DNA from: Candidatus Altimarinota bacterium
GTDB lineage: Bacteria; Patescibacteriota; Gracilibacteria; UBA4473
Direction of reading: 5' to 3'
Assembly: GCA_021734395.1 (NCBI GenBank)
Contig: JAIPJB010000004.1
Location: forward strand, 62,001-126,000
Length of the DNA: 64,000 bases
Shown one piece after another: positions 1 to 64,000 of this stretch. The notes beneath the pieces were generated by a model, which had not been told where the DNA came from, ran no database searches, and saw only the letters and a program-made list of their open reading frames with translations. Positions within the stretch are counted from its first letter, which is position 1, and each line of letters opens with the position of its first letter. The position numbers were made by a program, and so were the translations under genes.

Positions 1-130
1 ATGCTCGTTTGACAAAATAATGAATTTCTAATTCTTGTTCTTGTTCAAAATTTTTCATTAAGAGTCGAGAGGCCAGTAAGTAAGATTTACCTAAACTAAA
101 ACAATAATTCTGTTTTTCCCGTATATTCAT
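1..130 (-). CDS. partial hypothetical protein running off the left edge
   Basis: An open frame starts at an ATG on the minus strand and stays open for 43 codons to the window edge. The first residues read MNIREKQNYCFSLGKSYLLA and are not recognised. A TATAAT box with the GA-rich stretch CTGAAAGG lies directly upstream of the ATG, which supports a real start. It is divergent from the alpha/beta hydrolase. Too little is visible to assign a function. Confidence 0.45.
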   Translation of the reverse strand, partial: MNIREKQNYCFSLGKSYLLASRLLMKNFEQEQELEIHYFVKRA

Positions 131-199
131 CCTTTCAGATTATACATTATTATTTTGATGTGTTTCTCAAATCTTCTTTTTTCTCTACAATAATCCTCG

Positions 200-976
200 A
201 TGACCCCACACTTCATCACCGCAAAAAATATCAAAACCCATTTTCGAATTTTTGGCGAAGGAAAGGAAAAACTCGTCTTTCTCCATGGCTGGGGTGGAAG
301 CAGTGAGAGCTTTGAATCCCTCGCCCCTCGCATCGCCAAAAAAGCAAAAATGCAAGCTCTTGTCGTCGATCTGCCCGGATTCGGAAAATCCGATCCCCCT
401 CCCCCCGAAGGCTGGACGACACATGAGTACCAGTCGTGGCTGAAAGATTTTCTCCGACAACAAAAAATATCCAAAGCTTCTTTCTACGGACACAGTTTTG
501 GCTGTCGAGTGCTGGTGCGACTTTTGGTGCACAAACCCGAACTCGCGCAAAAAGTCATTCTTTCGGGAGCCGCCGGGATTCGCTGGCCACTTTCCCTGCG
601 ACAAAAAATCTCTGTTTTTCTGAGTAAAACCTTCTCCCCCGCAAAGTCACTGATTCCCGATCGCGTACAAAAATTTATTCTCTGTCGTGTTTTTGGAGCC
701 CGCGACTGGGGAATGGTCCCTGCAGAGCTCAAAGCCACCCTAAGAAAAACACTCGACGAACCGGATTTCCGAGATGAATTGAGTCAGATCAAAACCCCTG
801 TCTTGCTCCTCTGGGGACACAATGATCAGATCACGCCTCTGCGCTCTGCGAAAGTCTTTGCCCGCGAGCTTCCTCATGCAAAACTCAAAATACTCGACGG
901 CGGACGACACGGCATCCACCATACCCACGGAGACAAAATCACGAAGTACGTAACTCAGTTTTTGAATGAAAAATAA
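200..976 (+). CDS. alpha/beta hydrolase
   Basis: Soluble alpha/beta-hydrolase of 258 residues with the complete set of family marks: an HGWGG oxyanion-hole motif near residues 29-33, the nucleophile elbow GHSFG with Ser99, an acid in WGHND (Asp about 209) and the catalytic His in GGRHG (about 237). No signal peptide is seen, so it should act in the cytoplasm on an ester or similar small substrate that the sequence does not reveal. It is the first gene of a plus-strand run leading into cell-wall genes. A TACAAT box ends about 8 bases before the ATG. The family is certain; the specific reaction is unknown. Confidence 0.9.
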   Translation: MTPHFITAKNIKTHFRIFGEGKEKLVFLHGWGGSSESFESLAPRIAKKAKMQALVVDLPGFGKSDPPPPEGWTTHEYQSWLKDFLRQQKISKASFYGHSFGCRVLVRLLVHKPELAQKVILSGAAGIRWPLSLRQKISVFLSKTFSPAKSLIPDRVQKFILCRVFGARDWGMVPAELKATLRKTLDEPDFRDELSQIKTPVLLLWGHNDQITPLRSAKVFARELPHAKLKILDGGRHGIHHTHGDKITKYVTQFLNEK

Positions 977-990
977 AATACTTTTTTTCC

Positions 991-1055
991 TGTCATTCCC
1001 GCTTGGCGGGAATCAGATAATATATGCACAGGATTCCGGACAAGCCGGAATGACG
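991..1055. repeat. MITE-like composite palindrome at the start of the Mur-ligase gene
   Basis: Two small hairpins lie side by side: ATTCCCGC-ttg-GCGGGAAT (995-1013) and ATTCCGG-acaag-CCGGAAT (1033-1051). The outer ends form an inverted repeat, GTCATTCC against GGAATGAC. This is the layout of the widespread GTCATTCC-type dispersed repeats. It lies between the hydrolase stop and the likely Mur-ligase start, and makes that frame look longer at its 5' end than it probably is. Confidence 0.75.
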
Positions 1056-1064
1056 GAAGGGAAT

Positions 1065-2510
1065 ATGTATGCTTCAATTTTCGCAATTCTTCTTCTCGCC
1101 TTAGGTATTCGCACTGCCCTCTGGCACCTGCAGTCCTGGCAAATCCGAGAGTACCGCTGGGATCGCCTGAGAGATTACTTTCGAACCCAAGATGGCAAAA
1201 AAAACATCTGGAATCTGTGGTTTTTTCGGGGGATTCTCCCCCGCCCACGACTCAGCGGAAGGATTGCCTTGGTTGGATTTTTGTTTGTGCTGTGGAGCCT
1301 CCTTTTCTTCTGCTCATTCAAAGACACCTTTCCCCTGTGGCTCAATGCTCTCCTGTGGGAGCGAACGATCTGGATCGGTATTATGGCTTCTGTCGGGCTG
1401 TCCAAAATTCCCGTTCTTTTGGTCGAAAAATGGCTCTATATCCAAGCCAAAAAAATAATCGATCAGAGCCAAAATATCATTCGAATCGGCATTACGGGAA
1501 GCTATGGAAAATCGTCTACCAAAGAGATTTTGGTGCACATACTGACCGAACATTTTGGAAAAGAAAATGTGCTCTTTAATCCTGAAAACCAAAACCATGA
1601 AATCGCTCTCGCACGACTGATTCGGAAAAACGAATCATTTTTCCAATCAGGATACGGATCCAAAAAAGCCAAAAAATTCTTTGTCGCCGAAATCGGTGCT
1701 TACCGGCGAGGAGAAATTCGAAAAGTGTGCCGGTTTATCCAACCTCATATCGGTATTCTCACAGGGATCAATGCTCAGCATCTCTCGCTTTTTGGTTCGC
1801 AGGAAAACATCCAGAAGGGAAAATTTGAACTGGCCGAAGAAACCCAAGACAAAGTTTTTTTCAATGCTGACAGCAGTCTTTTGTCCGAAATATTTGCCGA
1901 TCGGGAAATAAAAGCAACGCCTATTCCCCTCTCTCTGTCCGCCGCCAAAAACATCAGCGTAAAACTGACCAAAACTGAATTCGAACTGTACGGCAAAAAA
2001 ACATTTCTGCCCTGGGCGGGGAAGTTTTTTGTGGGGAATGCTTTGCTGGCGGCAGAAGTGGCACGAGAGCTCGGCATGGAAAAAGAAAAAATTCTGAAAT
2101 CTCTACAAACGCTCCCGCCTCTACAGAGAGCCCTCCACACAAAAGAAATGCCTTCTGGGGCAACTATCCTTTTCGATCTGTATTCAGCGAATCCTGACGG
2201 CGTACTGCAAGCTATCGAGCATCTGGGACGAGAGGAAGGACGAAAAATATTCATCGGTCTCCCTCTTCTGGAACTCGGAAAAGATGCAGCCCGCATACAC
2301 GAGCAGATTTTCGAAGCGCTGCGAGAAATAAACGCGGAAGTTTTCTGGCTCAAGGATGATTTTGCAGAAAAGGGACGACAGATCTGCGGTGAAAAATTTC
2401 ACGGAACCGAATACAAAAAACTCGCCTCAATAATTCCTTCTCTCGGAAAAAATGATGCGGTACTTCTCGAATCCCGATTGCCTCAAAATATTGTAAAACT
2501 CTTCTCATGA
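1065..2510 (+). CDS. membrane-anchored Mur ligase (MurF-like)
   Basis: Mur-ligase family protein of 481 residues when started at ATG 1065. The frame extends upstream to 966, but those 33 codons are translated from a palindromic repeat, so I prefer the later start. An N-terminal membrane region with about three hydrophobic segments (to about residue 120) precedes an ATP-binding P-loop, GITGSYGKSST (about 142-152), and a late DLYSANPDG motif matching the YNANP element of MurF. Soluble MurF joins D-Ala-D-Ala to the UDP-MurNAc peptide. The membrane extension suggests a variant at the membrane, perhaps on a lipid-linked substrate. The stop overlaps the next start as ATGA, so the two are translationally coupled. 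Confidence 0.8.
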   Translation: MYASIFAILLLALGIRTALWHLQSWQIREYRWDRLRDYFRTQDGKKNIWNLWFFRGILPRPRLSGRIALVGFLFVLWSLLFFCSFKDTFPLWLNALLWERTIWIGIMASVGLSKIPVLLVEKWLYIQAKKIIDQSQNIIRIGITGSYGKSSTKEILVHILTEHFGKENVLFNPENQNHEIALARLIRKNESFFQSGYGSKKAKKFFVAEIGAYRRGEIRKVCRFIQPHIGILTGINAQHLSLFGSQENIQKGKFELAEETQDKVFFNADSSLLSEIFADREIKATPIPLSLSAAKNISVKLTKTEFELYGKKTFLPWAGKFFVGNALLAAEVARELGMEKEKILKSLQTLPPLQRALHTKEMPSGATILFDLYSANPDGVLQAIEHLGREEGRKIFIGLPLLELGKDAARIHEQIFEALREINAEVFWLKDDFAEKGRQICGEKFHGTEYKKLASIIPSLGKNDAVLLESRLPQNIVKLFS

Positions 2511-3685
2511 AACGCCTGGTTTCTAATCAGATTTCTCCGAATTTTCGATTCCTGGACAGTCTGCATGCGGCCGGACAGCTCTTCCAATGGAGAGCAAAAA
2601 CGGTAGATTTCGAACCTTTTTTTCAGACGCCAAATTACCGTTTGACCAATGCTGCCCGATCAGCTCTAGGAATTTTGATCGACACACTCAAGCTTCCGAA
2701 AGAAAAAAAAATCGGTATTCCGGCGTATATTTGTGCGGTTGTAGCGACACCATTTTTGGAGCGGGGCTACAGGATCCAGTGGATTGATACCGATAAAAAC
2801 GGGCTCATTGATCCGTATGATTTTGAAAAAAAAGCCGATCACCTGTCTCTTGTCGTCGTTCCTCATATCTGGGGGCAATACGCTCCACGAGAAAAAATCT
2901 ATACGACTGCCAAACAGAAAAATATTTTTGTTATTGAAGACTGTGCGCATCTCTGGGACACAGATCTCTCGCACTGCGATGCCAAAATATTGAGCTTTGG
3001 ACGAGAAAAAGTTTTCTCGTGTGTTTCGGGTGGAGCCCTTCTCTGGCGAGAAGAGTTGGCTTTTTCTGAAAAACTCCATTCTGCCAAACTCAAACCCCCT
3101 TCCCCCTGGTGGACAATCCGTCACGCTCTCCAACCACTCTGGTTTTCTCTAGCACTCCCCTTTTGGCATGTGGGGAGTATCGGCAAGGTTTTTGTCTGGA
3201 GTCTGCGAAAACTGAATATTTTGCCAGCCGCCGTCACCCAAAAAGAAAAAAAAGGGCACGAAGATTTCCCCATTTGCAGCATGCCGCGGTCAATGCAATA
3301 CATATTGGTGCACCAGCTCGATCGAGCCGCCAAGATTCAATCTCATCGACAGGAAATAGCCAGCGCTTGGAAACATGTTCTAGAGAATCTTTTTCCCAAA
3401 AGTCAGATTGTCATCCCAGAGAATGCTCTGCGAGTTATTCTCCGAATATCAGAAGCCGGGGAAGTAAAAAGAAAAGCGAAAGCCTTGGGATTTTATCTCC
3501 GAGACTGGGATGGTCATCCTATCGCTCCAGAAGGAATCGATAGAGGACGATTTGGTTACCACACCGGACAATGCCCGAATGCTGAGGACTTTAACAAGCA
3601 TAGCATCACATTCCCGACGAATATTCGAACCCATTTGTCGGATGTCCGAAGATTTGAGACAATGTGGAAGATTCTCTATTCATGA
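2507..3685 (+). CDS. DegT/DnrJ/EryC1-like PLP aminotransferase
   Basis: 392-residue protein resembling the DegT/DnrJ/EryC1/StrS sugar aminotransferases. Visible marks are the substrate-loop segment GIPAYICAVVATPFLERG, the acidic PLP-anchoring motif VIEDCAHLW, and SFGREKVFSCVSGG, whose Lys168 would form the Schiff base with PLP. Such enzymes usually transaminate nucleotide-linked keto-sugars for surface glycans. Its place between a Mur ligase and a FemAB ligase, with ATGA overlaps on both sides, supports an envelope role. The sequence is divergent, so the substrate is unknown and a non-catalytic role cannot be excluded. Confidence 0.75.
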   Translation: MKRLVSNQISPNFRFLDSLHAAGQLFQWRAKTVDFEPFFQTPNYRLTNAARSALGILIDTLKLPKEKKIGIPAYICAVVATPFLERGYRIQWIDTDKNGLIDPYDFEKKADHLSLVVVPHIWGQYAPREKIYTTAKQKNIFVIEDCAHLWDTDLSHCDAKILSFGREKVFSCVSGGALLWREELAFSEKLHSAKLKPPSPWWTIRHALQPLWFSLALPFWHVGSIGKVFVWSLRKLNILPAAVTQKEKKGHEDFPICSMPRSMQYILVHQLDRAAKIQSHRQEIASAWKHVLENLFPKSQIVIPENALRVILRISEAGEVKRKAKALGFYLRDWDGHPIAPEGIDRGRFGYHTGQCPNAEDFNKHSITFPTNIRTHLSDVRRFETMWKILYS

Positions 3686-4026
3686 AAGAAGCTTCTCTCA
3701 TCACGTGGGGAACCTATGCCTGTCGTATTTCCAACCGCGTTCCTCAAAACAAACAGTACAGGCAAAAAAGTATTCGATTGAGTCAAAATGAAGAAATGAA
3801 AATAACGGAAATAATCAGAAATATTGTTTTCGAAGATGACCTCAAAGTTTTAGCCTACAATATCTGTATCGATCACGTACACATGGTGATGGTGTGTGAG
3901 GAAGATGAACTCTCGAAGATTGTGCAAAAACTGAAATCCGTCAGTGCGAGATTCTTCAATATCTGGAAAGGACGCACTCGCCCGACAGTGAATACGATAC
4001 CTGCCGTGAACACTCCTTCCACATTA

Positions 4027-4050
4027 AACAGGGGAGCATGCTCCCCTGTT
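4027..4050. repeat. perfect 24-bp palindrome, copy 1
   Basis: AACAGGGGAGCA followed by its exact reverse complement. It can form a 12-bp cruciform or hairpin, the kind of substrate that HUH/REP transposases recognise. It lies inside the transposase reading frame. Confidence 0.92.
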
Positions 4051-4167
4051 CATAATAAAAAAAGAGGGATAGCCCAAAACCATCTCTGGGCAAGAAACAT
4101 TTTCTCAACAATGAATGCTTCCTCTACAGTGAATACCCTCTCCATAATGAACACTCCTTTCACATTG

Positions 4168-4191
4168 AACAGGGGAGCATGCTCCCCTGTT
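4168..4191. repeat. perfect 24-bp palindrome, copy 2
   Basis: Identical to the copy 141 bases upstream, in the same reading frame. Both arms are conserved although flanking bases have drifted, which hints at constraint on the hairpin itself. Confidence 0.92.
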
Positions 4192-4375
4192 CATAATAAA
4201 AAAAGAGGGATAACCCAAAACCACCTCTGGGCAAGAAAATTCAACATCTCATACATTTACAATGACAAACAACTTTTCAATGCGGTGGAATATGTGAATA
4301 ATAACAGAGAAAAACACAATCTCCCGAAGAATAAAAAATTGTCTTCTCTTATTCAAACATTCCTCTGTGAATACC

Positions 4376-5425
4376 ATGATGCATTCTGAAAAAAATTTTT
4401 CTTTGAAGCCTATAACCGGCGAACAACTCCAGGCATTTTATGATGCTTTTCCAGGGCAGAAAACATTTCTGCAAACTCCCAAATACGGTGATTTTCGCTC
4501 AGCTTTGGGCGAAAAAAACTTTCGGTATGGAATCTATTCCCAGAATTCGGATTCAAAACAAGTAAAAATGATTGGGGTGGCACAATTTCAGCGTATCCCG
4601 GCCAAACGCGGAATACACCTGCATCTTCCTCATGGTCCATTGATCCAAAACACACAAAACAAAGCACTTGCTTTTTTTCTCTCTGAATACAAACGCCTCG
4701 GACACGAACAATCGTGTGATTTCGTACGTATTTCCTCCCTCTTTGAGAAAGAGGGAGCGAGGGAGATTTTGGATTCTTTTAAAAAAGAAGGATTTCGCGA
4801 TGCTCCCGTGCATCTGGTCAATCCGGAAAAAACCTGGGTACTGGATATCACCCAAAGTGAAGAAGATATCCTCAAAAACATGCGAAAATCCACGCGCTAC
4901 GAAGTCCGTCGATCCGGTCGAGGCGAGATCAAAACCCGAATGGGAAACAAAAAAGAAGATCTGGAGATTTTTTGGAAGCTGCACACCGAAACGGTCAAAA
5001 GACAGAATTTTATTCCTTTTGCGCGTCAGACAACTGAAAAAGAATTGGAAATTTTTGGAAATGATGTGCAGATTTTCAGTGCTGAAGTTGAACAAATAAT
5101 GTGTTCAAGCTCGATAATCATTTTCGACTCTCATGCCGCCTATTACCACCAGGGAGCCTCTACATATTCCAAACTTCCCTGCTCTCACTCGACTCTCTGG
5201 GACGCCATTCGAGAAGCAAAACGCCGAGGATGCACAGAGTTTAATTTTTGGGGTGTCTGCGATGAAGACGAAAAAGACCACCCCTGGTACGGACTTTCAC
5301 GATTTAAGCGTGGTTTTGGAGGAGAAGAACGGAATTTTTTGCACGCACAGGATTTTCCTCTTACAAAAAAATACTGGCTCAACTGGACCGTAGAAAAATA
5401 CCGAAAGTGGAAACGGAATTATTAA
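4376..5425 (+). CDS. FemAB/FemX-like peptidoglycan bridge aminoacyltransferase
   Basis: About 349 residues of the FemAB (GNAT-fold) family, which transfers amino acids from aminoacyl-tRNA to the stem peptide of lipid II. Marks are MRKSTRYEVRRSGR in the middle and the C-terminal signature NFWGVCDEDEKDHPWYGLSR followed by FKRGFGG. The start is ambiguous among GTG 4367, ATG 4376 and ATG 4379, all overlapping the transposase end. Together with the Mur ligase and the DegT-like gene it forms a wall-building cluster. The sequence VEQIMCSS near residue 240 comes from a dispersed 21-bp palindrome and is also seen in PabB and Mfd here. Confidence 0.88.
   Translation: MMHSEKNFSLKPITGEQLQAFYDAFPGQKTFLQTPKYGDFRSALGEKNFRYGIYSQNSDSKQVKMIGVAQFQRIPAKRGIHLHLPHGPLIQNTQNKALAFFLSEYKRLGHEQSCDFVRISSLFEKEGAREILDSFKKEGFRDAPVHLVNPEKTWVLDITQSEEDILKNMRKSTRYEVRRSGRGEIKTRMGNKKEDLEIFWKLHTETVKRQNFIPFARQTTEKELEIFGNDVQIFSAEVEQIMCSSSIIIFDSHAAYYHQGASTYSKLPCSHSTLWDAIREAKRRGCTEFNFWGVCDEDEKDHPWYGLSRFKRGFGGEERNFLHAQDFPLTKKYWLNWTVEKYRKWKRNY
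5088..5108. repeat. dispersed 21-bp palindrome (in femAB-like gene)
   Basis: TTGAACA, seven bases, then TGTTCAA. One of six copies in the window; translated as VEQIMCS in this frame. Confidence 0.85.
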
Positions 5426-5427
5426 AA

Positions 5428-5715
5428 CTACAGGTTGAGAAATTGATCCAAGGCTCCTCCCCCCATATCACTCACCATTGAGGAAATCAGTGCCGGAAGA
5501 GACCACAGAGAGAGAAAAAACAATCCCAATATCAGCACCCATTTTACTATGCCCCAGATTCGTTTGTTTCTTTCGTTGCGAAGTATTTGCTCGTTCTGCT
5601 TTTTAATAATTTCCTGATTTGCTGCCAGAGATCCAAGCATCTGAAGTATCGTATCTTCCTTGGAAGGAGGCGGTGTATAGTGAGGATGCGAAGACGGCTG
5701 TGAAGAGTCTGCCAT
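5428..5715 (-). CDS. small single-pass membrane protein
   Basis: 95-residue protein starting at the internal ATG that gives MADSSQPSSHPHYTPPPSKE. It has a polar, Pro/Ser/His-rich N-terminus, then a coiled-coil-prone Q/N/E/R segment (ANQEIIKKQNEQILRNERNK), one transmembrane helix (about 58-80) and a short Gly-rich tail. No family is recognised. It is convergent with the FemAB-like gene, with two bases between the stops. Small proteins of this design are common in reduced genomes; no function can be inferred. Confidence 0.65.
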   Translation of the reverse strand: MADSSQPSSHPHYTPPPSKEDTILQMLGSLAANQEIIKKQNEQILRNERNKRIWGIVKWVLILGLFFLSLWSLPALISSMVSDMGGGALDQFLNL

Positions 5716-5834
5716 TGAGAAAAGTATGACAGAAGAAAAAAGTTTTCCAAATCCAAATACTTGCATTTCTGCTTTTCAAAATTACACTTTTTTCGATCCA
5801 TAATTTTTCATTAAAAATTCATAATTCATTTATC

Positions 5835-6137
5835 ATGGCAAAAGTAACCGTCCGCGACAACTCTGGAAAAGAAGTCGTCACTTTTGATGCCGAAAAAGAT
5901 GAATCACTCGGCACTCAAGCTCAAGATAATGGTGCCCCGATCCCTTTTTCCTGTGGTGTAGGGGCTTGCCGAACCTGTGTAGCAAAAGTCAAAAAAGGAA
6001 AAGAGTATCTCGATGAGGAAGCCGTCGGACCGAAACATATCACCACCGAGGATGATGAAATTTTGACTTGTATCTGCGGACTACGAGAAGACGCTCCCGA
6101 TGATGCCGAAATCGATATCGAAGCCGAAAATCTATAA
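5835..6137 (+). CDS. [2Fe-2S] plant-type ferredoxin
   Basis: 100-residue ferredoxin with cluster ligands in CGVGACRTC (Cys40, Cys45, Cys48) and the distal ligand in LTCIC (Cys79 or 81). It matches the C-x4-C-x2-C...C pattern of plant/adrenodoxin-type ferredoxins. It would carry single electrons in the cytoplasm; the partner reductase is not in the window. The protein is very acidic, especially at the C-terminus, as expected for a ferredoxin that docks electrostatically. It stands alone, with an AT-rich leader and no Shine-Dalgarno sequence. Confidence 0.93.
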   Translation: MAKVTVRDNSGKEVVTFDAEKDESLGTQAQDNGAPIPFSCGVGACRTCVAKVKKGKEYLDEEAVGPKHITTEDDEILTCICGLREDAPDDAEIDIEAENL

Positions 6138-6259
6138 TTTGACATATTTAAGTTAGGCAGTTAAAAAGCCTTTGTACGAACAAACACAAATCTGTTGTTT
6201 GGGCGTCGTTCTTTGAAAATTGAAGATTTCTATTTATCAACAAAACGAAGGAGTTCATC

Positions 6260-6898
6260 ATGAAAAAAAATCCAGGCCTTATCCTCTTTTTGGGATTAGT
6301 AGCCACCATCGTTGTTGTGTTTTTGGTCTCCAAATACACAATAACAGAAACCGATATTATCCTGCAAAAGGCAGGATATGATTCGAATCTTTCAAGAGAG
6401 GAAACTTATTCTGTTATAAAAAAACTCTCTCAGTTTTTTAAAGAAAACCTCTATGATCTCGAAGATATTGTCGAAGCCAGAAATACCGTAGTTCGGAAAA
6501 ACCCGGAATATTTCTCCAAAAAATTCGACTATCTGACTGAGTGGAGAAGTTATGACTTCTTTGACGATACAAGAGATTTCGTACAAACAAAAGGTCCTTT
6601 TGATATTTGGAATCGAGATGTCTTGAATCCAGAGGAAGGACCAGGGATCAAACTCTTGGATAAATCAGCATACATCTTTCAGAGCAAAGAAAAAATTGCT
6701 GAAGAATTAAAAAAACTCATTCATCTTTTCAAGAAAGACGAAAGCGATAAAAACAAAATTCTTGCCGTCCGAGATATAATCCTTCAGCAAAATGCTCAAT
6801 ATTTTTCAGATACTACCGCAAAATGGTTCTATATCGACGTAGGAAAAGTCGACATCAGAGGTCCCAAAATCAGTGGTGTTAATATTACCGACTTCTAA
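6260..6898 (+). CDS. hypothetical membrane-anchored protein
   Basis: 212 residues with an N-terminal signal anchor (about 7-24) and a soluble, probably extracytoplasmic, helical and charged domain. The motif KN(P/A)(E/Q)YFS occurs twice: KNPEYFSKKF near residue 87 and QNAQYFSDTT near 180. Each follows an I(V/L)xx(R/Q)xxxx stretch, so the protein probably has two related halves. No family is recognised. Unlike most genes here it has a strong Shine-Dalgarno sequence (GAAGGAG, seven bases before ATG) and its own terminator, so it is an independent unit. Confidence 0.7.
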   Translation: MKKNPGLILFLGLVATIVVVFLVSKYTITETDIILQKAGYDSNLSREETYSVIKKLSQFFKENLYDLEDIVEARNTVVRKNPEYFSKKFDYLTEWRSYDFFDDTRDFVQTKGPFDIWNRDVLNPEEGPGIKLLDKSAYIFQSKEKIAEELKKLIHLFKKDESDKNKILAVRDIILQQNAQYFSDTTAKWFYIDVGKVDIRGPKISGVNITDF

Positions 6899-6921
6899 AT
6901 CTTCAATTTTCTGAATATAAG

Positions 6922-6951
6922 TCCCCCCTGCCAAGGCGGGGGGGGCTTTTT
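6922..6951 (+). terminator. rho-independent terminator
   Basis: A C-run followed by GCC-aa-GGC and a G-run, then CTTTTT. A strong GC-rich hairpin with a U tract just after the 212-residue membrane protein. Confidence 0.8.
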
Positions 6952-6960
6952 CGAAAAACT

Positions 6961-6988
6961 TTGACAAATATCCCCTTCTTCATACAAT
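6961..6988 (+). promoter_or_regulatory. promoter of rpmG
   Basis: TTGACA, 16 bases, TACAAT, then TCTCCCG. It matches the shared ribosomal-protein promoter pattern of this window, including the C-rich discriminator. Confidence 0.75.
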
Positions 6989-7038
6989 TCTCCCGCTTTT
7001 CAATTCGCAATTGAAAATTGATCATTAATCATTAAATC

Positions 7039-7248
7039 ATGGCTCGAGCTACCAAAAAACGCGCTTTCTTTGCTCTCTACTGCACTGCCTGTCAAGAAAA
7101 AGACGGAAAAAGGAGAGAGAATTATAAAATTCTGATCAATACCCAAAATCAGAATCCGAAAGAATTTCAACTTCGAAAATACTGTCCCACCTGCAACAAG
7201 CACCAACCCCACAAAACAAAGCAGATCTCTCGAGCACAAAATACCTAA
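7039..7248 (+). CDS. rpmG: 50S ribosomal protein bL33
   Basis: 69-residue bL33 of the zinc-binding type: two Cys pairs, CTAC and CPTC, frame the sheet, followed by NKHQPHKTK, which matches the usual KHTPHKETK end. It is longer than the common 50-55 residues because of an insert between the Cys pairs (near KDGKRRENY) and a short tail. It sits in the large subunit near the E site. It is a single-gene unit with its own promoter and terminator. Confidence 0.92.
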   Translation: MARATKKRAFFALYCTACQEKDGKRRENYKILINTQNQNPKEFQLRKYCPTCNKHQPHKTKQISRAQNT

Positions 7249-7271
7249 ACAATCTATTCTTGACACAAGAG

Positions 7272-7299
7272 AAAAGCCGTTTGCTTCGGCTTTTTTTTT
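7272..7299 (+). terminator. rho-independent terminator after rpmG
   Basis: AAAGCCG and CGGCTTT arms around a 7-base loop, followed by nine T. Confidence 0.8.
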
Positions 7300-7317
7300 A
7301 TGCCACAATAAAATGCG

Positions 7318-8520
7318 ATGAAAAATCTTCTGCAAACGCTCTCAGAAAAACTAAACGAGATCAATAAAATTCGCGAAAGACACAAAAAAGCAAAACAAGA
7401 ACAAAAAAAAGTGGCACCTCAAAAAACGAAAGAAAATGAAACCCAAAAAATAGAGGTAGACATTCCCACGAAAACAATCGTAAAAGTAATCCTCGTTCTG
7501 GCTTTGTTTTTTATCCTGGGACAACTGGTTGTTTTGCTCAAGAGTTTGCTGGTCGTCACGATTATTTGTCTTTTCCTGGCTATGGGGCTCTCCCCTATTT
7601 TGAGCTCCATTGAAAAATATAAAATTCCTCGCCCAGTGGCTATTTTAATCCTGTATGTCGGCTTTTTGGGCGTTCTAACCGTTCTTTTTATTGCTATTAT
7701 CCCCATCTTATCCGAACAGCTTTTTTCCATCGCTCGGGAAATTCGAAATCTTTTCTCCGGAAATTCCCAAATTCCTGTTATCCACGATATGCTCGAAAGT
7801 CTTCATTTTGATACCAGTCAGATTCAAAAATTCATCACCGATAATCTCACGAGTATTTCTCGAAATCTACAGAGTGTCGCCGGATCAACTTTCTTTATTC
7901 TGACGGGTGTTTTTCAGGGAGTATTTAATTTTATTTTTGCGCTCGTACTGCTCTTTTTTATCCTTATGGAACGAGAAAAAATTGGTAATTTTATTCTGGC
8001 ACTCATCCCTATGCGAGATCAGCAATACATCCGCGATAAAGCTGAACGTATGCAGTCCAAAATGTCCGATTGGTTTCGTGGACAAGTTATTCTGATGGTA
8101 TCGGTGGGGCTTTTTATGTACGTCGGAATGAAAATCTTCGAATTTGCTTTTGATATGAAATATGCCGCTACTATTGGTCTGCTTGCTGGATTTATGGAAT
8201 TATTTCCGTATATAGGCGTGATTCTGACGGGAATTTTAGCGAGTCTGATTGCGGTTAATATTTCGTGGGTTCTCTTGCTTTTTGTCATCGGCTGGATAGC
8301 TCTCACTCAATTTTTGGAAGGAAATTTCCTGGTGCCAATTGTTATGGAAAAGGCAACAGGTCTTTCTTCTGTTGTCGTGATACTGGCAATATCTATCGGT
8401 GGTGTCTTGGGAAATGAAATCGGTGGTGTGCCACTCGCTATCTTGGGAATGATTTTGTCTATTCCTCTTGCCGCGTCACTGGGCATTTTTGTAGACGAAG
8501 TCGTCAAAAAGAAATACTAA
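7318..8520 (+). CDS. AI-2E family (PerM-type) transporter
   Basis: 400-residue integral membrane protein of the AI-2E transporter / UPF0118 family. A Lys/Gln/Glu-rich cytoplasmic N-terminus (1-45) is followed by the family pattern of about eight helices. Two helices form an early hairpin (about 50-90), an amphipathic soluble stretch covers about 130-190, and the late region contains GFMELFPYIGVILTGILA and the EGNFLVPIVMEKATGLS motif. Members export small molecules or act in sodium/proton exchange; the substrate here is unknown. The stop overlaps that of prmC by four bases in a convergent arrangement. Confidence 0.9.
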   Translation: MKNLLQTLSEKLNEINKIRERHKKAKQEQKKVAPQKTKENETQKIEVDIPTKTIVKVILVLALFFILGQLVVLLKSLLVVTIICLFLAMGLSPILSSIEKYKIPRPVAILILYVGFLGVLTVLFIAIIPILSEQLFSIAREIRNLFSGNSQIPVIHDMLESLHFDTSQIQKFITDNLTSISRNLQSVAGSTFFILTGVFQGVFNFIFALVLLFFILMEREKIGNFILALIPMRDQQYIRDKAERMQSKMSDWFRGQVILMVSVGLFMYVGMKIFEFAFDMKYAATIGLLAGFMELFPYIGVILTGILASLIAVNISWVLLLFVIGWIALTQFLEGNFLVPIVMEKATGLSSVVVILAISIGGVLGNEIGGVPLAILGMILSIPLAASLGIFVDEVVKKKY

Positions 8521-9338
8521 ATATTTCCTCTCACACAGGCAAAAAACAGAGCTCCTTCCTCGTCCGGAAAGAAATCAACTTTTGTATCAGAAAATATTTT
8601 CTGAATTTGTTTTTGTTGAAACGGTAAAAACTCCATCCAGAGTTCGCGAAAAAGAATCTTTTTACGCTGTAATTGCTGCTGTAATCGACGTATTGCATCC
8701 AGTCCATCATGGCCAGAAAAAAGAGCACTCAGAGGCTCCTGCTGTACTTCAGGAGAAATTTCTAAGTCACGAGGGAGGTAGGGAAGGTTTGCGGTAATAA
8801 TATCCCACTGACTTCCCTTTTTGATATCAGAAAGCATGTCCGATCGACAAAAAGAAACCGGCAGTTTGAGTTTTTTCTTATTCTTCTGCGCTACCGCGAA
8901 AGCCTGAGCGGAATTCTCTATTCCTGCAATACGAGCTGAAGGGAATTGCCGCGCCAAGAAAAAGGCGATATTTCCTGAACCGCTTCCCACATCCAGGCAT
9001 GAGCGAACTCCATACTTTCTTTTTTGGGAGGCAATGTGATGGCAGAGTATCTCCGTTTCATCTCGAGGAATCAGAACCTTTGGTGTGAGAACCAATTCCA
9101 TTCCCATCCATTCTTTTTTCCCCGTAATATAAGCCAATGGAATTCTTTTTTTTCTTTTTTGAACAAATTTTTTGTACAATAAAAAATCGACATTTTCTAT
9201 TTCCTTTTCGGGATGGGCTTTGAGTAATTCACGAGAACAATGAAGAATGAATGACAATAATACTTCCGCTTCCAAGAAAGGGTTTTCTAAATGTTTCAAT
9301 TCTTTCCTCCCCCACTCAAGCGCTTTTTTTCTCTGCAT
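8517..9338 (-). CDS. prmC: release factor glutamine methyltransferase PrmC (HemK)
   Basis: 273-residue class I SAM-dependent methyltransferase that methylates the GGQ glutamine of release factors RF1/RF2. The N-terminal helical domain (about 1-85) is followed by the SAM loop CLDVGSGSGNIAFFLA and the active-site tetrapeptide in ITANLPYLPRD. The usual motif is NPPY; here it is NLPY. I start at the ATG giving MQRKKALEWG, because the longer frame begins at TTG codons. It follows rpsU by about 50 bases and probably shares its promoter. A diverged copy of the dispersed 21-bp palindrome lies inside the gene. Confidence 0.9.
   Translation of the reverse strand: MQRKKALEWGRKELKHLENPFLEAEVLLSFILHCSRELLKAHPEKEIENVDFLLYKKFVQKRKKRIPLAYITGKKEWMGMELVLTPKVLIPRDETEILCHHIASQKRKYGVRSCLDVGSGSGNIAFFLARQFPSARIAGIENSAQAFAVAQKNKKKLKLPVSFCRSDMLSDIKKGSQWDIITANLPYLPRDLEISPEVQQEPLSALFSGHDGLDAIRRLQQQLQRKKILFRELWMEFLPFQQKQIQKIFSDTKVDFFPDEEGALFFACVRGNI
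9159..9179. repeat. dispersed 21-bp palindrome, diverged copy (in prmC)
   Basis: TTGAACA, seven bases, then TGTACAA. One arm has a T-to-A change relative to the other copies. Confidence 0.6.
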
Positions 9339-9389
9339 ATCAAAAAAAGAATGCCACAACAAAAAGATTGTGCAATAGCAAAGTTAAAT

Positions 9390-9596
9390 TTAGCTGATAA
9401 ACTGTTTTCGTTTTGCTTCAGCTCGATGCTTTTCTCGAACAATTGCTGCTTCACGAACATTTTTTTTCCGTGGTTTTTGCGAAAAGTATCGCAGAGCACG
9501 AAACTTCTGCATCATTCGTCGAGACTTTATATGTGATGAGAAACGCTTGAGCAAGCGTTCTCCTGATTCGCCTTCGCGTCGTGTAACTCGTATCAT
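9390..9596 (-). CDS. rpsU: 30S ribosomal protein bS21
   Basis: 68-residue, highly basic protein matching bS21: IRVTRREGESGERLLKRFS corresponds to the N-terminal strand and first helix, and FRALRYFSQKPRKKN to the RRREFYEKPT region, followed by an Arg/Lys/Ala helix. bS21 sits near the anti-Shine-Dalgarno end of 16S rRNA and aids initiation, of interest in a genome with few Shine-Dalgarno sequences. I start at ATG 9596; a TTG three codons upstream overlaps the promoter region. prmC follows in the same direction. Confidence 0.85.
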   Translation of the reverse strand: MIRVTRREGESGERLLKRFSSHIKSRRMMQKFRALRYFSQKPRKKNVREAAIVREKHRAEAKRKQFIS

Positions 9597-9605
9597 TGCG
9601 GGCAA

Positions 9606-9633
9606 ATTGTAAGAATGACAATTCTTTTGTCAA
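9606..9633 (-). promoter_or_regulatory. promoter of rpsU-prmC
   Basis: TTGACA, 16 bases, TACAAT, then TTGCCCGCA and the ATG. The predicted RNA start is only about 2-3 bases before the rpsU ATG. Confidence 0.78.
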
Positions 9634-9647
9634 AGTTTTTCTGTCTT

Positions 9648-10862
9648 TTATGGTTCAAAACGAAATGAAGCCAAATCACGCGATTCGAAACCAACCGGTG
9701 CATTTCGATATCCTCCATCGCGATCTGTATTTTCACGGTTAAAGGTGCTAATCATAGAACCATCAGCCGTAAAGGCAGATATGGTCCCCATCCCAATATT
9801 TGAATAGTAATTTTTCTCGGAATCTACTTTTACCAAGATACGAAAAACTCTGTCTTCACCGGGGAGAATAATAATATCGATGCCACTAATAAAAATATTT
9901 CCGGTGCGGCTTACATCCTTCTGCTGAGAAATTCCACCACCCCGCAGATGAAACTGAAACACACTTGCCGGACCAACATTACTGCGCTCAAATCGAAGTT
10001 TGAATTCTAAACTGTGTAACTGAACTCGATCTTCGAGCTTATTGGTGACACGAAGCGCTCCCAGATCAACCCAATCCGACTCAGGAGTGATAATAATCTC
10101 TTCTTCTCGTGGTACCGCCGTAATAGAGAGTTCTTCTCGTGCAATGTCATATCCCTGTTTATTGGGATTGAAATCACGTGGTTTAATAGCCACTCGACGA
10201 GCATCACGGAGATTCCCCGGTGAAAATTCATTCGTGGCCGATTCTCCCATGAGACGAGGTTTTGCTGTAACTTCAGCAATAACCCAGGCGGCATCTGCTC
10301 GAGAAACGGGAGTTGAAGGCTCAAAATAAGGAGATTTTTCACGGAGAAGTTCATTTGCCGCAAGGTGGAAAATAGGCTCGGCAAACCAAACCTGTGACGG
10401 AACATCGACATATCCTGGATTTTGTTCGCGTTCGAGTTCAAAAGCACGAGACACCATCGTGGCCCATTCGGCACGATTTACTGTCGCAGCTGGGCGAAAA
10501 GTTCCATCCGGAAATCCTTGAATCCATCCTCGCTCGACTGCTTCTGCAACCGCTCCCGAAAACCATTCTCCTCGAGGAACATCAGAAAATACCAATTCGG
10601 GATTTCGAGCGGAATTTTCAAAGTCAATATCTTTTGTTCTCAGGAGAATCACTAATGCTTCAGCTCGACTGAGAAGCTTCTCAGGACGAAACGTTCGATC
10701 ACCAAACCCAGTCATAATATTTCGTTCTCTCACTGTTTCTACCGCATCCCAAGCCCATTGAGGAATTTTATTGTCATCTTCAAAACGAAATAACGCTTGT
10801 ACTGAAAAAATAAATCCTGAAAAAAGGATGTTCAAAATAGCAAAATACAGTATTTTTTTCAT
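9648..10862 (-). CDS. S-layer homology (SLH) domain surface protein
   Basis: 404-residue secreted protein started at the ATG giving MKKILYFAILNILFSGFIFS, a clear signal peptide. Three SLH modules follow (about 30-90, 95-150, 155-215), with repeated marks such as GFGDRTFRPEKLLSRAEA, GFPDGTFRPAATVNRAEW and EPSTPVSRADAAWVI. SLH triplets bind pyruvylated secondary wall polymers and anchor S-layer proteins. The C-terminal 170 residues form a beta-rich domain (VDLGALRVTNK to the ISAFTADG region) that resembles the repeated beta domains of the protein at 12116-13981. It is divergent from the aroK-purN gene and begins the surface-protein region. Confidence 0.92.
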   Translation of the reverse strand: MKKILYFAILNILFSGFIFSVQALFRFEDDNKIPQWAWDAVETVRERNIMTGFGDRTFRPEKLLSRAEALVILLRTKDIDFENSARNPELVFSDVPRGEWFSGAVAEAVERGWIQGFPDGTFRPAATVNRAEWATMVSRAFELEREQNPGYVDVPSQVWFAEPIFHLAANELLREKSPYFEPSTPVSRADAAWVIAEVTAKPRLMGESATNEFSPGNLRDARRVAIKPRDFNPNKQGYDIAREELSITAVPREEEIIITPESDWVDLGALRVTNKLEDRVQLHSLEFKLRFERSNVGPASVFQFHLRGGGISQQKDVSRTGNIFISGIDIIILPGEDRVFRILVKVDSEKNYYSNIGMGTISAFTADGSMISTFNRENTDRDGGYRNAPVGFESRDLASFRFEP

Positions 10863-10903
10863 GTTTGTGAGGTCATAAAATGGCAGATCAGAGCCTAGAG
10901 GAT

Positions 10904-10931
10904 TTGATTTTTTTTGCAAATTCTGTTACAA
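10904..10931 (+). promoter_or_regulatory. promoter of the aroK-purN fusion gene
   Basis: TTGATT, 16 bases, TTACAA, seven bases, then GTG. The predicted RNA start falls on or next to the start codon, so the mRNA should be leaderless. Confidence 0.55.
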
Positions 10932-10938
10932 GTGCCGA

Positions 10939-12057
10939 GTGAAAAAACAAAATATAGTTTTGATTGGTTTCCGAGGTGCCGGCAAAAGCACTTTTGGCCG
11001 TGCACTTGCTCAGGTAACACACCTTCCTTTCGCTGATATTGATGAGGAAGTAGAATTTTTGATCGGTGAGCCGATTCATTCATTCGTAGAAAAACACGGG
11101 TGGCAGGTTTTTCGAGAAGTAGAACAGCGTGTTACACACGATTTTTGCCGCAATTTTTCTGGTATTTTGGCCACGGGAGGTGGGACAATCGAAAATTCTA
11201 AAAATCTCCAAAATCTCAAAAAAACAGGCGTTTTTGTCTTTTTAAATCCCGGCTTCGAAAAAGTTCGAAAATATTTGTTGACCAGTGAAAAAGAAAAAAA
11301 ACGTCCCCGTTTTAATCCAGAAGTTTCGTTGGCAGAAGAAATCGATCAGATGTGGAATCAGAGAAAATCTATTTATCAGGCAACTGCTGAATACGAAGTA
11401 AATCCTGATTTTGACGGAGAAAAAAAGACGGAAGCCAAAAAAATGGCAGCTCAACTCGAAAAAATACTACCTTCTCCTCCGCCTCAAAAAAAAGTCGCTG
11501 TCTTTTCTTCGAGTAATGGGACAAGTTTTGAGGGATTGCTGGAAGCGCAGCAACGGGGAAGAATCCCGAATGTAGAATTTCTGCTTTTCGTAACCGATCA
11601 ACCAAAATCCGGAGCGCTCAAAAAAGCTCAAAAAGCAAAGATTCCTCTCATTGAAGTACGGGAAGAAAAGAAAGGTGAGTCACGAGAAGAGTATGATCGA
11701 GAATTAATGAATATTCTTCGTCAGCATAATCCAGATGCTATTTTATTAGCGGGTTGGATGCGAATATTTTCGCCACTGTACTGCGATCAATTCGGAAATA
11801 TTACCTATAATGTTCACCCCTCCCTTCTTCCTCAGTTTTCAGGTCTCAAGGGAGACGAAGTACACCAAAAAGTACTCGAATACGAAGAACGATACAGTGG
11901 GTGTACTATTCATAGAGTGAGCAAAGACGTTGACGCAGGAGAAATCGTACTGCAGCGGAAAGTACCAGTCGATCCCGAAGACACAATTGATTCACTTCGA
12001 CAGAAAGTACAAAAACAAGAAATACTCGGATTCTGTGAACTTCTCGAAAAGCACTAA
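10939..12057 (+). CDS. fused shikimate kinase - phosphoribosylglycinamide formyltransferase (AroK-PurN)
   Basis: 372-residue two-domain protein. Residues 1 to about 172 are shikimate kinase: P-loop GFRGAGKST (10-18), the acidic DIDEEVE shikimate/Mg site near 33-39 and the GGGT loop near 79. Residues about 183-372 are GAR transformylase: SSSNGTS in place of the usual SGNGSN phosphate loop, NVHPSLLP with catalytic Asn291 and His293, GLKGDEVH, and Asp332 in DVDAGEIV. The first half phosphorylates shikimate; the second transfers formyl from 10-formyl-THF to GAR in purine synthesis. A Pro-rich linker (PSPPPQKK) joins them without a stop or frameshift. The start is GTG. I know of no standard fusion of these two enzymes. 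Confidence 0.9.
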   Translation: MKKQNIVLIGFRGAGKSTFGRALAQVTHLPFADIDEEVEFLIGEPIHSFVEKHGWQVFREVEQRVTHDFCRNFSGILATGGGTIENSKNLQNLKKTGVFVFLNPGFEKVRKYLLTSEKEKKRPRFNPEVSLAEEIDQMWNQRKSIYQATAEYEVNPDFDGEKKTEAKKMAAQLEKILPSPPPQKKVAVFSSSNGTSFEGLLEAQQRGRIPNVEFLLFVTDQPKSGALKKAQKAKIPLIEVREEKKGESREEYDRELMNILRQHNPDAILLAGWMRIFSPLYCDQFGNITYNVHPSLLPQFSGLKGDEVHQKVLEYEERYSGCTIHRVSKDVDAGEIVLQRKVPVDPEDTIDSLRQKVQKQEILGFCELLEKH

Positions 12058-12061
12058 ATAA

Positions 12062-12091
12062 AAAAAGAATCTGCTTGGAGCAGATTCTTTT
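12062..12091. terminator. bidirectional rho-independent terminator
   Basis: AAAGAATCTGCT-tgg-AGCAGATTCTTT, with A on the left and T on the right. It can end both the aroK-purN transcript and the converging transcript of the 12116-13981 gene. Confidence 0.85.
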
Positions 12092-12115
12092 AAAATTCAT
12101 AGCTGATACCTCTTG

Positions 12116-13981
12116 TTATGGATTTCTTTTGACAACAACGGTATTTGTTGGCAATCCATTGACAAGATACCCTGATAACCAGTCTTTCGATTGGGTTGTA
12201 TGAGGTCTCCCCGAATGATCTGACCAAATGAAGTTCGCTCCATTGGAACGAACTTCCGAGAGAGTCCCGCTCATGCTACTGGAATCTCCTAAAACCTGAA
12301 CGGCTACCGAATCCGCATCAACATCTCCCGGTTCATCCTCAAGCTGGAGTTTGAGCGCTAATTCTACCTGAGAATGACGATTGATAAGAAGTTCTGTACC
12401 GGTATCAAAAGTAACTGTATTCCCAGATCCCAGAGAAGGAGTAAAGCTTGTTCCACTGACCTCTTGTCCTCCGTAGATCTGTTTGATCTGAAAATCATCT
12501 GCTGATCGCCCACCAGGATAGCTCAAGCCAGAGAGCGTTATATTCAGGGTTATTCTTCCAAGCGAAACATCCTGATTGCTGGGATTTGAAATCTGAAAGC
12601 GATATACCTGATTGAGATTGTTACTGACGGCAAATCCATTTGGCTGAGATGCGGGACTGACACGCATCCCCCCGCCAGATTGAACCACAACAAAAGTATC
12701 CGTCTGAACGGAGAAATTCTTATTGCTGAGGGGAATTTCACTCCCCGAGCCGATTCCCCATACTTCTATATCTGCAGGATCCAATTGGAGACGAAATTGT
12801 GAGCTCTGGTTTCCCGTATTAATACGACTGGCAGTCTGAACATCAAAATGAATTTGCCGTTGGCTGTTTCGAGGAATAAGAAAGCGACGAGAAAATTGAA
12901 AATGCGCCCTTCCATTAGTAAAGCGAGCCGTATCCAAAACTTCTCCCGTAGAACTATTTATGGCTTCAATTTTATTGATAAAAGAATCGACGCCACCATT
13001 ACTCAGCGTATCTTCGAGAGTTATCTCACGGATATACATATCATCATAATGAGCGGAAAAATTCAAAGCCAATACCGTTGCCTCTTCAGAAGCAGAGAGC
13101 GTTTTTCCAAAGATCTGATGAGGAGTTCCTGAAAATTGCGGTGTTCCTGTTGTTTGTGGTGCAGGATCAAACGAGATGTAATCTGAAATCGGGGACCCTG
13201 TAAGAATGGTTCTCACTGATTGCTGAGACGACTCTGTAACCGCAGTTGTACGAAACAATCGCAGTCGCAAAGAGCCAGGGACATGCGGCGTAAAGGAAGG
13301 ATCATCTACTTTGAGCGCCACATTGAATGATAAACTATCTCCTTGTGCCAAACGAGCCTTTTGGAATCGGAGTGTAACTTCTCCATTCTGTTCAAATTCA
13401 AATTCTTGTCCTTCCACGCCCTCCAAAACAAGGGAAAAGTTTGTGGGATCGGAAGCAATACCTGAATTGGAAAACATCTGAAATGTCAGGGTATCGAGTA
13501 AAACCGGCTCCACAAAATCCGTTCCCACTCCGCGACTATTATTGCTCACGCCAATCTGAAAAACGCGAATCGGCTGAGAAGTAATCGAAGAGACGTCTTG
13601 ATTCGGTCGAATAGAATTGACATGAACTGTGAGCTGATGATCTGTTTGTCCGGTCAGAGAAGTATTTTGACGTGAACGATAGATCGTCGTATTCCTCACA
13701 GGAGGAAAATAAGATGTCGTCGGATCAGAAGGAGTTTCTGGCTCCCACGAATCTCGGGTAATCACTCGGCGTTGCCGATTTCGATAGTATCCGGGTCCCC
13801 AATTAAAACTTCTTCGAAGGGAAGGACGATACTGGTTGGAAGAGGAGGAATATCGCTGAACCAAATTTTGCCAGTATTCCGATGTATACGGATTATAGGT
13901 TATTGCTTGAGCCTCAAAGCACATCCCTGTGGCGAACAATAAAAAACCGAAAACGATAAATTTTTTAAACATATGTTTCAT
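12116..13981 (-). CDS. large secreted beta-domain protein, Arg/Tyr/Ser-rich N-terminus
   Basis: 621 residues started at MKHMFKKFIVFGFLLFATG, a signal peptide ending near AQA. The mature N-terminus is rich in Tyr, Arg and Ser (YSSSSNQYRPSLRRSF, GYYRNRQRRV). Three or four beta-sandwich-like domains follow. Their marks recur: a strand such as LDTLTFQMFSNSG, IREITLEDTLSNGG or LGRITLNITLSG, then strands ending in SLSFNVALKVDD, RQIHFDVQTASR or VELALKLQLEDE. The SLH protein carries one similar domain. I infer a surface or S-layer-associated protein of unknown function. A TACTAT box lies five bases before the chosen ATG; further ATGs upstream (13999, 14017) are less likely. Confidence 0.72.
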   Translation of the reverse strand: MKHMFKKFIVFGFLLFATGMCFEAQAITYNPYTSEYWQNLVQRYSSSSNQYRPSLRRSFNWGPGYYRNRQRRVITRDSWEPETPSDPTTSYFPPVRNTTIYRSRQNTSLTGQTDHQLTVHVNSIRPNQDVSSITSQPIRVFQIGVSNNSRGVGTDFVEPVLLDTLTFQMFSNSGIASDPTNFSLVLEGVEGQEFEFEQNGEVTLRFQKARLAQGDSLSFNVALKVDDPSFTPHVPGSLRLRLFRTTAVTESSQQSVRTILTGSPISDYISFDPAPQTTGTPQFSGTPHQIFGKTLSASEEATVLALNFSAHYDDMYIREITLEDTLSNGGVDSFINKIEAINSSTGEVLDTARFTNGRAHFQFSRRFLIPRNSQRQIHFDVQTASRINTGNQSSQFRLQLDPADIEVWGIGSGSEIPLSNKNFSVQTDTFVVVQSGGGMRVSPASQPNGFAVSNNLNQVYRFQISNPSNQDVSLGRITLNITLSGLSYPGGRSADDFQIKQIYGGQEVSGTSFTPSLGSGNTVTFDTGTELLINRHSQVELALKLQLEDEPGDVDADSVAVQVLGDSSSMSGTLSEVRSNGANFIWSDHSGRPHTTQSKDWLSGYLVNGLPTNTVVVKRNP

Positions 13982-14013
13982 ACGATATAGTACGCGCATT
14001 GTAGAAAAATATT

Positions 14014-14041
14014 TCAAAAAGGAAAGCCACTCATGTGGCTT
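14014..14041 (-). terminator. terminator after the 14081-14986 gene
   Basis: On the minus strand AAGCCAC-atga-GTGGCTT is followed by TCC and five T. It separates the upstream two-gene unit from the large beta-domain gene. Confidence 0.8.
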
Positions 14042-14080
14042 CCCTTACATCCTCTGCAAAAGAAGCATTCTTTTTATTTC

Positions 14081-14986
14081 TTAGAGGTCTCGGACGGGAG
14101 TATACAAGCGAAAAGTATCAAATATATGTTTGCTAATGCCTATATATTGAGAAGCATTTCTGAGCGATACTTGTGTTTCGATAACATACACTCCTCCTTG
14201 CAAATCAGCCACAAAATAACGGGAAATGTATTTTTCTTCATCTCCCACTCTCCCAGCAAACGATTCTGTAAATGTACGTGTTTGTACTTCTGGCGCATTG
14301 AGTACCGTATCAGAATATTGTGCCTGACGAGAAATAGAGCTGATATTGAATATTTTTTCTGCTGGATTCTTATAATTCCTGTCTTTTGACAAAGAGATCG
14401 CACAGGTCGTAAAACTCACTGTTTCACAAGGATCTTCGAGTCGAACAATGGAAATTGTATAATCAGAAAAGGGAGATCGGAAAAAATGAGGATTCGAAGA
14501 GAGTGGCCTCCATCCCTTTGGAACCTGAACCGAAAAAACTTGGTTTTCATAGGTATAAAATTCTTCTACAGCATTCCGAATAGTCTGGAAGCTGATAGGA
14601 TCCCTCCGACGAAGACTTTCACTCCAAGCAAGTGCTATACGGTCGGTTGTTGGCCGAAGCGGAAGTTGATCTTTTCGAACTTCTTCCAGAGTTTTTGCTG
14701 TACCGGGGACATAAACACTGCGTGTATTTTGTTGAGGATAACGCAGATTCCGAATTGGATTTGACCCTCTGCGATTTGGAGTTGTTTCCCGCTGAAGTAG
14801 TCGGCGTGTGCTTCCTCGAGTTGCCGAAAAAGGACGGAAAGGATGAGGAGAAACATACCGCGGTGTTTTCTCCCGTGCTGTACGATAGAGATAATTATGA
14901 TACGCTTCGCGCGAAGCATCAGCGAAAGGAATAAGAGCTCCTGCGAGAAGGGAAAGGCCGAGAACCGAGCTGAAAAATTTTTTCAT
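14081..14986 (-). CDS. secreted Arg-rich protein, PsbP-like C-terminal domain
   Basis: 301 residues: signal peptide (MKKFFSSVLGLSLLAGALIP, cleavage near ADA), then about 90 residues dominated by Arg, Thr, Pro and Tyr (HPFRPFSATRGSTRRLLQRE and similar), then a folded domain. That domain starts at NQVFSVQVPKGWRPL, contains two conserved cysteines (DPCETVSFTTC) and ends in TFTESFAG...FDTFRLY. The order resembles PsbP/DUF1795-like proteins (a VPxGW strand early, a helix ending in S/TFR late), which is inference. It is paralogous to the next gene upstream, 21 bases away, so the two form one unit ended by the terminator near 14030. Confidence 0.7.
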   Translation of the reverse strand: MKKFFSSVLGLSLLAGALIPFADASREAYHNYLYRTAREKTPRYVSPHPFRPFSATRGSTRRLLQRETTPNRRGSNPIRNLRYPQQNTRSVYVPGTAKTLEEVRKDQLPLRPTTDRIALAWSESLRRRDPISFQTIRNAVEEFYTYENQVFSVQVPKGWRPLSSNPHFFRSPFSDYTISIVRLEDPCETVSFTTCAISLSKDRNYKNPAEKIFNISSISRQAQYSDTVLNAPEVQTRTFTESFAGRVGDEEKYISRYFVADLQGGVYVIETQVSLRNASQYIGISKHIFDTFRLYTPVRDL

Positions 14987-15007
14987 GGAAGGGAAATAAC
15001 AAGAATA

Positions 15008-16021
15008 TTAGAGCTGAAAACGGAAACTTTGGAAAACTTTTTTCATAACCTGAGCGGCTATTTCTGCATCATGTTCTTTTGCAACCGCTTCTATGCGGAT
15101 CACAGATCCATCAGAAGGATCTAATGCACTAAAAATAAAATAGATATTTTGACTGCCAAATGCCGTAGCGTGAAAGCTTTCTGTAAATGTTGGATAGAGA
15201 AGCATTTGTCGTCCTACCGTTTGATCCCAATCCTCACTTCGATTGAGCTGAGACACCTGTACGAGATTTTGACTGTCTTTGAATCCTTTGCCCAAGTTGA
15301 TAGCACACAACTCGAAGCTCGGCTGTACACAGCTATATTTTTCGGGAGTCGGTGAAATACGGAATGTCAACGAATTATAGGTGCTCTTATAATCACCATC
15401 AATTCCTTGTGTAAATCCCGCAGGAATTTCCAAAGTGTATTTCGGACCGATGTATTGTGTTTCAGGACGCAATGAAATATGTGCAGGAATAAAATTCACA
15501 TCGTCTACAACGACAGGTTCTCGATAAATCTGTAGTGTCGGAATAGAGTCAGCAAAAGCAGTTTTACTTCTGTAATCATCATTTCGAACCACAATGCGCT
15601 GGGTAGCGAATCGGTTTTCGTTTCGAGGATAGAGATCTGGATGAAGCGCTCGATAGATTTCCATCCTCTTGTCATCATTCATGACTGATTCACGATATTG
15701 AGCATAATACCAGACATCATGACGACGAGAAGGGTGAGAAAAATCGAGATATTCATTCGCCAATCGACTTCGTGTAGGACGACGATATCGAAAAGGACCA
15801 ATGCGATTAGAGAAAGGTCGAACTCTTCCCTGGTCACAGCATCCATTGCGGAAATATCGCTCTTTGGGATCCACATAGTTTTGTGGACAAGTCCCACAAG
15901 TGGACGACTGCACCCTATAAGGATATCGCCAATATCGTGACGAAACACCAGCATGAGAAGAGGCAATAAAAGCTCCTCCTATACAGAGCAAGCCGAGACC
16001 GAGAAAAAGATATTTTTTCAT
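15008..16021 (-). CDS. secreted Arg/Tyr-rich protein, paralog of the 14081 gene
   Basis: 337 residues: signal peptide (MKKYLFLGLGLLCIGGAFIA, cleavage near SHA), then an Arg/Tyr-rich segment with four cysteines in the mature N-terminus (STCGTCPQNY and NGCCDQG) that could form disulfides. A folded domain begins at KYTLEIPAGFTQG, has a Cys pair (YSCVQPSFELC) at the same place as its paralog and ends YPTFTESFHA...VFQSFRFQL. The shared strand order and the TFTESF motif show common descent with the 14081-14986 product. Function unknown; a surface or periplasm-like location is inferred. Confidence 0.72.
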   Translation of the reverse strand: MKKYLFLGLGLLCIGGAFIASSHAGVSSRYWRYPYRVQSSTCGTCPQNYVDPKERYFRNGCCDQGRVRPFSNRIGPFRYRRPTRSRLANEYLDFSHPSRRHDVWYYAQYRESVMNDDKRMEIYRALHPDLYPRNENRFATQRIVVRNDDYRSKTAFADSIPTLQIYREPVVVDDVNFIPAHISLRPETQYIGPKYTLEIPAGFTQGIDGDYKSTYNSLTFRISPTPEKYSCVQPSFELCAINLGKGFKDSQNLVQVSQLNRSEDWDQTVGRQMLLYPTFTESFHATAFGSQNIYFIFSALDPSDGSVIRIEAVAKEHDAEIAAQVMKKVFQSFRFQL

Positions 16022-16136
16022 GGGGAAGAAATAGAGCGAAAAAAGAAGACTCCCGAGTAAACTCGGCAGTTTTTCTTTTTATTTTTCTTTTCGAATGAAT
16101 TTTTAAATGAAAAGCTTTCTTTTGTCAAATATTTTT

Positions 16137-17618
16137 TTATTGTTTTTCTGGTTCTTCAAAGAAAAGCGAAGAAAAAGTATTATTTGCTTGTCTGATATCA
16201 TTCAAAAAAGCATCTTTCTTTTCGGGAGATTCTATTTCTATACGCCATACAAAATAATTTTGTATGGGTTCTATAAACGTAAACAGAGCAATTCTTTTTC
16301 CGGTTTCTCGTAATAAAACAAAACGAGCAATATCGTTTTTATAATTTTGAGTGCGAGAATCATCCGCATCGTCCAACTGAAGAAGCATATTATTTTCCTT
16401 CAATAATTGGAGAGAAGGATGATCTGTCTTAAATTCTTTCAAAAAAGCATCGGAATTTTTCTCTAAGCAACGACGCTTGAGACGAGGTGTTTGATCCTGA
16501 CAGGTTTCGTTGCTGGGAAGGATTCGAATTACACTTCCATCATCCCCCTGGAAAACTATTTCTCCCTGATTCCAATCAGCCGTATCAGACTGTAGAAGAA
16601 AAGAAGAAGGAAGTTCTATCTTAAAAGGAACTTTTTGAGCATGGAACACTTTTGTTTGTGAATCATCCAGTCGGATAGGATTTTTTGACTGAACATACGT
16701 CCCTCGATCAGATCGCTTTTCTGGTACCTGTATTTGTGAAAAACGATTTATTTTTGACTGAAGTTGGGCATTATTTTGTCCTTCGTTCTCGACCAGAGAA
16801 GTAAGTACTCTCTGTAATATCCTATTATCTTTGAGAATTTTTTTGTCTGAAGTGGGATCCAGAATGGTCATTTCCCAAACAAAATCTCGTATAGGATCGA
16901 AAAATGTCAGATGTGCTGCCTGATATTTTGGAGAGGACATCTGAACCCAGCGACTAATATTTCCTTTTTGTCTTCGGTTTACGTTCGCAGTAGAAAAAAG
17001 ATCTACCTCTTTGTTTTCGGTAAGACGGATAGTGACAAATTGATCTTTCAGACGAGAAATAAATTCATTCGATTCTTTCTCCAGACAATGGCGAACAAAT
17101 GTGATCCCTCCGTCACAGCGTTTGTCGGTGGCGTGTATTTGAATCTGCACACCATCTTCATCTTCAAAATAAAACTTCCCTTCATTCCAGTAGAGTGTGT
17201 CCTGGGTCACTTCAAATTCTTGAGGGAGGATGATAGAAAAAGCAATGTCACGAGCACTAAATACTTCAAAATCCTCCTCTGTGCGATTGGAAACATCCTC
17301 TACTGTCGGAACACTACTGCGACTATAAGGACGAAGTCGCTGAGAAAAAGTTCGACGACGAGACATTCTGTTTTCCAAAAAAGACTCGCTCTGTTCTTCG
17401 TCTACTGTTTGGCTCGTGCGCAAAAATTCACTGCGCAATCGTGGACGATAACGAGAGTAATTGGGAAGCTTCGAAGAACGAACTTGGCGGGTAAAACTGT
17501 CTATCTTTTCTGCATACCGACTCCCTGAACCACGAAATCGTGAAGTAATATTTGCTGCCTCTGCAAAACCAAAGAAGAGGAAGCTTAAAACAAAAACGTT
17601 TATAAAGAATTTTTTCAT
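16137..17618 (-). CDS. secreted protein with two copies of the same domain
   Basis: 493 residues started at MKKFFINVFVLSFLFFGFAE, a signal peptide. An Arg/Ser/Tyr-rich stretch (RYRPRLRSEFLRTS, RRRTFSQRLRPYSRSS) precedes two tandem domains of about 150 residues. Copy one opens FSARDIAFSIILPQEFEV and has RHCLEKESNEF; copy two opens FHAQKVPFKIELPSSFLL and has RRCLEKNSDAF. Both have a Cys pair and a late aromatic VWE/VWR strand. These copies resemble the single domain of the two downstream genes (an ILP/VP/IPAG-type strand and a Cys pair). I infer that the three genes arose by duplication of one secreted protein. Function unknown. Confidence 0.72.
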   Translation of the reverse strand: MKKFFINVFVLSFLFFGFAEAANITSRFRGSGSRYAEKIDSFTRQVRSSKLPNYSRYRPRLRSEFLRTSQTVDEEQSESFLENRMSRRRTFSQRLRPYSRSSVPTVEDVSNRTEEDFEVFSARDIAFSIILPQEFEVTQDTLYWNEGKFYFEDEDGVQIQIHATDKRCDGGITFVRHCLEKESNEFISRLKDQFVTIRLTENKEVDLFSTANVNRRQKGNISRWVQMSSPKYQAAHLTFFDPIRDFVWEMTILDPTSDKKILKDNRILQRVLTSLVENEGQNNAQLQSKINRFSQIQVPEKRSDRGTYVQSKNPIRLDDSQTKVFHAQKVPFKIELPSSFLLQSDTADWNQGEIVFQGDDGSVIRILPSNETCQDQTPRLKRRCLEKNSDAFLKEFKTDHPSLQLLKENNMLLQLDDADDSRTQNYKNDIARFVLLRETGKRIALFTFIEPIQNYFVWRIEIESPEKKDAFLNDIRQANNTFSSLFFEEPEKQ

Positions 17619-17675
17619 AAGAAAAATGCGAAAAATCACTTTTAGACTAGCTGTTCAACCATAAAAAGTCAAACC

Positions 17676-18140
17676 CTACGCTCCTTTCAAAACGTACTGT
17701 CGATAGAGTTGTTCGAGTTTTTCAGTCGCCATAGAAATCAATTCTTCGAGAATCTTTTGAATATAGCGAATCTGTCGTACTACTTTTTCCAACGCGGCCG
17801 CTGAAAAATGTCGAGCTGATTCTATTTTTCGTGCTTTCTTGAGAAGTGCTTTCTCTTCTTTTTCTAGGGAATGTTGGATTTCATGGCGCTGAATGGAAAC
17901 GGGCGGAAGTGTGAATTTTTGAGGGTCACGATGAAAGAGGAGATCAGCAATACGCTGTGAAATACTGCGCGAACTCTTTTTTTGTGATGTTGGCAATGAG
18001 GTCGAATATGCCCCTTCATTCCTTCCTACCACTTCTGATACCTTTTCGGCACCAGAAAGAGCTTCTTGCAATGCTTCATTATTGCCGGACTCAGCAGCAA
18101 TTTCTGTATTGATTCGTTTCTCAAATGTATTCTCATTCAT
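17676..18140 (-). CDS. hypothetical coiled-coil protein
   Basis: 154 residues, soluble and charged. A Ser/Ala/Glu-rich N-terminal half precedes a basic segment (KKSSRSISQRIADLLFHRDP) and a long helical C-terminal half (HEIQHSLEKEEKALLKKARK, then VRQIRYIQKILEELISMATE). No family is recognised. It lies upstream of the secreted-protein genes on the same strand but lacks a signal peptide. It has one of the best promoters of the window, so it is probably well expressed. Confidence 0.6.
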   Translation of the reverse strand: MNENTFEKRINTEIAAESGNNEALQEALSGAEKVSEVVGRNEGAYSTSLPTSQKKSSRSISQRIADLLFHRDPQKFTLPPVSIQRHEIQHSLEKEEKALLKKARKIESARHFSAAALEKVVRQIRYIQKILEELISMATEKLEQLYRQYVLKGA

Positions 18141-18149
18141 GGTAGTAAA

Positions 18150-18177
18150 ATTGTATGTTCTTTGGGGAACTTGTCAA
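18150..18177 (-). promoter_or_regulatory. promoter of the 154-residue coiled-coil gene
   Basis: TTGACA, 16 bases, TACAAT, nine bases, ATG: the same geometry as the rpsU promoter, but without the CCCG discriminator. Confidence 0.75.
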
Positions 18178-18271
18178 GTTCTTCTTATTATACCATTTTT
18201 ATACTTTTACAGCAAGAGAATACCTGTTATTTTTTGCCTGAAAAGCCTGCCACGTAGTATATACTACAACC

Positions 18272-19081
18272 ATGAATTCCCCTATACTCCCCTCTCGTCC
18301 TTCTGATTCCCACAAAGGGCAAAATGGTCGTGTTCTGATTCTTGGCGGTAATGAATTTTTTCACGGAGCGCCAATCTTAGCGGCATTGGGGGCAGAGAAA
18401 TCAGGTATTGACTTGCTTTTTCTGTGTCTTCCCGCAAAACACGCTCCCCTCGCCCGCCAAAAAAGTTTGAATTTTATTGTGCATGAATTTCAAAAATCTC
18501 ACCTGAGCTCCCCTGATATACCCCATATTCTTTCTCTCGCACAACACTGTGATACCGTGTTGATCGGGAATGGACTGGGAACCGCATCCGAATCACAAAC
18601 AGCACTTCTGGAGTTACTCGGGCAATTCACTATTCCGGTTATTTTGGATGCCGAAGCTTTAATTCCTCAGATATTAACCGTTCCTCACAAAAACTCCTGG
18701 ACTCTCACTCCGCACGAAAAAGAATTCGAACGCGTTTTTGGTATCCGAGCAAACGAAACCACACTGAAAGAATTCGCTCAAAAACAGAACGTCACAATTC
18801 TTAAAAAAGGGAAAGTAGATGTGATGACCAATGAAACGGGAACTATTCTGCGCAATGCGACTGGGAATGAACACATGACCGTCGGCGGAAGCGGTGATGC
18901 CCTGGCTGGTATTATTGCTGGACTCCAAGCACAAAAAATTCTGCCTCTGCAATCATGTCAGCTGGCAACCTTTTTATGGGGAGAGTGCGGAGATCGTCTT
19001 TTTAGTATGCAAGAAACCTTTACAGCTGAAGACATGCTCCATTTCTTCCCAAAAATGCTGAAATCATTTCCCGAAAAGTGA
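18272..19081 (+). CDS. nnrD: ADP/ATP-dependent (S)-NAD(P)H-hydrate dehydratase
   Basis: 269-residue ribokinase-fold enzyme of the YjeF C-terminal / CARKD family, which repairs hydrated NADH and NADPH. Marks are GRVLILGGNEFFHGAP near the start, VLIGNGLGTASESQ, the LTPHEKEFERVFG segment and the catalytic anion-hole loop EHMTVGGSGDALAGIIAGL. The partner epimerase (YjeF N-terminal, nnrE) is not fused and not in the window. TATACT lies six bases before the ATG, suggesting a leaderless mRNA. Its 3' end overlaps folP by 18 bases, convergent. Confidence 0.9.
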   Translation: MNSPILPSRPSDSHKGQNGRVLILGGNEFFHGAPILAALGAEKSGIDLLFLCLPAKHAPLARQKSLNFIVHEFQKSHLSSPDIPHILSLAQHCDTVLIGNGLGTASESQTALLELLGQFTIPVILDAEALIPQILTVPHKNSWTLTPHEKEFERVFGIRANETTLKEFAQKQNVTILKKGKVDVMTNETGTILRNATGNEHMTVGGSGDALAGIIAGLQAQKILPLQSCQLATFLWGECGDRLFSMQETFTAEDMLHFFPKMLKSFPEK

Positions 19082-19816
19082 GCGATGAGCTGACACATCG
19101 TGTACGCGTAAAAATGCCACACCAGATTGAATTGCAACTCGAGCCGCCTCCAGATTACGAGAAATTTCAAAACGCTGTTCTCCCAAAAATCGTTTGCGTG
19201 AATGTCCGATCACTATTGATTCATCTGGTAATAATTGAGGGAACGTGAGCAATTCCCAATTTAACTTTGGCGTTTTCCCAAAACCAATACCAGGATCCAG
19301 AAGAATGCTTTTCGGATGAACTCCTGCCCGTACCAATTCTTCTTTTCGCGCGAGTAAATCATCGCGTACTTTTTCTTGTGAATTCAGAAATGAATGTTTA
19401 TGAACTTCTTCGGTATTCTTCCCTGGAAAATGATTGACGATTATTTTTTTGAATTCTGGAGCAAGCTCTCTCATTTGAGGATCCTGAAATCCCGAAACAT
19501 CATTGAGTATCTGCCCGCCCAAATGGAGAAATTTTTCTGCGGTCTGTGGGTGCAGTGTATCAAGAGAAATTATTTCTGAATATTTTGGAAGCAATGCCTC
19601 CAAAACGGGCTTCACTCTTTTCCATTCTTCTTGGGGAGAAATATTCGGTGCATCCGGTCGCGTGCTCTGACCTCCGATATCCACCCAGTCAGCACCTTCT
19701 TCAAAGAGTTTTTCCGCATGAGCAATAGCTTTTTGACAATCAAAAAAACTCCCTCCGTCTGAGAAAGAATCCGGTGTCACATTTAATATTCCGATGATCC
19801 CGCAATGTCCTTTCAT
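19064..19816 (-). CDS. folP: dihydropteroate synthase
   Basis: 250-residue TIM-barrel enzyme that joins pABA to the pterin pyrophosphate in folate synthesis. Marks are GILNVTPDSFSDGG, DWVDIGGQSTRPDA, ILNDVSGFQDP, LLDPGIGFGKTPKLNWELL, the IGHSRKRFLG substrate loop and the C-terminal RVHDV. Length is slightly short for the family (about 270-280) but all catalytic motifs are present. With pabB and folD in the window it argues that the organism makes at least part of its folate, if folB/folK/folE exist elsewhere. Confidence 0.94.
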   Translation of the reverse strand: MKGHCGIIGILNVTPDSFSDGGSFFDCQKAIAHAEKLFEEGADWVDIGGQSTRPDAPNISPQEEWKRVKPVLEALLPKYSEIISLDTLHPQTAEKFLHLGGQILNDVSGFQDPQMRELAPEFKKIIVNHFPGKNTEEVHKHSFLNSQEKVRDDLLARKEELVRAGVHPKSILLDPGIGFGKTPKLNWELLTFPQLLPDESIVIGHSRKRFLGEQRFEISRNLEAARVAIQSGVAFLRVHDVSAHRSLFGK

Positions 19817-19909
19817 CGGTGTAAAAATACATCCAAGATATGAAGATGTCGAGATCGATCTCCATTTTCAATGGAAAAAATTATAAAAATTACAAAATTA
19901 AAAATTGTA

Positions 19910-19938
19910 TTGATCATTGATCCTTGTTCATTGATAAT
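19910..19938 (+). promoter_or_regulatory. promoter of tmk-folD
   Basis: TTGATC, 17 bases, GATAAT, seven bases, then GTG. It lies in an ATTGATCATTGA-type AT-rich leader of a kind also seen before rpmG and after pnp. It predicts a leaderless mRNA. Confidence 0.5.
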
Positions 19939-19945
19939 TGATTTT

Positions 19946-20614
19946 GTGAAAGCGCCAATTATTGTACTCGAGGGGCTCGATGCCTGCGGAAAATCTACCC
20001 AGACAAAACTTCTTCAGGAAAATCTCAAAAAGAAGGGGCTGCGCGTGGGATACGTTCGTTTTCCAGGATATGAAAAGTCCCCTGCTGGTCGACGGATTGC
20101 GGCCTATCTGCGAGGAGAATTCGGAAAAATGGAAGAAATTGATCCGCGGCTTGTCGCCAATCTTTACGCGGCGGATAGACTCTATCAAATCGACGAAATA
20201 GAAGAACTGAGAGAAAAAAACGACGTGGTTCTTTTTGATCGGGGAGTTACATCCAATCTCATCTATACCCCCGCGAGAGGAAAAGGAAAATCGGAAATCC
20301 AGGAGTTAGAAAAATTTATCGAAAAACTCGAATATGAGGTATTTGGGTTTCCACGGGAAAGTTTGGTGATTTTTCTGGATGCCACAGCTGAAACCAGACA
20401 GCAACTACATGCAGCCAAAAAACGACTGGCCGATCTGCACGAAGCCGACGATGAGTATCTGGAAAAAGTTCACAAAGTCGCTCTCACGCGATGCGAAAAA
20501 GATTTTCGATGGGTTCGATTGCCGGTGGATAGAGCGGGACAACTGAGAAGAAGAGAAGAAATCGCCCAAGAAATCTTGACGCTGGTATTGGAAAAATTAC
20601 AGAAAACAAAATGA
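19946..20614 (+). CDS. tmk: thymidylate kinase
   Basis: 222-residue kinase that phosphorylates dTMP to dTDP. P-loop GLDACGKSTQT near the N-terminus, the FPGYEKSPAG dTMP loop, the DRGVTSNLIY motif (the DRY/DRW-type element) and a basic LID-like segment around AAKKRLADLHEADDEY. I start at GTG 19946: the upstream in-frame ATG at 19871 would add 25 low-complexity residues translated from the promoter. The last codon overlaps the folD start as ATGA, so the two are coupled. Confidence 0.9.
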   Translation: MKAPIIVLEGLDACGKSTQTKLLQENLKKKGLRVGYVRFPGYEKSPAGRRIAAYLRGEFGKMEEIDPRLVANLYAADRLYQIDEIEELREKNDVVLFDRGVTSNLIYTPARGKGKSEIQELEKFIEKLEYEVFGFPRESLVIFLDATAETRQQLHAAKKRLADLHEADDEYLEKVHKVALTRCEKDFRWVRLPVDRAGQLRRREEIAQEILTLVLEKLQKTK

Positions 20615-21471
20615 CCGCACAAATAATCTCCGGCCGCGATATCGCTCAAAAAATCATACAAAAAGAACTCATTCCGCGAGTGAGGATGTTGAACAAAAAA
20701 AGTGTTCAACCAAAACTCGTGGTCATCTTTCTAGGAGAAAATTCAGCTTCTGCCAGCTACATCCGACAAAAAGAGAAGTTTGCCGCTCAGGCTGGCGTTG
20801 CTTCGGAGGTGCTCAAATTTCCAGAATCTATCAGCGAAGAAGAACTTCTGGTCGAAATCAAAAAAATTAATGCTGATGATTCAATCCACGGGGTCATCGT
20901 TCAGCTTCCCCTCCCCGATCATATCAATGTAGACAAGGTTATTTCCACCATTGATCCTACCAAAGACGTAGACGGGTTCAGCGATGAAAATAATAGCGAC
21001 CTGGATATTCGAAAATCACTTCTTCCCCCCTGTACTCCAAAAGGAATTATAACCATGCTCGAAAAATCCGGTGTGAACGTCGCCGAGAAACGAGTCGTTG
21101 TCATGGGACGATCTCGGATTGTTGGTCGTCCAGTCGCCGAAATGATGCTCTTCCGAGGCGCTATGGTCAAAGTCCTTCATTCTAAAACCCCTCCCCAAGA
21201 AGCCGCTCAAGCGCTCAAAGAAGCAGAAGTGCTGGTCGTGGCGGTTGGGAAACCTGAATTAGTACGAGGAGAACAGTTATCCAGGGGCGTGATTGTCATT
21301 GATGTCGGTATCCATCGACGGGAAGACGGATCTCTGTGCGGGGATGTGCATTTTGAAAGCACCAAAAAAGTCGCATCACTCATTAGTCCTGTGCCAGGAG
21401 GTGTGGGACCAATGACTGTGGTAAGCTTAATAGAAAACACCATAACCGCAGCAGAACAAACCGCCAATTAG
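20611..21471 (+). CDS. folD: bifunctional methylene-THF dehydrogenase/cyclohydrolase
   Basis: 286-residue FolD, which interconverts 5,10-methylene-THF and 10-formyl-THF and so supplies PurN and initiator Met-tRNA formylation. Marks are SASYIRQKEKFAAQAG with the catalytic Lys, GVIVQLPLPDHIN, DVDGFSDENN, PPCTPKGII, VVMGRSRIVGRPVAEMM and the C-terminal PVPGGVGPMTV. It is translationally coupled to tmk, a sensible pairing because thymidylate and folate one-carbon metabolism are linked. A copy of the 21-bp palindrome encodes LNKKSVQ near residue 28, in the loop before the first beta strand. Confidence 0.96.
   Translation: MTAQIISGRDIAQKIIQKELIPRVRMLNKKSVQPKLVVIFLGENSASASYIRQKEKFAAQAGVASEVLKFPESISEEELLVEIKKINADDSIHGVIVQLPLPDHINVDKVISTIDPTKDVDGFSDENNSDLDIRKSLLPPCTPKGIITMLEKSGVNVAEKRVVVMGRSRIVGRPVAEMMLFRGAMVKVLHSKTPPQEAAQALKEAEVLVVAVGKPELVRGEQLSRGVIVIDVGIHRREDGSLCGDVHFESTKKVASLISPVPGGVGPMTVVSLIENTITAAEQTAN
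20689..20709. repeat. dispersed 21-bp palindrome (in folD)
   Basis: TTGAACA, seven bases, then TGTTCAA. It is read in a different frame from the femAB, pabB and mfd copies. Confidence 0.85.
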
Positions 21472-21477
21472 GTTTTT

Positions 21478-22338
21478 TTATGCTTGATGGTGCCGATGAC
21501 CGACTACTTCGGCATGCTCAAGCCTTTCTTTGTCCAGCTCCTGCCCACAGTTTTTACAGTATTTCGCATCGTGGTCGTGATACGGATAATGACAGATATC
21601 ACAATGGTGCAATCTTTTTCCAAAAAAATGGTCGATAAAAATCTTCGTAATGGTGGCAGTCATGATCGCAATAGTCGCCAATCCACAAAGAACAACCAGT
21701 GAAGCAACAATTTTCCCACCTATGGTAATCGGTACAATGTCTCCATATCCCAATGTCGACATAGTCACCACTGCCCACCACAGGGCATTCGGGATATTAT
21801 CAAAAAACGGATTAATTCCGTGTTCCAGATAGTACATACTACAGGCGCTAAAGACCAGCACCAGTAAAAACGTCATCCCGAAAATACGAATTTCATCTCG
21901 GTAATACCGAAACGAACGGAAAAACGACATCATTACATCCGAGTACCGGATAACCTTGAGCACCTGAAGAATGCGAAGAACACGGAATCCTCGTAAAAAA
22001 GCCAGATTTAAAAATCGCCCAAAAAACGGCAGAATCACAAAAAGATCAATCAACCCCAAAGGAGAAAGAATAAAGCGCAATCGATCACGAGCCACTAATA
22101 CTCGAAGTACATATTCCAGAGTAAAAACCCCAACCACAAAAGCTTCAATATCCCGAAAAAGCCATCCCCATTGATTGTTGAGAGATGTCGTCTCTAACAC
22201 AAAGGCTACCGTAGAAAGGGTGATAAGACTGATCAAAAAATAAGCAAAGATCTTCCCTCCTTTTGTTTCGTGATGCTCGAGCCAATCCCGCAGAACATCT
22301 TCTACTTTCAGTAAAACCTTTTCTATACGCTTTTTCAT
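21478..22338 (-). CDS. voltage-gated-type potassium channel with C-terminal zinc ribbon
   Basis: 286-residue six-helix ion channel. S1-S4 include an Arg-spaced S4-like helix (LRGFRVLRILQVLKVIR). The pore loop carries STLGYGDIVP, a variant of the K+ selectivity filter TVGYGD, between S5 and S6. After S6 the cytoplasmic tail has two CxxC pairs, CDICHYPYHDHDAKYCKNC, with interspersed histidines: a zinc-ribbon-like module unusual for small bacterial K+ channels. The tail ends His-rich. The start is the ATG preceded by AAGGAG. It is convergent with folD, six bases between stops. Confidence 0.9.
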   Translation of the reverse strand: MKKRIEKVLLKVEDVLRDWLEHHETKGGKIFAYFLISLITLSTVAFVLETTSLNNQWGWLFRDIEAFVVGVFTLEYVLRVLVARDRLRFILSPLGLIDLFVILPFFGRFLNLAFLRGFRVLRILQVLKVIRYSDVMMSFFRSFRYYRDEIRIFGMTFLLVLVFSACSMYYLEHGINPFFDNIPNALWWAVVTMSTLGYGDIVPITIGGKIVASLVVLCGLATIAIMTATITKIFIDHFFGKRLHHCDICHYPYHDHDAKYCKNCGQELDKERLEHAEVVGHRHHQA

Positions 22339-22344
22339 CTCCTT

Positions 22345-22373
22345 ATTATACCAAATTTTGAACACTATTGCAA
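22345..22373 (-). promoter_or_regulatory. promoter of the potassium channel gene
   Basis: TTGCAA, 17 bases, TATAAT, then AAGGAG and ATG. The -10 box is so close that the Shine-Dalgarno-like AAGGAG may not be transcribed. Confidence 0.65.
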
Positions 22374-22434
22374 CAAAACCCCCTTGCGAGGAAGAAAGAA
22401 ATCAGTACGTTGTTCCGGCAATAGAAAATACAAA

Positions 22435-23202
22435 ATGCTGAATATCAAAAATTTGCACGCCCGACTCGAACAAAAAGAAATCCTGCGAGGAATTAATCTG
22501 CAGGTCAATCCAGAAGAAATTCATGCGATTTTGGGACCCAATGGGTCTGGAAAATCAACACTCGGGAGAGTCTTGGTGGGTGATGAAAAATACGAAAAAA
22601 CAGAGGGAAAAATGACTCTAGAGGGGAGAAATTTTGACGAAATGGATTCTGCAGAACGCGCACAAGCCGGGTTTTTTCTGAGTTTCCAATCACCTCCTGA
22701 AATCGATGGTGTCTCCGCAAAAGAATTGCTCTTAGCAGCAAAAAAAGCACTCGATAAAGATTTTCGTTCGTCTTTTCGTCTGAAAAAAGAACTCTCAGAA
22801 AATCTCAAAAAACTCCATCTTTCCGATGAATTTATGACGCGAGATGTACATAAAGGCGCATCAGGAGGCGAACGACGAAAAATGGAAATGGCATCACTCC
22901 TGACTATCGATCCAAAAATTGCTTTTCTGGATGAAATCGATTCGGGTATTGATGTGGACGCAATGAAAGCTATAGCCACAGCTATTCAAGAATTCATGAA
23001 ACGAAAAGGAAAGGCATTGATCTTGGTCTCCCATACCGAAAAGCTTCTCCAAATGATCCAACCAACCCATTTTCATGTTCTGTGTGCAGGAACAATTGTC
23101 CAGTCAGGAGGACAAGAAATAATGGAGCGTGTCCATCAATGTGGATTTTGTGATTTTATTCAAGAAAAGAAAAAAAATAGCCAATTGAAAGTTGTTTCGT
23201 AA
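22435..23202 (+). CDS. sufC: Fe-S cluster assembly ATPase SufC
   Basis: 255-residue ABC-type ATPase of the SUF system. Walker A GPNGSGKST, the SufC-typical FFLSFQSPPEIDGVS Q-loop, signature GASGGERRKMEMASLL, Walker B IAFLDEIDSGID and switch His in LVSHTEK. It forms the SufBC2D scaffold complex on which Fe-S clusters are built. I start at ATG 22435; the frame is open from 22384 without a good start. The next gene starts 14 bases past the stop, so this is an operon. Confidence 0.96.
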   Translation: MLNIKNLHARLEQKEILRGINLQVNPEEIHAILGPNGSGKSTLGRVLVGDEKYEKTEGKMTLEGRNFDEMDSAERAQAGFFLSFQSPPEIDGVSAKELLLAAKKALDKDFRSSFRLKKELSENLKKLHLSDEFMTRDVHKGASGGERRKMEMASLLTIDPKIAFLDEIDSGIDVDAMKAIATAIQEFMKRKGKALILVSHTEKLLQMIQPTHFHVLCAGTIVQSGGQEIMERVHQCGFCDFIQEKKKNSQLKVVS

Positions 23203-23215
23203 GAAACCCAAAAAA

Positions 23216-24622
23216 ATGTCTTCTACCGTACAATTTCAAGAAATTTCTCGGGCGGATCTGGACACGCCCAATACGCAGAAATATGCGGAGAAATTTCGCA
23301 AAGGTCTAACTGAGGAAGTCGTTCGAGAGATTTCAGCCGATAAAAAAGAGCCTCAATGGATGCTCGAAATACGCCTCAAAGCGTTAAAAATTTTTCACAA
23401 GAAAAAAATACCGACCTGGGGTCCGGATCTGAGGAAACTAGACTTCACAGATATTCGATATTTTTCTACGGCATCCGAAAACCCCAATGCGAAAACTTGG
23501 GAGGAAGTCGATCCTGAAATTAAACGAACCTTTGAGCGACTGAAAATTCCAGAAGCCGAACGTGCTGTCTTGGCTGGAGTCGGAGCCCAGTACGAATCAG
23601 AAAATGTATACCACAATATAAAAAAAGAATGGGAAGAAAAAGGTGTCATTTTTGAAGATTTTGATGTGGCGGTACAAAAATATCCGGATCTGGTACGAAA
23701 ATACTTTTCTCGCAGTGTGCCGCTGAATGATCATAAATTTGCTGCTCTTCATTATGCAGTGACCTCGGGAGGAACCTTCCTGTACGTACCCAAGGGCGTA
23801 AAAATAACTCAGCCCTTGCAGGCCTACTTTCGCATGAATTCCATGAATCAGGGACAATTTGAGCACACGCTCATTGTGGTCGAAGAAGGAGCTGATGTTC
23901 ACTACATTGAAGGCTGTTCCGCCCCTAAATATGGGTCTCAAGCCCTGCACGCGGGATGCGTCGAAGTCTTTGTCGAAAAAGGCGCAAAAGCGCGATATTC
24001 ATCCGTCGAAAACTGGAGCAAAGACACCTATAATTTGAATACGAAACGTGCCCTCGTGCACGAAAACGCTCGCATGGAATGGATCGGGGGAAATTTGGGC
24101 TCGGGAGTGACAATGCTTTATCCCTGTTCTATTTTAATCGGTGACAATGCGCAGGCCGATCATTTGGGAGTTGCTTTTGCGAATACTGATCAAAATCAAG
24201 ACACCGGAGCCAAAATCATCATCAACGGAAAAAATTGCAGAGCGAAAATTGTGTCTAAAAGTCTTGCCAAAGGCGGCGGAATTACGACTTATCGCGGACT
24301 AATCGATATCAAGCCTCATGCAGAAAACGCAACGGTAAATGTGGAGTGTGATGCTCTCATGCTGGATGATAAATCCGTATCGGATACCATTCCTCACATC
24401 ACGTGTGACAATCCGACGGCTTCCATGACCCATGAAGCGAGTGCCGGAAAAATATCCGAAGAAGTCTTGCTCTACTTTCAGTCACGAGGCATCGATGAAG
24501 AAACCGCAAAAGGCATGATCGTCAATGGTTTTTTGGACGAGATTGTAAAAACACTGCCTCTCGAATATGCGGTCGAGCTCAATCGTCTCATAGAACTCGA
24601 GATGGAAGGTAGTGTCGGATAA
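23216..24622 (+). CDS. sufB: Fe-S cluster assembly scaffold SufB
   Basis: 468-residue SufB of normal length. Marks are VPLNDHKFAALHYAVTSGGT, the parallel beta-helix core with HYIEGCSAPKYGSQALHAGC (a SufB cysteine region), NLNTKRALVHENARMEWIGG, and the C-terminal AGKISEEVLLYFQSRGIDEE. With SufC and SufD it assembles clusters in the cytoplasm. The start is ATG 23216. A GIY-YIG cassette directly follows, separating it from sufD. Confidence 0.96.
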   Translation: MSSTVQFQEISRADLDTPNTQKYAEKFRKGLTEEVVREISADKKEPQWMLEIRLKALKIFHKKKIPTWGPDLRKLDFTDIRYFSTASENPNAKTWEEVDPEIKRTFERLKIPEAERAVLAGVGAQYESENVYHNIKKEWEEKGVIFEDFDVAVQKYPDLVRKYFSRSVPLNDHKFAALHYAVTSGGTFLYVPKGVKITQPLQAYFRMNSMNQGQFEHTLIVVEEGADVHYIEGCSAPKYGSQALHAGCVEVFVEKGAKARYSSVENWSKDTYNLNTKRALVHENARMEWIGGNLGSGVTMLYPCSILIGDNAQADHLGVAFANTDQNQDTGAKIIINGKNCRAKIVSKSLAKGGGITTYRGLIDIKPHAENATVNVECDALMLDDKSVSDTIPHITCDNPTASMTHEASAGKISEEVLLYFQSRGIDEETAKGMIVNGFLDEIVKTLPLEYAVELNRLIELEMEGSVG

Positions 24623-24634
24623 AACTTTTTCTAT

Positions 24635-25070
24635 CCTTCTGACTTTATTTCAGAGCCTCCTTGAACTCATATGAAAACATATTACGTTTACATTCTCAGC
24701 AACAAATACAACAATGTCCTCTACATTGGAGTCACAAATGATCTGCCACGAAGAATAAGCCAACACAAACAAAAACAAATAAAAGGATTCACGCAAAAAT
24801 ATAACTGCACAAAACTGGTGTATTACGAAGCAACCAATAATATTTCCGCCGCACTTACTTACGAAAAACAACTCAAAAACTGGCACAGAAAGTGGAAAGA
24901 AAATCTGATTAATGAGTTCAACCCAAAATGGGAAGATATTGCTCTAAAGGAAGAATTACTCGGAGATGCTGAAACTAGTTCAGCATGACAATTATTTTTT
25001 ATTTATGTCTTTCTTTTTTATGATGCCTTTTCCTTTCTGTCATTCTGAATTCATTTCAGAATCTCCTGGC
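24635..25070. repeat. palindromic repeats framing the GIY-YIG gene
   Basis: Three related small hairpins share one design. The right one is ATTCTGAA-ttcat-TTCAGAAT (25042-25062). The middle one is ATGCTGAA-actag-TTCAGCAT (24966-24986) over the stop codon. The degenerate left one (about 24636-24658, CTTCTGAC then TTTCAGAG) precedes the ATG. Left and right copies match at about 22 of 28 aligned bases. They mark the probable borders of the inserted cassette. Confidence 0.7.
24671..24988 (+). CDS. GIY-YIG endonuclease family protein (mobile cassette)
   Basis: 105-residue YhbQ/UPF0213-type GIY-YIG domain: YVYILSNKYNNVLYIGVTND gives the two GIY/YIG strands, followed by catalytic Arg in PRRISQHK and a late Glu in AALTYEKQLKNWHRKW. 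Its C-terminus, GDAETSSA, is encoded by one arm and loop of a palindrome that crosses the stop codon. Related small GIY-YIG genes often carry such palindrome-encoded ends. It interrupts sufB-sufD and is flanked by similar palindromes, so I read it as an inserted cassette. Whether it cuts DNA is unknown. Confidence 0.88.
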   Translation: MKTYYVYILSNKYNNVLYIGVTNDLPRRISQHKQKQIKGFTQKYNCTKLVYYEATNNISAALTYEKQLKNWHRKWKENLINEFNPKWEDIALKEELLGDAETSSA

Positions 25071-25096
25071 ATCAGGATAAAAACAAATCATCATTC

Positions 25097-25627
25097 ATGA
25101 AATTAAAAAATCCACAAGGTACCAAAAAAATCATCGTTGGAAACAACGAAAAACAGGAAATTTTCCTGGAAGATTTTGAACCCGGCAAAAGAAGTTTTGA
25201 ATTGATTATCGAGCTCAAAGGAAAAAATGCCGAATGCCATGTCCAAGGACGAGCTCAAGCAACCAAAAAAGATGAAAAAACTTGGATCGTTCGCCAAATG
25301 TATCAAGGGGAAAATCAAACCGGCCTGATAGAACTCCGAGGCACAGCGGAAGATGAAAGTTTTCTGCAATTTGATGGTATGGCGATTCTTGAGCAATCTT
25401 CTAAAGATGCTGATGCACAGATCAATGAAAAGATCATTCTTTTTGACAAAGGCCGGGGAAAACTACTCCCCGTACTGACCGTAAAAACCGACAAAGTAAA
25501 GTCTGCCTCACACGGAGCCTCTATTGCTCCGGTAAACGAAGAACAAATCCTCTATCTCCAATCTCGAGGAATCCCTCAGAAAAAGGCAGAAAAAATACTC
25601 AAAGAAGGATTTTTACAGGGAATCTAA
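25097..25627 (+). CDS. sufD: short SufD-like scaffold protein
   Basis: 176 residues that match only the beta-helix C-terminal half of SufD: GIIELRG-type repeats, then NEKIILFDKGRGKLLPVLTV and SHGASIAPVNEEQILYLQSR with the final helix PQKKAEKILKEGFL. Full-length SufD has about 400 residues, so this is a minimal or truncated form, yet the frame is clean and the start has normal spacing. It may complete a minimal SufBCD complex. It is separated from sufB by the GIY-YIG cassette. No sufS or sufU follows; the next gene is convergent. Confidence 0.85.
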   Translation: MKLKNPQGTKKIIVGNNEKQEIFLEDFEPGKRSFELIIELKGKNAECHVQGRAQATKKDEKTWIVRQMYQGENQTGLIELRGTAEDESFLQFDGMAILEQSSKDADAQINEKIILFDKGRGKLLPVLTVKTDKVKSASHGASIAPVNEEQILYLQSRGIPQKKAEKILKEGFLQGI

Positions 25628-26460
25628 TTTCCCTTTTTCGAAGTGAGAACATTCTTCATGCTCTCTTTCACTTTTTGCATGAATTGATTGAGTTGTCCTT
25701 GTTTCTTCAGCTCTTTAAATTCCTCCAAAGAGAGAATTTTTGTTATCTTATTTAATTCTTCAGGAGATTGCGCATGGATATCGGAAAAATAATCTATATT
25801 TTTTAGTTGATTCGGAAAAAGCTTTATTTTCTTCTTTTTTACTTGAATAACAAGAACTTCTTTTTTGGATTTATTTTTCATTTCTATATCCTTTTTCCCA
25901 AACTCAACATGGCCTGGTCCTCGATATACTATTATGGGACCTTTCCCAAAAGAATCAGAAACATGCTCTACTTTCTGGTCAGAGTCACTCAATACAGGGG
26001 TTGAAGATTCGAAATAAGAATCAATGGTTGTTATATTCTGAATATTCTCTCCTTTTTGATCCACTTCACTCATAAAGGCATTAATAGCCGATACGTCTCT
26101 GTGTACATCAACTGTTATTTGTTCTTTTGGAGAAATAATAAAATCTTTTCCTCCTATTCTTACCTTTATCGATAACTTCTGATAATTATTCGTGATTTTT
26201 ACTTCTCTTAAGCGTTCAAAAATAATCTCTGCTTTTCCTTTTTGAATAGTTACTACAGAAAAATATTCCTTTGGTCTCGCTTCTCCTTCCTTCTCTGCCT
26301 CTTCTGTATTTTCATCTTTTTCTTTCTTTTCTTTCGGTTCTACCTCTCTTTTTTCTATAGAAAATTTTTGAGGAGAATTTTCCAAATCTTTTTCTTCTTC
26401 TCGCAATATTTGCTCTTCTTCTGAACTCTCAAAATTTTCCGTTTCGTTTTCTTTATTCAT
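25624..26460 (-). CDS. hypothetical highly charged protein
   Basis: 278 residues. The first 85 are almost entirely Glu, Lys, Asp and Ser (low complexity, probably disordered). A beta-rich region follows with two similar halves around SVVTIQKGKAEIIFERLREV and IIVYRGPGHVEFGKKDIEMK, each ending in a KLSIKVRIGG or EVLVIQVKKKK strand. The C-terminus is helical and basic. No signal peptide, no membrane helix, no recognised family. It shares a divergent promoter region with the small membrane protein at 26641 and overlaps the sufD stop by four bases. Confidence 0.65.
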   Translation of the reverse strand: MNKENETENFESSEEEQILREEEKDLENSPQKFSIEKREVEPKEKKEKDENTEEAEKEGEARPKEYFSVVTIQKGKAEIIFERLREVKITNNYQKLSIKVRIGGKDFIISPKEQITVDVHRDVSAINAFMSEVDQKGENIQNITTIDSYFESSTPVLSDSDQKVEHVSDSFGKGPIIVYRGPGHVEFGKKDIEMKNKSKKEVLVIQVKKKKIKLFPNQLKNIDYFSDIHAQSPEELNKITKILSLEEFKELKKQGQLNQFMQKVKESMKNVLTSKKGN

Positions 26461-26481
26461 ACTTATTTTTTAGGCGAAAGC

Positions 26482-26509
26482 AAAATACGCAAGATATATC
26501 CTTTGTCAA
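26482..26509 (-). promoter_or_regulatory. promoter of the charged-protein gene
   Basis: TTGACA, 16 bases, TATTTT, about 21 bases before the ATG. Confidence 0.65.
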
Positions 26510-26517
26510 CAGAATAT

Positions 26518-26546
26518 TTGACTTTTTTGGTTTTTATTTATAAAAT
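26518..26546 (+). promoter_or_regulatory. promoter of the small membrane protein gene
   Basis: TTGACT, 17 bases, TAAAAT. The RNA leader would be about 85-90 bases, unusually long for this genome, and ends in a strong Shine-Dalgarno sequence. Confidence 0.6.
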
Positions 26547-26640
26547 AGAGATTGTAACGAAACTAGATAATTATTTCATTATAAATAATGCGTCTTGGTT
26601 TTCGTTCCGCCAGGGCTCATTGAAAAAACGGAGGTATACT

Positions 26641-26898
26641 ATGCCACAAGATTCAAATTTATGGCTCACTCTTTTCTCAGGAGCTTTTGGTGTCATGTTC
26701 CTATTTATTGCTTTTCGTCTCTACAAAGGGAAGCAAAAATTATTAGAAGCTGGTCCCATGATGGAAAAAATAAAATATATGAAGCCCATGGAGGCTCGTG
26801 TTTTCCGTTGCCAAATGTTTTTCGGAACTTTTTCTGCTTTATTTCTGGCTATTACCCTAATAGCAATAACAATTGTAAATGTAAGCAAATGGTTCTGA
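26641..26898 (+). CDS. small two-helix membrane protein
   Basis: 85 residues with two transmembrane helices (about 8-27 and 59-80) joined by a basic loop, KGKQKLLEAGPMMEKIKYMK. The start is fixed by GGAGG seven bases upstream of the ATG. It has its own promoter and terminator. Family not recognised. It belongs to the minority of Shine-Dalgarno-led, stand-alone genes here, like those at 6260 and 51141. Confidence 0.7.
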   Translation: MPQDSNLWLTLFSGAFGVMFLFIAFRLYKGKQKLLEAGPMMEKIKYMKPMEARVFRCQMFFGTFSALFLAITLIAITIVNVSKWF

Positions 26899-26912
26899 TT
26901 TCTGCCCTGGTT

Positions 26913-26945
26913 AAAAAGCATCTGCTCTTTGCAGATGCTTTTTTT
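26913..26945 (+). terminator. rho-independent terminator
   Basis: AAAGCATCTGC and GCAGATGCTTT arms around TCTTT, followed by a T-run. It ends the small membrane protein gene and, through the A-run on its left, may also act on the pnp transcript. Confidence 0.88.
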
Positions 26946-26985
26946 CTTTCTATTAAAGATTGATCATTGAAGATTCAAAATTGAT

Positions 26986-29091
26986 TTATGCCTGCTTCAT
27001 AGAAAGCTGTGTCCGGCCCATTTTGTCGGTGCCAAGTACTTTGACTTTCACGGTGTCTCCCTCATTGGCTACATCGGATGGATGCTTTACGTGACCTTGA
27101 GCCATTTCTGAGACGTGTACCAGGGCTTCTTTCCCAGGTAAGTATTCGACGAAGACTCCGAAGTCTTGAACTGACTTCACCACGCCTTCAAAAACGTCTC
27201 CTACTTTCGGTTCATAGACCATAGCTTCGATAGCCGCACGAGCTTTTTTGGCATTTTCTTGATTCGTAGAGGTGATCATGATCAATCCATCATCTTCGAT
27301 ATCAATCGTCACATCATAATCTGCACACAATCCCTGAATTGTTTCACCTCCTTTTCCGATCACCACGCGAATAAATTCTGGGTTGATCTGGAAAGAATCA
27401 ATTCGTGGTGCATACTGACTCATTTCTTTTCGTGGCTCGGGCAGTACTTCTTTCATCTTCGAAAGAATGTGTGCGCGAGCTATTTTTGCTTTTTGAAGTG
27501 CCTCCTCTAGCAAAGAAAGTTTTAATCCTTTCACCTTGATATCCAGCTGTAAAGCAGTAATTCCTTCTTCGTCACCGGTGACTTTGAAGTCCATATCTCC
27601 GTCAAAATCCTCGAATGACATAATATCGGTCAGAATTTTGTAATCTTTTGCTTCGTTCATGAGCAATCCCATCGCTACACCCGCAATCGGTCGCTTAATA
27701 GGTACTCCTGCGTCCATCAGCGTGAGCGTCGACCCACAGACCGAAGCCATAGAAGAAGATCCATTACAGGTCAAAATCTCTGAAACAACTCGAACTGTAT
27801 ATGGGAAATTATCATTGATTCGATCAGGCATCACATAGCGCAGGGCACGTTCTGCTAAAGCACCATGCCCAATTTCACGTCGACTGGTCGAACGCATAGG
27901 CTTGATATCCCCAACCGAAAAGGGAGGGAAATTATAATGATGAATGTAGTATTTTTTGTATTCAGGCTGCTCTGGATCATCGAAAATCTGATGATCTCCT
28001 GGGCCGGCAATAGTCGTCATGGACAAAGCTTGAGTTTCTCCTCGCTGAAAAAGTGCAGATCCGTGTACACGTGGAAAAAGTCCAACATCGCAGGTCACCG
28101 GACGAATCTCATCAGCATCTCGATCATCAATTCGTTTTCCAGTCTCAAAAACTCTTTTGCGCATGACAGAGGCAAATCGTTTTTCAAAAAAGTACATCAA
28201 ATCGCCTTTGGTTACCTCTTCGTTTTCGATTTTTTCTGCAGCAGCATCGAGTAATTTTTCTTCCGCCACATGCATCGTTGCTTTAATATCTTTTTTCTCT
28301 TTTCCTTTAATAGATTCAAAATCAGCATCAGTTAAAACCTCATCAACCAGTTTTTTTGCTTCCTGGCTCGGTTCTTTTAGTGCGGGTTCTTTGATTGTTA
28401 CCCCACCAACTTTTTTGACCAATTCTTTTTGTGCCTGACAGATTTTTTTAATTTCTGCGTGTCCAAATTCAAAAGCGGCTAACATTTTTTCGTCAGAAAT
28501 CAATTGTGCTCCTGCTTCGACCATGAGAATTGCATCTTCGGTTCCAGCCAAAATCAGATCTAATTTTCCATTTTCAGTCTCATCAAATGTAGGATCCAAA
28601 AAGAAACTTCCGTCTTCTTTCATCCCGACACGAACTGCACCAATCGGTGCTTCAATAGGCAAACCGCCCAGCTGCACCGCCATAGATGCCGCGTTAATAG
28701 CCGTTGTTGTCACTGTATGCACTTCATCCGCTTGCAACAAGGTTCCCACAATCTGCACATCATTGCGCATGTTTTTTGGAAAGAGAGGTCTCAGCGGACG
28801 ATCAATCATTCGTGCCGTAAGAATTGCTGAATCCGGTGGTCTTGCTTCACGTTTATTAAAACGAGATCCTTTCATTTTTCCCGCCGCATAAAATTTTGGC
28901 TCAAAATCTACCATCATGGGAAAGAAGTCTGTGCCTTCTCTGGCATCATCGGTCATAGAAGCCGTAGCCAAAATAGAAATATCACCATAGGTAGCAAGTG
29001 CCGCACCATTGGCTTGATAAGCAAATCGACCAGTCTCAAATGACAGATCTTTATCCCCTATACGTACCGATACCGATTGAACATTGTTCAT
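26986..29091 (-). CDS. pnp: polyribonucleotide nucleotidyltransferase (PNPase)
   Basis: 701-residue PNPase, which degrades RNA 3' to 5' by phosphorolysis. Two RNase PH-like domains are visible (the first with EGTDFFPMMVDFEPKFYAAG and RMIDRPLRPLF; the second with FPRVHGSALFQRGETQAL and TSRREIGHGALAERAL), with a helical linker. A KH domain (FIRVVIGKGGETIQGL) and an S1 domain (VGDVFEGVVKSVQDFGVFVE) complete the C-terminus. It is downstream of rpsO, the classical rpsO-pnp order found across bacteria. Confidence 0.97.
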   Translation of the reverse strand: MNNVQSVSVRIGDKDLSFETGRFAYQANGAALATYGDISILATASMTDDAREGTDFFPMMVDFEPKFYAAGKMKGSRFNKREARPPDSAILTARMIDRPLRPLFPKNMRNDVQIVGTLLQADEVHTVTTTAINAASMAVQLGGLPIEAPIGAVRVGMKEDGSFFLDPTFDETENGKLDLILAGTEDAILMVEAGAQLISDEKMLAAFEFGHAEIKKICQAQKELVKKVGGVTIKEPALKEPSQEAKKLVDEVLTDADFESIKGKEKKDIKATMHVAEEKLLDAAAEKIENEEVTKGDLMYFFEKRFASVMRKRVFETGKRIDDRDADEIRPVTCDVGLFPRVHGSALFQRGETQALSMTTIAGPGDHQIFDDPEQPEYKKYYIHHYNFPPFSVGDIKPMRSTSRREIGHGALAERALRYVMPDRINDNFPYTVRVVSEILTCNGSSSMASVCGSTLTLMDAGVPIKRPIAGVAMGLLMNEAKDYKILTDIMSFEDFDGDMDFKVTGDEEGITALQLDIKVKGLKLSLLEEALQKAKIARAHILSKMKEVLPEPRKEMSQYAPRIDSFQINPEFIRVVIGKGGETIQGLCADYDVTIDIEDDGLIMITSTNQENAKKARAAIEAMVYEPKVGDVFEGVVKSVQDFGVFVEYLPGKEALVHVSEMAQGHVKHPSDVANEGDTVKVKVLGTDKMGRTQLSMKQA

Positions 29092-29210
29092 ATGAACTGA
29101 AGAAAAGATAGAGAGAGTGCTCCTTTCTCCGGCTCAGTCTTGAGGGCAAAATTCAGGAATTTTTCTTCTTCCAAATATCAGAAAGAAAAACGCCCCGTTT
29201 TACTCCCAAA

Positions 29211-29528
29211 TTACTTTCGGAGACCAAGAGCTTTCGTAACCTGCGTATATTTCTGTGCGTCATGCAACTGCAAATATTTGAGCATACGACGCCGCTTGCT
29301 GACCATTCCCAGAAGTCCGCGACGGGAATGCGTATCTCCAGGATGATCACGCAAATGGTCGGACAAACGACTGATTTTTTGTGTGAGAATCGCCACCTGT
29401 ACGGGAGCAGATCCTGTATCTTTTCCGTGTTCTTGGTGTGATTTCATCAGAGATTTTTTCTCTTCTTTACTCACAGGAGCTGTCGTTTTGGCAGCTGTCT
29501 TGGCCGATGCTTTTTTCTTTGCGGGCAT
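29211..29528 (-). CDS. rpsO: 30S ribosomal protein uS15
   Basis: 105-residue uS15: DTGSAPVQVAILTQKISRLS and HSRRGLLGMVSKRRRMLKYL are the rRNA-binding helices. It is about 16 residues longer than usual through an Ala/Lys/Thr-rich N-terminal extension (PAKKKASAKTAAKTTAPVSK) that resembles the tail of S20 in this genome and is probably disordered and RNA-contacting. The start is the ATG at 29528. pnp follows after about 120 bases. Confidence 0.95.
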   Translation of the reverse strand: MPAKKKASAKTAAKTTAPVSKEEKKSLMKSHQEHGKDTGSAPVQVAILTQKISRLSDHLRDHPGDTHSRRGLLGMVSKRRRMLKYLQLHDAQKYTQVTKALGLRK

Positions 29529-29550
29529 GAACAAAAATTTACGCGGGCGA

Positions 29551-29578
29551 ATTGTAGAAGTTCGCTGAGAATCGTCAA
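29551..29578 (-). promoter_or_regulatory. promoter of rpsO-pnp
   Basis: TTGACG, 16 bases, TACAAT, then TCGCCCGCG. It shares the CCCG discriminator with the rpsU, rpmA, rpmE and rpmG promoters. The leader is about 15 bases. Confidence 0.78.
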
Positions 29579-29597
29579 GTTTATTCGCAAAAAAGAT

Positions 29598-30185
29598 TTA
29601 GTCTTCCATATTTTCTTCCAAAATCTCTAAAATCATATCTGACCTCACCACATAGGAAAGCTCTTCCGATTTATCACCTCCTACAAGAATGCCAAAGATC
29701 TTTCCTTCTGCATCAAAAACAGGCGATCCAGAATTCCCCAAATTCGAAACACCGGAAATCGTGATAACATCTTTGTCTATCTGATCTTCCGTAATATTGG
29801 AAACCGAATGAACTTTCTGTTCTGTCAATCGAGAACCATCCATCCAAAAAATTTCACTTCCTACTGCTGGCGGACTGGTACTCCATTGAGGATAAATACC
29901 ACGCCAAGTCGGCAGACGAAAATACAACAGATCATTATCAAAATCACGAGCAACAATCTCTAATGGAACTGACTGCCATTGTAAAATTTTGTGATGTTCC
30001 AAAAGGTGATCGGCTGTCACAAAAACTTGATCTTGGATTGGAACCCCCATTCCAACAATATCTCCCGTACTATTCGAGAGCAAAATATGAAAAGGAACAT
30101 TGGTGGATGTACGAATCTCGACCTCAGGAACTTCTGTACAAGATAAAACAAACAAGGAAAAAAGGAGAATCACTATTTTTTTCAT
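29598..30185 (-). CDS. trypsin-like serine protease lipoprotein
   Basis: 195 residues. Signal peptide with lipobox LFVLSC (Cys16), so the mature protein is likely lipidated by Lgt and cut by LspA, both encoded in this window. A chymotrypsin-fold protease follows with His60 (VFVTADHLL), Asp around 81-85 (RDFDNDLLYF) and Ser152 in LGNSGSPVFD. It looks like an HtrA protease domain without a PDZ domain. Its place is the outer face of the membrane; substrates are unknown. It could serve processing or quality control of the many secreted proteins encoded nearby. Confidence 0.85.
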   Translation of the reverse strand: MKKIVILLFSLFVLSCTEVPEVEIRTSTNVPFHILLSNSTGDIVGMGVPIQDQVFVTADHLLEHHKILQWQSVPLEIVARDFDNDLLYFRLPTWRGIYPQWSTSPPAVGSEIFWMDGSRLTEQKVHSVSNITEDQIDKDVITISGVSNLGNSGSPVFDAEGKIFGILVGGDKSEELSYVVRSDMILEILEENMED

Positions 30186-30358
30186 TCCTCTGTATGGTAC
30201 AAAATTTCTTTGACTTTTTCTATACGAAACGCTAAAAATCCACCCGTTCTTCTCGTTCTTCTTTTTTCTTTCGAGATTCTCAAAATGTGTAATTATTTGG
30301 GACTTGCCGAAAGATTATAATCTTGAGCTTGCCGAAGGATGAAGAAGTGATCGACGAC

Positions 30359-30435
30359 GAGCGATTAGCTCAGCTGGCTAGAGCGCCTGCTTGACTCGCA
30401 GGAGGTCAGAGGTTCAAATCCTCTATCGCTCACCA
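30359..30435 (+). tRNA. tRNA-Val (GAC)
   Basis: 77-nt cloverleaf with encoded CCA. The acceptor stem GAGCGAT pairs perfectly with ATCGCTC; D-arm GCTC/GAGC, anticodon stem CCTGC/GCAGG and T-arm AGAGG-TTCAAAT-CCTCT all pair. The seven-base anticodon loop is TTGACTC, giving anticodon GAC for valine codons GUC/GUU. Position 37 is T, where a purine is usual. A TATAAT box about 40 bases upstream may be its promoter. Confidence 0.93.
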
Positions 30436-30496
30436 TTTGTCTTGGTGAAGTCATAGGAAAACCAAGCCGATCGAAAAGATCACATTGACAGGTTGC

Positions 30497-30524
30497 TTGA
30501 CTTTTTTTCCCCCGTCTCTAAAGT
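30497..30524 (+). promoter_or_regulatory. promoter of rpsT
   Basis: TTGACT, 16 bases, TAAAGT, then CTTTCGCG. It keeps the 16-base spacer of the other ribosomal promoters but has a weaker -10 box and discriminator. Confidence 0.65.
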
Positions 30525-30551
30525 CTTTCGCGAAATTATCTATCGATTCTC

Positions 30552-30947
30552 ATGCCCATTATTAAATCCGCTATCAAACGTGTTCGTCAGGAAAAAACCC
30601 GACGTATCCGAAATAATATTACGAAAAAAACCTATAAGTCACTAATAAAAGAATTCGAAAATTTGGTGTCTGAAAAAAAACTCGATGATGCCGCAAAACT
30701 GTATCCCCAACTCCAAAAAGCGCTCGATTTGGCAGTAAAGAAAAACATTCTTCACGCCAATAATGTCGGACGAAAAAAATCGCGTCTGGCGAAAATGCTT
30801 GAAGGGAAGGCAACTCCTCAAGTCAAAGCAACTGAGAAAAAAGCAAAATCTGGAGCAAAGAAAAAAAACTCAACGGCAAAAAAGAAAACTTCTGCGAAGA
30901 AAACAACGAAAAAATCCAGCACAGCAAAAAAGACAACCAAGAAATAA
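30552..30947 (+). CDS. rpsT: 30S ribosomal protein bS20
   Basis: 131-residue bS20. The first 87 residues are the normal three-helix protein (IKSAIKRVRQEKTRRIRNNI to NNVGRKKSRLAKML). A tail of about 40 residues of Lys, Ala, Thr and Ser follows (KKKTSAKKTTKKSSTAKKTT), like a histone H1 tail. Normal bS20 ends near residue 87. Similar Lys/Ala/Thr segments occur in S15 here, which suggests a lineage habit of lengthening rRNA-contacting tails. Confidence 0.92.
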   Translation: MPIIKSAIKRVRQEKTRRIRNNITKKTYKSLIKEFENLVSEKKLDDAAKLYPQLQKALDLAVKKNILHANNVGRKKSRLAKMLEGKATPQVKATEKKAKSGAKKKNSTAKKKTSAKKTTKKSSTAKKTTKK

Positions 30948-30951
30948 CTTT

Positions 30952-31041
30952 GTTGTTATTGCGAGTAATTAAGGAGAGCGTGGCAATCTACTTCCTCTTT
31001 TTGAGATTACTTCGGTCATTTCGTCCTCTGGTAATGACAAT
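30952..31041. repeat. degenerate MITE of the GTCATTGCGAG type
   Basis: The ends are near-inverted copies: TTGTTATTGC on the left against GTAATGACAA on the right. Inside, GGCAATCT faces GAGATTAC and GAGAGCG faces TTTCGTCCTC. This is the design of the GTCATTGCGAG palindromic elements dispersed in many genomes, here decayed. It fills most of the rpsT-lspA gap. Confidence 0.65.
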
Positions 31042-31048
31042 TCTGTTT

Positions 31049-31465
31049 TTACTTTCTTAATTCGTGCCAGAAAAAAAGAATTACTCCAGCCGTTATCCAA
31101 ATATCGGCAAAATTAAAAATGGGAAAATTCCAAAAACGCAAGAAATCTGTAACCGAACCAAAGAGTATGCGATCAATAAAATTTCCAGCCGCACCAGAAA
31201 AAAGGAATAAAAATGCCACACTTTCTGTTTTCATTAATTCTTTGCGAACCAATACCCACCCTAAAAATACTAAAAATACTGCGGTAAGAATCAGAAGAAG
31301 AAGTGGAGGAAATGGCAGAGAAAAAGCAATCCCGACATTTTCTGAGGCGTGTAATTCAAAAAAGGGCAAGACTTCTTTAGGCGGGGTAAAAAAAAGGCGT
31401 GCAGTAATTTTGGTCAGCTGATCAATCCCAAAGAGAATCACAAATGCGAAGAGAAGTTTTTTCAT
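31049..31465 (-). CDS. lspA: lipoprotein signal peptidase (signal peptidase II)
   Basis: 138-residue, four-helix membrane aspartyl protease that removes signal peptides from lipidated prolipoproteins. Catalytic aspartates are in GAAGNFIDRILFG and FNFADIWIT; the first helix contains FGIDQLTK, the usual D-x-x-(S/T)K element. The ATG overlaps the pabB stop as ATGA, which fixes the start. It is the last gene of the rpmE operon. Confidence 0.95.
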   Translation of the reverse strand: MKKLLFAFVILFGIDQLTKITARLFFTPPKEVLPFFELHASENVGIAFSLPFPPLLLLILTAVFLVFLGWVLVRKELMKTESVAFLFLFSGAAGNFIDRILFGSVTDFLRFWNFPIFNFADIWITAGVILFFWHELRK

Positions 31466-32544
31466 GTGCGGGTGCATTCTCGCAAAATCTCGGCCTTCTG
31501 CAAAGTTTCCTGCCATTCCGCGACTGCATCTGATTCGTACGTGATTCCGGCTCCCACCGGAAATCTCCATTTTCCATCTTGTGCAAATAATGTCCGGATC
31601 AGAATGTTAAATATTGATTCCTCAGGGGAAAATCGAACCCCAAATGTGCCCGTATAAAAGTCACGATCAAAATTTTCGAGTTCCAATATTTTCTCAACTA
31701 CTCGTTTTTTTGGTGCGCCGGAAATCGATCCTGCCGGCAATAACATTTCGAATTGTTCCCACGAAATATTATTTTGGGGCAAGCGGGCATATATTTCTGA
31801 GTGCGCATCCCAGTGGCTTTTTCGGTCAACCAAAACTCTTTCATTTTCCACCCATACTTTCTTGGCAATCTGCCCCAAATCATTGCGGAGTAAATCCGTC
31901 ACCATAGCGAGTTCTGAAATCTCTTTTTCATTCTGTTCCAAATATTCCCGATCACCGGTTCCTTTGATCGGAAAAGTAGAGAGAATATTTCCTTTTTGGG
32001 TCAGAAATACCTCTGGAGACATTGAACACATTTTTTGTTCAACAGTCCAAACAACACCTCCACAATGATTTTTTTTCAACTCTAAAAAGGAATGATAGAG
32101 CGATAAAAGAAGTTTCTCATCTGAAAGCTCTTCCGAAAGCTCATGGGCTAGATTTAAAACCCAGATGTCTCCTTGCTCAGAAGCGCTTTGCACGGACTTG
32201 ATCTGAGAACAAAAAGACTTTTCTGTCTCATTGGAGCAAGCAGTCAAATCTAAGGGCCATGAAAAATCATAATTCTGCAAAACTTGTGGAAAGTTTTTTT
32301 CCAAAAGTTTTCCACATTCCTCATCCGAATACCATTCCGGAAAATGCCAGAAACTCTTTTTATCACCCAAAAAAGAAGTCAGCGAAAAAAAAGGAAACGG
32401 TCCCGTGGAAAAGTCCGCTGATATTTTTTTTCCGATACCAAATACCCATCGTTCTTTTTCTCCTTCACGAAACGAAAAAAAGATTCCTTCTTGGCCTTCC
32501 AAAAGAGCCGAAGCAAAACATGCAAACCCTTGCGATATATTCAT
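31462..32544 (-). CDS. pabB: aminodeoxychorismate synthase component I
   Basis: 360-residue chorismate-utilising enzyme, somewhat short because the N-terminal half is reduced. Marks are SPEVFL, the PIKGTG motif (Lys here is typical of PabB, against Ala in anthranilate synthase), AMVTDLLRNDLGQIA, LPAGSISGAPKKR and VGAGITYESDAVAEW. It makes aminodeoxychorismate for pABA and folate, needing a glutaminase (PabA) and lyase (PabC) not seen here. The start ATG overlaps the rnc stop (ATGA). The dispersed 21-bp palindrome encodes VEQKMCS just before SPEVFL. Confidence 0.9.
   Translation of the reverse strand: MNISQGFACFASALLEGQEGIFFSFREGEKERWVFGIGKKISADFSTGPFPFFSLTSFLGDKKSFWHFPEWYSDEECGKLLEKNFPQVLQNYDFSWPLDLTACSNETEKSFCSQIKSVQSASEQGDIWVLNLAHELSEELSDEKLLLSLYHSFLELKKNHCGGVVWTVEQKMCSMSPEVFLTQKGNILSTFPIKGTGDREYLEQNEKEISELAMVTDLLRNDLGQIAKKVWVENERVLVDRKSHWDAHSEIYARLPQNNISWEQFEMLLPAGSISGAPKKRVVEKILELENFDRDFYTGTFGVRFSPEESIFNILIRTLFAQDGKWRFPVGAGITYESDAVAEWQETLQKAEILRECTRT
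32022..32042. repeat. dispersed 21-bp palindrome (in pabB)
   Basis: TTGAACA, seven bases, then TGTTCAA. Identical over all 21 bases to the mfd copy. Confidence 0.9.
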
Positions 32545-33245
32545 TTTCGTTTCAACCACTCTTCACGGTGAGACAGCGCATCAGCAGCCGCATTAATCTG
32601 AGCTTGTTTTTTTGAATTTCCACTTCCCTCTCCGACTTTCTGATCGCCCAAGTAAGCCGCCAAAACAAAACTTTTTTCATGATCCAATCCGGATTCGGAA
32701 ATCAATTCATAATGAGGGGTCACTCCCAATTCACCCTGCGTGAGTTCCTGAAATTCTGATTTGGCATCAATATGCTGACGCGACTGAATAATAGAATCTA
32801 AATCCGCCAAAATCCATTCATGAATAAACTGCTGGGTTTTTTCTAATCCTCGATCCAAATAAATCGCACCAATAAAAGCTTCGAGCAAATTTGCCAAAAG
32901 ATAATCTTTTTCGCGACCACCTGATCGTTCCTCGCCCTTAGAGAGCAGTAAATACGAACCTAAATGCAATTTCCGCGCAATAGTTGCCAAGTGCTCTCCT
33001 TTCACCAGTGCTGACCGAAGACTCGTGAGTTCGCCTTCTGGAGAATCAAATGTTTCGAATAAAAATTCGGTTGCAATCAATTCTAAAACCGCATCACCCA
33101 AAAATTCCAAACGTTCATTATGAACTTTTAACTGTGAAAATTCATTGACCGCTGAACGATGTGTAAAAGCTTCCAGCAAAAGTTTTTCATTCCCAATTTC
33201 AAAGCCAATTAGCTTATGCAGCGAGCTAAAATCAACAGATTCCAT
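32541..33245 (-). CDS. rnc: ribonuclease III
   Basis: 234-residue RNase III. The catalytic signature HNERLEFLGDAVLEL (about 42-56), the second acidic site LLEAFIGAIYLDRG, and a C-terminal dsRNA-binding domain (KSEFQELTQGELGVTPHYEL to GNSKKQAQINAAADAL). It processes rRNA precursors and other double-stranded RNA. It lies between nusB and pabB; co-transcription with nusB and ribosomal genes fits rRNA biogenesis. Confidence 0.97.
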   Translation of the reverse strand: MESVDFSSLHKLIGFEIGNEKLLLEAFTHRSAVNEFSQLKVHNERLEFLGDAVLELIATEFLFETFDSPEGELTSLRSALVKGEHLATIARKLHLGSYLLLSKGEERSGGREKDYLLANLLEAFIGAIYLDRGLEKTQQFIHEWILADLDSIIQSRQHIDAKSEFQELTQGELGVTPHYELISESGLDHEKSFVLAAYLGDQKVGEGSGNSKKQAQINAAADALSHREEWLKRK

Positions 33246-33254
33246 GTGGTGGTA

Positions 33255-33689
33255 TTATTCCCTATCTTCCCGTTCTTTACCAATATTTTTTCGAAAAGAA
33301 TCGAGCACTCCATTCACAAAACTTGCCGATCGTTCTTCCCCGAATTCTTTGGCAATTTCAATATATTCATTAATAACAACAATCGGTGGCGTATCAAAAT
33401 ATTTGAGCTCTGCAATTCCCAACATCAAAATAACACGATTGATAGGAGCAATTTTTTCAAAAGTAAACTCGGGAGCGAATGCCCGAACAATAACTTTTAT
33501 TTTCCCCTGATTTTCGAGAACTGATTGCATCAGGCTTTCGGCAAAATCATCTTTTGCTTTTTCCTCCATTTCTATAACGGAAGAAAGCGAATCTTCAAGA
33601 GATACATTTCCCTGACGAGAAAGATACAAAAAAAGAGCTTTCACTGCCACTATTCTACTCTCATGCCGTTCTTTTTTGCTCTGGGCCAT
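33255..33689 (-). CDS. nusB: transcription antitermination factor NusB
   Basis: 144-residue all-helical NusB. Basic N-terminus (KKERHESRIVAVKALFLYLS), the INRVILMLGIAELKYF core and the C-terminal VINEYIEIAKEFGEERSASF region. It binds boxA RNA with S10 (NusE) to support rRNA transcription. It sits between rpmF and rnc, nine bases before rnc, as part of the same operon. Confidence 0.93.
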   Translation of the reverse strand: MAQSKKERHESRIVAVKALFLYLSRQGNVSLEDSLSSVIEMEEKAKDDFAESLMQSVLENQGKIKVIVRAFAPEFTFEKIAPINRVILMLGIAELKYFDTPPIVVINEYIEIAKEFGEERSASFVNGVLDSFRKNIGKEREDRE

Positions 33690-33723
33690 GTAATTGGGAA
33701 TTTAGAAAACGAACACAAAAGCT

Positions 33724-33960
33724 TTAGGCTTCAATTTCTTTTACAGGACCGGAGCCTTTTTTCTTCGGCTCAAAAATTTGCTTTCCGCGATATTCTCCAC
33801 TCGGAGAAGCAAAATGACGGAGCTTTGTTTCCCCTTTCTCATTCTGCTCCAATGCCATCATATTTTTCAGGTTCTTACGTTGGTTACGTACCCAAGAAGC
33901 ATGACGAGAACCTGTAGAACTCGGAGCTTGTTTTTTGGAAGGGGTTGGTTTTTTAGCCAT
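33724..33960 (-). CDS. rpmF: 50S ribosomal protein bL32, zinc-free form
   Basis: 78-residue basic protein that I identify as bL32: an N-terminal Lys/Pro/Ser stretch (KKPTPSKKQAPSSTGSRHAS), a central helix and the C-terminal GEYRGKQIF, matching the GYYKGREV end of bL32. The four zinc cysteines of the classic form are all absent. It is longer than the usual 56-60 residues. The position in a ribosome-biogenesis operon supports the call; sequence match alone is moderate. Confidence 0.75.
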   Translation of the reverse strand: MAKKPTPSKKQAPSSTGSRHASWVRNQRKNLKNMMALEQNEKGETKLRHFASPSGEYRGKQIFEPKKKGSGPVKEIEA

Positions 33961-33972
33961 GAGGAGAGAGGG

Positions 33973-34872
33973 TTATTTCTTTGAACCGGAAAGATGCAGT
34001 GTCAATAAATAAACAAATCCGATGAAAAGCGGCGGGAGGATAAGGAAAGAAAAGAATCCGTCAAGAAAAATCAACCATGTTGGTTCATACATCTGCGGAC
34101 TATTGCTCAAATAATCAGCAATATTGTCCTGAGAAAACTCCCAACCAAAGTTTAAAACAAAGTCAGGCAGAAAAAAAACAATGCGTACAATATTGAGCAG
34201 AAAAAAGAATGTTATAAAGCTCAGAAAAACACGCCACCATCTCCCGCGTACAAGGGTGAGGGATTCTTCCCATATTTTTTTAGGATCCGTATCCTTCGCT
34301 ATCAAAAGAGGTGGCGCTAAAAAAACTTCAATAAATCGCCAAATCCCTACGAATATTCCAAAAACAATACCCGTAGAAAATATGATGCGTGATTCCCAAA
34401 AAGAAGTTGCCAAATAGGTAGCAAAAAGGACAAAAGCTATGGGCCATAAAATATGCCAGATCATACGAAGTCCTATTCCGATATAACGCCAAAAAAATGA
34501 CCAAGCATCAACAAAATAAAGGGAAAACGGATTTCTTTTTTTCTTCTGAAGATGATTTTTTATCACCAGCCAGTTTGCTACTTTCCCATTAATGGAAAAC
34601 ACTAAAACAAACAATCCCCACACAAGTGCAAAGAGAATCAATAAAATTCCATTTGAAATAGCCCCACCAAATTGAACATTCACGAAAAAATTCTGTAATT
34701 GTTCTCGAAATCCAATATATGCAATTGCGAAAAGCAAAGCGCTACTCACAATAATCAAGAGCATTGTGAGAACATTCACTGCCCCTATCCTCCACCAAAG
34801 AGCGGGGAAAAAACGAAATGCTTGGTGTACAAATTCTTTCCACTCTGAGAATGCCAATGTCTTTTTCTTCAT
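33973..34872 (-). CDS. multi-pass membrane protein of unknown function
   Basis: 299 residues with about six hydrophobic helices. The first 30 residues look like an amphipathic cytoplasmic start (LAFSEWKEFVHQAFRFFPAL). A conserved-looking cytoplasmic loop, DPKKIWEESLTLVRGRWWRV, is similar in type to YciC/DUF975-like and glycerophosphodiesterase-membrane-domain proteins, in which a W/R-rich loop precedes a helix pair. This is a weak analogy. It lies inside the rpmE-lspA operon with gaps of 6 and 12 bases. Confidence 0.7.
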   Translation of the reverse strand: MKKKTLAFSEWKEFVHQAFRFFPALWWRIGAVNVLTMLLIIVSSALLFAIAYIGFREQLQNFFVNVQFGGAISNGILLILFALVWGLFVLVFSINGKVANWLVIKNHLQKKKRNPFSLYFVDAWSFFWRYIGIGLRMIWHILWPIAFVLFATYLATSFWESRIIFSTGIVFGIFVGIWRFIEVFLAPPLLIAKDTDPKKIWEESLTLVRGRWWRVFLSFITFFFLLNIVRIVFFLPDFVLNFGWEFSQDNIADYLSNSPQMYEPTWLIFLDGFFSFLILPPLFIGFVYLLTLHLSGSKK

Positions 34873-34878
34873 ACCGGA

Positions 34879-35139
34879 TTACTTTTTATTTTTCTGTTGA
34901 ACACGTTCCATTTTTTGCTTGAATTTTTCTACTCGTCCAGATGTATCGATCAGTTTCTGTTTTCCGGTAAAGAATGGATGAGAAGCCGAGGAAATATCCA
35001 ATCGAATTACAAAGTGATCGACTCCATCAACTTTTTCTACTTCTTCGGATTTCATCGTCGAATAAAAAACAAAGTCTTTTCCAGCGCCTTCATCGCGGAA
35101 AATAACAGGATGCATATCGGGATGGATTTCTTTCTTCAT
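34879..35139 (-). CDS. rpmE: 50S ribosomal protein bL31
   Basis: 86-residue bL31. [34 protein letters not shown] and [14 protein letters not shown] match the family closely. No CxxC zinc motif is present, so it is the zinc-free (type B-like) form. I start at the ATG giving MKKEIHP; the frame upstream is promoter sequence. It is the first gene of a seven-gene operon. Confidence 0.93.
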
Positions 35140-35162
35140 GAGTATTCCAAAAAATCGGGCCG

Positions 35163-35190
35163 ATTGTAGAGTTTGAAGAGTGAAAGTCAA
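35163..35190 (-). promoter_or_regulatory. promoter of the rpmE operon
   Basis: TTGACT, 16 bases, TACAAT, then CGGCCCGAT. The leader is about 16 bases. Confidence 0.75.
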
Positions 35191-35221
35191 ACTTTTTCCT
35201 TCTCTCAAAATTTTTGTCTTT

Positions 35222-38200
35222 TTAGAAGAAAAAACTGGTCTTCAAGAAGTCAACAACATCAAAGAGTGATGTTTTCAGGAAACCTCCAATCTCCAACAAA
35301 GACGTCTTCAGAAGTGAAGCAAATTCAATCAACGAACTCTGCAAGTATTCCAACACCCCGCGCCGCCGTCCCATAAACTCACTCCGCTTTACATTCGATA
35401 AATCCTTCGTCCGATCTATCCTCGATTCCGTTCTCTCCCTTACTAAACTCGGTCGCCGCGCTACCCCCTGCGTTTTCTTCTCCGCTATCGCTTCCTTCTG
35501 CATCCGCATCCTTAGTACTTGCTCAGCACTACTCTCCCTCCTCCGATGTCCATACCGTGTCCTTGCCGGTGTCGGCGTTCGCCTTACTCCCTTTACTACC
35601 CCCTCTACCGCCTTCCTCCGCTCTTCCAAACTCCTCTGTGCTGTCGTATGCATCCCTCCGTCCCTATAACTCATCACCAATCCTATATCATCTTCCTTCT
35701 TTGACGATCCCGTATACGCCACTCGATCTTGTTCCGTATTCTTCTGCGCTTCTACAGACATCCTCCCTGGCTGATACTTCAAAAATTTCTCGTTCCCCCA
35801 ACTCGTGACCATATATTCCGTTGTCCCTTCTCTCCCCTCATTCTCTGCTTCCGCTTGTGCCAATGACCTCTCATACGCCGCATCAAATGTCCGCTTATCC
35901 GTCCCATACGATGACTGTCCTACATCTTCTCGTTTCATACCAGGTCGGAAAAACATCGTCTTCCCACTCCCCGCACTCTCCTGTAATCCCATGAAATCCG
36001 TCAAGTGATACGTCACCACTTTTGTCTTTTTTATCCCTTCATCCGATATCCAACACGAACTCGGAAACGTCGGCTTCTCCAGTGTCCCATAACTCCCCAC
36101 ACATCTTGGTATCTCTTTCCATCCTGCCGTCCCGTTCTTTCTCATCAGTACTTTCTCGTACAAATCTTCAAATACAAGATTTACCGTCTTATCAAATACA
36201 TACGAATCTGTCCTGCTCCCTACTGAAATTGCTTTCTTCATCGTATATCCCCCAGGTACCGACCCGCTTGGTATATCCCTTTCCTCTATCCTCTTGGGTG
36301 GCTCTATCTGGAATGTCGATTTTGATTCTGCAAATACCACCGTGTCATTCGATATCTCCAGCTTTGTCGTCGGTTCGTCCGCATTCCGGATCACCAAATT
36401 CGCCTGGTTTGTTGATATCTTTGTCGCTTTCTTTACCGATATCCCTGCTGTGTTCTTTACATCCACTCCGCTCAATTCTCCTGCACTATACGACTTCAGA
36501 TCAACATCTGTATTATCTATATTGACTCTCGACTCTGTCTCTGTCTCCTCCGCTGACGATGACCCGGCTGATAAATCTACTACCTTGTCCCCGTCCAACA
36601 CAATCTGTGGCACATCCGGTAAACTCGACACCCCTACTGATGATGTCGCTGCTTCTATATTTGCTGGTGCTGGGACCAGTATATTTATCTCTTCTTTATA
36701 TGTTTGACCATCCTGGTTCTCAACTTCAATACAAATATCATAGGAATTGCGGGTATAAAAATCTGTTGTTTCATTGATCTTTAAGGTCGTTCCCTGCAGT
36801 GTAAACCGAGTATTATCGGTCGAATCACAATTTTCTCCAGAAGAAAGAGAAAATGTCAGCGTATCACCCGTATCGGCATACAGAGCAGAAAGCATCCCTA
36901 CCGTCGTACCGGCAGGACTATTGGAGGGAACTGATTGAGAACTGAGAGCAATATCAGTAAGAGGGCTGAGATAGGTATAAATAGTACCATTAACATGAGA
37001 AGCTATTATTTTTTTCCCATCGTCAGAAGCCGTAACACTCCACCATCCATCAGCGCCGGCACTCATTTGTGCTGTCCAGGTTTCACCGCCATCGGTAGAT
37101 GTATAGAGATAATTCCCTAAATCAATTGCTGCAGCCACAATATTCATTCCATCCGAGGAAACAGCGGTACGAAGCCATTTTCGTGCTCCCGCTTTCGATC
37201 TAATTTTCCAGGTTGCTCCTCCATCATGAGATGTATAAATATATCCTCCTCCATTATCACGAGCCGCCGCTATTATTGTGTTTCCATCCGGAGAGACTGT
37301 AACTGATCCCCACCAATGACGTCCTAATTCTTCCTGCACTGTCCAGGTCGCTCCTCCATCGGTAGAAATATGAACTCTATCAGGAGCAACATTTCCAAAA
37401 TCAGTTTCTGCCGCGACGATTATCATCCCATCTGCTGATGATGCAATCGTATACCAATAGTGTGTTCCGGAAGAAGTTCTTTCTGTCCAGGTCGCTCCTC
37501 CGTCAGTAGAAGTATACAAATAACCCGGATTAGGGTAGGTTCCATAATTTGCGGCTACTAATTTCGTCCCATCTGAAGACGAAGCAATATCAAACCATCT
37601 CCGTTCTCCCGCAGAAGTTCTTTCTGTCCAGGTCTCTCCTCCGTCGGCAGATGTATAAATATAGCCATTCACAACATTCGCCACCAATTTCATTCCATCA
37701 TCCGAAGAAGCTATCCCATCCCAATTTCTGGCGCCCGAAGAAGTCCTTTCCGTCCAAGTAGTACCGCTATCAGCAGAAGTGTAGATCGATCCTCCACCAT
37801 CAATACCGGCAACCTTGGTAGCATCCGAGGATGAAGTCAAATCCCCCCACCACTCTACTTCCATATTGGCCGATTCGACAAAAGGTAAAATTTTGAATGT
37901 TCTATCGGCGCTATATGTCGTCCCTTCTGAATTGGTCGCAAAGGTGCGATAATGGTATGTCGTATTGGGGATAAGAGAGGTAATCTCCGCCGAAAAGGAC
38001 CCGAAGCCAAATGAACCTGTTTGAGTAATAGTGGTTCCATAACTGTCGGTCAGTCCATATTGAAACCCTCTGACCGTATGATCTGTATTCACATATCCAT
38101 TGAGTGTCGCTGTCGTTGTATCAGCAAAGGTTGCCGTTTCAAAAGAAACAGGAGCCTGCACTGGACCATAGGTATAAATATAATCACCATAAACGCCAGC

Positions 38201-39136
38201 CATTATTTTTGTTCCATCGGAAGAGGAAGCAAGAGCATACCAATTCCGTGACCCAGAACCAGTTTGTGCAGTCCACGTTTCTCCGCTATCAGCAGAAGTA
38301 TAAATATAGCTCCCATTCGTTGATGCTGCGGCTAATTTCGTTCCATCTGCCGAAGATGTAACGGAATACCAGCGCCCTGTCCCCATATCTGTTCGCTCTG
38401 TCCATGTCACACCACCATCGGAAGAGGTATAAATATACCCTTCGTATACTCCTGCTACAAGATTCATTCCATCAGCAGATCCAGCAATCGAATACCAACT
38501 TCGTGATCCAGAACCAGTCTGAGCGGTCCACGTCACACCACTATCAGTGGATGTATAAATATATCCATTTCGAGCAGCTGCTGCTAATTTGGTTCCATCA
38601 GAAGAAGAAGTAATACCATACCACTGTCTTCTATATCCTGGACTCGTTTGCTCTGTCCAAGTCTCTCCTCCATCAGAAGAAGTATAGATATAACCATCCC
38701 TATAAGCCCCTGCTACAATTTTTGTTCCATCAGAAGACGAAGCTACGGCCAACCAGTTCCGTGATCCTGGATCGGTTCGCTCTGTCCATGTCACTCCGCC
38801 GTCAGCAGACGTATAAATATAGCCCCCCCAAGTCACTGCCACAAGTTTTGTTCCATCAAAAGATGAAGCAATTCGATACCAGTTCTGTAATCCTGAATTC
38901 GTTTGAGCCGTCCACGTAGCTCCACTGTCAGCGGAAGTATAAATATAACTACTAATGCCACCCGCGGCTAATTTTGTTCCATCCGAAGAAGAAGCAATAG
39001 CGTACCAAGAACGAGGACCTGCATCAATCAGAGCAGTCCATCCATTCGCCGCCTCCACTTTTTGCGGAAATAGCAAAAAAATAAAAACAAAAAAGCAAAT
39101 AAGGAAAACTGAAAGACTCCAAATATGCTTTTTCAT
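35222..39136 (-). CDS. giant secreted protein with two seven-repeat propellers
   Basis: 1304 residues started at [20 protein letters not shown], a signal peptide ending at VEAAN. Fourteen BNR/Ycf48-like repeats of about 42-47 residues (core [16 protein letters not shown]...W..IASSxDGTK) occur as seven, an FN3-like domain ([20 protein letters not shown] to [12 protein letters not shown]), then seven more. A cadherin-like domain ([17 protein letters not shown]) and a long stalk-like region rich in charged residues follow. The C-terminus has four 11-residue repeats of FLKTSLF type, an amphipathic helix ending at the stop. Seven repeats suit a closed seven-bladed propeller. I infer a surface adhesin or glycan-binding protein; catalysis is not evident. 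Confidence 0.85.
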
Positions 39137-39237
39137 CCTGCATATTATAAATGAAAAATACCTAAAAAAGAAAAGGAAAAGCCGCGACCCCTCACGGCTT
39201 TCCCATCTTAACCCACAAATTCCCACTATGCATCAAT

Positions 39238-40548
39238 CTAACGTCGGCTTTTGATCCCAAAGATCATCAAGCCCAAGCCCAACGCGGCCAGTCCGACAAA
39301 AATACCCGGACCAGTACTGGGCAAAAGCGGTGCGGAGGAATAGGTTCCTCCCCCTTCTTCTGAATTATTTGTTTCTGGCGATCCTTCTTCGGATTGGTCT
39401 GCGGAGTCACCGGTTGTCGTTTCAGCAGCAAATGTATTGGCCTGAGTATCACCGAAGTAATTTCGAATCTGCAATAAATAGTTCAGAAAACTGTCTTTTC
39501 CTATTTCTTGAGGTTCTTCTTCTTCCACGGGTTGTCCTTCTCCAGCTGTGCGCAAAAGCGCTGCATTTTGGCGTTCTATTTGGATTTTTTTATCTCCTTC
39601 AAGTCCACTGGCATCCAAATGTCGATCGATCTGTCCTCGAGCATTTGTAAAACGAAAATATCCTTGTCGAACACTTGCCGGTTCTTTTTCTGGAGCTTCC
39701 GTCGAGTCCTGATTTTCTTCTTCTCCGCCTGAAGAATCCGAATCTTCAGGAATATTGACTGTTTTGATACAGCCATTCCCTATTTCATTTAATTTGTATC
39801 CACGATTACACTCAATAGCACAGGTCGGAGGACCACTGATAAATCCATTCTGAATCTTTGTGTCCGAAGAACGACTTCGAGGACATTGTGTAAAAAATTC
39901 CTGAGCCAATAAAACCTCATTGAATTCCGACCACACATCAACACAAAGACCATCCGTCACAATACAAAAATTTTCTTCTTCAATAACCCACTCCGATTCT
40001 TCTCCTGGAGCTACAGTCTCTCGAAACGCATACCACAATTTTTTTCCATCTGGTATTTCAACCGGCAGAGCAAAAAGTGCTGGAGTAGAGAAAGAAAATT
40101 TTTCATTCGACAGACCGAGTTTAAATGTCGCAACTGGATAGATCGTGCTGAATTCATGATTCCCTTCGACAGAAAAAACAACATCTCCCAGAGAAGGCGT
40201 TTGTCCGTAGAGAGGCGATTCTAAAAAGCCCTCCCAGGCTGTTCTTGTTTCTCCGTCATCCTGCCATTCTCTTTCTGAAGTGATAGTGGTTCCCCCAAAA
40301 ACAGTAATCCGAGGATATCCTCCTCCACTCTGATGAACAACCGTCAGTGTTCCCGTTCCTAAAAAATCGACGCTGCTTTGAAGCGTTGTATCACCATAAT
40401 CCTCTGGAAGGTTTACTCCATCAATAAGAACTTCCGTAAAGAAAAGGAGATCTTCATCTGTCTCTCCAAAAATAACATCGGCAGCAAAAGCCGTTGTGGA
40501 AAGAATCGCCAAAAGAAAAACGAAAACGCGCCAATCAAATCGAATCAT
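39238..40548 (-). CDS. surface protein with LPSTG sortase signal
   Basis: 436 residues started at MIRFDWRVFVFLLAILSTTA (signal peptide to AFAAD). The ectodomain has a beta-rich first half (GTGTLTVVHQSGGGYPRITV), a Cys-rich middle (FCIVTDGLCVDVW, CAIECNRGYKLNEIGNGC) resembling an EGF-like or TNFR-like knot, and an acidic Glu/Ser/Thr stalk. It ends LLPSTGPG, a hydrophobic helix and IKSRR: a sortase sorting signal. A sortase would link it to the wall or a pilus; none is encoded here. It lies 101 bases upstream of the double-propeller gene on the same strand and may be co-transcribed with it. Confidence 0.85.
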   Translation of the reverse strand: MIRFDWRVFVFLLAILSTTAFAADVIFGETDEDLLFFTEVLIDGVNLPEDYGDTTLQSSVDFLGTGTLTVVHQSGGGYPRITVFGGTTITSEREWQDDGETRTAWEGFLESPLYGQTPSLGDVVFSVEGNHEFSTIYPVATFKLGLSNEKFSFSTPALFALPVEIPDGKKLWYAFRETVAPGEESEWVIEEENFCIVTDGLCVDVWSEFNEVLLAQEFFTQCPRSRSSDTKIQNGFISGPPTCAIECNRGYKLNEIGNGCIKTVNIPEDSDSSGGEEENQDSTEAPEKEPASVRQGYFRFTNARGQIDRHLDASGLEGDKKIQIERQNAALLRTAGEGQPVEEEEPQEIGKDSFLNYLLQIRNYFGDTQANTFAAETTTGDSADQSEEGSPETNNSEEGGGTYSSAPLLPSTGPGIFVGLAALGLGLMIFGIKSRR

Positions 40549-40674
40549 TTTATATACAAGAATAAAAAAGTTATTCACTCCATATTAAAGTAAAAATATT
40601 GTACATGGGCAATTTTTTTGTTCAATTTCGTGTAGCGAAGAATTAGTCTTTATGTTCTTTTAATACTTTAAAAT

Positions 40675-40704
40675 TTGCCCATTCCTTTTCTCTTCCTTTA
40701 GAAT
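40675..40704 (+). promoter_or_regulatory. promoter of the 40711 gene
   Basis: TTGCCC, 18 bases, TAGAAT, six bases, ATG: a predicted leaderless start. Confidence 0.5.
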
Positions 40705-40710
40705 AGAAAC

Positions 40711-41340
40711 ATGAAAAATTTAATTGTGTGCTGCGTTCTTTTTCTTGTGGGCGGTCTTTCTGTTCAAGCACAATCCCCTATTTTACCCCCAGAATCAGAA
40801 CAAAAAACACTCTATGATTTTTCACAAGATCCGAATTGCCAGGAAAACAAAAACACCGAAACGCCAAAAATATCTCGTATCCACGAAGTGATTATCCCTA
40901 CTGCGTTTCAGTCAGAAATGGATCGGTTTTATCAGACTCTCAATAATATTGCTCGCGATCATCAATCGCATCCTGATTTTTTAGCCGAAAAAGGAATTTT
41001 GGAACTCCGTCGACACACCGAATACCTCCGCGAAATATGTTTCCAAGCATTTCAACAGTGTCTGTCCGAAGATAATTTCTCCTTTGCACGTGTGTACGAG
41101 CAAGGCATAAATTGGTGTAATAAAAAAATAAACGAACTCCACGAAATAGCACAAGCACAAATCACAGCCGCAACAATACAAAATCAGGCCCGGAAAGAGC
41201 TTTCGCTCCAAAAACAAAAGTGGGGAGGGATTGATACTCGCATGCGTGTGTATTTCCACCACTGGATGACCCAATTTGTAAACGATTTCCGGACATTTGT
41301 AGAAAAAGTATTCAATTTTATCCGTACACCGGCAAGCTGA
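40711..41340 (+). CDS. small secreted helical protein
   Basis: 209 residues with a signal peptide (MKNLIVCCVLFLVGGLSVQA). The mature part is helical, with several cysteines (CQEN, EICFQAFQQC, NWCNKK) that could pair, and a final segment YFHHWMTQFVNDFRTFVEKV followed by FNFIRTPAS, which is amphipathic. No family recognised. It is divergent from the LPSTG gene and upstream of purA. Confidence 0.65.
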   Translation: MKNLIVCCVLFLVGGLSVQAQSPILPPESEQKTLYDFSQDPNCQENKNTETPKISRIHEVIIPTAFQSEMDRFYQTLNNIARDHQSHPDFLAEKGILELRRHTEYLREICFQAFQQCLSEDNFSFARVYEQGINWCNKKINELHEIAQAQITAATIQNQARKELSLQKQKWGGIDTRMRVYFHHWMTQFVNDFRTFVEKVFNFIRTPAS

Positions 41341-41359
41341 TTTTTTGTGAAAAATTCCA

Positions 41360-41388
41360 TTGACACATCTCAGGAAAAACTCTAGATT
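41360..41388 (+). promoter_or_regulatory. promoter of purA-dnaA
   Basis: TTGACA, 17 bases, TAGATT, followed by a GC-rich CGCTCGCG stretch. The leader is about 28 bases. Confidence 0.65.
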
Positions 41389-41422
41389 TTCGCTCGCGTT
41401 GCCCCACAAAAACCCCTTCGAA

Positions 41423-42706
41423 ATGAAAGACTTGCTCCATGATTTAGGTTCAAATGTTGCGATTTTAGGAAGCCAATGGGGCGATGAAGGGAAAGGAAAG
41501 CTGGTAGATGCTCTCAGCCCTCATTTTGATATTGTCTGTCGAAGTGCGGGAGGGGCCAATGCCGGACATACGATTGTTGTGGATGGGAAACAAGTCATTT
41601 TCCATCTGATTCCTTCGAGTATGCTGCATCCTCAGGTGATTGGTGTTATTGGGAATGGGACTGTTGTCAGTATAAAAGACCTCTCAGAGGAAATTGAAAG
41701 CTTGGAAAAAGGCGGCTTAGAAGTGACTTCTCGAATAAAGCTTTCACTCCGAGCACACATTATTTTTGACTACCACAAAACAATCGATCAAGAATTAGAA
41801 AATCGGAAAGGCACACAAAAAATCGGAACAACCTGTCGTGGTATTGGACCAGCTTATACGGATAAAATTTCGCGAATGGGAATCCGATGCGAAGATCTTT
41901 TGGATACAGATCTCCTTCGAGAAAAAATCGAATATAACTGTACTTGGCATAATAAAAATCTAGGACTCAAACTTGATCCAGCTCAAGAATATGAATCGAT
42001 TATGACGGTGCGAGAAAAAGTAAAACCACTGCTTGCCGATACACGAAAATTTCTCCACGATGAAATGAAGGCCGGAAAAAGGATTTTATTTGAAGGGGCT
42101 CAGGGATTTTTTCTTGATATCGACCACGGAACCTATCCTTTTGTCACTTCCAGCTCTACTGGGATTGGCGGTGTCAGCACAGGACTCGGTATCCCTCCGC
42201 AAAATATCACGGGCGTTATCGGCATCGCAAAAGCCTACACTACTCGTGTAGGATCAGGACCTTTCCCTTCCGAGTTGGACAATGAATTAGGTGGTCAAAT
42301 TCGCGAGCAAGGAGCAGAATTTGGAGCAACCACCGGACGTCCTCGACGATGCGGATGGTTTGACGCCGTTGTCGTTCGAAACGCTATAGAAAGTAATGGT
42401 ATCAATGCTATTAATCTGACCAAACTCGATGTTCTTTCTGGGCTCCCAGAAATAAAGGTCGTGACACAGTATCTTTTGGATGATAAGGAACTCTTTACTG
42501 TGCCTACCACTCGTAAAGCCAACCAAAAGCTAGAACTCAAATACGAAACTTTCCCTGGATGGGAACAGTCTTTGAGTGGAATGAGAAAATTTGAAGATAT
42601 GCCGCCTCAAGCCCAAGCATATGTCCTCGGACTTGAGAAATTGATACACACTCCAATTCGTGCTATTGGTATTGGTCAAGAACGGAGTGATCTTATTTTT
42701 CGTTAA
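41423..42706 (+). CDS. purA: adenylosuccinate synthetase
   Basis: 427-residue PurA, which makes adenylosuccinate from IMP, aspartate and GTP. GSQWGDEGKGKLVD is the P-loop, followed by RSAGGANAGHTIVVDG, GTTCRGIGPAYTDKISR, EGAQGFFLDIDHGTYPFVTS and TGRPRRCGWFDAV. All are present at normal spacing. The start MKDLLHDLG is chosen because the upstream frame overlaps the promoter. dnaA starts five bases after the stop, an unusual neighbour for purA. Confidence 0.97.
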   Translation: MKDLLHDLGSNVAILGSQWGDEGKGKLVDALSPHFDIVCRSAGGANAGHTIVVDGKQVIFHLIPSSMLHPQVIGVIGNGTVVSIKDLSEEIESLEKGGLEVTSRIKLSLRAHIIFDYHKTIDQELENRKGTQKIGTTCRGIGPAYTDKISRMGIRCEDLLDTDLLREKIEYNCTWHNKNLGLKLDPAQEYESIMTVREKVKPLLADTRKFLHDEMKAGKRILFEGAQGFFLDIDHGTYPFVTSSSTGIGGVSTGLGIPPQNITGVIGIAKAYTTRVGSGPFPSELDNELGGQIREQGAEFGATTGRPRRCGWFDAVVVRNAIESNGINAINLTKLDVLSGLPEIKVVTQYLLDDKELFTVPTTRKANQKLELKYETFPGWEQSLSGMRKFEDMPPQAQAYVLGLEKLIHTPIRAIGIGQERSDLIFR

Positions 42707-42711
42707 ATGGA

Positions 42712-44118
42712 ATGGATAAAAATCAAGTGTGGAATGCTGTTTTAACCCGAATGAATGAGAAAATCTCACGTATGGAATTCCATACCTGGTTTAAAAAAGT
42801 ACGCATTACTGAAATATCAGGAGGCGCTGTTTTGATCAGCTGTCCTACGGAAATGAATAAAAATTGGCTCGAAAACAAATACCACAGCATGATTTTGTCG
42901 AGCTTGAGAGCTGTTCTTCCAGAAATAGAAAAATTATATTTTGACGTCAATCTTTCTCTGGCTGATTCAGCTCCTTCCAATCCAGAGTTTTTTGAAAAAC
43001 AAAAAAGCAGAAAACTTCCTCGAAAACCAGAGGTTCGCTTCTCCAAGGGACTTGAGTCGCGTATTGTCAATCCTAAATTCACGCTTTCCAATTTTATCGT
43101 CGGAGATGAAAATCGATTTGCTCATGCTGCCTGCACAGCGGTAGCCGAATCAAAGCCAAGGGAAACAAAAAAGTACAATCCTCTTTTTGTCTATGGAGGT
43201 GTAGGATTAGGGAAAACGCATCTTTTGCAGGCGACGGCCAATGAGATTCAACGTCGCAATCCAGATGCGGTTGTCATCTATACGACGGCTGAGCGATTCA
43301 CCAACGAAATTATCAAATCTATTCGCGAAAAAAATACCGAGCGATTTCGAAAAAAATACCGTCAGGCAGACGCGCTTATTGTTGATGATGTTCAATTTTT
43401 CGAAGGAAAAGAACAGACTCAGGTAGAGCTTTTTAACACTTTTAATGATCTACGCGATATGAATCATCAGATTATTTTTTCTGCTGATCGTCCTCCTTCA
43501 CAACTCACACAGATTATGGATCGATTACGTTCGAGAATGGAATGGGGTCTCAGTGTCGATGTTCAGATGCCTGGATATGAAACACGTCTTGTCATTGTGC
43601 AGAATAAAGCAAAAGAACTAGGCATTGTTCTTCCTCAAGATGTGCAAGAATTTATCGCGGCCAATGTCCGACGAAGTCTGCGAGAGATGGAAAACATACT
43701 GAATAAAATATCCGGAGAAATAGAGTTCTCCAACGGTTCTCCTACGGTACAAACCGTGGGGAAAATATTCCGCCAGCTCAATCCAGATGATAATATTCTC
43801 AGTTCCGGCGATGCCAAAAAAGGACTCGTCAAAACACCCGACGAAATCGTCACTGTCATCAGCGAATACTTTCAAGTGCCAGCCACAGATCTTTTGGGAA
43901 ATTCACGAAAAAAAGAAATCGTTTTCCCTCGTCAAATGTGTTGGTTGCTCTGTAAAGATATTTTAAAAATGAGCTATGAAGCGATTGGACATGATTTCGG
44001 TGGAAAAAATCACACGACGGTCATGCACGGAATTAAAAAGATTTCTCATTCTTCGCGCAAAGATTCGGCTATAGCACGCCATATTCATGCCCTCAAGAAG
44101 GATTTGGGAGTAAGGTAA
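42712..44118 (+). CDS. dnaA: chromosomal replication initiator DnaA
   Basis: 468-residue DnaA with all four domains. Domain I (VWNAVLTRMNEKISRMEFHT WF-type), a short linker, and the AAA+ core with Walker A GGVGLGKTHLL, Walker B ALIVDDVQFFEGKEQ and sensor ILFSADRPP-type element, here IIFSADRPPSQL. Domain IV carries the DNA-binding signature GGKNHTTVMHGIKKI. It is co-directional with purA, and mfd faces it. dnaN is nearby (47.4 kb) but on the other strand, so the usual dnaA-dnaN operon is broken. I see no cluster of TTATCCACA boxes next to it. Confidence 0.97.
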   Translation: MDKNQVWNAVLTRMNEKISRMEFHTWFKKVRITEISGGAVLISCPTEMNKNWLENKYHSMILSSLRAVLPEIEKLYFDVNLSLADSAPSNPEFFEKQKSRKLPRKPEVRFSKGLESRIVNPKFTLSNFIVGDENRFAHAACTAVAESKPRETKKYNPLFVYGGVGLGKTHLLQATANEIQRRNPDAVVIYTTAERFTNEIIKSIREKNTERFRKKYRQADALIVDDVQFFEGKEQTQVELFNTFNDLRDMNHQIIFSADRPPSQLTQIMDRLRSRMEWGLSVDVQMPGYETRLVIVQNKAKELGIVLPQDVQEFIAANVRRSLREMENILNKISGEIEFSNGSPTVQTVGKIFRQLNPDDNILSSGDAKKGLVKTPDEIVTVISEYFQVPATDLLGNSRKKEIVFPRQMCWLLCKDILKMSYEAIGHDFGGKNHTTVMHGIKKISHSSRKDSAIARHIHALKKDLGVR

Positions 44119-44125
44119 AACTCTT

Positions 44126-47100
44126 TTACCCTTTCTTTTCCTTTTTCTTTGGCTGAAGTAATTGTACATCCCGTACTAAATCCTCGTACCACGTCACGGG
44201 GAGTGTTGAAAGTGAGAGCTTTAGGGCATTCGCCGTAATGGTCCATTTTTGCTTGGAATTTTGCACCAGACCAAAAACCTGATCCGGTGAAAACTCCTGT
44301 CCCATACGCAGAACAATTTCATACGCTTTATGCGAAGATTGATAGACTTTTACGCCGGATAAATTAGCTTCTCGTAAATGCATTTTTAGAGCGAGTACTC
44401 TGCAAAGATTTTCGACTTCCCGAGGTAAGGAACCATAATCTTCACGAAGCTCATATCGTAATTCATCCAACTGTTGAATATTTTCGGCCGAAGCCAATTC
44501 TTTGTATACCTGAATTTTTTCGTCTGACCGAGGGATAAAACTTGAAGGAATATAGGCCGACAGTGGAATCTCTACCGTAATATTTTCTTCTTCGGTAATA
44601 TCGGTCGCTACCTCACCTGATTTCATTTCTTCAATCGTTTTGTGCAACAATCGCATAAAGTGCGAAACTCCCACTGTTTTAATAGCGCCAGACTGAGAAA
44701 CTCCCAGTATTTCCCCTGCTCCACGAATCTCCAAATCCCGCATCGCAATCTGAAATCCTGATCCGAGTTCCGATGCTTCTACGATAGCACGCAATCTCTT
44801 CTTGGCTTCGAGCTCTAGTTTTTGTCCGTGATAGAGAAAATACGCATACGCCTGAATCCTTCGACGCCCGACTCGACCGCGCAGTTGGTAGAGCTGTGAC
44901 AAACCAAATTTTTCAGCACGATTGACGATCAGAGTATTGGCATTCGGAAGATCGATTCCGTTTTCGATAATAGTCGACGCAATTAAAATATCGGCTTCAC
45001 CTTTTTTGAACCGACGAATCCGCTCTTCTAATTCTGTAGAAGAAAGCTGCCCATGGGCAACAATAAACCGTGCCTCGGGAATGAGAGAGCGAAGCTGTTC
45101 GGCTTGTGCTTCAATGGTCTGAACACGATTGTGCAAAAAATACACCTGCCCTTTGCGTTTGAGTTCAAAGAGAATCCGTTCACGAATCAGGTTCAGATTA
45201 TATTTTCGAACTTCTGTCACCACCGGCAATCGTCCGGGGGGAGGAGTGGTAATGGTCGAAATATCTTTTAATTTATTCAGACTCATATTGAGCGTCCGAG
45301 GGATGGGTGTTGCGGTCATGGTGAGAATATCCATTGAAGCACGAAGTTTTTTTAATTTTTCCTTTTGTTTTACACCAAAACGCTGCTCTTCATCAATGAC
45401 CAAAAGACCTAAATTCTTGAATTCAATATCATCGGAAAGAAGTCGATGCGTCCCAATAACAATGTCTACCAGTCCGAGTTTGATATCCTTCAGGATTTTT
45501 TTCTGCTCGACCGAAGACTGAAATCGAGATAAAAGTGCAACTTTTATTCCATAATTTTTGCCTTCGATTCGTTTCTGAAATGTCTGATAGTGTTGTTCAG
45601 CAAGAATCGTAATCGGTGCTAAAATCGCCGCCTGCAAACCCGATCGAAAACATTTAAAAGCCGCTCTCATAGCAATTTCTGTTTTCCCAAATCCCACATC
45701 TCCGCACACAAGCCGATCCATAGGCTGAGAGGATTCCATATCTCGACGAACATCATCCCATGCCCGCTCTTGACCGGGGGTTAGTTCGTACGGAAACGCC
45801 TCACAAAAATCCTTGATCATTTCATCGTCTTCGGCAAACTTTTTCCCCCGAGACATTTCTCTTGAGGCATATAATTTAAGTAAATCTTTCGCGATACGTT
45901 CGGCTTCCGCTTTCAATTTTTTTTGTGTGTGTGCCCAATCAGAAGAACCTAAACGCATCAAGCGCGGATCTTCATCTCCAATAAACTTGGTTACTTTTTC
46001 TGCGGATTCTACCGGTACAAATAATTTATCATTTTCTGCGTAGCAAATTTTCAGATACTCACGCGTTCCAAATTCTTTCCCCAGGTCTCGCCGCACAATA
46101 CCGTCAAATTGTCCCAGTCCATGATCTACGTGAATTGCATAATCTCCAGGCTTGAGACTCGTCATCAAATCTAAGTTGACGCCCGAAATAGCTTTTCGCT
46201 GACGAGAACTCCGATGAAACTGAAATATTTCTCGATCCGTCAAAAAGGCTATCTTCCGATCATTATTCTGAAAAGAGTGCGGCAAAAAAGCATCGGAAGA
46301 CAATGCGATGATTTTAACGGTAGAAGGAAGTTTCTCTCCGAGATCTTTCGTAAACATTACTTCGTTTTCTCTAAAAACCTTCTCTATTTCTTCATATTTT
46401 TTGGTCATAATAATGACCTCAAATTCACGACGAAGGCGTTCTTTGATATCAACGACAAAATCCTGAATCGTGTAAAACGGCAGAACCGAGAAAAAATTGA
46501 GATGAAAAAATGTCTCTTTTTCTTGGGGAAATGTCGTAAAAGTAATCGTATAAAAATCTCCTTTTGGGCATATATCATTGTCCAGGTCGTCAGAAATAAA
46601 AAGAGTCTCTTTGGCTTGTTCAATGAGATCGACAAACTGACCTTCCGGTTGATGCTCAAATTCCACAGGAAATATCTCAAGAGAATCCACTTTTTTTATT
46701 GAACACATTTTTTGTTCAACCTGCGGAAAAGATTCTATATATTCTATATTGGTTCCGTTCAGAAGAATCCGATAACAACAAGCATGATTTTCTGGATAGA
46801 CAAAAAATGTTTCTCCTCTCCGAACAAATTCTCCTGATTGCAATATCTGGTCTTCAGCAGAGCGATATCCCTTCGATTGTAAAAATTCAAAGAGCTCATA
46901 GATCTGAATTTTTTCTCCCGTTCGGAGAATCTTTTTCTCAGCATCAATATCTTCTTGTGAAGGAAAGTGTTGTTTTTGTACGGCTTCTAAATCCTCAAAG
47001 AGAAACAGGGAATTCTCGCTGTTTTCCAAAAGATCGCGAAGTTGATAAAACTGTCCCAAAGACATTTTTTCGGGAACCAAATGCACATGTCCTTGAAAAA

Positions 47101-47323
47101 AAAGTTCCGCCGAAGAAAATATCTGATCGGCCTTCTCATCAGTAGAAGCCCAAAAGATATTCTTGAAAGGTGTTTTTTCTAATATCTGCGCAATCACGAA
47201 TGATTTCGCAGCTGTATTCCCCAGATTCACAAGCGTGAGCTTTTTCTCTTTTTCGAGAAGAGCAATCTGCTCTGATAAATCCAGGTCAAAAGGAAGTCGG
47301 GTCGGTTGGCAAAAGGCCGTCAT
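44126..47323 (-). CDS. mfd: transcription-repair coupling factor Mfd
   Basis: 1065-residue Mfd, which removes stalled RNA polymerase and recruits UvrA. The N-terminal UvrB-like part is followed by the CarD-like RNAP-interaction domain (SLKPGDYAIHVDHGLGQFDG) and the RecG-like translocase: VCGDVGFGKTEIAMRAA Walker A, LLVIDEEQRFG (DEEQ box), TMTATPIPRTLNMSL, and STIIENGIDLPNANTLIV with QLRGRVGRR. A C-terminal TRCF domain completes it. The N-terminal module is somewhat short. A dispersed palindrome encodes VEQKMCSI near residue 205. It starts 100 bases downstream of dnaN. Confidence 0.96.
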   Translation of the reverse strand: MTAFCQPTRLPFDLDLSEQIALLEKEKKLTLVNLGNTAAKSFVIAQILEKTPFKNIFWASTDEKADQIFSSAELFFQGHVHLVPEKMSLGQFYQLRDLLENSENSLFLFEDLEAVQKQHFPSQEDIDAEKKILRTGEKIQIYELFEFLQSKGYRSAEDQILQSGEFVRRGETFFVYPENHACCYRILLNGTNIEYIESFPQVEQKMCSIKKVDSLEIFPVEFEHQPEGQFVDLIEQAKETLFISDDLDNDICPKGDFYTITFTTFPQEKETFFHLNFFSVLPFYTIQDFVVDIKERLRREFEVIIMTKKYEEIEKVFRENEVMFTKDLGEKLPSTVKIIALSSDAFLPHSFQNNDRKIAFLTDREIFQFHRSSRQRKAISGVNLDLMTSLKPGDYAIHVDHGLGQFDGIVRRDLGKEFGTREYLKICYAENDKLFVPVESAEKVTKFIGDEDPRLMRLGSSDWAHTQKKLKAEAERIAKDLLKLYASREMSRGKKFAEDDEMIKDFCEAFPYELTPGQERAWDDVRRDMESSQPMDRLVCGDVGFGKTEIAMRAAFKCFRSGLQAAILAPITILAEQHYQTFQKRIEGKNYGIKVALLSRFQSSVEQKKILKDIKLGLVDIVIGTHRLLSDDIEFKNLGLLVIDEEQRFGVKQKEKLKKLRASMDILTMTATPIPRTLNMSLNKLKDISTITTPPPGRLPVVTEVRKYNLNLIRERILFELKRKGQVYFLHNRVQTIEAQAEQLRSLIPEARFIVAHGQLSSTELEERIRRFKKGEADILIASTIIENGIDLPNANTLIVNRAEKFGLSQLYQLRGRVGRRRIQAYAYFLYHGQKLELEAKKRLRAIVEASELGSGFQIAMRDLEIRGAGEILGVSQSGAIKTVGVSHFMRLLHKTIEEMKSGEVATDITEEENITVEIPLSAYIPSSFIPRSDEKIQVYKELASAENIQQLDELRYELREDYGSLPREVENLCRVLALKMHLREANLSGVKVYQSSHKAYEIVLRMGQEFSPDQVFGLVQNSKQKWTITANALKLSLSTLPVTWYEDLVRDVQLLQPKKKEKKG
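46699..46719. repeat. dispersed 21-bp palindrome (in mfd)
   Basis: TTGAACA, seven bases, then TGTTCAA. Identical to the pabB copy and read in the same frame (VEQKMCS). Confidence 0.9.
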
Positions 47324-47379
47324 ACAAAAAAAGTCAGTGTATCAAAGGAAATCCTTTGATTGTCTTCTGCCTAAAACAG

Positions 47380-47414
47380 AAAAAATCCCACTCAAGAAAA
47401 GGGGGTATCTTGAG
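47380..47414 (-). terminator. terminator after dnaN
   Basis: On the minus strand CTCAAGA and TCTTGAG arms enclose a C-rich loop and are followed by GGGA and six T. A further 8-bp hairpin (ATCAAAGG-aaat-CCTTTGAT, 47341-47360) lies between it and the mfd start. Confidence 0.7.
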
Positions 47415-47423
47415 CAGGAATTT

Positions 47424-48527
47424 TTACATTTTAAGCGGCATAATCAAGTGAATAAACTCTTTTCCTTTCGGCGGACTAAATACCGCTGGGTTCATTTTCC
47501 CTTCTAACTTCATAAGAACTTTTTCGTCATTTCCCAGCGCTCCAAGCAAATCCAATACATAATCCGAATTGAGAGCAATAATGTTTGTCGTTCCATCAAG
47601 TTTCACGGGAATCGTTGTTTTCTCTTCCCCGATCTCGGTGGCATCGGTAGAAACGGTAAGTGTCCCATCATTGAGAAATTCAAGTTTCATGTGCTGGTTA
47701 TTTTCTTTCGCAAAAATAGAAACTCGTCGCACTGCAAGTTCAAACGCTTCGCGAGAGATTTCAGCAGTCGTCACGCTCTTTTTCGGAATAATCTGTTGAT
47801 AATCCGGGAACTGTCCTTCGATCAAACGGGAGGTTAATTCTGTCCCATTCACAGCAAACATAACCTGATTATCACCAATCGTGACACTCATTTTCTCGTC
47901 TCCTGCCGCTAATCGATCGGCTTCAAAAACCGCTCTAACCGGAATAACACAAGAAGTTTCATCGGTTTCTTTTTCGAGATGCAAAACCCTTTCGCTCAAG
48001 CGATACGAATCGGTTGCGGCCATACGCAGTTCTTTCTTTTCGGTCTTAAAGTAAACCCCTGCCAAAATCGGGCGAGAAGAATTTTCCTGAGCCGCAAAAG
48101 CCACTTGGTGAACAGCTGAGCGAAAATGTTTATTATCGAGCTCCAATTTTGTTCCACTTTCCACTCGCGCAATAGAAGGAAATTCGTCCGCGGCAATTCC
48201 CTTGATTTTCGTTTTCGATGATTTGGATTTTATTTCGAGTGTTGTGCCAGCAGAAACCGCCAACTCAATATCTTCATTTTTTTCCAGCAGAGATGTGTAC
48301 GAGGTTAAAATTTTAGCCGGTACGGTAATCGCCCCTTCATTTTTGACATCAGCATCACAAGAAGTGGAAATCGAAATTTCTAAATTTGTAGCAGCAAAAT
48401 AAACCTTTTTCCCCTGGCTTCGAATCAGAATATTGCCGAGTACTGGCAGCGTATTCTGACCTGAAACAGCACGGGATACAACCTTCAGACTTTCAAGTAA
48501 TGATTCTTGCGATATGACAACTTTCAT
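47424..48527 (-). CDS. dnaN: DNA polymerase III beta subunit (sliding clamp)
   Basis: 367-residue clamp with the three-domain arrangement: MKVVISQESLLESLKVVSRA starts domain one, FRSAVHQVAFAAQENSSRPI domain two, and YQQIIPKKSVTTAEISREAF leads to domain three. The C-terminus ends HLIMPLKM, a match to the YVVMPMRL-type end that helps form the peptide-binding cleft. The start is the ATG giving MKVVISQ. It is transcribed away from corC from a divergent promoter pair. Confidence 0.95.
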   Translation of the reverse strand: MKVVISQESLLESLKVVSRAVSGQNTLPVLGNILIRSQGKKVYFAATNLEISISTSCDADVKNEGAITVPAKILTSYTSLLEKNEDIELAVSAGTTLEIKSKSSKTKIKGIAADEFPSIARVESGTKLELDNKHFRSAVHQVAFAAQENSSRPILAGVYFKTEKKELRMAATDSYRLSERVLHLEKETDETSCVIPVRAVFEADRLAAGDEKMSVTIGDNQVMFAVNGTELTSRLIEGQFPDYQQIIPKKSVTTAEISREAFELAVRRVSIFAKENNQHMKLEFLNDGTLTVSTDATEIGEEKTTIPVKLDGTTNIIALNSDYVLDLLGALGNDEKVLMKLEGKMNPAVFSPPKGKEFIHLIMPLKM

Positions 48528-48536
48528 CTCGGATAA

Positions 48537-48563
48537 ATTGTACACGAAAGCCGCGAATGTCAA
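48537..48563 (-). promoter_or_regulatory. promoter of dnaN
   Basis: TTGACA, 15 bases, TACAAT, nine bases (TTATCCGAG), ATG. Confidence 0.65.
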
Positions 48564-48570
48564 AAGATTT

Positions 48571-48598
48571 TTGACGGTTTTTTTGGGACTGATATACT
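48571..48598 (+). promoter_or_regulatory. promoter of the CorC/HlyC-like gene
   Basis: TTGACG, 16 bases, TATACT, about 15 bases before the ATG. The -35 box lies only seven bases from the dnaN -35 box, so the two divergent promoters are back to back. Confidence 0.65.
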
Positions 48599-48613
48599 CT
48601 AACTCCATAAAAT

Positions 48614-49924
48614 ATGAACGATATTTTTCTTCTCCTTCTCTTACTTCTTCTTTCCGGGTTTTTCTCAGGAGCTGAAATCGCCCTTTTTTCTTTGGGATCC
48701 GAAAAAATTCATGCTCTCAAACGAAATGCCAAAAATCGAAAACAGAAACGTCGAATTCTGCGATTAGAACTCCTCAAGTCCTCACCCAATAAGTTGCTCG
48801 TCACTATTCTTATCGGAAATAATGTCGTCAATATTGCCGCCTCGGCTATGGCAACGCTTCTCGCGGTGGAATTCACACAGCAATTCGGCTGGGAACAAAA
48901 TACGAGCAGTGTTGTTGGAATTGTAACGGGAGTGATGACGTTCCTCATTTTGGTCTTCGGAGAAATTACTCCCAAATCACTCGCTCATCGACATGCACTC
49001 AAGTTTTCTCTTTTTTCGGTTCCTATTTTAAACGTACTCCAATTCCTTTTATATCCAATCATTGTGCCTTTAGCAGTACTCATAAAAAAAGTTTCTGGAA
49101 ACAGACAAATAGCCCAAGGAATGTCTGAAGACGAACTCAGGGCAGCGATAGAGATTTCTGAGCGAGAAGGAAAAATCGAAAGCGGCGAAAAAGAACTCTT
49201 TGAAAAAGTACTGGAATTCGACCAGCATCCAGTTGAATCTATTATGACCCCCCGATCCAAAATATTCGCCCTTCCCGATGATGCCTCTCTCCCCCAAGCA
49301 CGAAAAATCATGAGTGGAGGACGCTTTTCACGAACGCCTATCTACCACGAAACACTCGATCAAATAACCGGTATTTTAACCGTTCACACACTCCTGGAGC
49401 AGGTAGGAAAACGAGGCGCTTCCAAAAAGAAAGTCGCCAATATTCCGCTCCTCAATCCACTGAAAATTCCACCAACTATGAAGATTGACACTCTTTTGCA
49501 GGAGTTTCAGCAACAAAAAATGCATATGGGATTGGTATATGATGAACACGGAGGATTAATAGGACTCATTACCATGGAAGACATTCTAGAAGAAATCTTT
49601 GGAGAAATTCAGGACGAGCAAGACGAGCAAGAATTTTCGATTCAACGAGCCGGAAAACACAGCCTGATCTGTGATTCCAATACCGAACTCGAACACATCG
49701 AAAGTTTTATTCGAGGCAAAATGGAACTCGATATTGAGCGATTTCCCTGGAATGTTGCGGAAGAAAACAACACCCTCAATTATTTTTTATTGGAAAAACT
49801 CGAGCGATTCCCTCAGCCCAATGAAAAACTAGAAATTCAAATAGAAAACGTTCTGTTTGTCTTTACCGTCCAGCGCGTCAATGGTGAAAAAATCGAATCT
49901 GCCCGAGTGGATATCAAAATTTAA
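48614..49924 (+). CDS. CNNM/CBS-domain (HlyC/CorC, UPF0053) membrane protein
   Basis: 436 residues. An N-terminal CNNM/DUF21 membrane domain with about four helices starts LLLLLSGFFSGAEIALFSLG and includes LVTILIGNNVVNIAASAMA and VFGEITPKSLAHRHA. A CBS pair follows (VESIMTPRSKIFALPDDASL; MGLVYDEHGGLIGLITMEDI), then a CorC_HlyC C-terminal domain (ERFPWNVAEENNTLNYFLLE). Family members export Mg2+ or Co2+. The stop overlaps that of the next, convergent gene by four bases. Confidence 0.92.
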   Translation: MNDIFLLLLLLLLSGFFSGAEIALFSLGSEKIHALKRNAKNRKQKRRILRLELLKSSPNKLLVTILIGNNVVNIAASAMATLLAVEFTQQFGWEQNTSSVVGIVTGVMTFLILVFGEITPKSLAHRHALKFSLFSVPILNVLQFLLYPIIVPLAVLIKKVSGNRQIAQGMSEDELRAAIEISEREGKIESGEKELFEKVLEFDQHPVESIMTPRSKIFALPDDASLPQARKIMSGGRFSRTPIYHETLDQITGILTVHTLLEQVGKRGASKKKVANIPLLNPLKIPPTMKIDTLLQEFQQQKMHMGLVYDEHGGLIGLITMEDILEEIFGEIQDEQDEQEFSIQRAGKHSLICDSNTELEHIESFIRGKMELDIERFPWNVAEENNTLNYFLLEKLERFPQPNEKLEIQIENVLFVFTVQRVNGEKIESARVDIKI

Positions 49925-50526
49925 TCTTTCTTGGGAACAGTGAAAATCTGCTTTTGGTATTGCTGAAGTATTTTTTCGAGCATCACTTGATCAAAAGATT
50001 CTTCTTTGTGATCAACCAAAAACTTTTTCAGCATTTCAGAAAATTCCAGTGAGACAAATTCCACAAAAGTATCATTGTGCTGTAATTCATACAGATGTGT
50101 CGTGGACGATATATGATCGGCAGCCAAGATGTAGGTCCACCACAGAGAAATTTTCTTTTCCAGTTCTGAATCTAATTTTGCTTCTGAAAAATCAGCTCGC
50201 TCCTGAATATATTGGCTAAACTCGGTATGACAGATTTTTTCAGCCTCATTATTGACCAAGGAAATCATGGCCAAAATCGTGAGACTCGGGATCTCATTAT
50301 CGATAAGAAAGACCACTAATTTTAAAGTGTGCTTGTGAAGCTTGGGAATAATTTTGGCTAATTTGAGATCGAAATTCTTCGCATTTTTTTCGTCTTTTAT
50401 AACCGCGGCTAACTTTGCCTGAGCGGCTGCTACCCGTTCTCGAAATTTTTCATCGGATTCGGAAACCGACTCCGCATCACTGCCGAGCATTAAATCATCG
50501 AGTTTTTCGGGAGCTCCTTCTGCCAT
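49921..50526 (-). CDS. hypothetical helical protein
   Basis: 201 residues started at MAEGAPEKLDDLMLGSDAES. Acidic N-terminus, then an almost entirely helical soluble protein (KFRERVAAAQAKLAAVIKDE, KIIPKLHKHTLKLVVFLIDN, SLEFSEMLKKFLVDHKEESF). No signal peptide, no membrane helix, no recognised family. It lies 54 bases downstream of rpmA and probably is co-transcribed with it. Confidence 0.6.
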   Translation of the reverse strand: MAEGAPEKLDDLMLGSDAESVSESDEKFRERVAAAQAKLAAVIKDEKNAKNFDLKLAKIIPKLHKHTLKLVVFLIDNEIPSLTILAMISLVNNEAEKICHTEFSQYIQERADFSEAKLDSELEKKISLWWTYILAADHISSTTHLYELQHNDTFVEFVSLEFSEMLKKFLVDHKEESFDQVMLEKILQQYQKQIFTVPKKD

Positions 50527-50580
50527 AAAAAAAAATTCTGCCCCAGTATGACGCAATCACTTTTGTTTGGAAAGAAAAAA

Positions 50581-50859
50581 TTACGCCGACTGAATATTCA
50601 CAAATCGTTTCTCGTATCGACGTCCATCAAAACGACGAACCGCTTTTTCTGTGAATTTCACTGTCCCTGCTTTTATTGCGAAAAGTGTAAAATCACGTCC
50701 CATTCCTACGTTTTCTCCGGCACAGTATTTAGTTCCTTTCTGACGTATAAGAACTTCCCCAGCTTGCACCACCTGCTCACCAAAACGTTTTACACCACGG
50801 CGCTTCGCATTGGAATCGCGACCATTTCTGGAGGAGCCACCGGCTTTTTTATGTGCCAT
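50581..50859 (-). CDS. rpmA: 50S ribosomal protein bL27
   Basis: 92-residue bL27: [20 protein letters not shown], the flexible N-terminus that reaches the peptidyl-transferase centre, then [20 protein letters not shown] and [17 protein letters not shown]. There is no Firmicutes-type N-terminal pro-sequence. rplU, usually next to it, is not adjacent. Confidence 0.96.
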
Positions 50860-50878
50860 TTGGGATTATTACGGGCGA

Positions 50879-50906
50879 ATTGTACGGAGAGCCGAAAAAG
50901 TGTCAA
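50879..50906 (-). promoter_or_regulatory. promoter of rpmA
   Basis: TTGACA, 16 bases, TACAAT, then TCGCCCGTA. It has the full ribosomal pattern with the CCCG discriminator. Confidence 0.8.
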
Positions 50907-50952
50907 ATTATTTTTCTGCCCCAAAAACAAAAATATTTACTTCCCCACTCTC

Positions 50953-50980
50953 TTGACTTTTCTTTAATTTTTAGTAAACG
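50953..50980 (+). promoter_or_regulatory. candidate promoter of the antiporter leader RNA
   Basis: TTGACT, 16 bases, TAAACG. It would give a leader of about 155 bases, by far the longest in the window. Confidence 0.5.
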
Positions 50981-51107
50981 CTGACCGCTTGTCTCGTCTT
51001 TGATATGAAACTCTTTTCATAAAAAAGATGGAAAGCGCTCTTTGACAGGTCAGGCAAAATTTGTGCGAAGAATTGTGGGATGAAGGGGTCAGAGCTCTTC
51101 GCACAAA
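50981..51107 (+). ncRNA. structured 5' leader of the Na+/H+ antiporter gene (candidate riboswitch)
   Basis: Two structures are visible. CTGACC (50981) can pair with GGTCAG (51048), enclosing an inner hairpin ATGAAA-ctct-TTTCAT (51005-51020). A second, perfect 12-bp stem joins TTTGTGCGAAGA (51060-51071) to TCTTCGCACAAA (51096-51107) around a 24-base purine-rich loop. No T-run follows, so control of translation rather than termination is more likely. The Shine-Dalgarno sequence follows about 23 bases later. I cannot match it to a known class from memory. Confidence 0.5.
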
Positions 51108-51140
51108 ATAATAATCTATCACAAAAACCAGGAGGCACCA

Positions 51141-52436
51141 TTGCTACAGTCTATTCACACAGAAATAGGAAACATTCCTCTCTGGAGTGTTTTTCCCTTT
51201 ATTGGGATTTTGTTATCTATTGCCATCTTCCCTCTCATCAATGAAAAATGGTGGCACCATAATTTCCCAAAAGTTTCTGCTTTTTGGGGATTTTTGGGAC
51301 TTATGATTCTTTTTTTTACCGCCGATACAGCTCATTTGGTAAGTGAGCTCGGGCATGTAGGGCTCGAATTTTTTAGCTTTATTAGTCTTATCGGTTCGTT
51401 ATACGTGATTGCTCTGGGAATCTACATCCAGGGCAATCTCAGAGCTCACCCGGTAGTCAATGCATCCATAATGCTGATCGGGGTGGTGATCGCAAACCTT
51501 ATGGCTACCACAGGAGCTGCAATGGTATTGATTCCTTTTTTGATCAATACCAACAAAGAAAGAGTAAATATAAAGCATACGGTTATCTTTTTTATTTTTA
51601 CCGTTGCCAATATCGGAGGATGCTTAACGCCTATTGGCGATCCCCCCTTATTTTTAGGATTTCTGAAAGGTGTTCCTTTTTTCTGGACACTCAGTTTAAT
51701 TCCAAACTGGGCTTTTACGGCAGGAATTGTAATATTTGTATACCTCATTGTTGATACATTGCTCTATAATTCCGAGCCAAAAAAAGCAATCGAAAGAGAT
51801 GAAGCCCATACAAAACTGGTAAAAATTCATGGTGGAAAAAACTTTCTTCTTGTTTTAGCTGTTGTGGCTTCAGTTCTCTGGCTTCCTTTGGGAATAAGAG
51901 AACTGGTAATGATTGCGGCGGCAGGAGTTTCGCTCTGGATAACCCCCAATAAGAAAATTATAGGGAAAATAAATACCAGAGAAAAAAACGAATTCTCTTG
52001 GTTCCCAGTCAAGGAGGTTTCTATACTTTTTGCAGGAATTTTTACAACCATGATTCCTGCTCTGTCCATTCTGAAATCATCAGGAGGAAGCTTGGGAATA
52101 GATACTCCTGTTGAATTTTTCTTTGCCACAGGAGCTTTATCTGCATTTTTAGATAATGCTCCTACCTATTTAGTATTTTTCACTACAGGACAAGGTATGG
52201 ACTGGCCATTAGGTGCCAAGTTGGTAGCAGGCGTTCCAGACTATATTCTTACCGGAATTTCTACCGGTGCTGTATTTTTTGGAGCACTCACCTATATAGG
52301 CAATGCTCCAAACTTTATGGTGAAATCCTACGCTGAAAGCCGTGGGATAAAAATGCCTTCTTTTTTTGGTTACATGGTATGGAGTGTGCTCATATTAGGA
52401 ATAATATTCCTCGCCCATTCCTACTTCTTTTTATAA
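51141..52436 (+). CDS. Na+/H+ antiporter, NhaD/citrate-transporter (IT superfamily) type
   Basis: 431 residues with about 11-12 membrane helices in two inverted halves. The half-site motifs are NIGGCLTPIGDPPLFLGFLK and, in the second half, FFATGALSAFLDNAPTYLVF and ALTYIGNAPNFMVKSYAESR. These match NhaD-type sodium/proton antiporters. I use the TTG start at 51141 because AGGAGG lies five bases before it; there is no better ATG. It has its own structured leader and terminator, unlike its compact neighbours, and may be regulated by an ion. Confidence 0.85.
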   Translation: MLQSIHTEIGNIPLWSVFPFIGILLSIAIFPLINEKWWHHNFPKVSAFWGFLGLMILFFTADTAHLVSELGHVGLEFFSFISLIGSLYVIALGIYIQGNLRAHPVVNASIMLIGVVIANLMATTGAAMVLIPFLINTNKERVNIKHTVIFFIFTVANIGGCLTPIGDPPLFLGFLKGVPFFWTLSLIPNWAFTAGIVIFVYLIVDTLLYNSEPKKAIERDEAHTKLVKIHGGKNFLLVLAVVASVLWLPLGIRELVMIAAAGVSLWITPNKKIIGKINTREKNEFSWFPVKEVSILFAGIFTTMIPALSILKSSGGSLGIDTPVEFFFATGALSAFLDNAPTYLVFFTTGQGMDWPLGAKLVAGVPDYILTGISTGAVFFGALTYIGNAPNFMVKSYAESRGIKMPSFFGYMVWSVLILGIIFLAHSYFFL

Positions 52437-52455
52437 TAATAGCCTGACCTATTCT

Positions 52456-52497
52456 GAACCCGCATTGAAACATAATGCGGGTTCTTTTCCTTTTTAT
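52456..52497 (+). terminator. rho-independent terminator after the antiporter gene
   Basis: GAACCCGCATT and AATGCGGGTTC arms around GAAACAT, followed by TTTTCCTTTTT. Confidence 0.9.
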
Positions 52498-52499
52498 TG

Positions 52500-52520
52500 T
52501 TGAACATATTTTTTGTTCAA
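52500..52520. repeat. dispersed 21-bp palindrome (intergenic copy)
   Basis: TTGAACA, seven bases, then TGTTCAA. It is the only intergenic copy, between the antiporter terminator and the murA 3' end. Confidence 0.88.
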
Positions 52521-52533
52521 TAATTGAAGATTG

Positions 52534-53805
52534 TTAATTGATACGCTCGATCTTTGCTCCCAATTTCTGCAGATTCTCTTCGAAGTGTTCATATCCCCGA
52601 TCAATATACTGAATATTGGTCACTTTGGTTGTTCCCCGAGCAACAAGTCCAGCTAAGACCATCGCTGCTCCGGCTCTCAAATCCCAGCTCTGAACCTCCG
52701 TTCCTTTGAGCTTCACAGGCCCCTGTACTTTGGCCTGATGAGCATTGAGGAATTCTACATCCGCTCCCATTTTTTCCAGTTCGTGCAAATAGGTCAGACG
52801 GTTTTCAAAGAGCGTTTCAAAAATCAATGATTCCCCTTCACACTGAGTCAGTAAAACTCCAAATGGAGATTGTAAATCCGTAGAGAATCCTGGATAGATT
52901 GCTGTCTGAAGTTTGGGAATAGCGTGAAGTTTTTTGTTCGAGAAAACATGAAGCGCCTTTTCTTTCATTTCAAATTCAGCACCAATGCGTTTCAGGGCTC
53001 CATAAAAAGAAAAGAGTTCCGTATGATCGACATTACGAATCAAGAGCTCTCCTTTGGTGAGCAATCCTGCAATCGCGTATGTCCCAACCAGTAAACCATC
53101 CGGAGGAATTTCAAATGATCCACCGCGGAGTTTTTTTGTGCCAATAATTTTCAAATGATGAGTCCCAATACCTTCAATCTGTGCTCCCATCAAAACCAAC
53201 ATTCGCAACGTCGCCTGCACATGTGGCTCAGCCGCGCAAAAATACATCTCGGATGTTTCGGGTTTCCCGGCCAGAAACATGGCCAGATTTTCAGTTCCCG
53301 TCACAGACGCTTCAGAGAGCAATAGCCTCGTATGGGCTAATTTGGATTCAGAAAATGTCAGCGATAATTTCTTTTCCTGACGAGAAATCTCTGCCCCCAG
53401 TGTCTGAAATCCATCTGTGTGGATAAAATTCGGGCGTGCGCCCAAAATACATCCTCCCGGTTGCACGATTTCTGCTTCACCAAATCGAGACAAAAGCGGT
53501 CCCAGAACCAAAATAGAAGCACGAAGCTTACAAACTTTCTGACATTTTTTGAGTGCCTGAAGATCGACGTCTCTGGCCTGAACAGAAACGGTTTTCTCTG
53601 CTAAATCTCGCTCTACTTGCACCCCCATTTCCTCAAAAATAGTCAGGAGTGTCGCGATGTCTTCAATGTCAGGAACGTTATGAAACGTACATTTTTCAGA
53701 GGTCAAAAGTGCCGCGCACAACATCGGTAATGCGGCATTCTTTGCTCCAGAAATAGAAATTTCACCGTGTAACTGAGAACCACCTTCTACTAGAAAATAA
53801 CTCAT
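52534..53805 (-). CDS. murA: UDP-N-acetylglucosamine 1-carboxyvinyltransferase
   Basis: 423-residue MurA, which commits UDP-GlcNAc to peptidoglycan synthesis using PEP. SGAKNAALP with Lys22, the loop QPGGCILGARPNFIHTDGF with catalytic Cys119 (fosfomycin-sensitive type), and the C-terminal IQYIDRGYEHFEENLQKLGA are all present. The start ATG overlaps the dgt stop (ATGA), so the two are coupled, an odd pairing of wall and nucleotide metabolism. Confidence 0.97.
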   Translation of the reverse strand: MSYFLVEGGSQLHGEISISGAKNAALPMLCAALLTSEKCTFHNVPDIEDIATLLTIFEEMGVQVERDLAEKTVSVQARDVDLQALKKCQKVCKLRASILVLGPLLSRFGEAEIVQPGGCILGARPNFIHTDGFQTLGAEISRQEKKLSLTFSESKLAHTRLLLSEASVTGTENLAMFLAGKPETSEMYFCAAEPHVQATLRMLVLMGAQIEGIGTHHLKIIGTKKLRGGSFEIPPDGLLVGTYAIAGLLTKGELLIRNVDHTELFSFYGALKRIGAEFEMKEKALHVFSNKKLHAIPKLQTAIYPGFSTDLQSPFGVLLTQCEGESLIFETLFENRLTYLHELEKMGADVEFLNAHQAKVQGPVKLKGTEVQSWDLRAGAAMVLAGLVARGTTKVTNIQYIDRGYEHFEENLQKLGAKIERIN

Positions 53806-54932
53806 TTTTTTGAGGTTATTGTGTCAAAATACATTTTTTCTGCAAATTCATCCGTCATCCCAGCAATGTAATCGCAGACTCTGCGGTGTAGATTTTCCTC
53901 TTGCATAAAACGATCCGGGAGCTGGTCAGGATGAGAGAGAAAGTAATCGAAAAGTTCGACAATAATTTTTTGCCCTTTTTCGGCTGACGTACGAACCACC
54001 GGAGAAAGGTAATAACGATCCCAGAGGAACTGCTTTAATGATCGGAATTTTTTAAAGAAATCTTTTTCAAAAGCCACAATCCGATGTGAACAATTCTGCA
54101 CATCTTGGAGTGTCTGAATATGAAACCGCTGAATATTCTCTTGTGTGTCCTGTACAATCTGAAGCAATAAATGACGGATGATTCGACGAATAAGTGCCGA
54201 TCTGTCTTTCCTTTCTTTGGGTTCCAAAGTCGTTATCGCTTCATGAACTAAATCCAGCGAAGAAAGATCTTCCAGAGAGAAAAAGTCTCCCCTCAGTCCA
54301 TCTTCTAAGTCCGCCGACAAATAGGCTATTTCGTCTGAAACATCGACTAATTGGGCTTCCATATGAGGCCAATGAATAATCCTTCCTTCTTCTGGTCGGT
54401 CAAAAAAAGTCTCGTGTTTCTGAATCCCTTCCCGAACTTCATAGGTGAGATTAAGTCCCGGAAAATCCTGGTATCGCGATTCAAAGACTTCCACAATGCG
54501 TAAACTTTGAGCATTGTGTTCGAAACGGGAACCATGCTCTTTCATTTTTGAGTCCAAAGTCTCCTCTCCCGAGTGCCCAAAAGGCGGATGTCCCAGATCA
54601 TGAGCCAGTGCAATCGCTTCGGCCAAATCTTCATTCAGCTGCAAATTTCGAGCTAGGTCCCGAGCAATCTGTACCACCTCCAATGTATGACTGAGTCGAT
54701 TTCGAAAATGATCGCCCTTGGATGGAGGAACTACCTGCATTTTTCCTTTCAAACGACGAAAAGCTTTGGTGTGGATAATCCGATCCCGATCTCTCTGAAA
54801 AGGAAGTCTTTCTGGATCTGGTATTTCCGGATATTCTCTTCCCCGAGAATCAGCGTTTCTCTGAGCATACGAAGCTAACCCCTGATCAAATCTTTCCGCA
54901 AAAGCCGTACCGTCCAATGTTTTTTTGCTCAT
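53802..54932 (-). CDS. dgt: dGTPase-like HD-domain triphosphohydrolase
   Basis: 376 residues started at MSKKTLDGTAFAERFDQGLA; the frame is open further upstream but has no support. HD residues are in RNRLSHTLEVVQIARDLARN and AIALAHDLGHPPFGHSGEE; the N-terminus has the FQRDRDRIIHTKAFRRLKGK motif of dNTP triphosphohydrolases. It hydrolyses dNTPs (often dGTP) to nucleoside and tripolyphosphate. Expressed from a TTGCAA-N16-TACAAT promoter that overlaps the start of a small divergent gene. Confidence 0.93.
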   Translation of the reverse strand: MSKKTLDGTAFAERFDQGLASYAQRNADSRGREYPEIPDPERLPFQRDRDRIIHTKAFRRLKGKMQVVPPSKGDHFRNRLSHTLEVVQIARDLARNLQLNEDLAEAIALAHDLGHPPFGHSGEETLDSKMKEHGSRFEHNAQSLRIVEVFESRYQDFPGLNLTYEVREGIQKHETFFDRPEEGRIIHWPHMEAQLVDVSDEIAYLSADLEDGLRGDFFSLEDLSSLDLVHEAITTLEPKERKDRSALIRRIIRHLLLQIVQDTQENIQRFHIQTLQDVQNCSHRIVAFEKDFFKKFRSLKQFLWDRYYLSPVVRTSAEKGQKIIVELFDYFLSHPDQLPDRFMQEENLHRRVCDYIAGMTDEFAEKMYFDTITSKK

Positions 54933-54943
54933 GAGACAAAAGG

Positions 54944-54971
54944 ATTGTAAAATTCGCAGTGATGATTGCAA
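54944..54971 (-). promoter_or_regulatory. promoter of dgt-murA
   Basis: TTGCAA, 16 bases, TACAAT, 11 bases, ATG. The -35 box lies inside the first codons of the divergent 53-residue gene. Confidence 0.65.
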
Positions 54972-55123
54972 AAGAAAAAGATTCTTCTCCATTCGGATTT
55001 GATATGCAAGACCAACACACGAAGATTCGAGAGTGGGATCAGGATCTCTTGCGTCAAACAAAATCTTTGTGGGGTATTCAGAGTGTAGAAACATCCATTC
55101 AATTTTCAGAAACTCATGAATAA
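54962..55123 (+). CDS. small protein, 53 residues, upstream of the LemA-like gene
   Basis: ATG 54962 opens a frame of 53 codons beginning MIAKEKDSSPFGFDMQDQHT and ending TSIQFSETHE, with stop TAA overlapping the next gene's ATG by eight bases. Overlap of this kind is common here and suggests coupling. A TAAAAT box with a 17-base-spaced TTGCTC lies just upstream. The product is soluble and helical, acidic at both ends. It is too short for certainty and no family is recognised. Confidence 0.55.
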   Translation: MIAKEKDSSPFGFDMQDQHTKIREWDQDLLRQTKSLWGIQSVETSIQFSETHE

Positions 55124-55796
55124 TTACCTCCACCAAGACCCCTACCCTAGCCATTGGGGCGGACCCCCCTGGTATGAGATATGGATCGAAAAATTTCTGA
55201 ATTTTTTTCCTCAATCCTGGCAAGAAAATTTTGTACAATTTTTCCTTTGGCTTCGAGATTTTTGGATGGAATATTCAGCCTGGATACTTCTGGTACTCGT
55301 GATTTTGGCTGTGATGAAACTCTCCTACAACGCTCTCAGACGACGAGAAAAAAACATTCAGAAGCTCTGGCGATTTGTGCTCTTTTTTCTGTCAAAGCGA
55401 CAGATGATGATTCCCCTCATCTATACGCTTGCCCAGCGGGATAATATTCTCACTCCCGCACAACTTCAGGAATTGCTTTCCATTCGAAATACATGCCGAA
55501 CGTTTTCTCTTCGCCACAATCCAGAAGAACGAATCAAGCACGAAAAAAAAGTCTCTCGAATTTTATTCGAATATTTTTCGATTCTCGAAAGAAAAGGAAA
55601 AATTCAACAAAATAATACTCTCCAACGAATCATGAAGGATTTAGAGTTTATTGATGAAAAACTCGTGCAGGTTCAAAAAGCATATAACACGGAAGCTCGA
55701 AATTGGAATGTGACATATGATATTTTTCCGCTGCGAATTTTGGGAAGTTTATTTCGATTTCATCGGTTTCAGCCTTTTGTAGAAGAAAACAAATGA
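55116..55796 (+). CDS. LemA-like membrane protein
   Basis: 226 residues. An N-terminal segment rich in Trp and Tyr leads to one transmembrane helix (about 54-70), then a helical cytoplasmic or extracellular domain. The last 60 residues (MKDLEFIDEKLVQVQKAYNT, ARNWNVTYDIFPLRILGSLF, FHRFQPFVEE) match the end of LemA family proteins, in which YN pairs and a P-x-x-x-A/I stretch recur. LemA function is not well known. It overlaps lgt by four bases (ATGA). Confidence 0.75.
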   Translation: MNNYLHQDPYPSHWGGPPWYEIWIEKFLNFFPQSWQENFVQFFLWLRDFWMEYSAWILLVLVILAVMKLSYNALRRREKNIQKLWRFVLFFLSKRQMMIPLIYTLAQRDNILTPAQLQELLSIRNTCRTFSLRHNPEERIKHEKKVSRILFEYFSILERKGKIQQNNTLQRIMKDLEFIDEKLVQVQKAYNTEARNWNVTYDIFPLRILGSLFRFHRFQPFVEENK

Positions 55797-56566
55797 TCTG
55801 GGATTTTAATCCGATAGCATTTTCCGTGTTCGGTCTTGATGTCCGATGGTATAGCTTAAGTTATATCGCGGGATTTTTTTTAGCGCTTTGGTGGGGATAT
55901 CGATTGCAACAAAAAGCACTTTCTGCTCCTCTTTCCCGAGAACAATTTGAAACTCTTATTTTCGGGACTTTCTTCTCGGGGGTTATTGGAGGGCGTCTCG
56001 GGCATTTTTTGTTTTATTCTCCTGAAATATTTGTGCAAAATTTCAGTGAAATCTTCAAAGTATGGCATGGAGGGATGTCTATTCATGGAGGTCTTTTAGG
56101 GGCGCTCTTCTTTCTCTGGTGGTGGTCGAGAGAAAAAAATATTTCTCTCTTACGTATAACTGATATCTTGGTCATTCCCCTCTCGGTAACACTTATTTTC
56201 GGACGTATTGGAAATTTTTTGAATGGAGAACTCGTCGGTCGTCCAACAGATCAGATTTGGGGGGTTATTTTCCCTCATATCGACAACCAACTTCGTCACC
56301 CAAGTCAATTATACGAAGCCGCAAAAAATGTCATTCTGAGCATCCTCCTGATCTTTTTTTTCGTGCAAAAAAAATGGCAACAGAAAGGATTTCTAACGGT
56401 ATCTTTTTTGGTCGGATACGGCATTCTCCGATTTATTGTCGAATTTTTCAAAAAACCAGAAGGAATGATTTTATGGCTTACTACGGGGCAAGTGCTCTGT
56501 TTAGGAATGATCGGAATCGGATTTTTACTCGCAAAAAAAATGAATTTTTGGCACAATGTCCCATGA
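55793..56566 (+). CDS. lgt: prolipoprotein diacylglyceryl transferase
   Basis: 257-residue, seven-helix Lgt, which attaches diacylglycerol to the lipobox Cys of prolipoproteins. Marks are VRWYSLSYIAGFFLALWWG, KVWHGGMSIHGGLLGAL (the family's core HGG region), FGRIGNFLNGELVGRPTD and HPSQLYEA. A lipoprotein gene follows immediately, and lspA is at 31 kb, so the lipidation route is encoded here. Confidence 0.96.
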   Translation: MIWDFNPIAFSVFGLDVRWYSLSYIAGFFLALWWGYRLQQKALSAPLSREQFETLIFGTFFSGVIGGRLGHFLFYSPEIFVQNFSEIFKVWHGGMSIHGGLLGALFFLWWWSREKNISLLRITDILVIPLSVTLIFGRIGNFLNGELVGRPTDQIWGVIFPHIDNQLRHPSQLYEAAKNVILSILLIFFFVQKKWQQKGFLTVSFLVGYGILRFIVEFFKKPEGMILWLTTGQVLCLGMIGIGFLLAKKMNFWHNVP

Positions 56567-56573
56567 TATTTCT

Positions 56574-57212
56574 ATGATAAAAAAAACATTCGTTTTCTTG
56601 TGTGCTCTTTTCCTTCTGGGGTGTGGGAATAATGAAGAAGGTCAATTTGATAATATTGCTCAACGACTAGAAACCGAACGAGGCAAACTCGATGGGCTTT
56701 TCCCGGAAACCAGGAAAGTGTATCTCACTGAATTTTTTGATTTTGGATGTAGCCATTGCGCTCAAGCACATAATGTTTTGAAAAAGCTTGAACGGGAATT
56801 CAACGGCCAACTTATTGTTGAGAAAAAACATTATTCTATTTATCCAGAATATAAAATTGTGGCAGAAGCTTCCGAGTGTTCGCGAAACCAAGGAAAATTT
56901 GAAGATTTTCACAATCTCTATTTTGATGAATATTTCGGAGAAACCGATCCCGAAATACTGCAGGAAATGATCCTGCAGCTGAATCTCAATCTCAATGACT
57001 TTATTATTTGTCTGGAATCTGGAGCGACAAAGGACAAAATAGAAATGGAAAGCCGTCAGGCAAAAAAATATGGAGCGAAGGGAACCCCTTTCTTTGTCAT
57101 TAATGAAGACACAACAATCCCTGGGCTTCTCCCAGAAGGAACATTCCGAAATCTTATAGAAAATCTTCTTGAACCTGAATCAAACGAAGAAAATCCTGAC
57201 AGTGAAAAATGA
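56574..57212 (+). CDS. DsbA-like thiol oxidoreductase lipoprotein
   Basis: 212 residues: lipoprotein signal (MIKKTFVFLCALFLLGCGNN, lipobox LLGC) and a thioredoxin-fold DsbA domain with active site CSHC in FFDFGCSHCAQAHNVLKKL, the helical insert, and the cis-Pro loop KGTPFFVINE. It would introduce or shuffle disulfides in secreted proteins, several of which here have paired cysteines. The start M-I-K-K is preferred over the earlier ATG at 56556, which lies in the lgt end. Confidence 0.9.
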   Translation: MIKKTFVFLCALFLLGCGNNEEGQFDNIAQRLETERGKLDGLFPETRKVYLTEFFDFGCSHCAQAHNVLKKLEREFNGQLIVEKKHYSIYPEYKIVAEASECSRNQGKFEDFHNLYFDEYFGETDPEILQEMILQLNLNLNDFIICLESGATKDKIEMESRQAKKYGAKGTPFFVINEDTTIPGLLPEGTFRNLIENLLEPESNEENPDSEK

Positions 57213-57490
57213 AAATCACTGAGTGGAAGAAAAAAGTAGAAAAAAAACTGCAGTGTGAAAATCAGTCTTTTTTGCGTGTCAAAGTATCCCCCGGAATGGC
57301 TAAAAATGAAATAGCCGAAATCCTCGAAGACAGCGAGAATACTGTAAAAATTCGCATTGCCGCACCACCGGAAAAAGGAAAAGCCAATAGCGAACTCTGC
57401 AAATTTTTAGCGGATTATTTTGACTGCCGATGTCAGATTCTTTCCGGACAAACTCATTCGCTCAAACTCATACAATTAGATCGAAACTAA
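57209..57490 (+). CDS. DUF167 / YggU family protein
   Basis: 93 residues matching the UPF0235 (YggU) family: FLRVKVSPGMAKNEIAEILE and VKIRIAAPPEKGKANSELCK, then the LSGQTHSLKLIQL end. Function of the family is unknown. The ATG overlaps the previous stop (ATGA), so it is coupled to the DsbA-like lipoprotein. The 3' end overlaps the transketolase gene by four bases, convergent. Confidence 0.9.
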   Translation: MKITEWKKKVEKKLQCENQSFLRVKVSPGMAKNEIAEILEDSENTVKIRIAAPPEKGKANSELCKFLADYFDCRCQILSGQTHSLKLIQLDRN

Positions 57491-59388
57491 ATCTTTTTGA
57501 GAACTTCTTCGATGGCTTCTTGTCCAATGCCGGCAGACCGGTACAGTTCTTCCGGCTTTCCGGAAAGCTGATATTCCCGTACCCCCAAGGCCTGGTAAAA
57601 GTCCAGAGAAATATTTCTTTCAGCGACGAACCGAGCGACGCCAGAAGCAATGCCGCTATAAGGATTGTGATCCTGAACAATCAATACTTTTTTTGTTTTG
57701 CGCAGAGAGTCCTCCAGTGTGGTATCGAATTGTTTATTTGAACTCGCAATGATAATTTCCGCATCAATACCCGTTTCTTCCCGCGCTTTCAAAGCTTGGA
57801 TTACCATTGGACCACTCGCGACAATCGTCACCTTCTTTCCTGTCCGTAAAAGATCACACTTTCCGTATTCATACTGATACTCTTTATCGTATAAAATTGA
57901 TCCGTCTTCCTTCGTCAAAACAGGAATTTTGTGGCGCCCCATACGGACATAAAAATTTCCGTAATGAGTCGCTGCATAACGAATGATTCGATCACAATGA
58001 TTGGGGTCGGCTGGTTCGATAGCATGTGTGTGAAATAATCCTTCCATTGATCCCATATCATCGATAACCTGATGGGTTGGACCATCTTCTCCGACTGACA
58101 ACCCACAGTGTGTAGAAACCATCTTTACGTTGGTTCTATTGATATCATTAACCCGAGCTTGGTCTTTGGCCCGAGAAGTCATAAATGCGCCGAAAGTTGA
58201 GCAAAAAGGAACAAAACTCGACAAGGACAATCCTCCATTGGCCGAAACCATATTCTGTTCCGCAATACCAAATTCAAGAAACTGGTCGGGAAGTTTTTTT
58301 TCTACAAAATCTGTTTTCACAGAGCCAGAGAGATCTGCGGTAGAAGCCAAAACATTCTTATTTCGCTGTGCCAGATCCAATAAAGCTTTCCCATACGCGG
58401 AACGACAATCTGTCATTTCGTCAGGTGAATATTCATATGGCTCACCACATTCAAGAGAAATTGGACTCAGATCATCCGGAAATTCTGTCCTTGGAGGCCG
58501 AAAGTTTCGATCCTGTCGGAATGTCGCCAGCATTCCCTGTTCCTCCAAATCCAACGGCATTTTTTCGAGCATCTGATCGATTACGTCTGGTTTGGGAACT
58601 TTTCCATGCCAAGTGGCTTTAAATTGCCGACCATCTTCTTCAAGTTCAGGAATCCCCTTCCCCATAATGGTTTCTGCAACGACAACCGTGGGACGATCTG
58701 ATTTGTCGGCTTCGCCAATTGCATGCCAGATTGCTTCATCATCGTGTCCATCAATTCGCAAAACATTCCATTTTGCAGCTGAAAAAAGAGCCGCAATATC
58801 TATCGGCAGAATATTCTGCAGTGAATCCGAGAGTTGAACTCGATTCGCATCCACAAAAACCACGAAATTATTCAGTTTGTATTTCGCTGCAAAAAGCATC
58901 ATTTCGTGAACTTGTCCCTCCTGTAATTCCCCGTCTCCTACTAAAACAAATACTTTTTTATTGGTCTTTTTTTTCTTTTCCGCTACAGCCATACCAGAAG
59001 CGACCGAAACACCGATACCCAAAGGCCCTGTCCCATAATAAATACCCGGAATATGACGAGTAACGTGTCCTTCGAATACCGAACCGATTTGGCGAAATCC
59101 TTGAATCACATCTTCGGGATCCACGACACCCATTTCAGCTAAAATCGAATACACCCCCGGAGAAATATGCCCGTTGGACACCACTATTTTTTCTTCTGTT
59201 TGAGACAAACGGAAGGCATACAAAACCGAAAGAATATTGAGACTCGAAAGAGATCCTCCTGGGTGCCCAGACTGAGATGTGCGCAACATCTGGAGAATAG
59301 TTCTCTTGCAGCTTTTTCGAAAAGTATCGAGAAATTTGAGCCGCTGGGGTCCGAGCTTTTGATCCGAAGAAGGGAAAGAAAAATCCAT
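57487..59388 (-). CDS. tkt: transketolase
   Basis: 633-residue single-chain transketolase of the pentose phosphate pathway. The N-terminal TPP domain has TSQSGHPGGSLSSLNILSVL, GPLGIGVSVASGMAVAEKKK and the GDGELQEGQVHEMMLFAAKY motif. The pyrimidine domain contains FLEFGIAEQNMVSANGGLSL and the C-terminal domain KVTIVASGPMVIQALKAREE. Length is near the family norm. It is the only carbohydrate enzyme of the window and stands alone. Confidence 0.94.
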   Translation of the reverse strand: MDFSFPSSDQKLGPQRLKFLDTFRKSCKRTILQMLRTSQSGHPGGSLSSLNILSVLYAFRLSQTEEKIVVSNGHISPGVYSILAEMGVVDPEDVIQGFRQIGSVFEGHVTRHIPGIYYGTGPLGIGVSVASGMAVAEKKKKTNKKVFVLVGDGELQEGQVHEMMLFAAKYKLNNFVVFVDANRVQLSDSLQNILPIDIAALFSAAKWNVLRIDGHDDEAIWHAIGEADKSDRPTVVVAETIMGKGIPELEEDGRQFKATWHGKVPKPDVIDQMLEKMPLDLEEQGMLATFRQDRNFRPPRTEFPDDLSPISLECGEPYEYSPDEMTDCRSAYGKALLDLAQRNKNVLASTADLSGSVKTDFVEKKLPDQFLEFGIAEQNMVSANGGLSLSSFVPFCSTFGAFMTSRAKDQARVNDINRTNVKMVSTHCGLSVGEDGPTHQVIDDMGSMEGLFHTHAIEPADPNHCDRIIRYAATHYGNFYVRMGRHKIPVLTKEDGSILYDKEYQYEYGKCDLLRTGKKVTIVASGPMVIQALKAREETGIDAEIIIASSNKQFDTTLEDSLRKTKKVLIVQDHNPYSGIASGVARFVAERNISLDFYQALGVREYQLSGKPEELYRSAGIGQEAIEEVLKKI

Positions 59389-59409
59389 GCCAATATTTTA
59401 TTTGAGGGA

Positions 59410-59438
59410 ATTCTAAAGGGCTCTCTTGAAAAACTCAA
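59410..59438 (-). promoter_or_regulatory. promoter of the transketolase gene
   Basis: TTGAGT, 17 bases, TAGAAT, about 20 bases before the ATG. Confidence 0.5.
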
Positions 59439-59477
59439 GACGAGAATAAAAACAGAAAAACTTGTTTTAAAGGGTTC

Positions 59478-59506
59478 TTGACAAAAAACAAAATCAAGAT
59501 TAAAAA
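59478..59506 (+). promoter_or_regulatory. promoter of the 59526 gene
   Basis: TTGACA, 17 bases, TAAAAA, about 20 bases before the ATG. Confidence 0.5.
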
Positions 59507-59525
59507 TGTTTTACTAAAAAGTATC

Positions 59526-59946
59526 ATGCAAGAAACAATCGAAAAAAACTCGCCTCTGTCTTCTTCACTCCAAAGAGAATGTGATCAGATAATCCCTCTG
59601 ATCCAAAACATGAGAAATCACACCGTTGGTTCAGCGGAAAAGTATAATGAATACGAACAACAAGTGAAAAATCAGGACACGAAAATACTCGCAATACTCA
59701 AGCAAGAACTCGAAGACAAAACCGAAACGGAAGTTATCGAAATATTCCAAGCGTTTGCGTCCTACTGTAAAGAAATTTCTTATACTCCTCGTATATTCCA
59801 AGAATCTCTGGATGTTCTCAATACCGAAAAATCAATAATAAAAATCTTAGCAATATTATTCGGAGCAGAAAAAAAAACGAATCGAAAACGAACAAAACGA
59901 AGTCCATGAACTAGTAGAAAAAAGTCTTGGAAAACAACAACAATAA
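59526..59946 (+). CDS. hypothetical helical protein with a frameshift in a run of nine A
   Basis: Starts MQETIEKNSPLSSSLQRECD and is helical throughout. The frame as written ends at 59909 with KTNRKRTKRSP. If the nine-A run at about 59869-59877 is read as eight, the frame continues with KKRIENEQNEVHELVEKSLG and KQQQ to a TAA at 59946, two bases before the convergent GDSL gene. That ending suits the helical, Glu-rich protein much better. Either a base was gained, or slippage on the A-run makes both products. No family is recognised. Confidence 0.6.
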
Positions 59947-59947
59947 T

Positions 59948-60607
59948 CTATTTCTCTCGCAGTAGTATTCGCAAATACGGCCACAGATTTTCTGCGATAA
60001 TACGATAGCCTTTTTCATTGGGATGCATGTTATCAGCCAGATTGTATTCCGACCGCATCATCACTCCTGACAAAAGTGATGGCATCAAGACGGCATCAAA
60101 TTCACGGGCGAGGTTTTCGTACATAGTTTCGAAAGCAGAAATATAGGAGAACCCTCTTGTGGGGGGAGGCAAAATCCCCACCAAAAGAATTTTGGCATCG
60201 TATTCTTGTATGATACGGAGAATTTTTCTCAGATATTCCTGCGTTTCTTGCACGGGAAATCGCTGCAAAGCATCATTGGCGCCCAAAGCAACGATCACAA
60301 TTTCCGGATGAGTTTCGGTAAATATGTCTTCGAGCCTGGCCAACCCGTCCCGAGTCGTATCTCCACTCACTCCGTGATTGAGAATAGTGTAGTGATCGTA
60401 TCCTTCCTGCTCCAGTCGAAATTTCAACAGAGAAGGATAACTGTGTGATTCGGAAACTCCTGTCCCCTCAGTCAGACTGTCACCCAGTGCCACAATGATA
60501 CCAGAATGAATAATCTGATTGGGTTCTGCATCTGGTACTCCCGAAGAAAAGAAGAAAAAATATCCACCGACAAGAAACAAAAGAAGCAAGACAAGGTATT
60601 TTTTCAT
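59948..60607 (-). CDS. SGNH/GDSL esterase, membrane-anchored or secreted
   Basis: 219 residues: signal anchor (MKKYLVLLLLFLVGGYFFFF), then a TesA-like SGNH hydrolase with block I IVALGDSLTEGTG (nucleophile Ser), block II NHGVSGDTTRDGL, block III IVALGANDALQ and block V DNMHPNEKGY (Asp/His). It acts on esters or acylated glycans outside the membrane; a wall or lipid role is likely given the neighbouring PBP gene, which ends 24 bases upstream on the same strand. Confidence 0.92.
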   Translation of the reverse strand: MKKYLVLLLLFLVGGYFFFFSSGVPDAEPNQIIHSGIIVALGDSLTEGTGVSESHSYPSLLKFRLEQEGYDHYTILNHGVSGDTTRDGLARLEDIFTETHPEIVIVALGANDALQRFPVQETQEYLRKILRIIQEYDAKILLVGILPPPTRGFSYISAFETMYENLAREFDAVLMPSLLSGVMMRSEYNLADNMHPNEKGYRIIAENLWPYLRILLREK

Positions 60608-60631
60608 ATCATTCTGCAAAAAAAATATTTT

Positions 60632-62818
60632 TTATTTATCTGGCGGGATACTCATGTGTCGAAACAAAAAATCTGCTACCCGACGAAATGTGCCAGCAGC
60701 GGTTTCTGATCCCCACTGAGACACCTTCGGATAATCAAACTTTACCAGAATCACAAACTGAGGTTCTTTGAGGGGCCCGAATCCCGCAAAACTCGTGATG
60801 GTAGTTCCCGCTCCTTCCAAAACCTGATTTCCCCGATAAGTCTGTGTCGTTCCGGTTTTCCCCATGACATTATACCCCCACACACGACCTCCGCGAGCAA
60901 TTCCATTATTGACGGCATTGAGCAACATCGCCTTAATCGTATGATAGGTTTCATCCGAAATAACTTTGCGTATTTTTTCAGAATGGTATTTCTTGACCGT
61001 TCCATCAGGATAACGCACTTCTTCCACGAGTAATGGTTTCATGAGATATCCTCCATTCGCCAAAACAGAAAATGCCATTCCCATCTGTAGTGGCGTGCTG
61101 GTCAATCCCTGTCCGAATCCTCGCGTAATCAATTCTGATTCTGACCAGTCTTTCCAAAATTCCAGTTGTCCATCTGCTTCTCCATTCAATTCAATGTCTG
61201 TGTACTGACCAAATCCAAATGCCCGTAAATATTCATAGAGCAGTTTGTATCCCATTTTTCGGGTAATAAAAGCAATCCCTGTGTTCAGTGATCGGTTGAG
61301 CACTTCTATCATGGTCGTGGTTCCGGCATAGGTTTCATCCGCATTTCGGATTTTAAACTCTCCTACTTCGATTGGTCCTGTATCCTCATATGTTGTTTGT
61401 GGGGTTACCTCATCCGCATTGAGCGCAGCCGCCATAGTGATCGGTTTCATAACTGATCCTGGCTCATAGGTATCCGAAACAATCTTATTCCGAAACACCT
61501 GTGGCCCCCATCTATTAAAATAACGATAATATCGACCTCCATCGACAATCGTTGGAATACGCTGATTAAATTCTTCACTCTCGCGATCTTCGGCTTCCTG
61601 ATCAGGAGTAATCTCATAGCGAGTAAAAACTTTTCCGAATTCATTGGGGTCAAAATCCGGCGCATGAGCCATAGCCAAAATACGTCCTGTGGAAGGCTCA
61701 ATCACAATAATCTGTCCAAAATCAGCTTCAAACTGTTTGAGATCCTCTTGGAGTATTTTTTCGACTTGTCCTTGGATTACCCGATCAATCGAAAGTACAA
61801 TATCCGCTCCATCTCGAGCGCGTAAAATCTGAGATCCTTCGCCCAAAATACGTTGCCCACGGGTATTAATCGCTCCAAAAATCACCCCTTCTTCTCCTGC
61901 TAATTCGTGATCAAAACGCCCTTCAATTCCGTATTGCCCATGCCCAGATGAATCCACAAAGCCCAAAACCTGTGCCGCTAAATTTCTTTCTGGATAATAT
62001 CTCCAGTGTTCATCACGCAATTGAATTCCTCTCAGAACATCCTGATAACGGGGATTTGATTTGAGTTCCAGAATCTTTTCGGAAACTTCGGGAACAATTT
62101 TATTGCTTATTTCGACATATCGTTTGGGACGACGTTCAAGCATTGCTTCCAACTTATCCACTTCTATATTGAGTAACGGCGACAATTTCTCAGCCGTTGG
62201 AGTGAGCGATTCTATCTGAGTCGGATCCGCGACGATCATCGCTCCTTCCACACGAACTCCAGAGATATCAAGTTCCTCAATCATCAAGGCCCGACTTTCA
62301 GCAACATCTGTTTCGAGAATTACTCGCCGACGCTCTATCTGACTGAAAATGTCCCTAAGTTCCTTCTCGTAGGCTTTGATGGCCGCCTGCTCTGAGGCTG
62401 ATAATTTTTTTGGATCAGTTTCGACAATACACCCTTCTATTTTTTCACAGTGTGCATGAATCAAAAGAGGTGCTAAAAGCTCTGCCGCCAAATCAGGATT
62501 TCCTTTTTGCTGCTGAGAAAAATCCAAGCGAGGATTGTATTCTGGATATGCCAAAATAATCGGATCCACAAAAAGGAGCTTGAGCGTATTGTTGGTCGCA
62601 AGAGGCGTGAGCTCATCAGTGAGACGATTTTTTCGTACTAAAATCTTTCCTCTTTGAGCGGGGAGAATAGATCGTTTTTCATGTTGGGCACGAGCTTCTT
62701 GTGCGAATTCTTCGGCACTCAATACCTGCAGATCAAAAAGGCGAATCAAAAAAACACCAAAAGCCAATACAAAGAAAATCTGCAGAAACCGAATCCGACT
62801 CGAGAAATCCAAGCTCAT
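60632..62818 (-). CDS. penicillin-binding protein 2 / FtsI-type transpeptidase
   Basis: 728-residue class B PBP: short cytoplasmic start, one N-terminal membrane helix (about 9-28), dimerisation/pedestal domain (QRGKILVRKN, ERNLAAQVLGFVDSSGHGQY), and the transpeptidase domain with SxxK in PGSVMKPITM, SxN in NRSLNTGIA and KTG in GKTGTTQ. It crosslinks peptidoglycan, in cell division if FtsI or elongation if PBP2; the sequence does not decide. The linker between helix and pedestal is longer than usual (about 60-200). Confidence 0.94.
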   Translation of the reverse strand: MSLDFSSRIRFLQIFFVLAFGVFLIRLFDLQVLSAEEFAQEARAQHEKRSILPAQRGKILVRKNRLTDELTPLATNNTLKLLFVDPIILAYPEYNPRLDFSQQQKGNPDLAAELLAPLLIHAHCEKIEGCIVETDPKKLSASEQAAIKAYEKELRDIFSQIERRRVILETDVAESRALMIEELDISGVRVEGAMIVADPTQIESLTPTAEKLSPLLNIEVDKLEAMLERRPKRYVEISNKIVPEVSEKILELKSNPRYQDVLRGIQLRDEHWRYYPERNLAAQVLGFVDSSGHGQYGIEGRFDHELAGEEGVIFGAINTRGQRILGEGSQILRARDGADIVLSIDRVIQGQVEKILQEDLKQFEADFGQIIVIEPSTGRILAMAHAPDFDPNEFGKVFTRYEITPDQEAEDRESEEFNQRIPTIVDGGRYYRYFNRWGPQVFRNKIVSDTYEPGSVMKPITMAAALNADEVTPQTTYEDTGPIEVGEFKIRNADETYAGTTTMIEVLNRSLNTGIAFITRKMGYKLLYEYLRAFGFGQYTDIELNGEADGQLEFWKDWSESELITRGFGQGLTSTPLQMGMAFSVLANGGYLMKPLLVEEVRYPDGTVKKYHSEKIRKVISDETYHTIKAMLLNAVNNGIARGGRVWGYNVMGKTGTTQTYRGNQVLEGAGTTITSFAGFGPLKEPQFVILVKFDYPKVSQWGSETAAGTFRRVADFLFRHMSIPPDK

Positions 62819-62860
62819 CAGGCGCCGAAATTGTAAGGCAAAGCCGAAAAATGTCGAGAT

Positions 62861-63727
62861 TTATTCTGGTTTTTCCTTGGCGACTTCTTCAGGAACTTTC
62901 CCTGATTTTTTATACACATCCAGCCATTTTTTTCGAGAGTCTGGATTTTTTATTTTTATTCGAGAACGGCGAATACTGCTGCTGAAATCCGGAACACGAT
63001 TGGGGGCATACACTTTGCTTTCCCATTCCCGACGCTCCTGTGCCTGATCTTTTGCGTTTTGAAATACCTCGGCGTCACCTCCATATTGCCGCTGTGAATG
63101 GCGCAGCGAATAACGACTCTTTTTGTTTGTTCTTTCAGCGGATTTGAGCATCCCCACATCTTCTTTTCGTTTTAATTTTGAAACCCTCTTTGCTACTGAA
63201 TGCAGGGGAGAAGGTTCATCTATTTTTTCCTGAGCGACCTGATTAAAATCCTTATCTCGTTCCCACGGGGGGAGTGAGTCTTTGTATTCGCGGCGAGATA
63301 TCAGAAGCTCAAAATTTGTATCGCGCATCGACCGAGCCGACAAACTAGAACGTTCTTGATTTATCTGATGACGTCGTTCGTAAGCATAATCAAGCAGTTC
63401 TTCCGAAGATAAATCTCCGGTCTTATATCCGCCAAAAACTTTGTAGCCATTATGATTTTCACGGAGAAGAATTTTTTCCATCGATTCTCCATAGACTTCT
63501 TGAGGATCATAAATGCCGGTCTCTTCAGAACTGTCTTCCTCTTCATTTTCATCTTCAGAAAGACTCTCTGAATCCGATTGGCTGTCTTCTTCCTCATTTT
63601 GATCGACCACGATAAAGGAAGACGGACCGGGAACTGCCGCCGACACTGTGCCCCTATTTCCCAGAAACAACAGGCAGAGAAATATCGGAAGGAAAAATGC
63701 AATATGTTTTTTGAAATATTGTGTCAT
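62861..63727 (-). CDS. secreted charged protein, acidic then basic
   Basis: 288 residues with a signal peptide (KHIAFFLPIFLCLLFLG, cleavage near VSA). The first mature stretch is almost wholly Glu, Asp and Ser (EEEDSQSDSESLSEDENEEE); the second half is Arg/Lys/Ser-rich (KKSRYSLRHSQRQYGG, SSSIRRSRIKIKNPDSRKKW). The basic part is reminiscent of the Arg/Tyr-rich segments of the secreted proteins at 12-18 kb, although no domain is shared. It could bind acidic polymers or bridge wall components. Leaderless promoter; divergent from rel. Confidence 0.7.
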   Translation of the reverse strand: MTQYFKKHIAFFLPIFLCLLFLGNRGTVSAAVPGPSSFIVVDQNEEEDSQSDSESLSEDENEEEDSSEETGIYDPQEVYGESMEKILLRENHNGYKVFGGYKTGDLSSEELLDYAYERRHQINQERSSLSARSMRDTNFELLISRREYKDSLPPWERDKDFNQVAQEKIDEPSPLHSVAKRVSKLKRKEDVGMLKSAERTNKKSRYSLRHSQRQYGGDAEVFQNAKDQAQERREWESKVYAPNRVPDFSSSIRRSRIKIKNPDSRKKWLDVYKKSGKVPEEVAKEKPE

Positions 63728-63733
63728 CTCATC

Positions 63734-63762
63734 ATTATAACACAAAAAATAAAAAATAGCAA
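63734..63762 (-). promoter_or_regulatory. promoter of the charged secreted protein gene
   Basis: TTGCTA, 17 bases, TATAAT, then GATGAG and ATG. The six-base gap predicts a leaderless mRNA. Confidence 0.65.
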
Positions 63763-63784
63763 GGTGTTTCCAGACAGAAAACAC

Positions 63785-63814
63785 TAGACAAAGGGCTTCT
63801 TTTTTCGTGATAAT
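63785..63814 (+). promoter_or_regulatory. candidate promoter of rel
   Basis: TAGACA, 18 bases, GATAAT. The -10 box overlaps the first ATG (63813), so translation from the second ATG (63825) is more likely. Confidence 0.45.
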
Positions 63815-63824
63815 GAAGTTCGAA

Positions 63825-64000
63825 ATGCCCTCCCCAAAATACGATTTTTCTTCCGCCCTTCTCGAAATCCAAGAGCGCATTCAGGAGTATTACCCTGACT
63901 TTGGCACCGCCCAAAAAAAGCTCCTGGAAGAAGCCTTTGAATTTGGGCTTAAATCTCATCACGAGCAATGGCGTGAATCAGGACATCCGTATTTCAGTCA
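63825..64000 (+). CDS. rel: (p)ppGpp synthetase/hydrolase RelA/SpoT, N-terminus only
   Basis: The last 58 codons of the window open a frame beginning MPSPKYDFSSALLEIQERIQ and containing LLEEAFEFGLKSHH and QWRESGHPYFSH. The latter matches the start of the HD hydrolase domain of Rel/SpoT (the GxxRxSGxPYxxHP motif). The rest lies beyond the window. ppGpp control would connect with the C-rich discriminators of the ribosomal promoters listed here. The ATG at 63813 is an alternative start. Confidence 0.8.
   Translation, partial: MPSPKYDFSSALLEIQERIQEYYPDFGTAQKKLLEEAFEFGLKSHHEQWRESGHPYFS

Follow-up and report, generated by a model that had tools for sequence, protein, structure and literature searches.

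A shikimate kinase-GAR transformylase fusion, read as a single old event, in one family of Candidatus Gracilibacteria

The window analysed here, a stretch of 64,000 nucleotides, carries an aroK-purN fusion gene at positions 10939-12057 on the plus strand. The gene starts with GTG and encodes 372 amino acids. A preliminary description had proposed one uninterrupted frame encoding a complete shikimate kinase and a complete GAR transformylase, and all three points held: the 372 codons contain no internal stop, the same frame is found in 15 further full-length homologues of the same architecture, and both domains are recognised by their family profiles and by all the residues named. The shikimate kinase half spans residues 1-173 (10939-11457, plus strand; PF01202, motifs and Foldseek), and the GAR transformylase (PurN) half residues 184-372 (11488-12054, plus strand; TIGR00639, catalytic residues and Foldseek). 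Between them lies a Pro-rich linker, residues 174-183 (11458-11487, plus strand), predicted to be ordered (pLDDT of 92 for the block 171-180, and 95 for 181-190), whose Pro178 is invariant among 19 homologues.

The Pfam SKI profile (PF01202) matched residues 12-157 with an E-value of 5.6e-34 and 118 bits, above its gathering cut-off of 22.1, and Formyl_trans_N matched residues 184-366 (E-value 7.8e-41). The PurN equivalog TIGR00639 was also passed, with 153.5 bits for a cut-off of 150.1. The kinase half scored below the NCBIfam shikimate kinase equivalogs (best 98.9 bits, cut-off 161), as did the stand-alone shikimate kinase relatives scanned. Its motifs are intact: Walker A (G10-S17), D33/D35, R59, G80-82, the lid arginine R122, and R142. 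Shikimate kinase roles are reported for Arg58, Arg117, Arg136, Asp34 and Gly79-81, and R122 of the fusion is the equivalent of Arg117 in the M. tuberculosis enzyme (PMC7144000). The catalytic Asn-His-Asp of the PurN half is intact as well (N291, H293, D332). With Foldseek, the kinase half matched solved shikimate kinases, and the PurN half human and bacterial GAR transformylases. The kinase half has the fold and catalytic motifs of stand-alone AroK/AroL (PF01202), including the RP lid motif, but its stretches HDF-RNFSG and TIENSKN-QNL were unseen as such in 23 stand-alone relatives. Similarly, Asn-His-Asp is shared with stand-alone PurN (TIGR00639), but the PurN of the fusion is joined at its N-terminus, and its C-terminal helix reads QEILGFCELLE, whereas most stand-alone relatives have LEKEWYP or similar.

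A putative promoter precedes the gene (10904-10938, plus strand), with a -35 box TTGATT (10904-10909), a 17-bp spacer and an extended -10 TG-T-TACAAG (10924-10932; TGTTACAAG). It was identified by eye from the upstream sequences of the family, and was not reported by a stricter consensus scan. Its predicted +1 coincides with the GTG start, and most relatives have a similar upstream layout with no evident Shine-Dalgarno sequence; a leaderless mRNA is therefore probable, and the choice of start codon fairly secure. At the other end, after the stop, a terminator-like inverted repeat, with a run of A on one side and of T on the other, lies between convergent genes (12050-12104, no strand assigned), which suggests a monocistronic transcript; the opposite orientation of the flanking genes also makes this probable. 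One polypeptide would thus be made from the fusion's own promoter. The divergent upstream neighbour (9648-10919, minus strand; Pfam SLH) encodes a functionally unrelated S-layer-homology protein, and occupies this place in 13 of the 15 genomes in which the upstream region is covered. More broadly, large exported-looking proteins flank the fusion on both sides (9648-10919 and 12116-17639), namely the SLH protein and several that match no Pfam family, and the order of these genes is conserved across several genera. An overlapping constraint at the nucleotide level, such as a promoter or RNA element hidden within the conserved shikimate kinase stretch, was ruled out by the synonymous sites: synonymous codon agreement is near random along the gene (0.95-1.25 times expectation), meaning that selection acts on the protein. 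Elsewhere in the window (23192-25627), a small ORF (24671-24988) resembling by eye a GIY-YIG nuclease sits between sufB (23192-24622) and a SufD-like gene of 176 aa lacking its N-terminal part (25097-25627); it is possibly an insertion that truncated sufD.

The fusion was present in all 20 genomes sampled of its Candidatus Gracilibacteria family, 16 copies being full length and 4 ended by contig ends (G006, G008, G013, G019). It was absent from 125 genomes of other families of the same class, and was not found outside the family in an even sample of 380 genomes of the phylum. A search with the full protein for fusions of the same order, advised in the preliminary description, found some, but only inside this one family, and in a search of genome contigs the joined halves occurred only in these same relatives, nearly all labelled Candidatus Gracilibacteria and some Patescibacteria. 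The open-access papers searched held no report of an AroK-PurN fusion. The family genomes are drafts, nearly all metagenomic and 70 to 100% complete, and calls of gene absence are weak where completeness is lower (G008, G016, G018, G005).

In trees with stand-alone relatives, the fused PurN halves were monophyletic (support 100/99), and so were the fused shikimate kinase halves (90/93). Monophyly of both halves fits a single origin. Judged from these sequences, AroK-PurN is one old fusion, vertically inherited: two free-standing genes, aroK and purN, would have merged a single time, in the ancestor of this Gracilibacteria family, the product then being passed down vertically. Separate genes were seen close together in another family of the same class (f7), where purN and aroA-aroK lie on one strand within ~6 kb (L039 3234-8880, G046:C3), with an apparent recG between them on the other strand. 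As a direct precursor of the fusion, this arrangement is a partial lead only, given that purN is upstream of aroA-aroK, the reverse order. Within the fusion family, one genome (G008:C100, L035) has an intact stand-alone shikimate kinase on the same strand, ~250 bases past the end of the fusion.

No second shikimate kinase or PurN was found in the present genome, in an assembly rated 81% complete, and a congener (G001, 93% complete) likewise has the fusion as the sole shikimate kinase and PurN found. The other formyltransferase-family matches in the genome are separate, longer proteins. Family searches detected aroB, aroC, aroE, purD and purH, with aroB as a separate gene on contig C6 and purD as a separate gene on contig C5. 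An EPSP-synthase-like gene in the window (52534-53805) is murA rather than aroA. Since the fusion provides the only copies found of both domains, and these genes of the two pathways are present, both halves are probably active here, and the fusion most likely carries out both steps. The N-terminal half would phosphorylate shikimate and the C-terminal half would formylate glycinamide ribonucleotide; the two reactions would take place at separate active sites, and they have no substrate in common.

In relatives, either half can lose its active site. A half was called dead when residues known to matter were lost, a definition based on sequence, and such decayed halves are presumed inactive. The lid arginine R122 is replaced in six genomes. 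Four of them (G003, G016, G010 and G007) have no aroB, aroC or aroE, whereas the other two (G012 and G018) have another shikimate kinase-family gene; G007 and G018 have lost the GGG motif in addition. R122 is kept in 12 of the 12 genomes that seem to depend on the fused kinase, and lost in 6 of the 7 without the pathway or with another shikimate kinase-family gene, the exception being G002 (Fisher p 2.6e-4, uncorrected for relatedness). These losses may reduce to about two events well apart on the tree, one in a pathway-less clade and one in a genus with a second shikimate kinase-family gene, and a tree-respecting pair test of R122 loss had too few pairs for significance. G015, which has no second shikimate kinase, keeps the lid arginine but carries G13S and G81A, substitutions at two positions of the kinase that are invariant elsewhere. 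Two shikimate kinase-family proteins, L129 1683-2252 (G012, adjoining aroC) and L144 1078-1626 (G034), have a lid of the form G-x-P-P-F-F/GFPPFF without the usual arginine, and may represent a divergent type of kinase with a different lid.

Losses in the PurN half amount to two events: only G002 and G014, each of which carries a stand-alone purN, have lost Asn291 and Asp332. The G014 branch measures 1.49 for the fused PurN half versus 0.18 for the kinase half. The stand-alone purN of this genome (L033 2972-3868, G014:C35), on a 141-kb contig, is richer in GC (68%) than the surroundings of the fusion (56%), a difference suggestive of a foreign, horizontally acquired gene; its transfer perhaps preceded the decay of the fused PurN. 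In the tree it sits on a long branch. G002 has stand-alone copies of both activities and nevertheless keeps a full-length fusion; its extra kinase is on a 3.8-kb contig of differing GC that also bears aroC and aroB, which may be foreign or a contamination. The preliminary description had set catalytic loss in one half of close relatives against its own reading. Such loss does occur in some of them, and it speaks against a required two-way coupling, not against bifunctionality in the present genome.

Stop codons are absent from all decayed halves, which raises the matter of what keeps the fusion joined. We compared universal catalytic positions with fusion-specific ones, defined as conserved in intact fusions and not in stand-alone enzymes. 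Decayed PurN halves kept 44 of 52 fusion-specific against 37 of 60 universal catalytic positions (p 0.010), and decayed kinase halves 232 of 246 against 143 of 162 (p 0.040), the pooled cells being non-independent in both comparisons. Among the fusion-specific residues are HDF-RNFSG and ENSK-LQN on the kinase side and, in PurN, those of the C-terminal Q-LGFC-LE helix. AlphaFold predicted the window protein as one confident two-domain chain with an ordered linker (pLDDT 90, pTM 0.86), and gave similar values for the G014 protein, with its broken PurN half (pLDDT 88, pTM 0.84). For two domains, so high a predicted pTM suggests a defined arrangement, and together with the residue patterns it points to an inter-domain interface. 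The bond between the halves is thus most likely physical, and not one of metabolic coupling. A domain interface, along with the shared promoter and start, would hold the halves together, and once one activity is dispensable its active site would decay, the domain remaining as a scaffold. Overall, we think it fairly probable that AroK-PurN is a lineage-wide bifunctional enzyme of single origin whose halves are held together mainly by structural interdependence. In a bolder extension, which we consider improbable, the fused scaffold would have gained a function in addition to its two reactions; selection acting through fusion-specific surfaces of both halves would then preserve the whole two-domain protein even where the kinase or the PurN active site has been lost.

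The persistence of the fusion could also be a neutral frozen accident: loss of a stop codon, or a deletion, would have joined the genes in a small population, and the halves would be independent, dead ones having merely escaped deletion. Gene merging is common in bacterial lineages with small genomes, the decay of the halves is indeed independent, and the kinase half is difficult to delete because promoter and start lie there. However, any stop could remove a dead C-terminal PurN, and the G014 half diverged fast without acquiring one; dead as it is, it keeps 20 of its 26 fusion-specific residues and is still predicted to fold. Dead kinase halves, for their part, retain HDF-RNFSG and TIENSKN. 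We regard a pure accident as unlikely, though a serious proposal. The preliminary description had itself considered a mere gene-merging event; this fits better than its other suggestion, folate coupling, with the addition that the domains now appear structurally dependent on each other.

A third, non-catalytic role, for instance in binding or regulation, could retain the fusion even in genomes that can do without one of the activities, or without both. It would account for the fusion-specific conserved stretches that persist in dead halves, and for the full-length fusion kept by G002 beside stand-alone copies of both activities. The shikimate kinase fold has precedents for such a fate: BzdR-type regulators (PMC3602430) and plant SKL1 and SKL2 (PMC2593004) retained the domain after kinase activity was lost, and inactive SKL1 lost the RPLL motif that holds the lid arginine (PMC2593004). 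In the fusion, unlike these proteins, loss of kinase activity is presumed in some relatives only, the other half is an enzyme, and a DNA-binding domain is absent. Moreover, neither a partner nor a conserved operon was seen, the small contig with the extra kinase of G002 may be foreign, and the conserved residues might do no more than make up the contact between the two domains. This role is, in our judgement, improbable.

We have still less confidence in the folate coupling put forward in the preliminary description, by which the kinase half would feed chorismate, chorismate folate, and folate the PurN half; on this view, the fusion would match the two fluxes. As it had stated, pabB (31462-32559), folP (19064-19816, minus strand) and folD (20611-21471) are in the window. 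Most family genomes, moreover, retain both activities. But the folate genes lie 7-20 kb from the fusion, in other transcription units, and the two enzymes have no intermediate in common. Furthermore, in four relatives that have no aroB, aroC or aroE the fused protein persists and its PurN half is intact, and the two with a stand-alone purN have a broken fused PurN in an intact frame, so that coupling is very improbable. Finally, an artefact of assembly or sequencing joining two genes, such as the error masking an inter-domain stop envisaged in the preliminary description, might be feared where most genomes are metagenome-assembled, but it is ruled out for practical purposes by sixteen uninterrupted full-length copies in separate assemblies from many projects, fifteen of them from relatives 57-80% identical to the window protein.

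Fused enzymes are usually taken as a sign of cooperating functions (the Rosetta Stone argument), and the multifunctional proteins known to contain one of these domains (AroK-AroB, AROM and human GART) each join steps of a single pathway. AroK-AroB (NF010627, NF010556) and the pentafunctional AROM likewise contain shikimate kinase as a domain of a multifunctional polypeptide, but they join enzymes of the same pathway, whereas the fusion of the window joins two pathways; its C-terminal half is Formyl_trans_N and it has no dehydroquinate synthase domain, which sets it apart from AroK-AroB. Human GART, the trifunctional GARS-AIRS-GART, likewise has GAR transformylase as its C-terminal domain, but its partners are PurD and PurM, from one pathway. 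Here the partner is a kinase of aromatic synthesis, so that the protein is not a trifunctional GART either.

The two-pathway fusion described here is old enough to characterise an entire family of tiny, uncultured bacteria, some members of which seem to have inactivated the kinase half and others the PurN half. This makes it a natural experiment on why fusions persist, be it by metabolic coupling, physical dependence or inertia. It also closes two apparent gene gaps: a search for stand-alone aroK and purN would call both genes missing in these reduced genomes.
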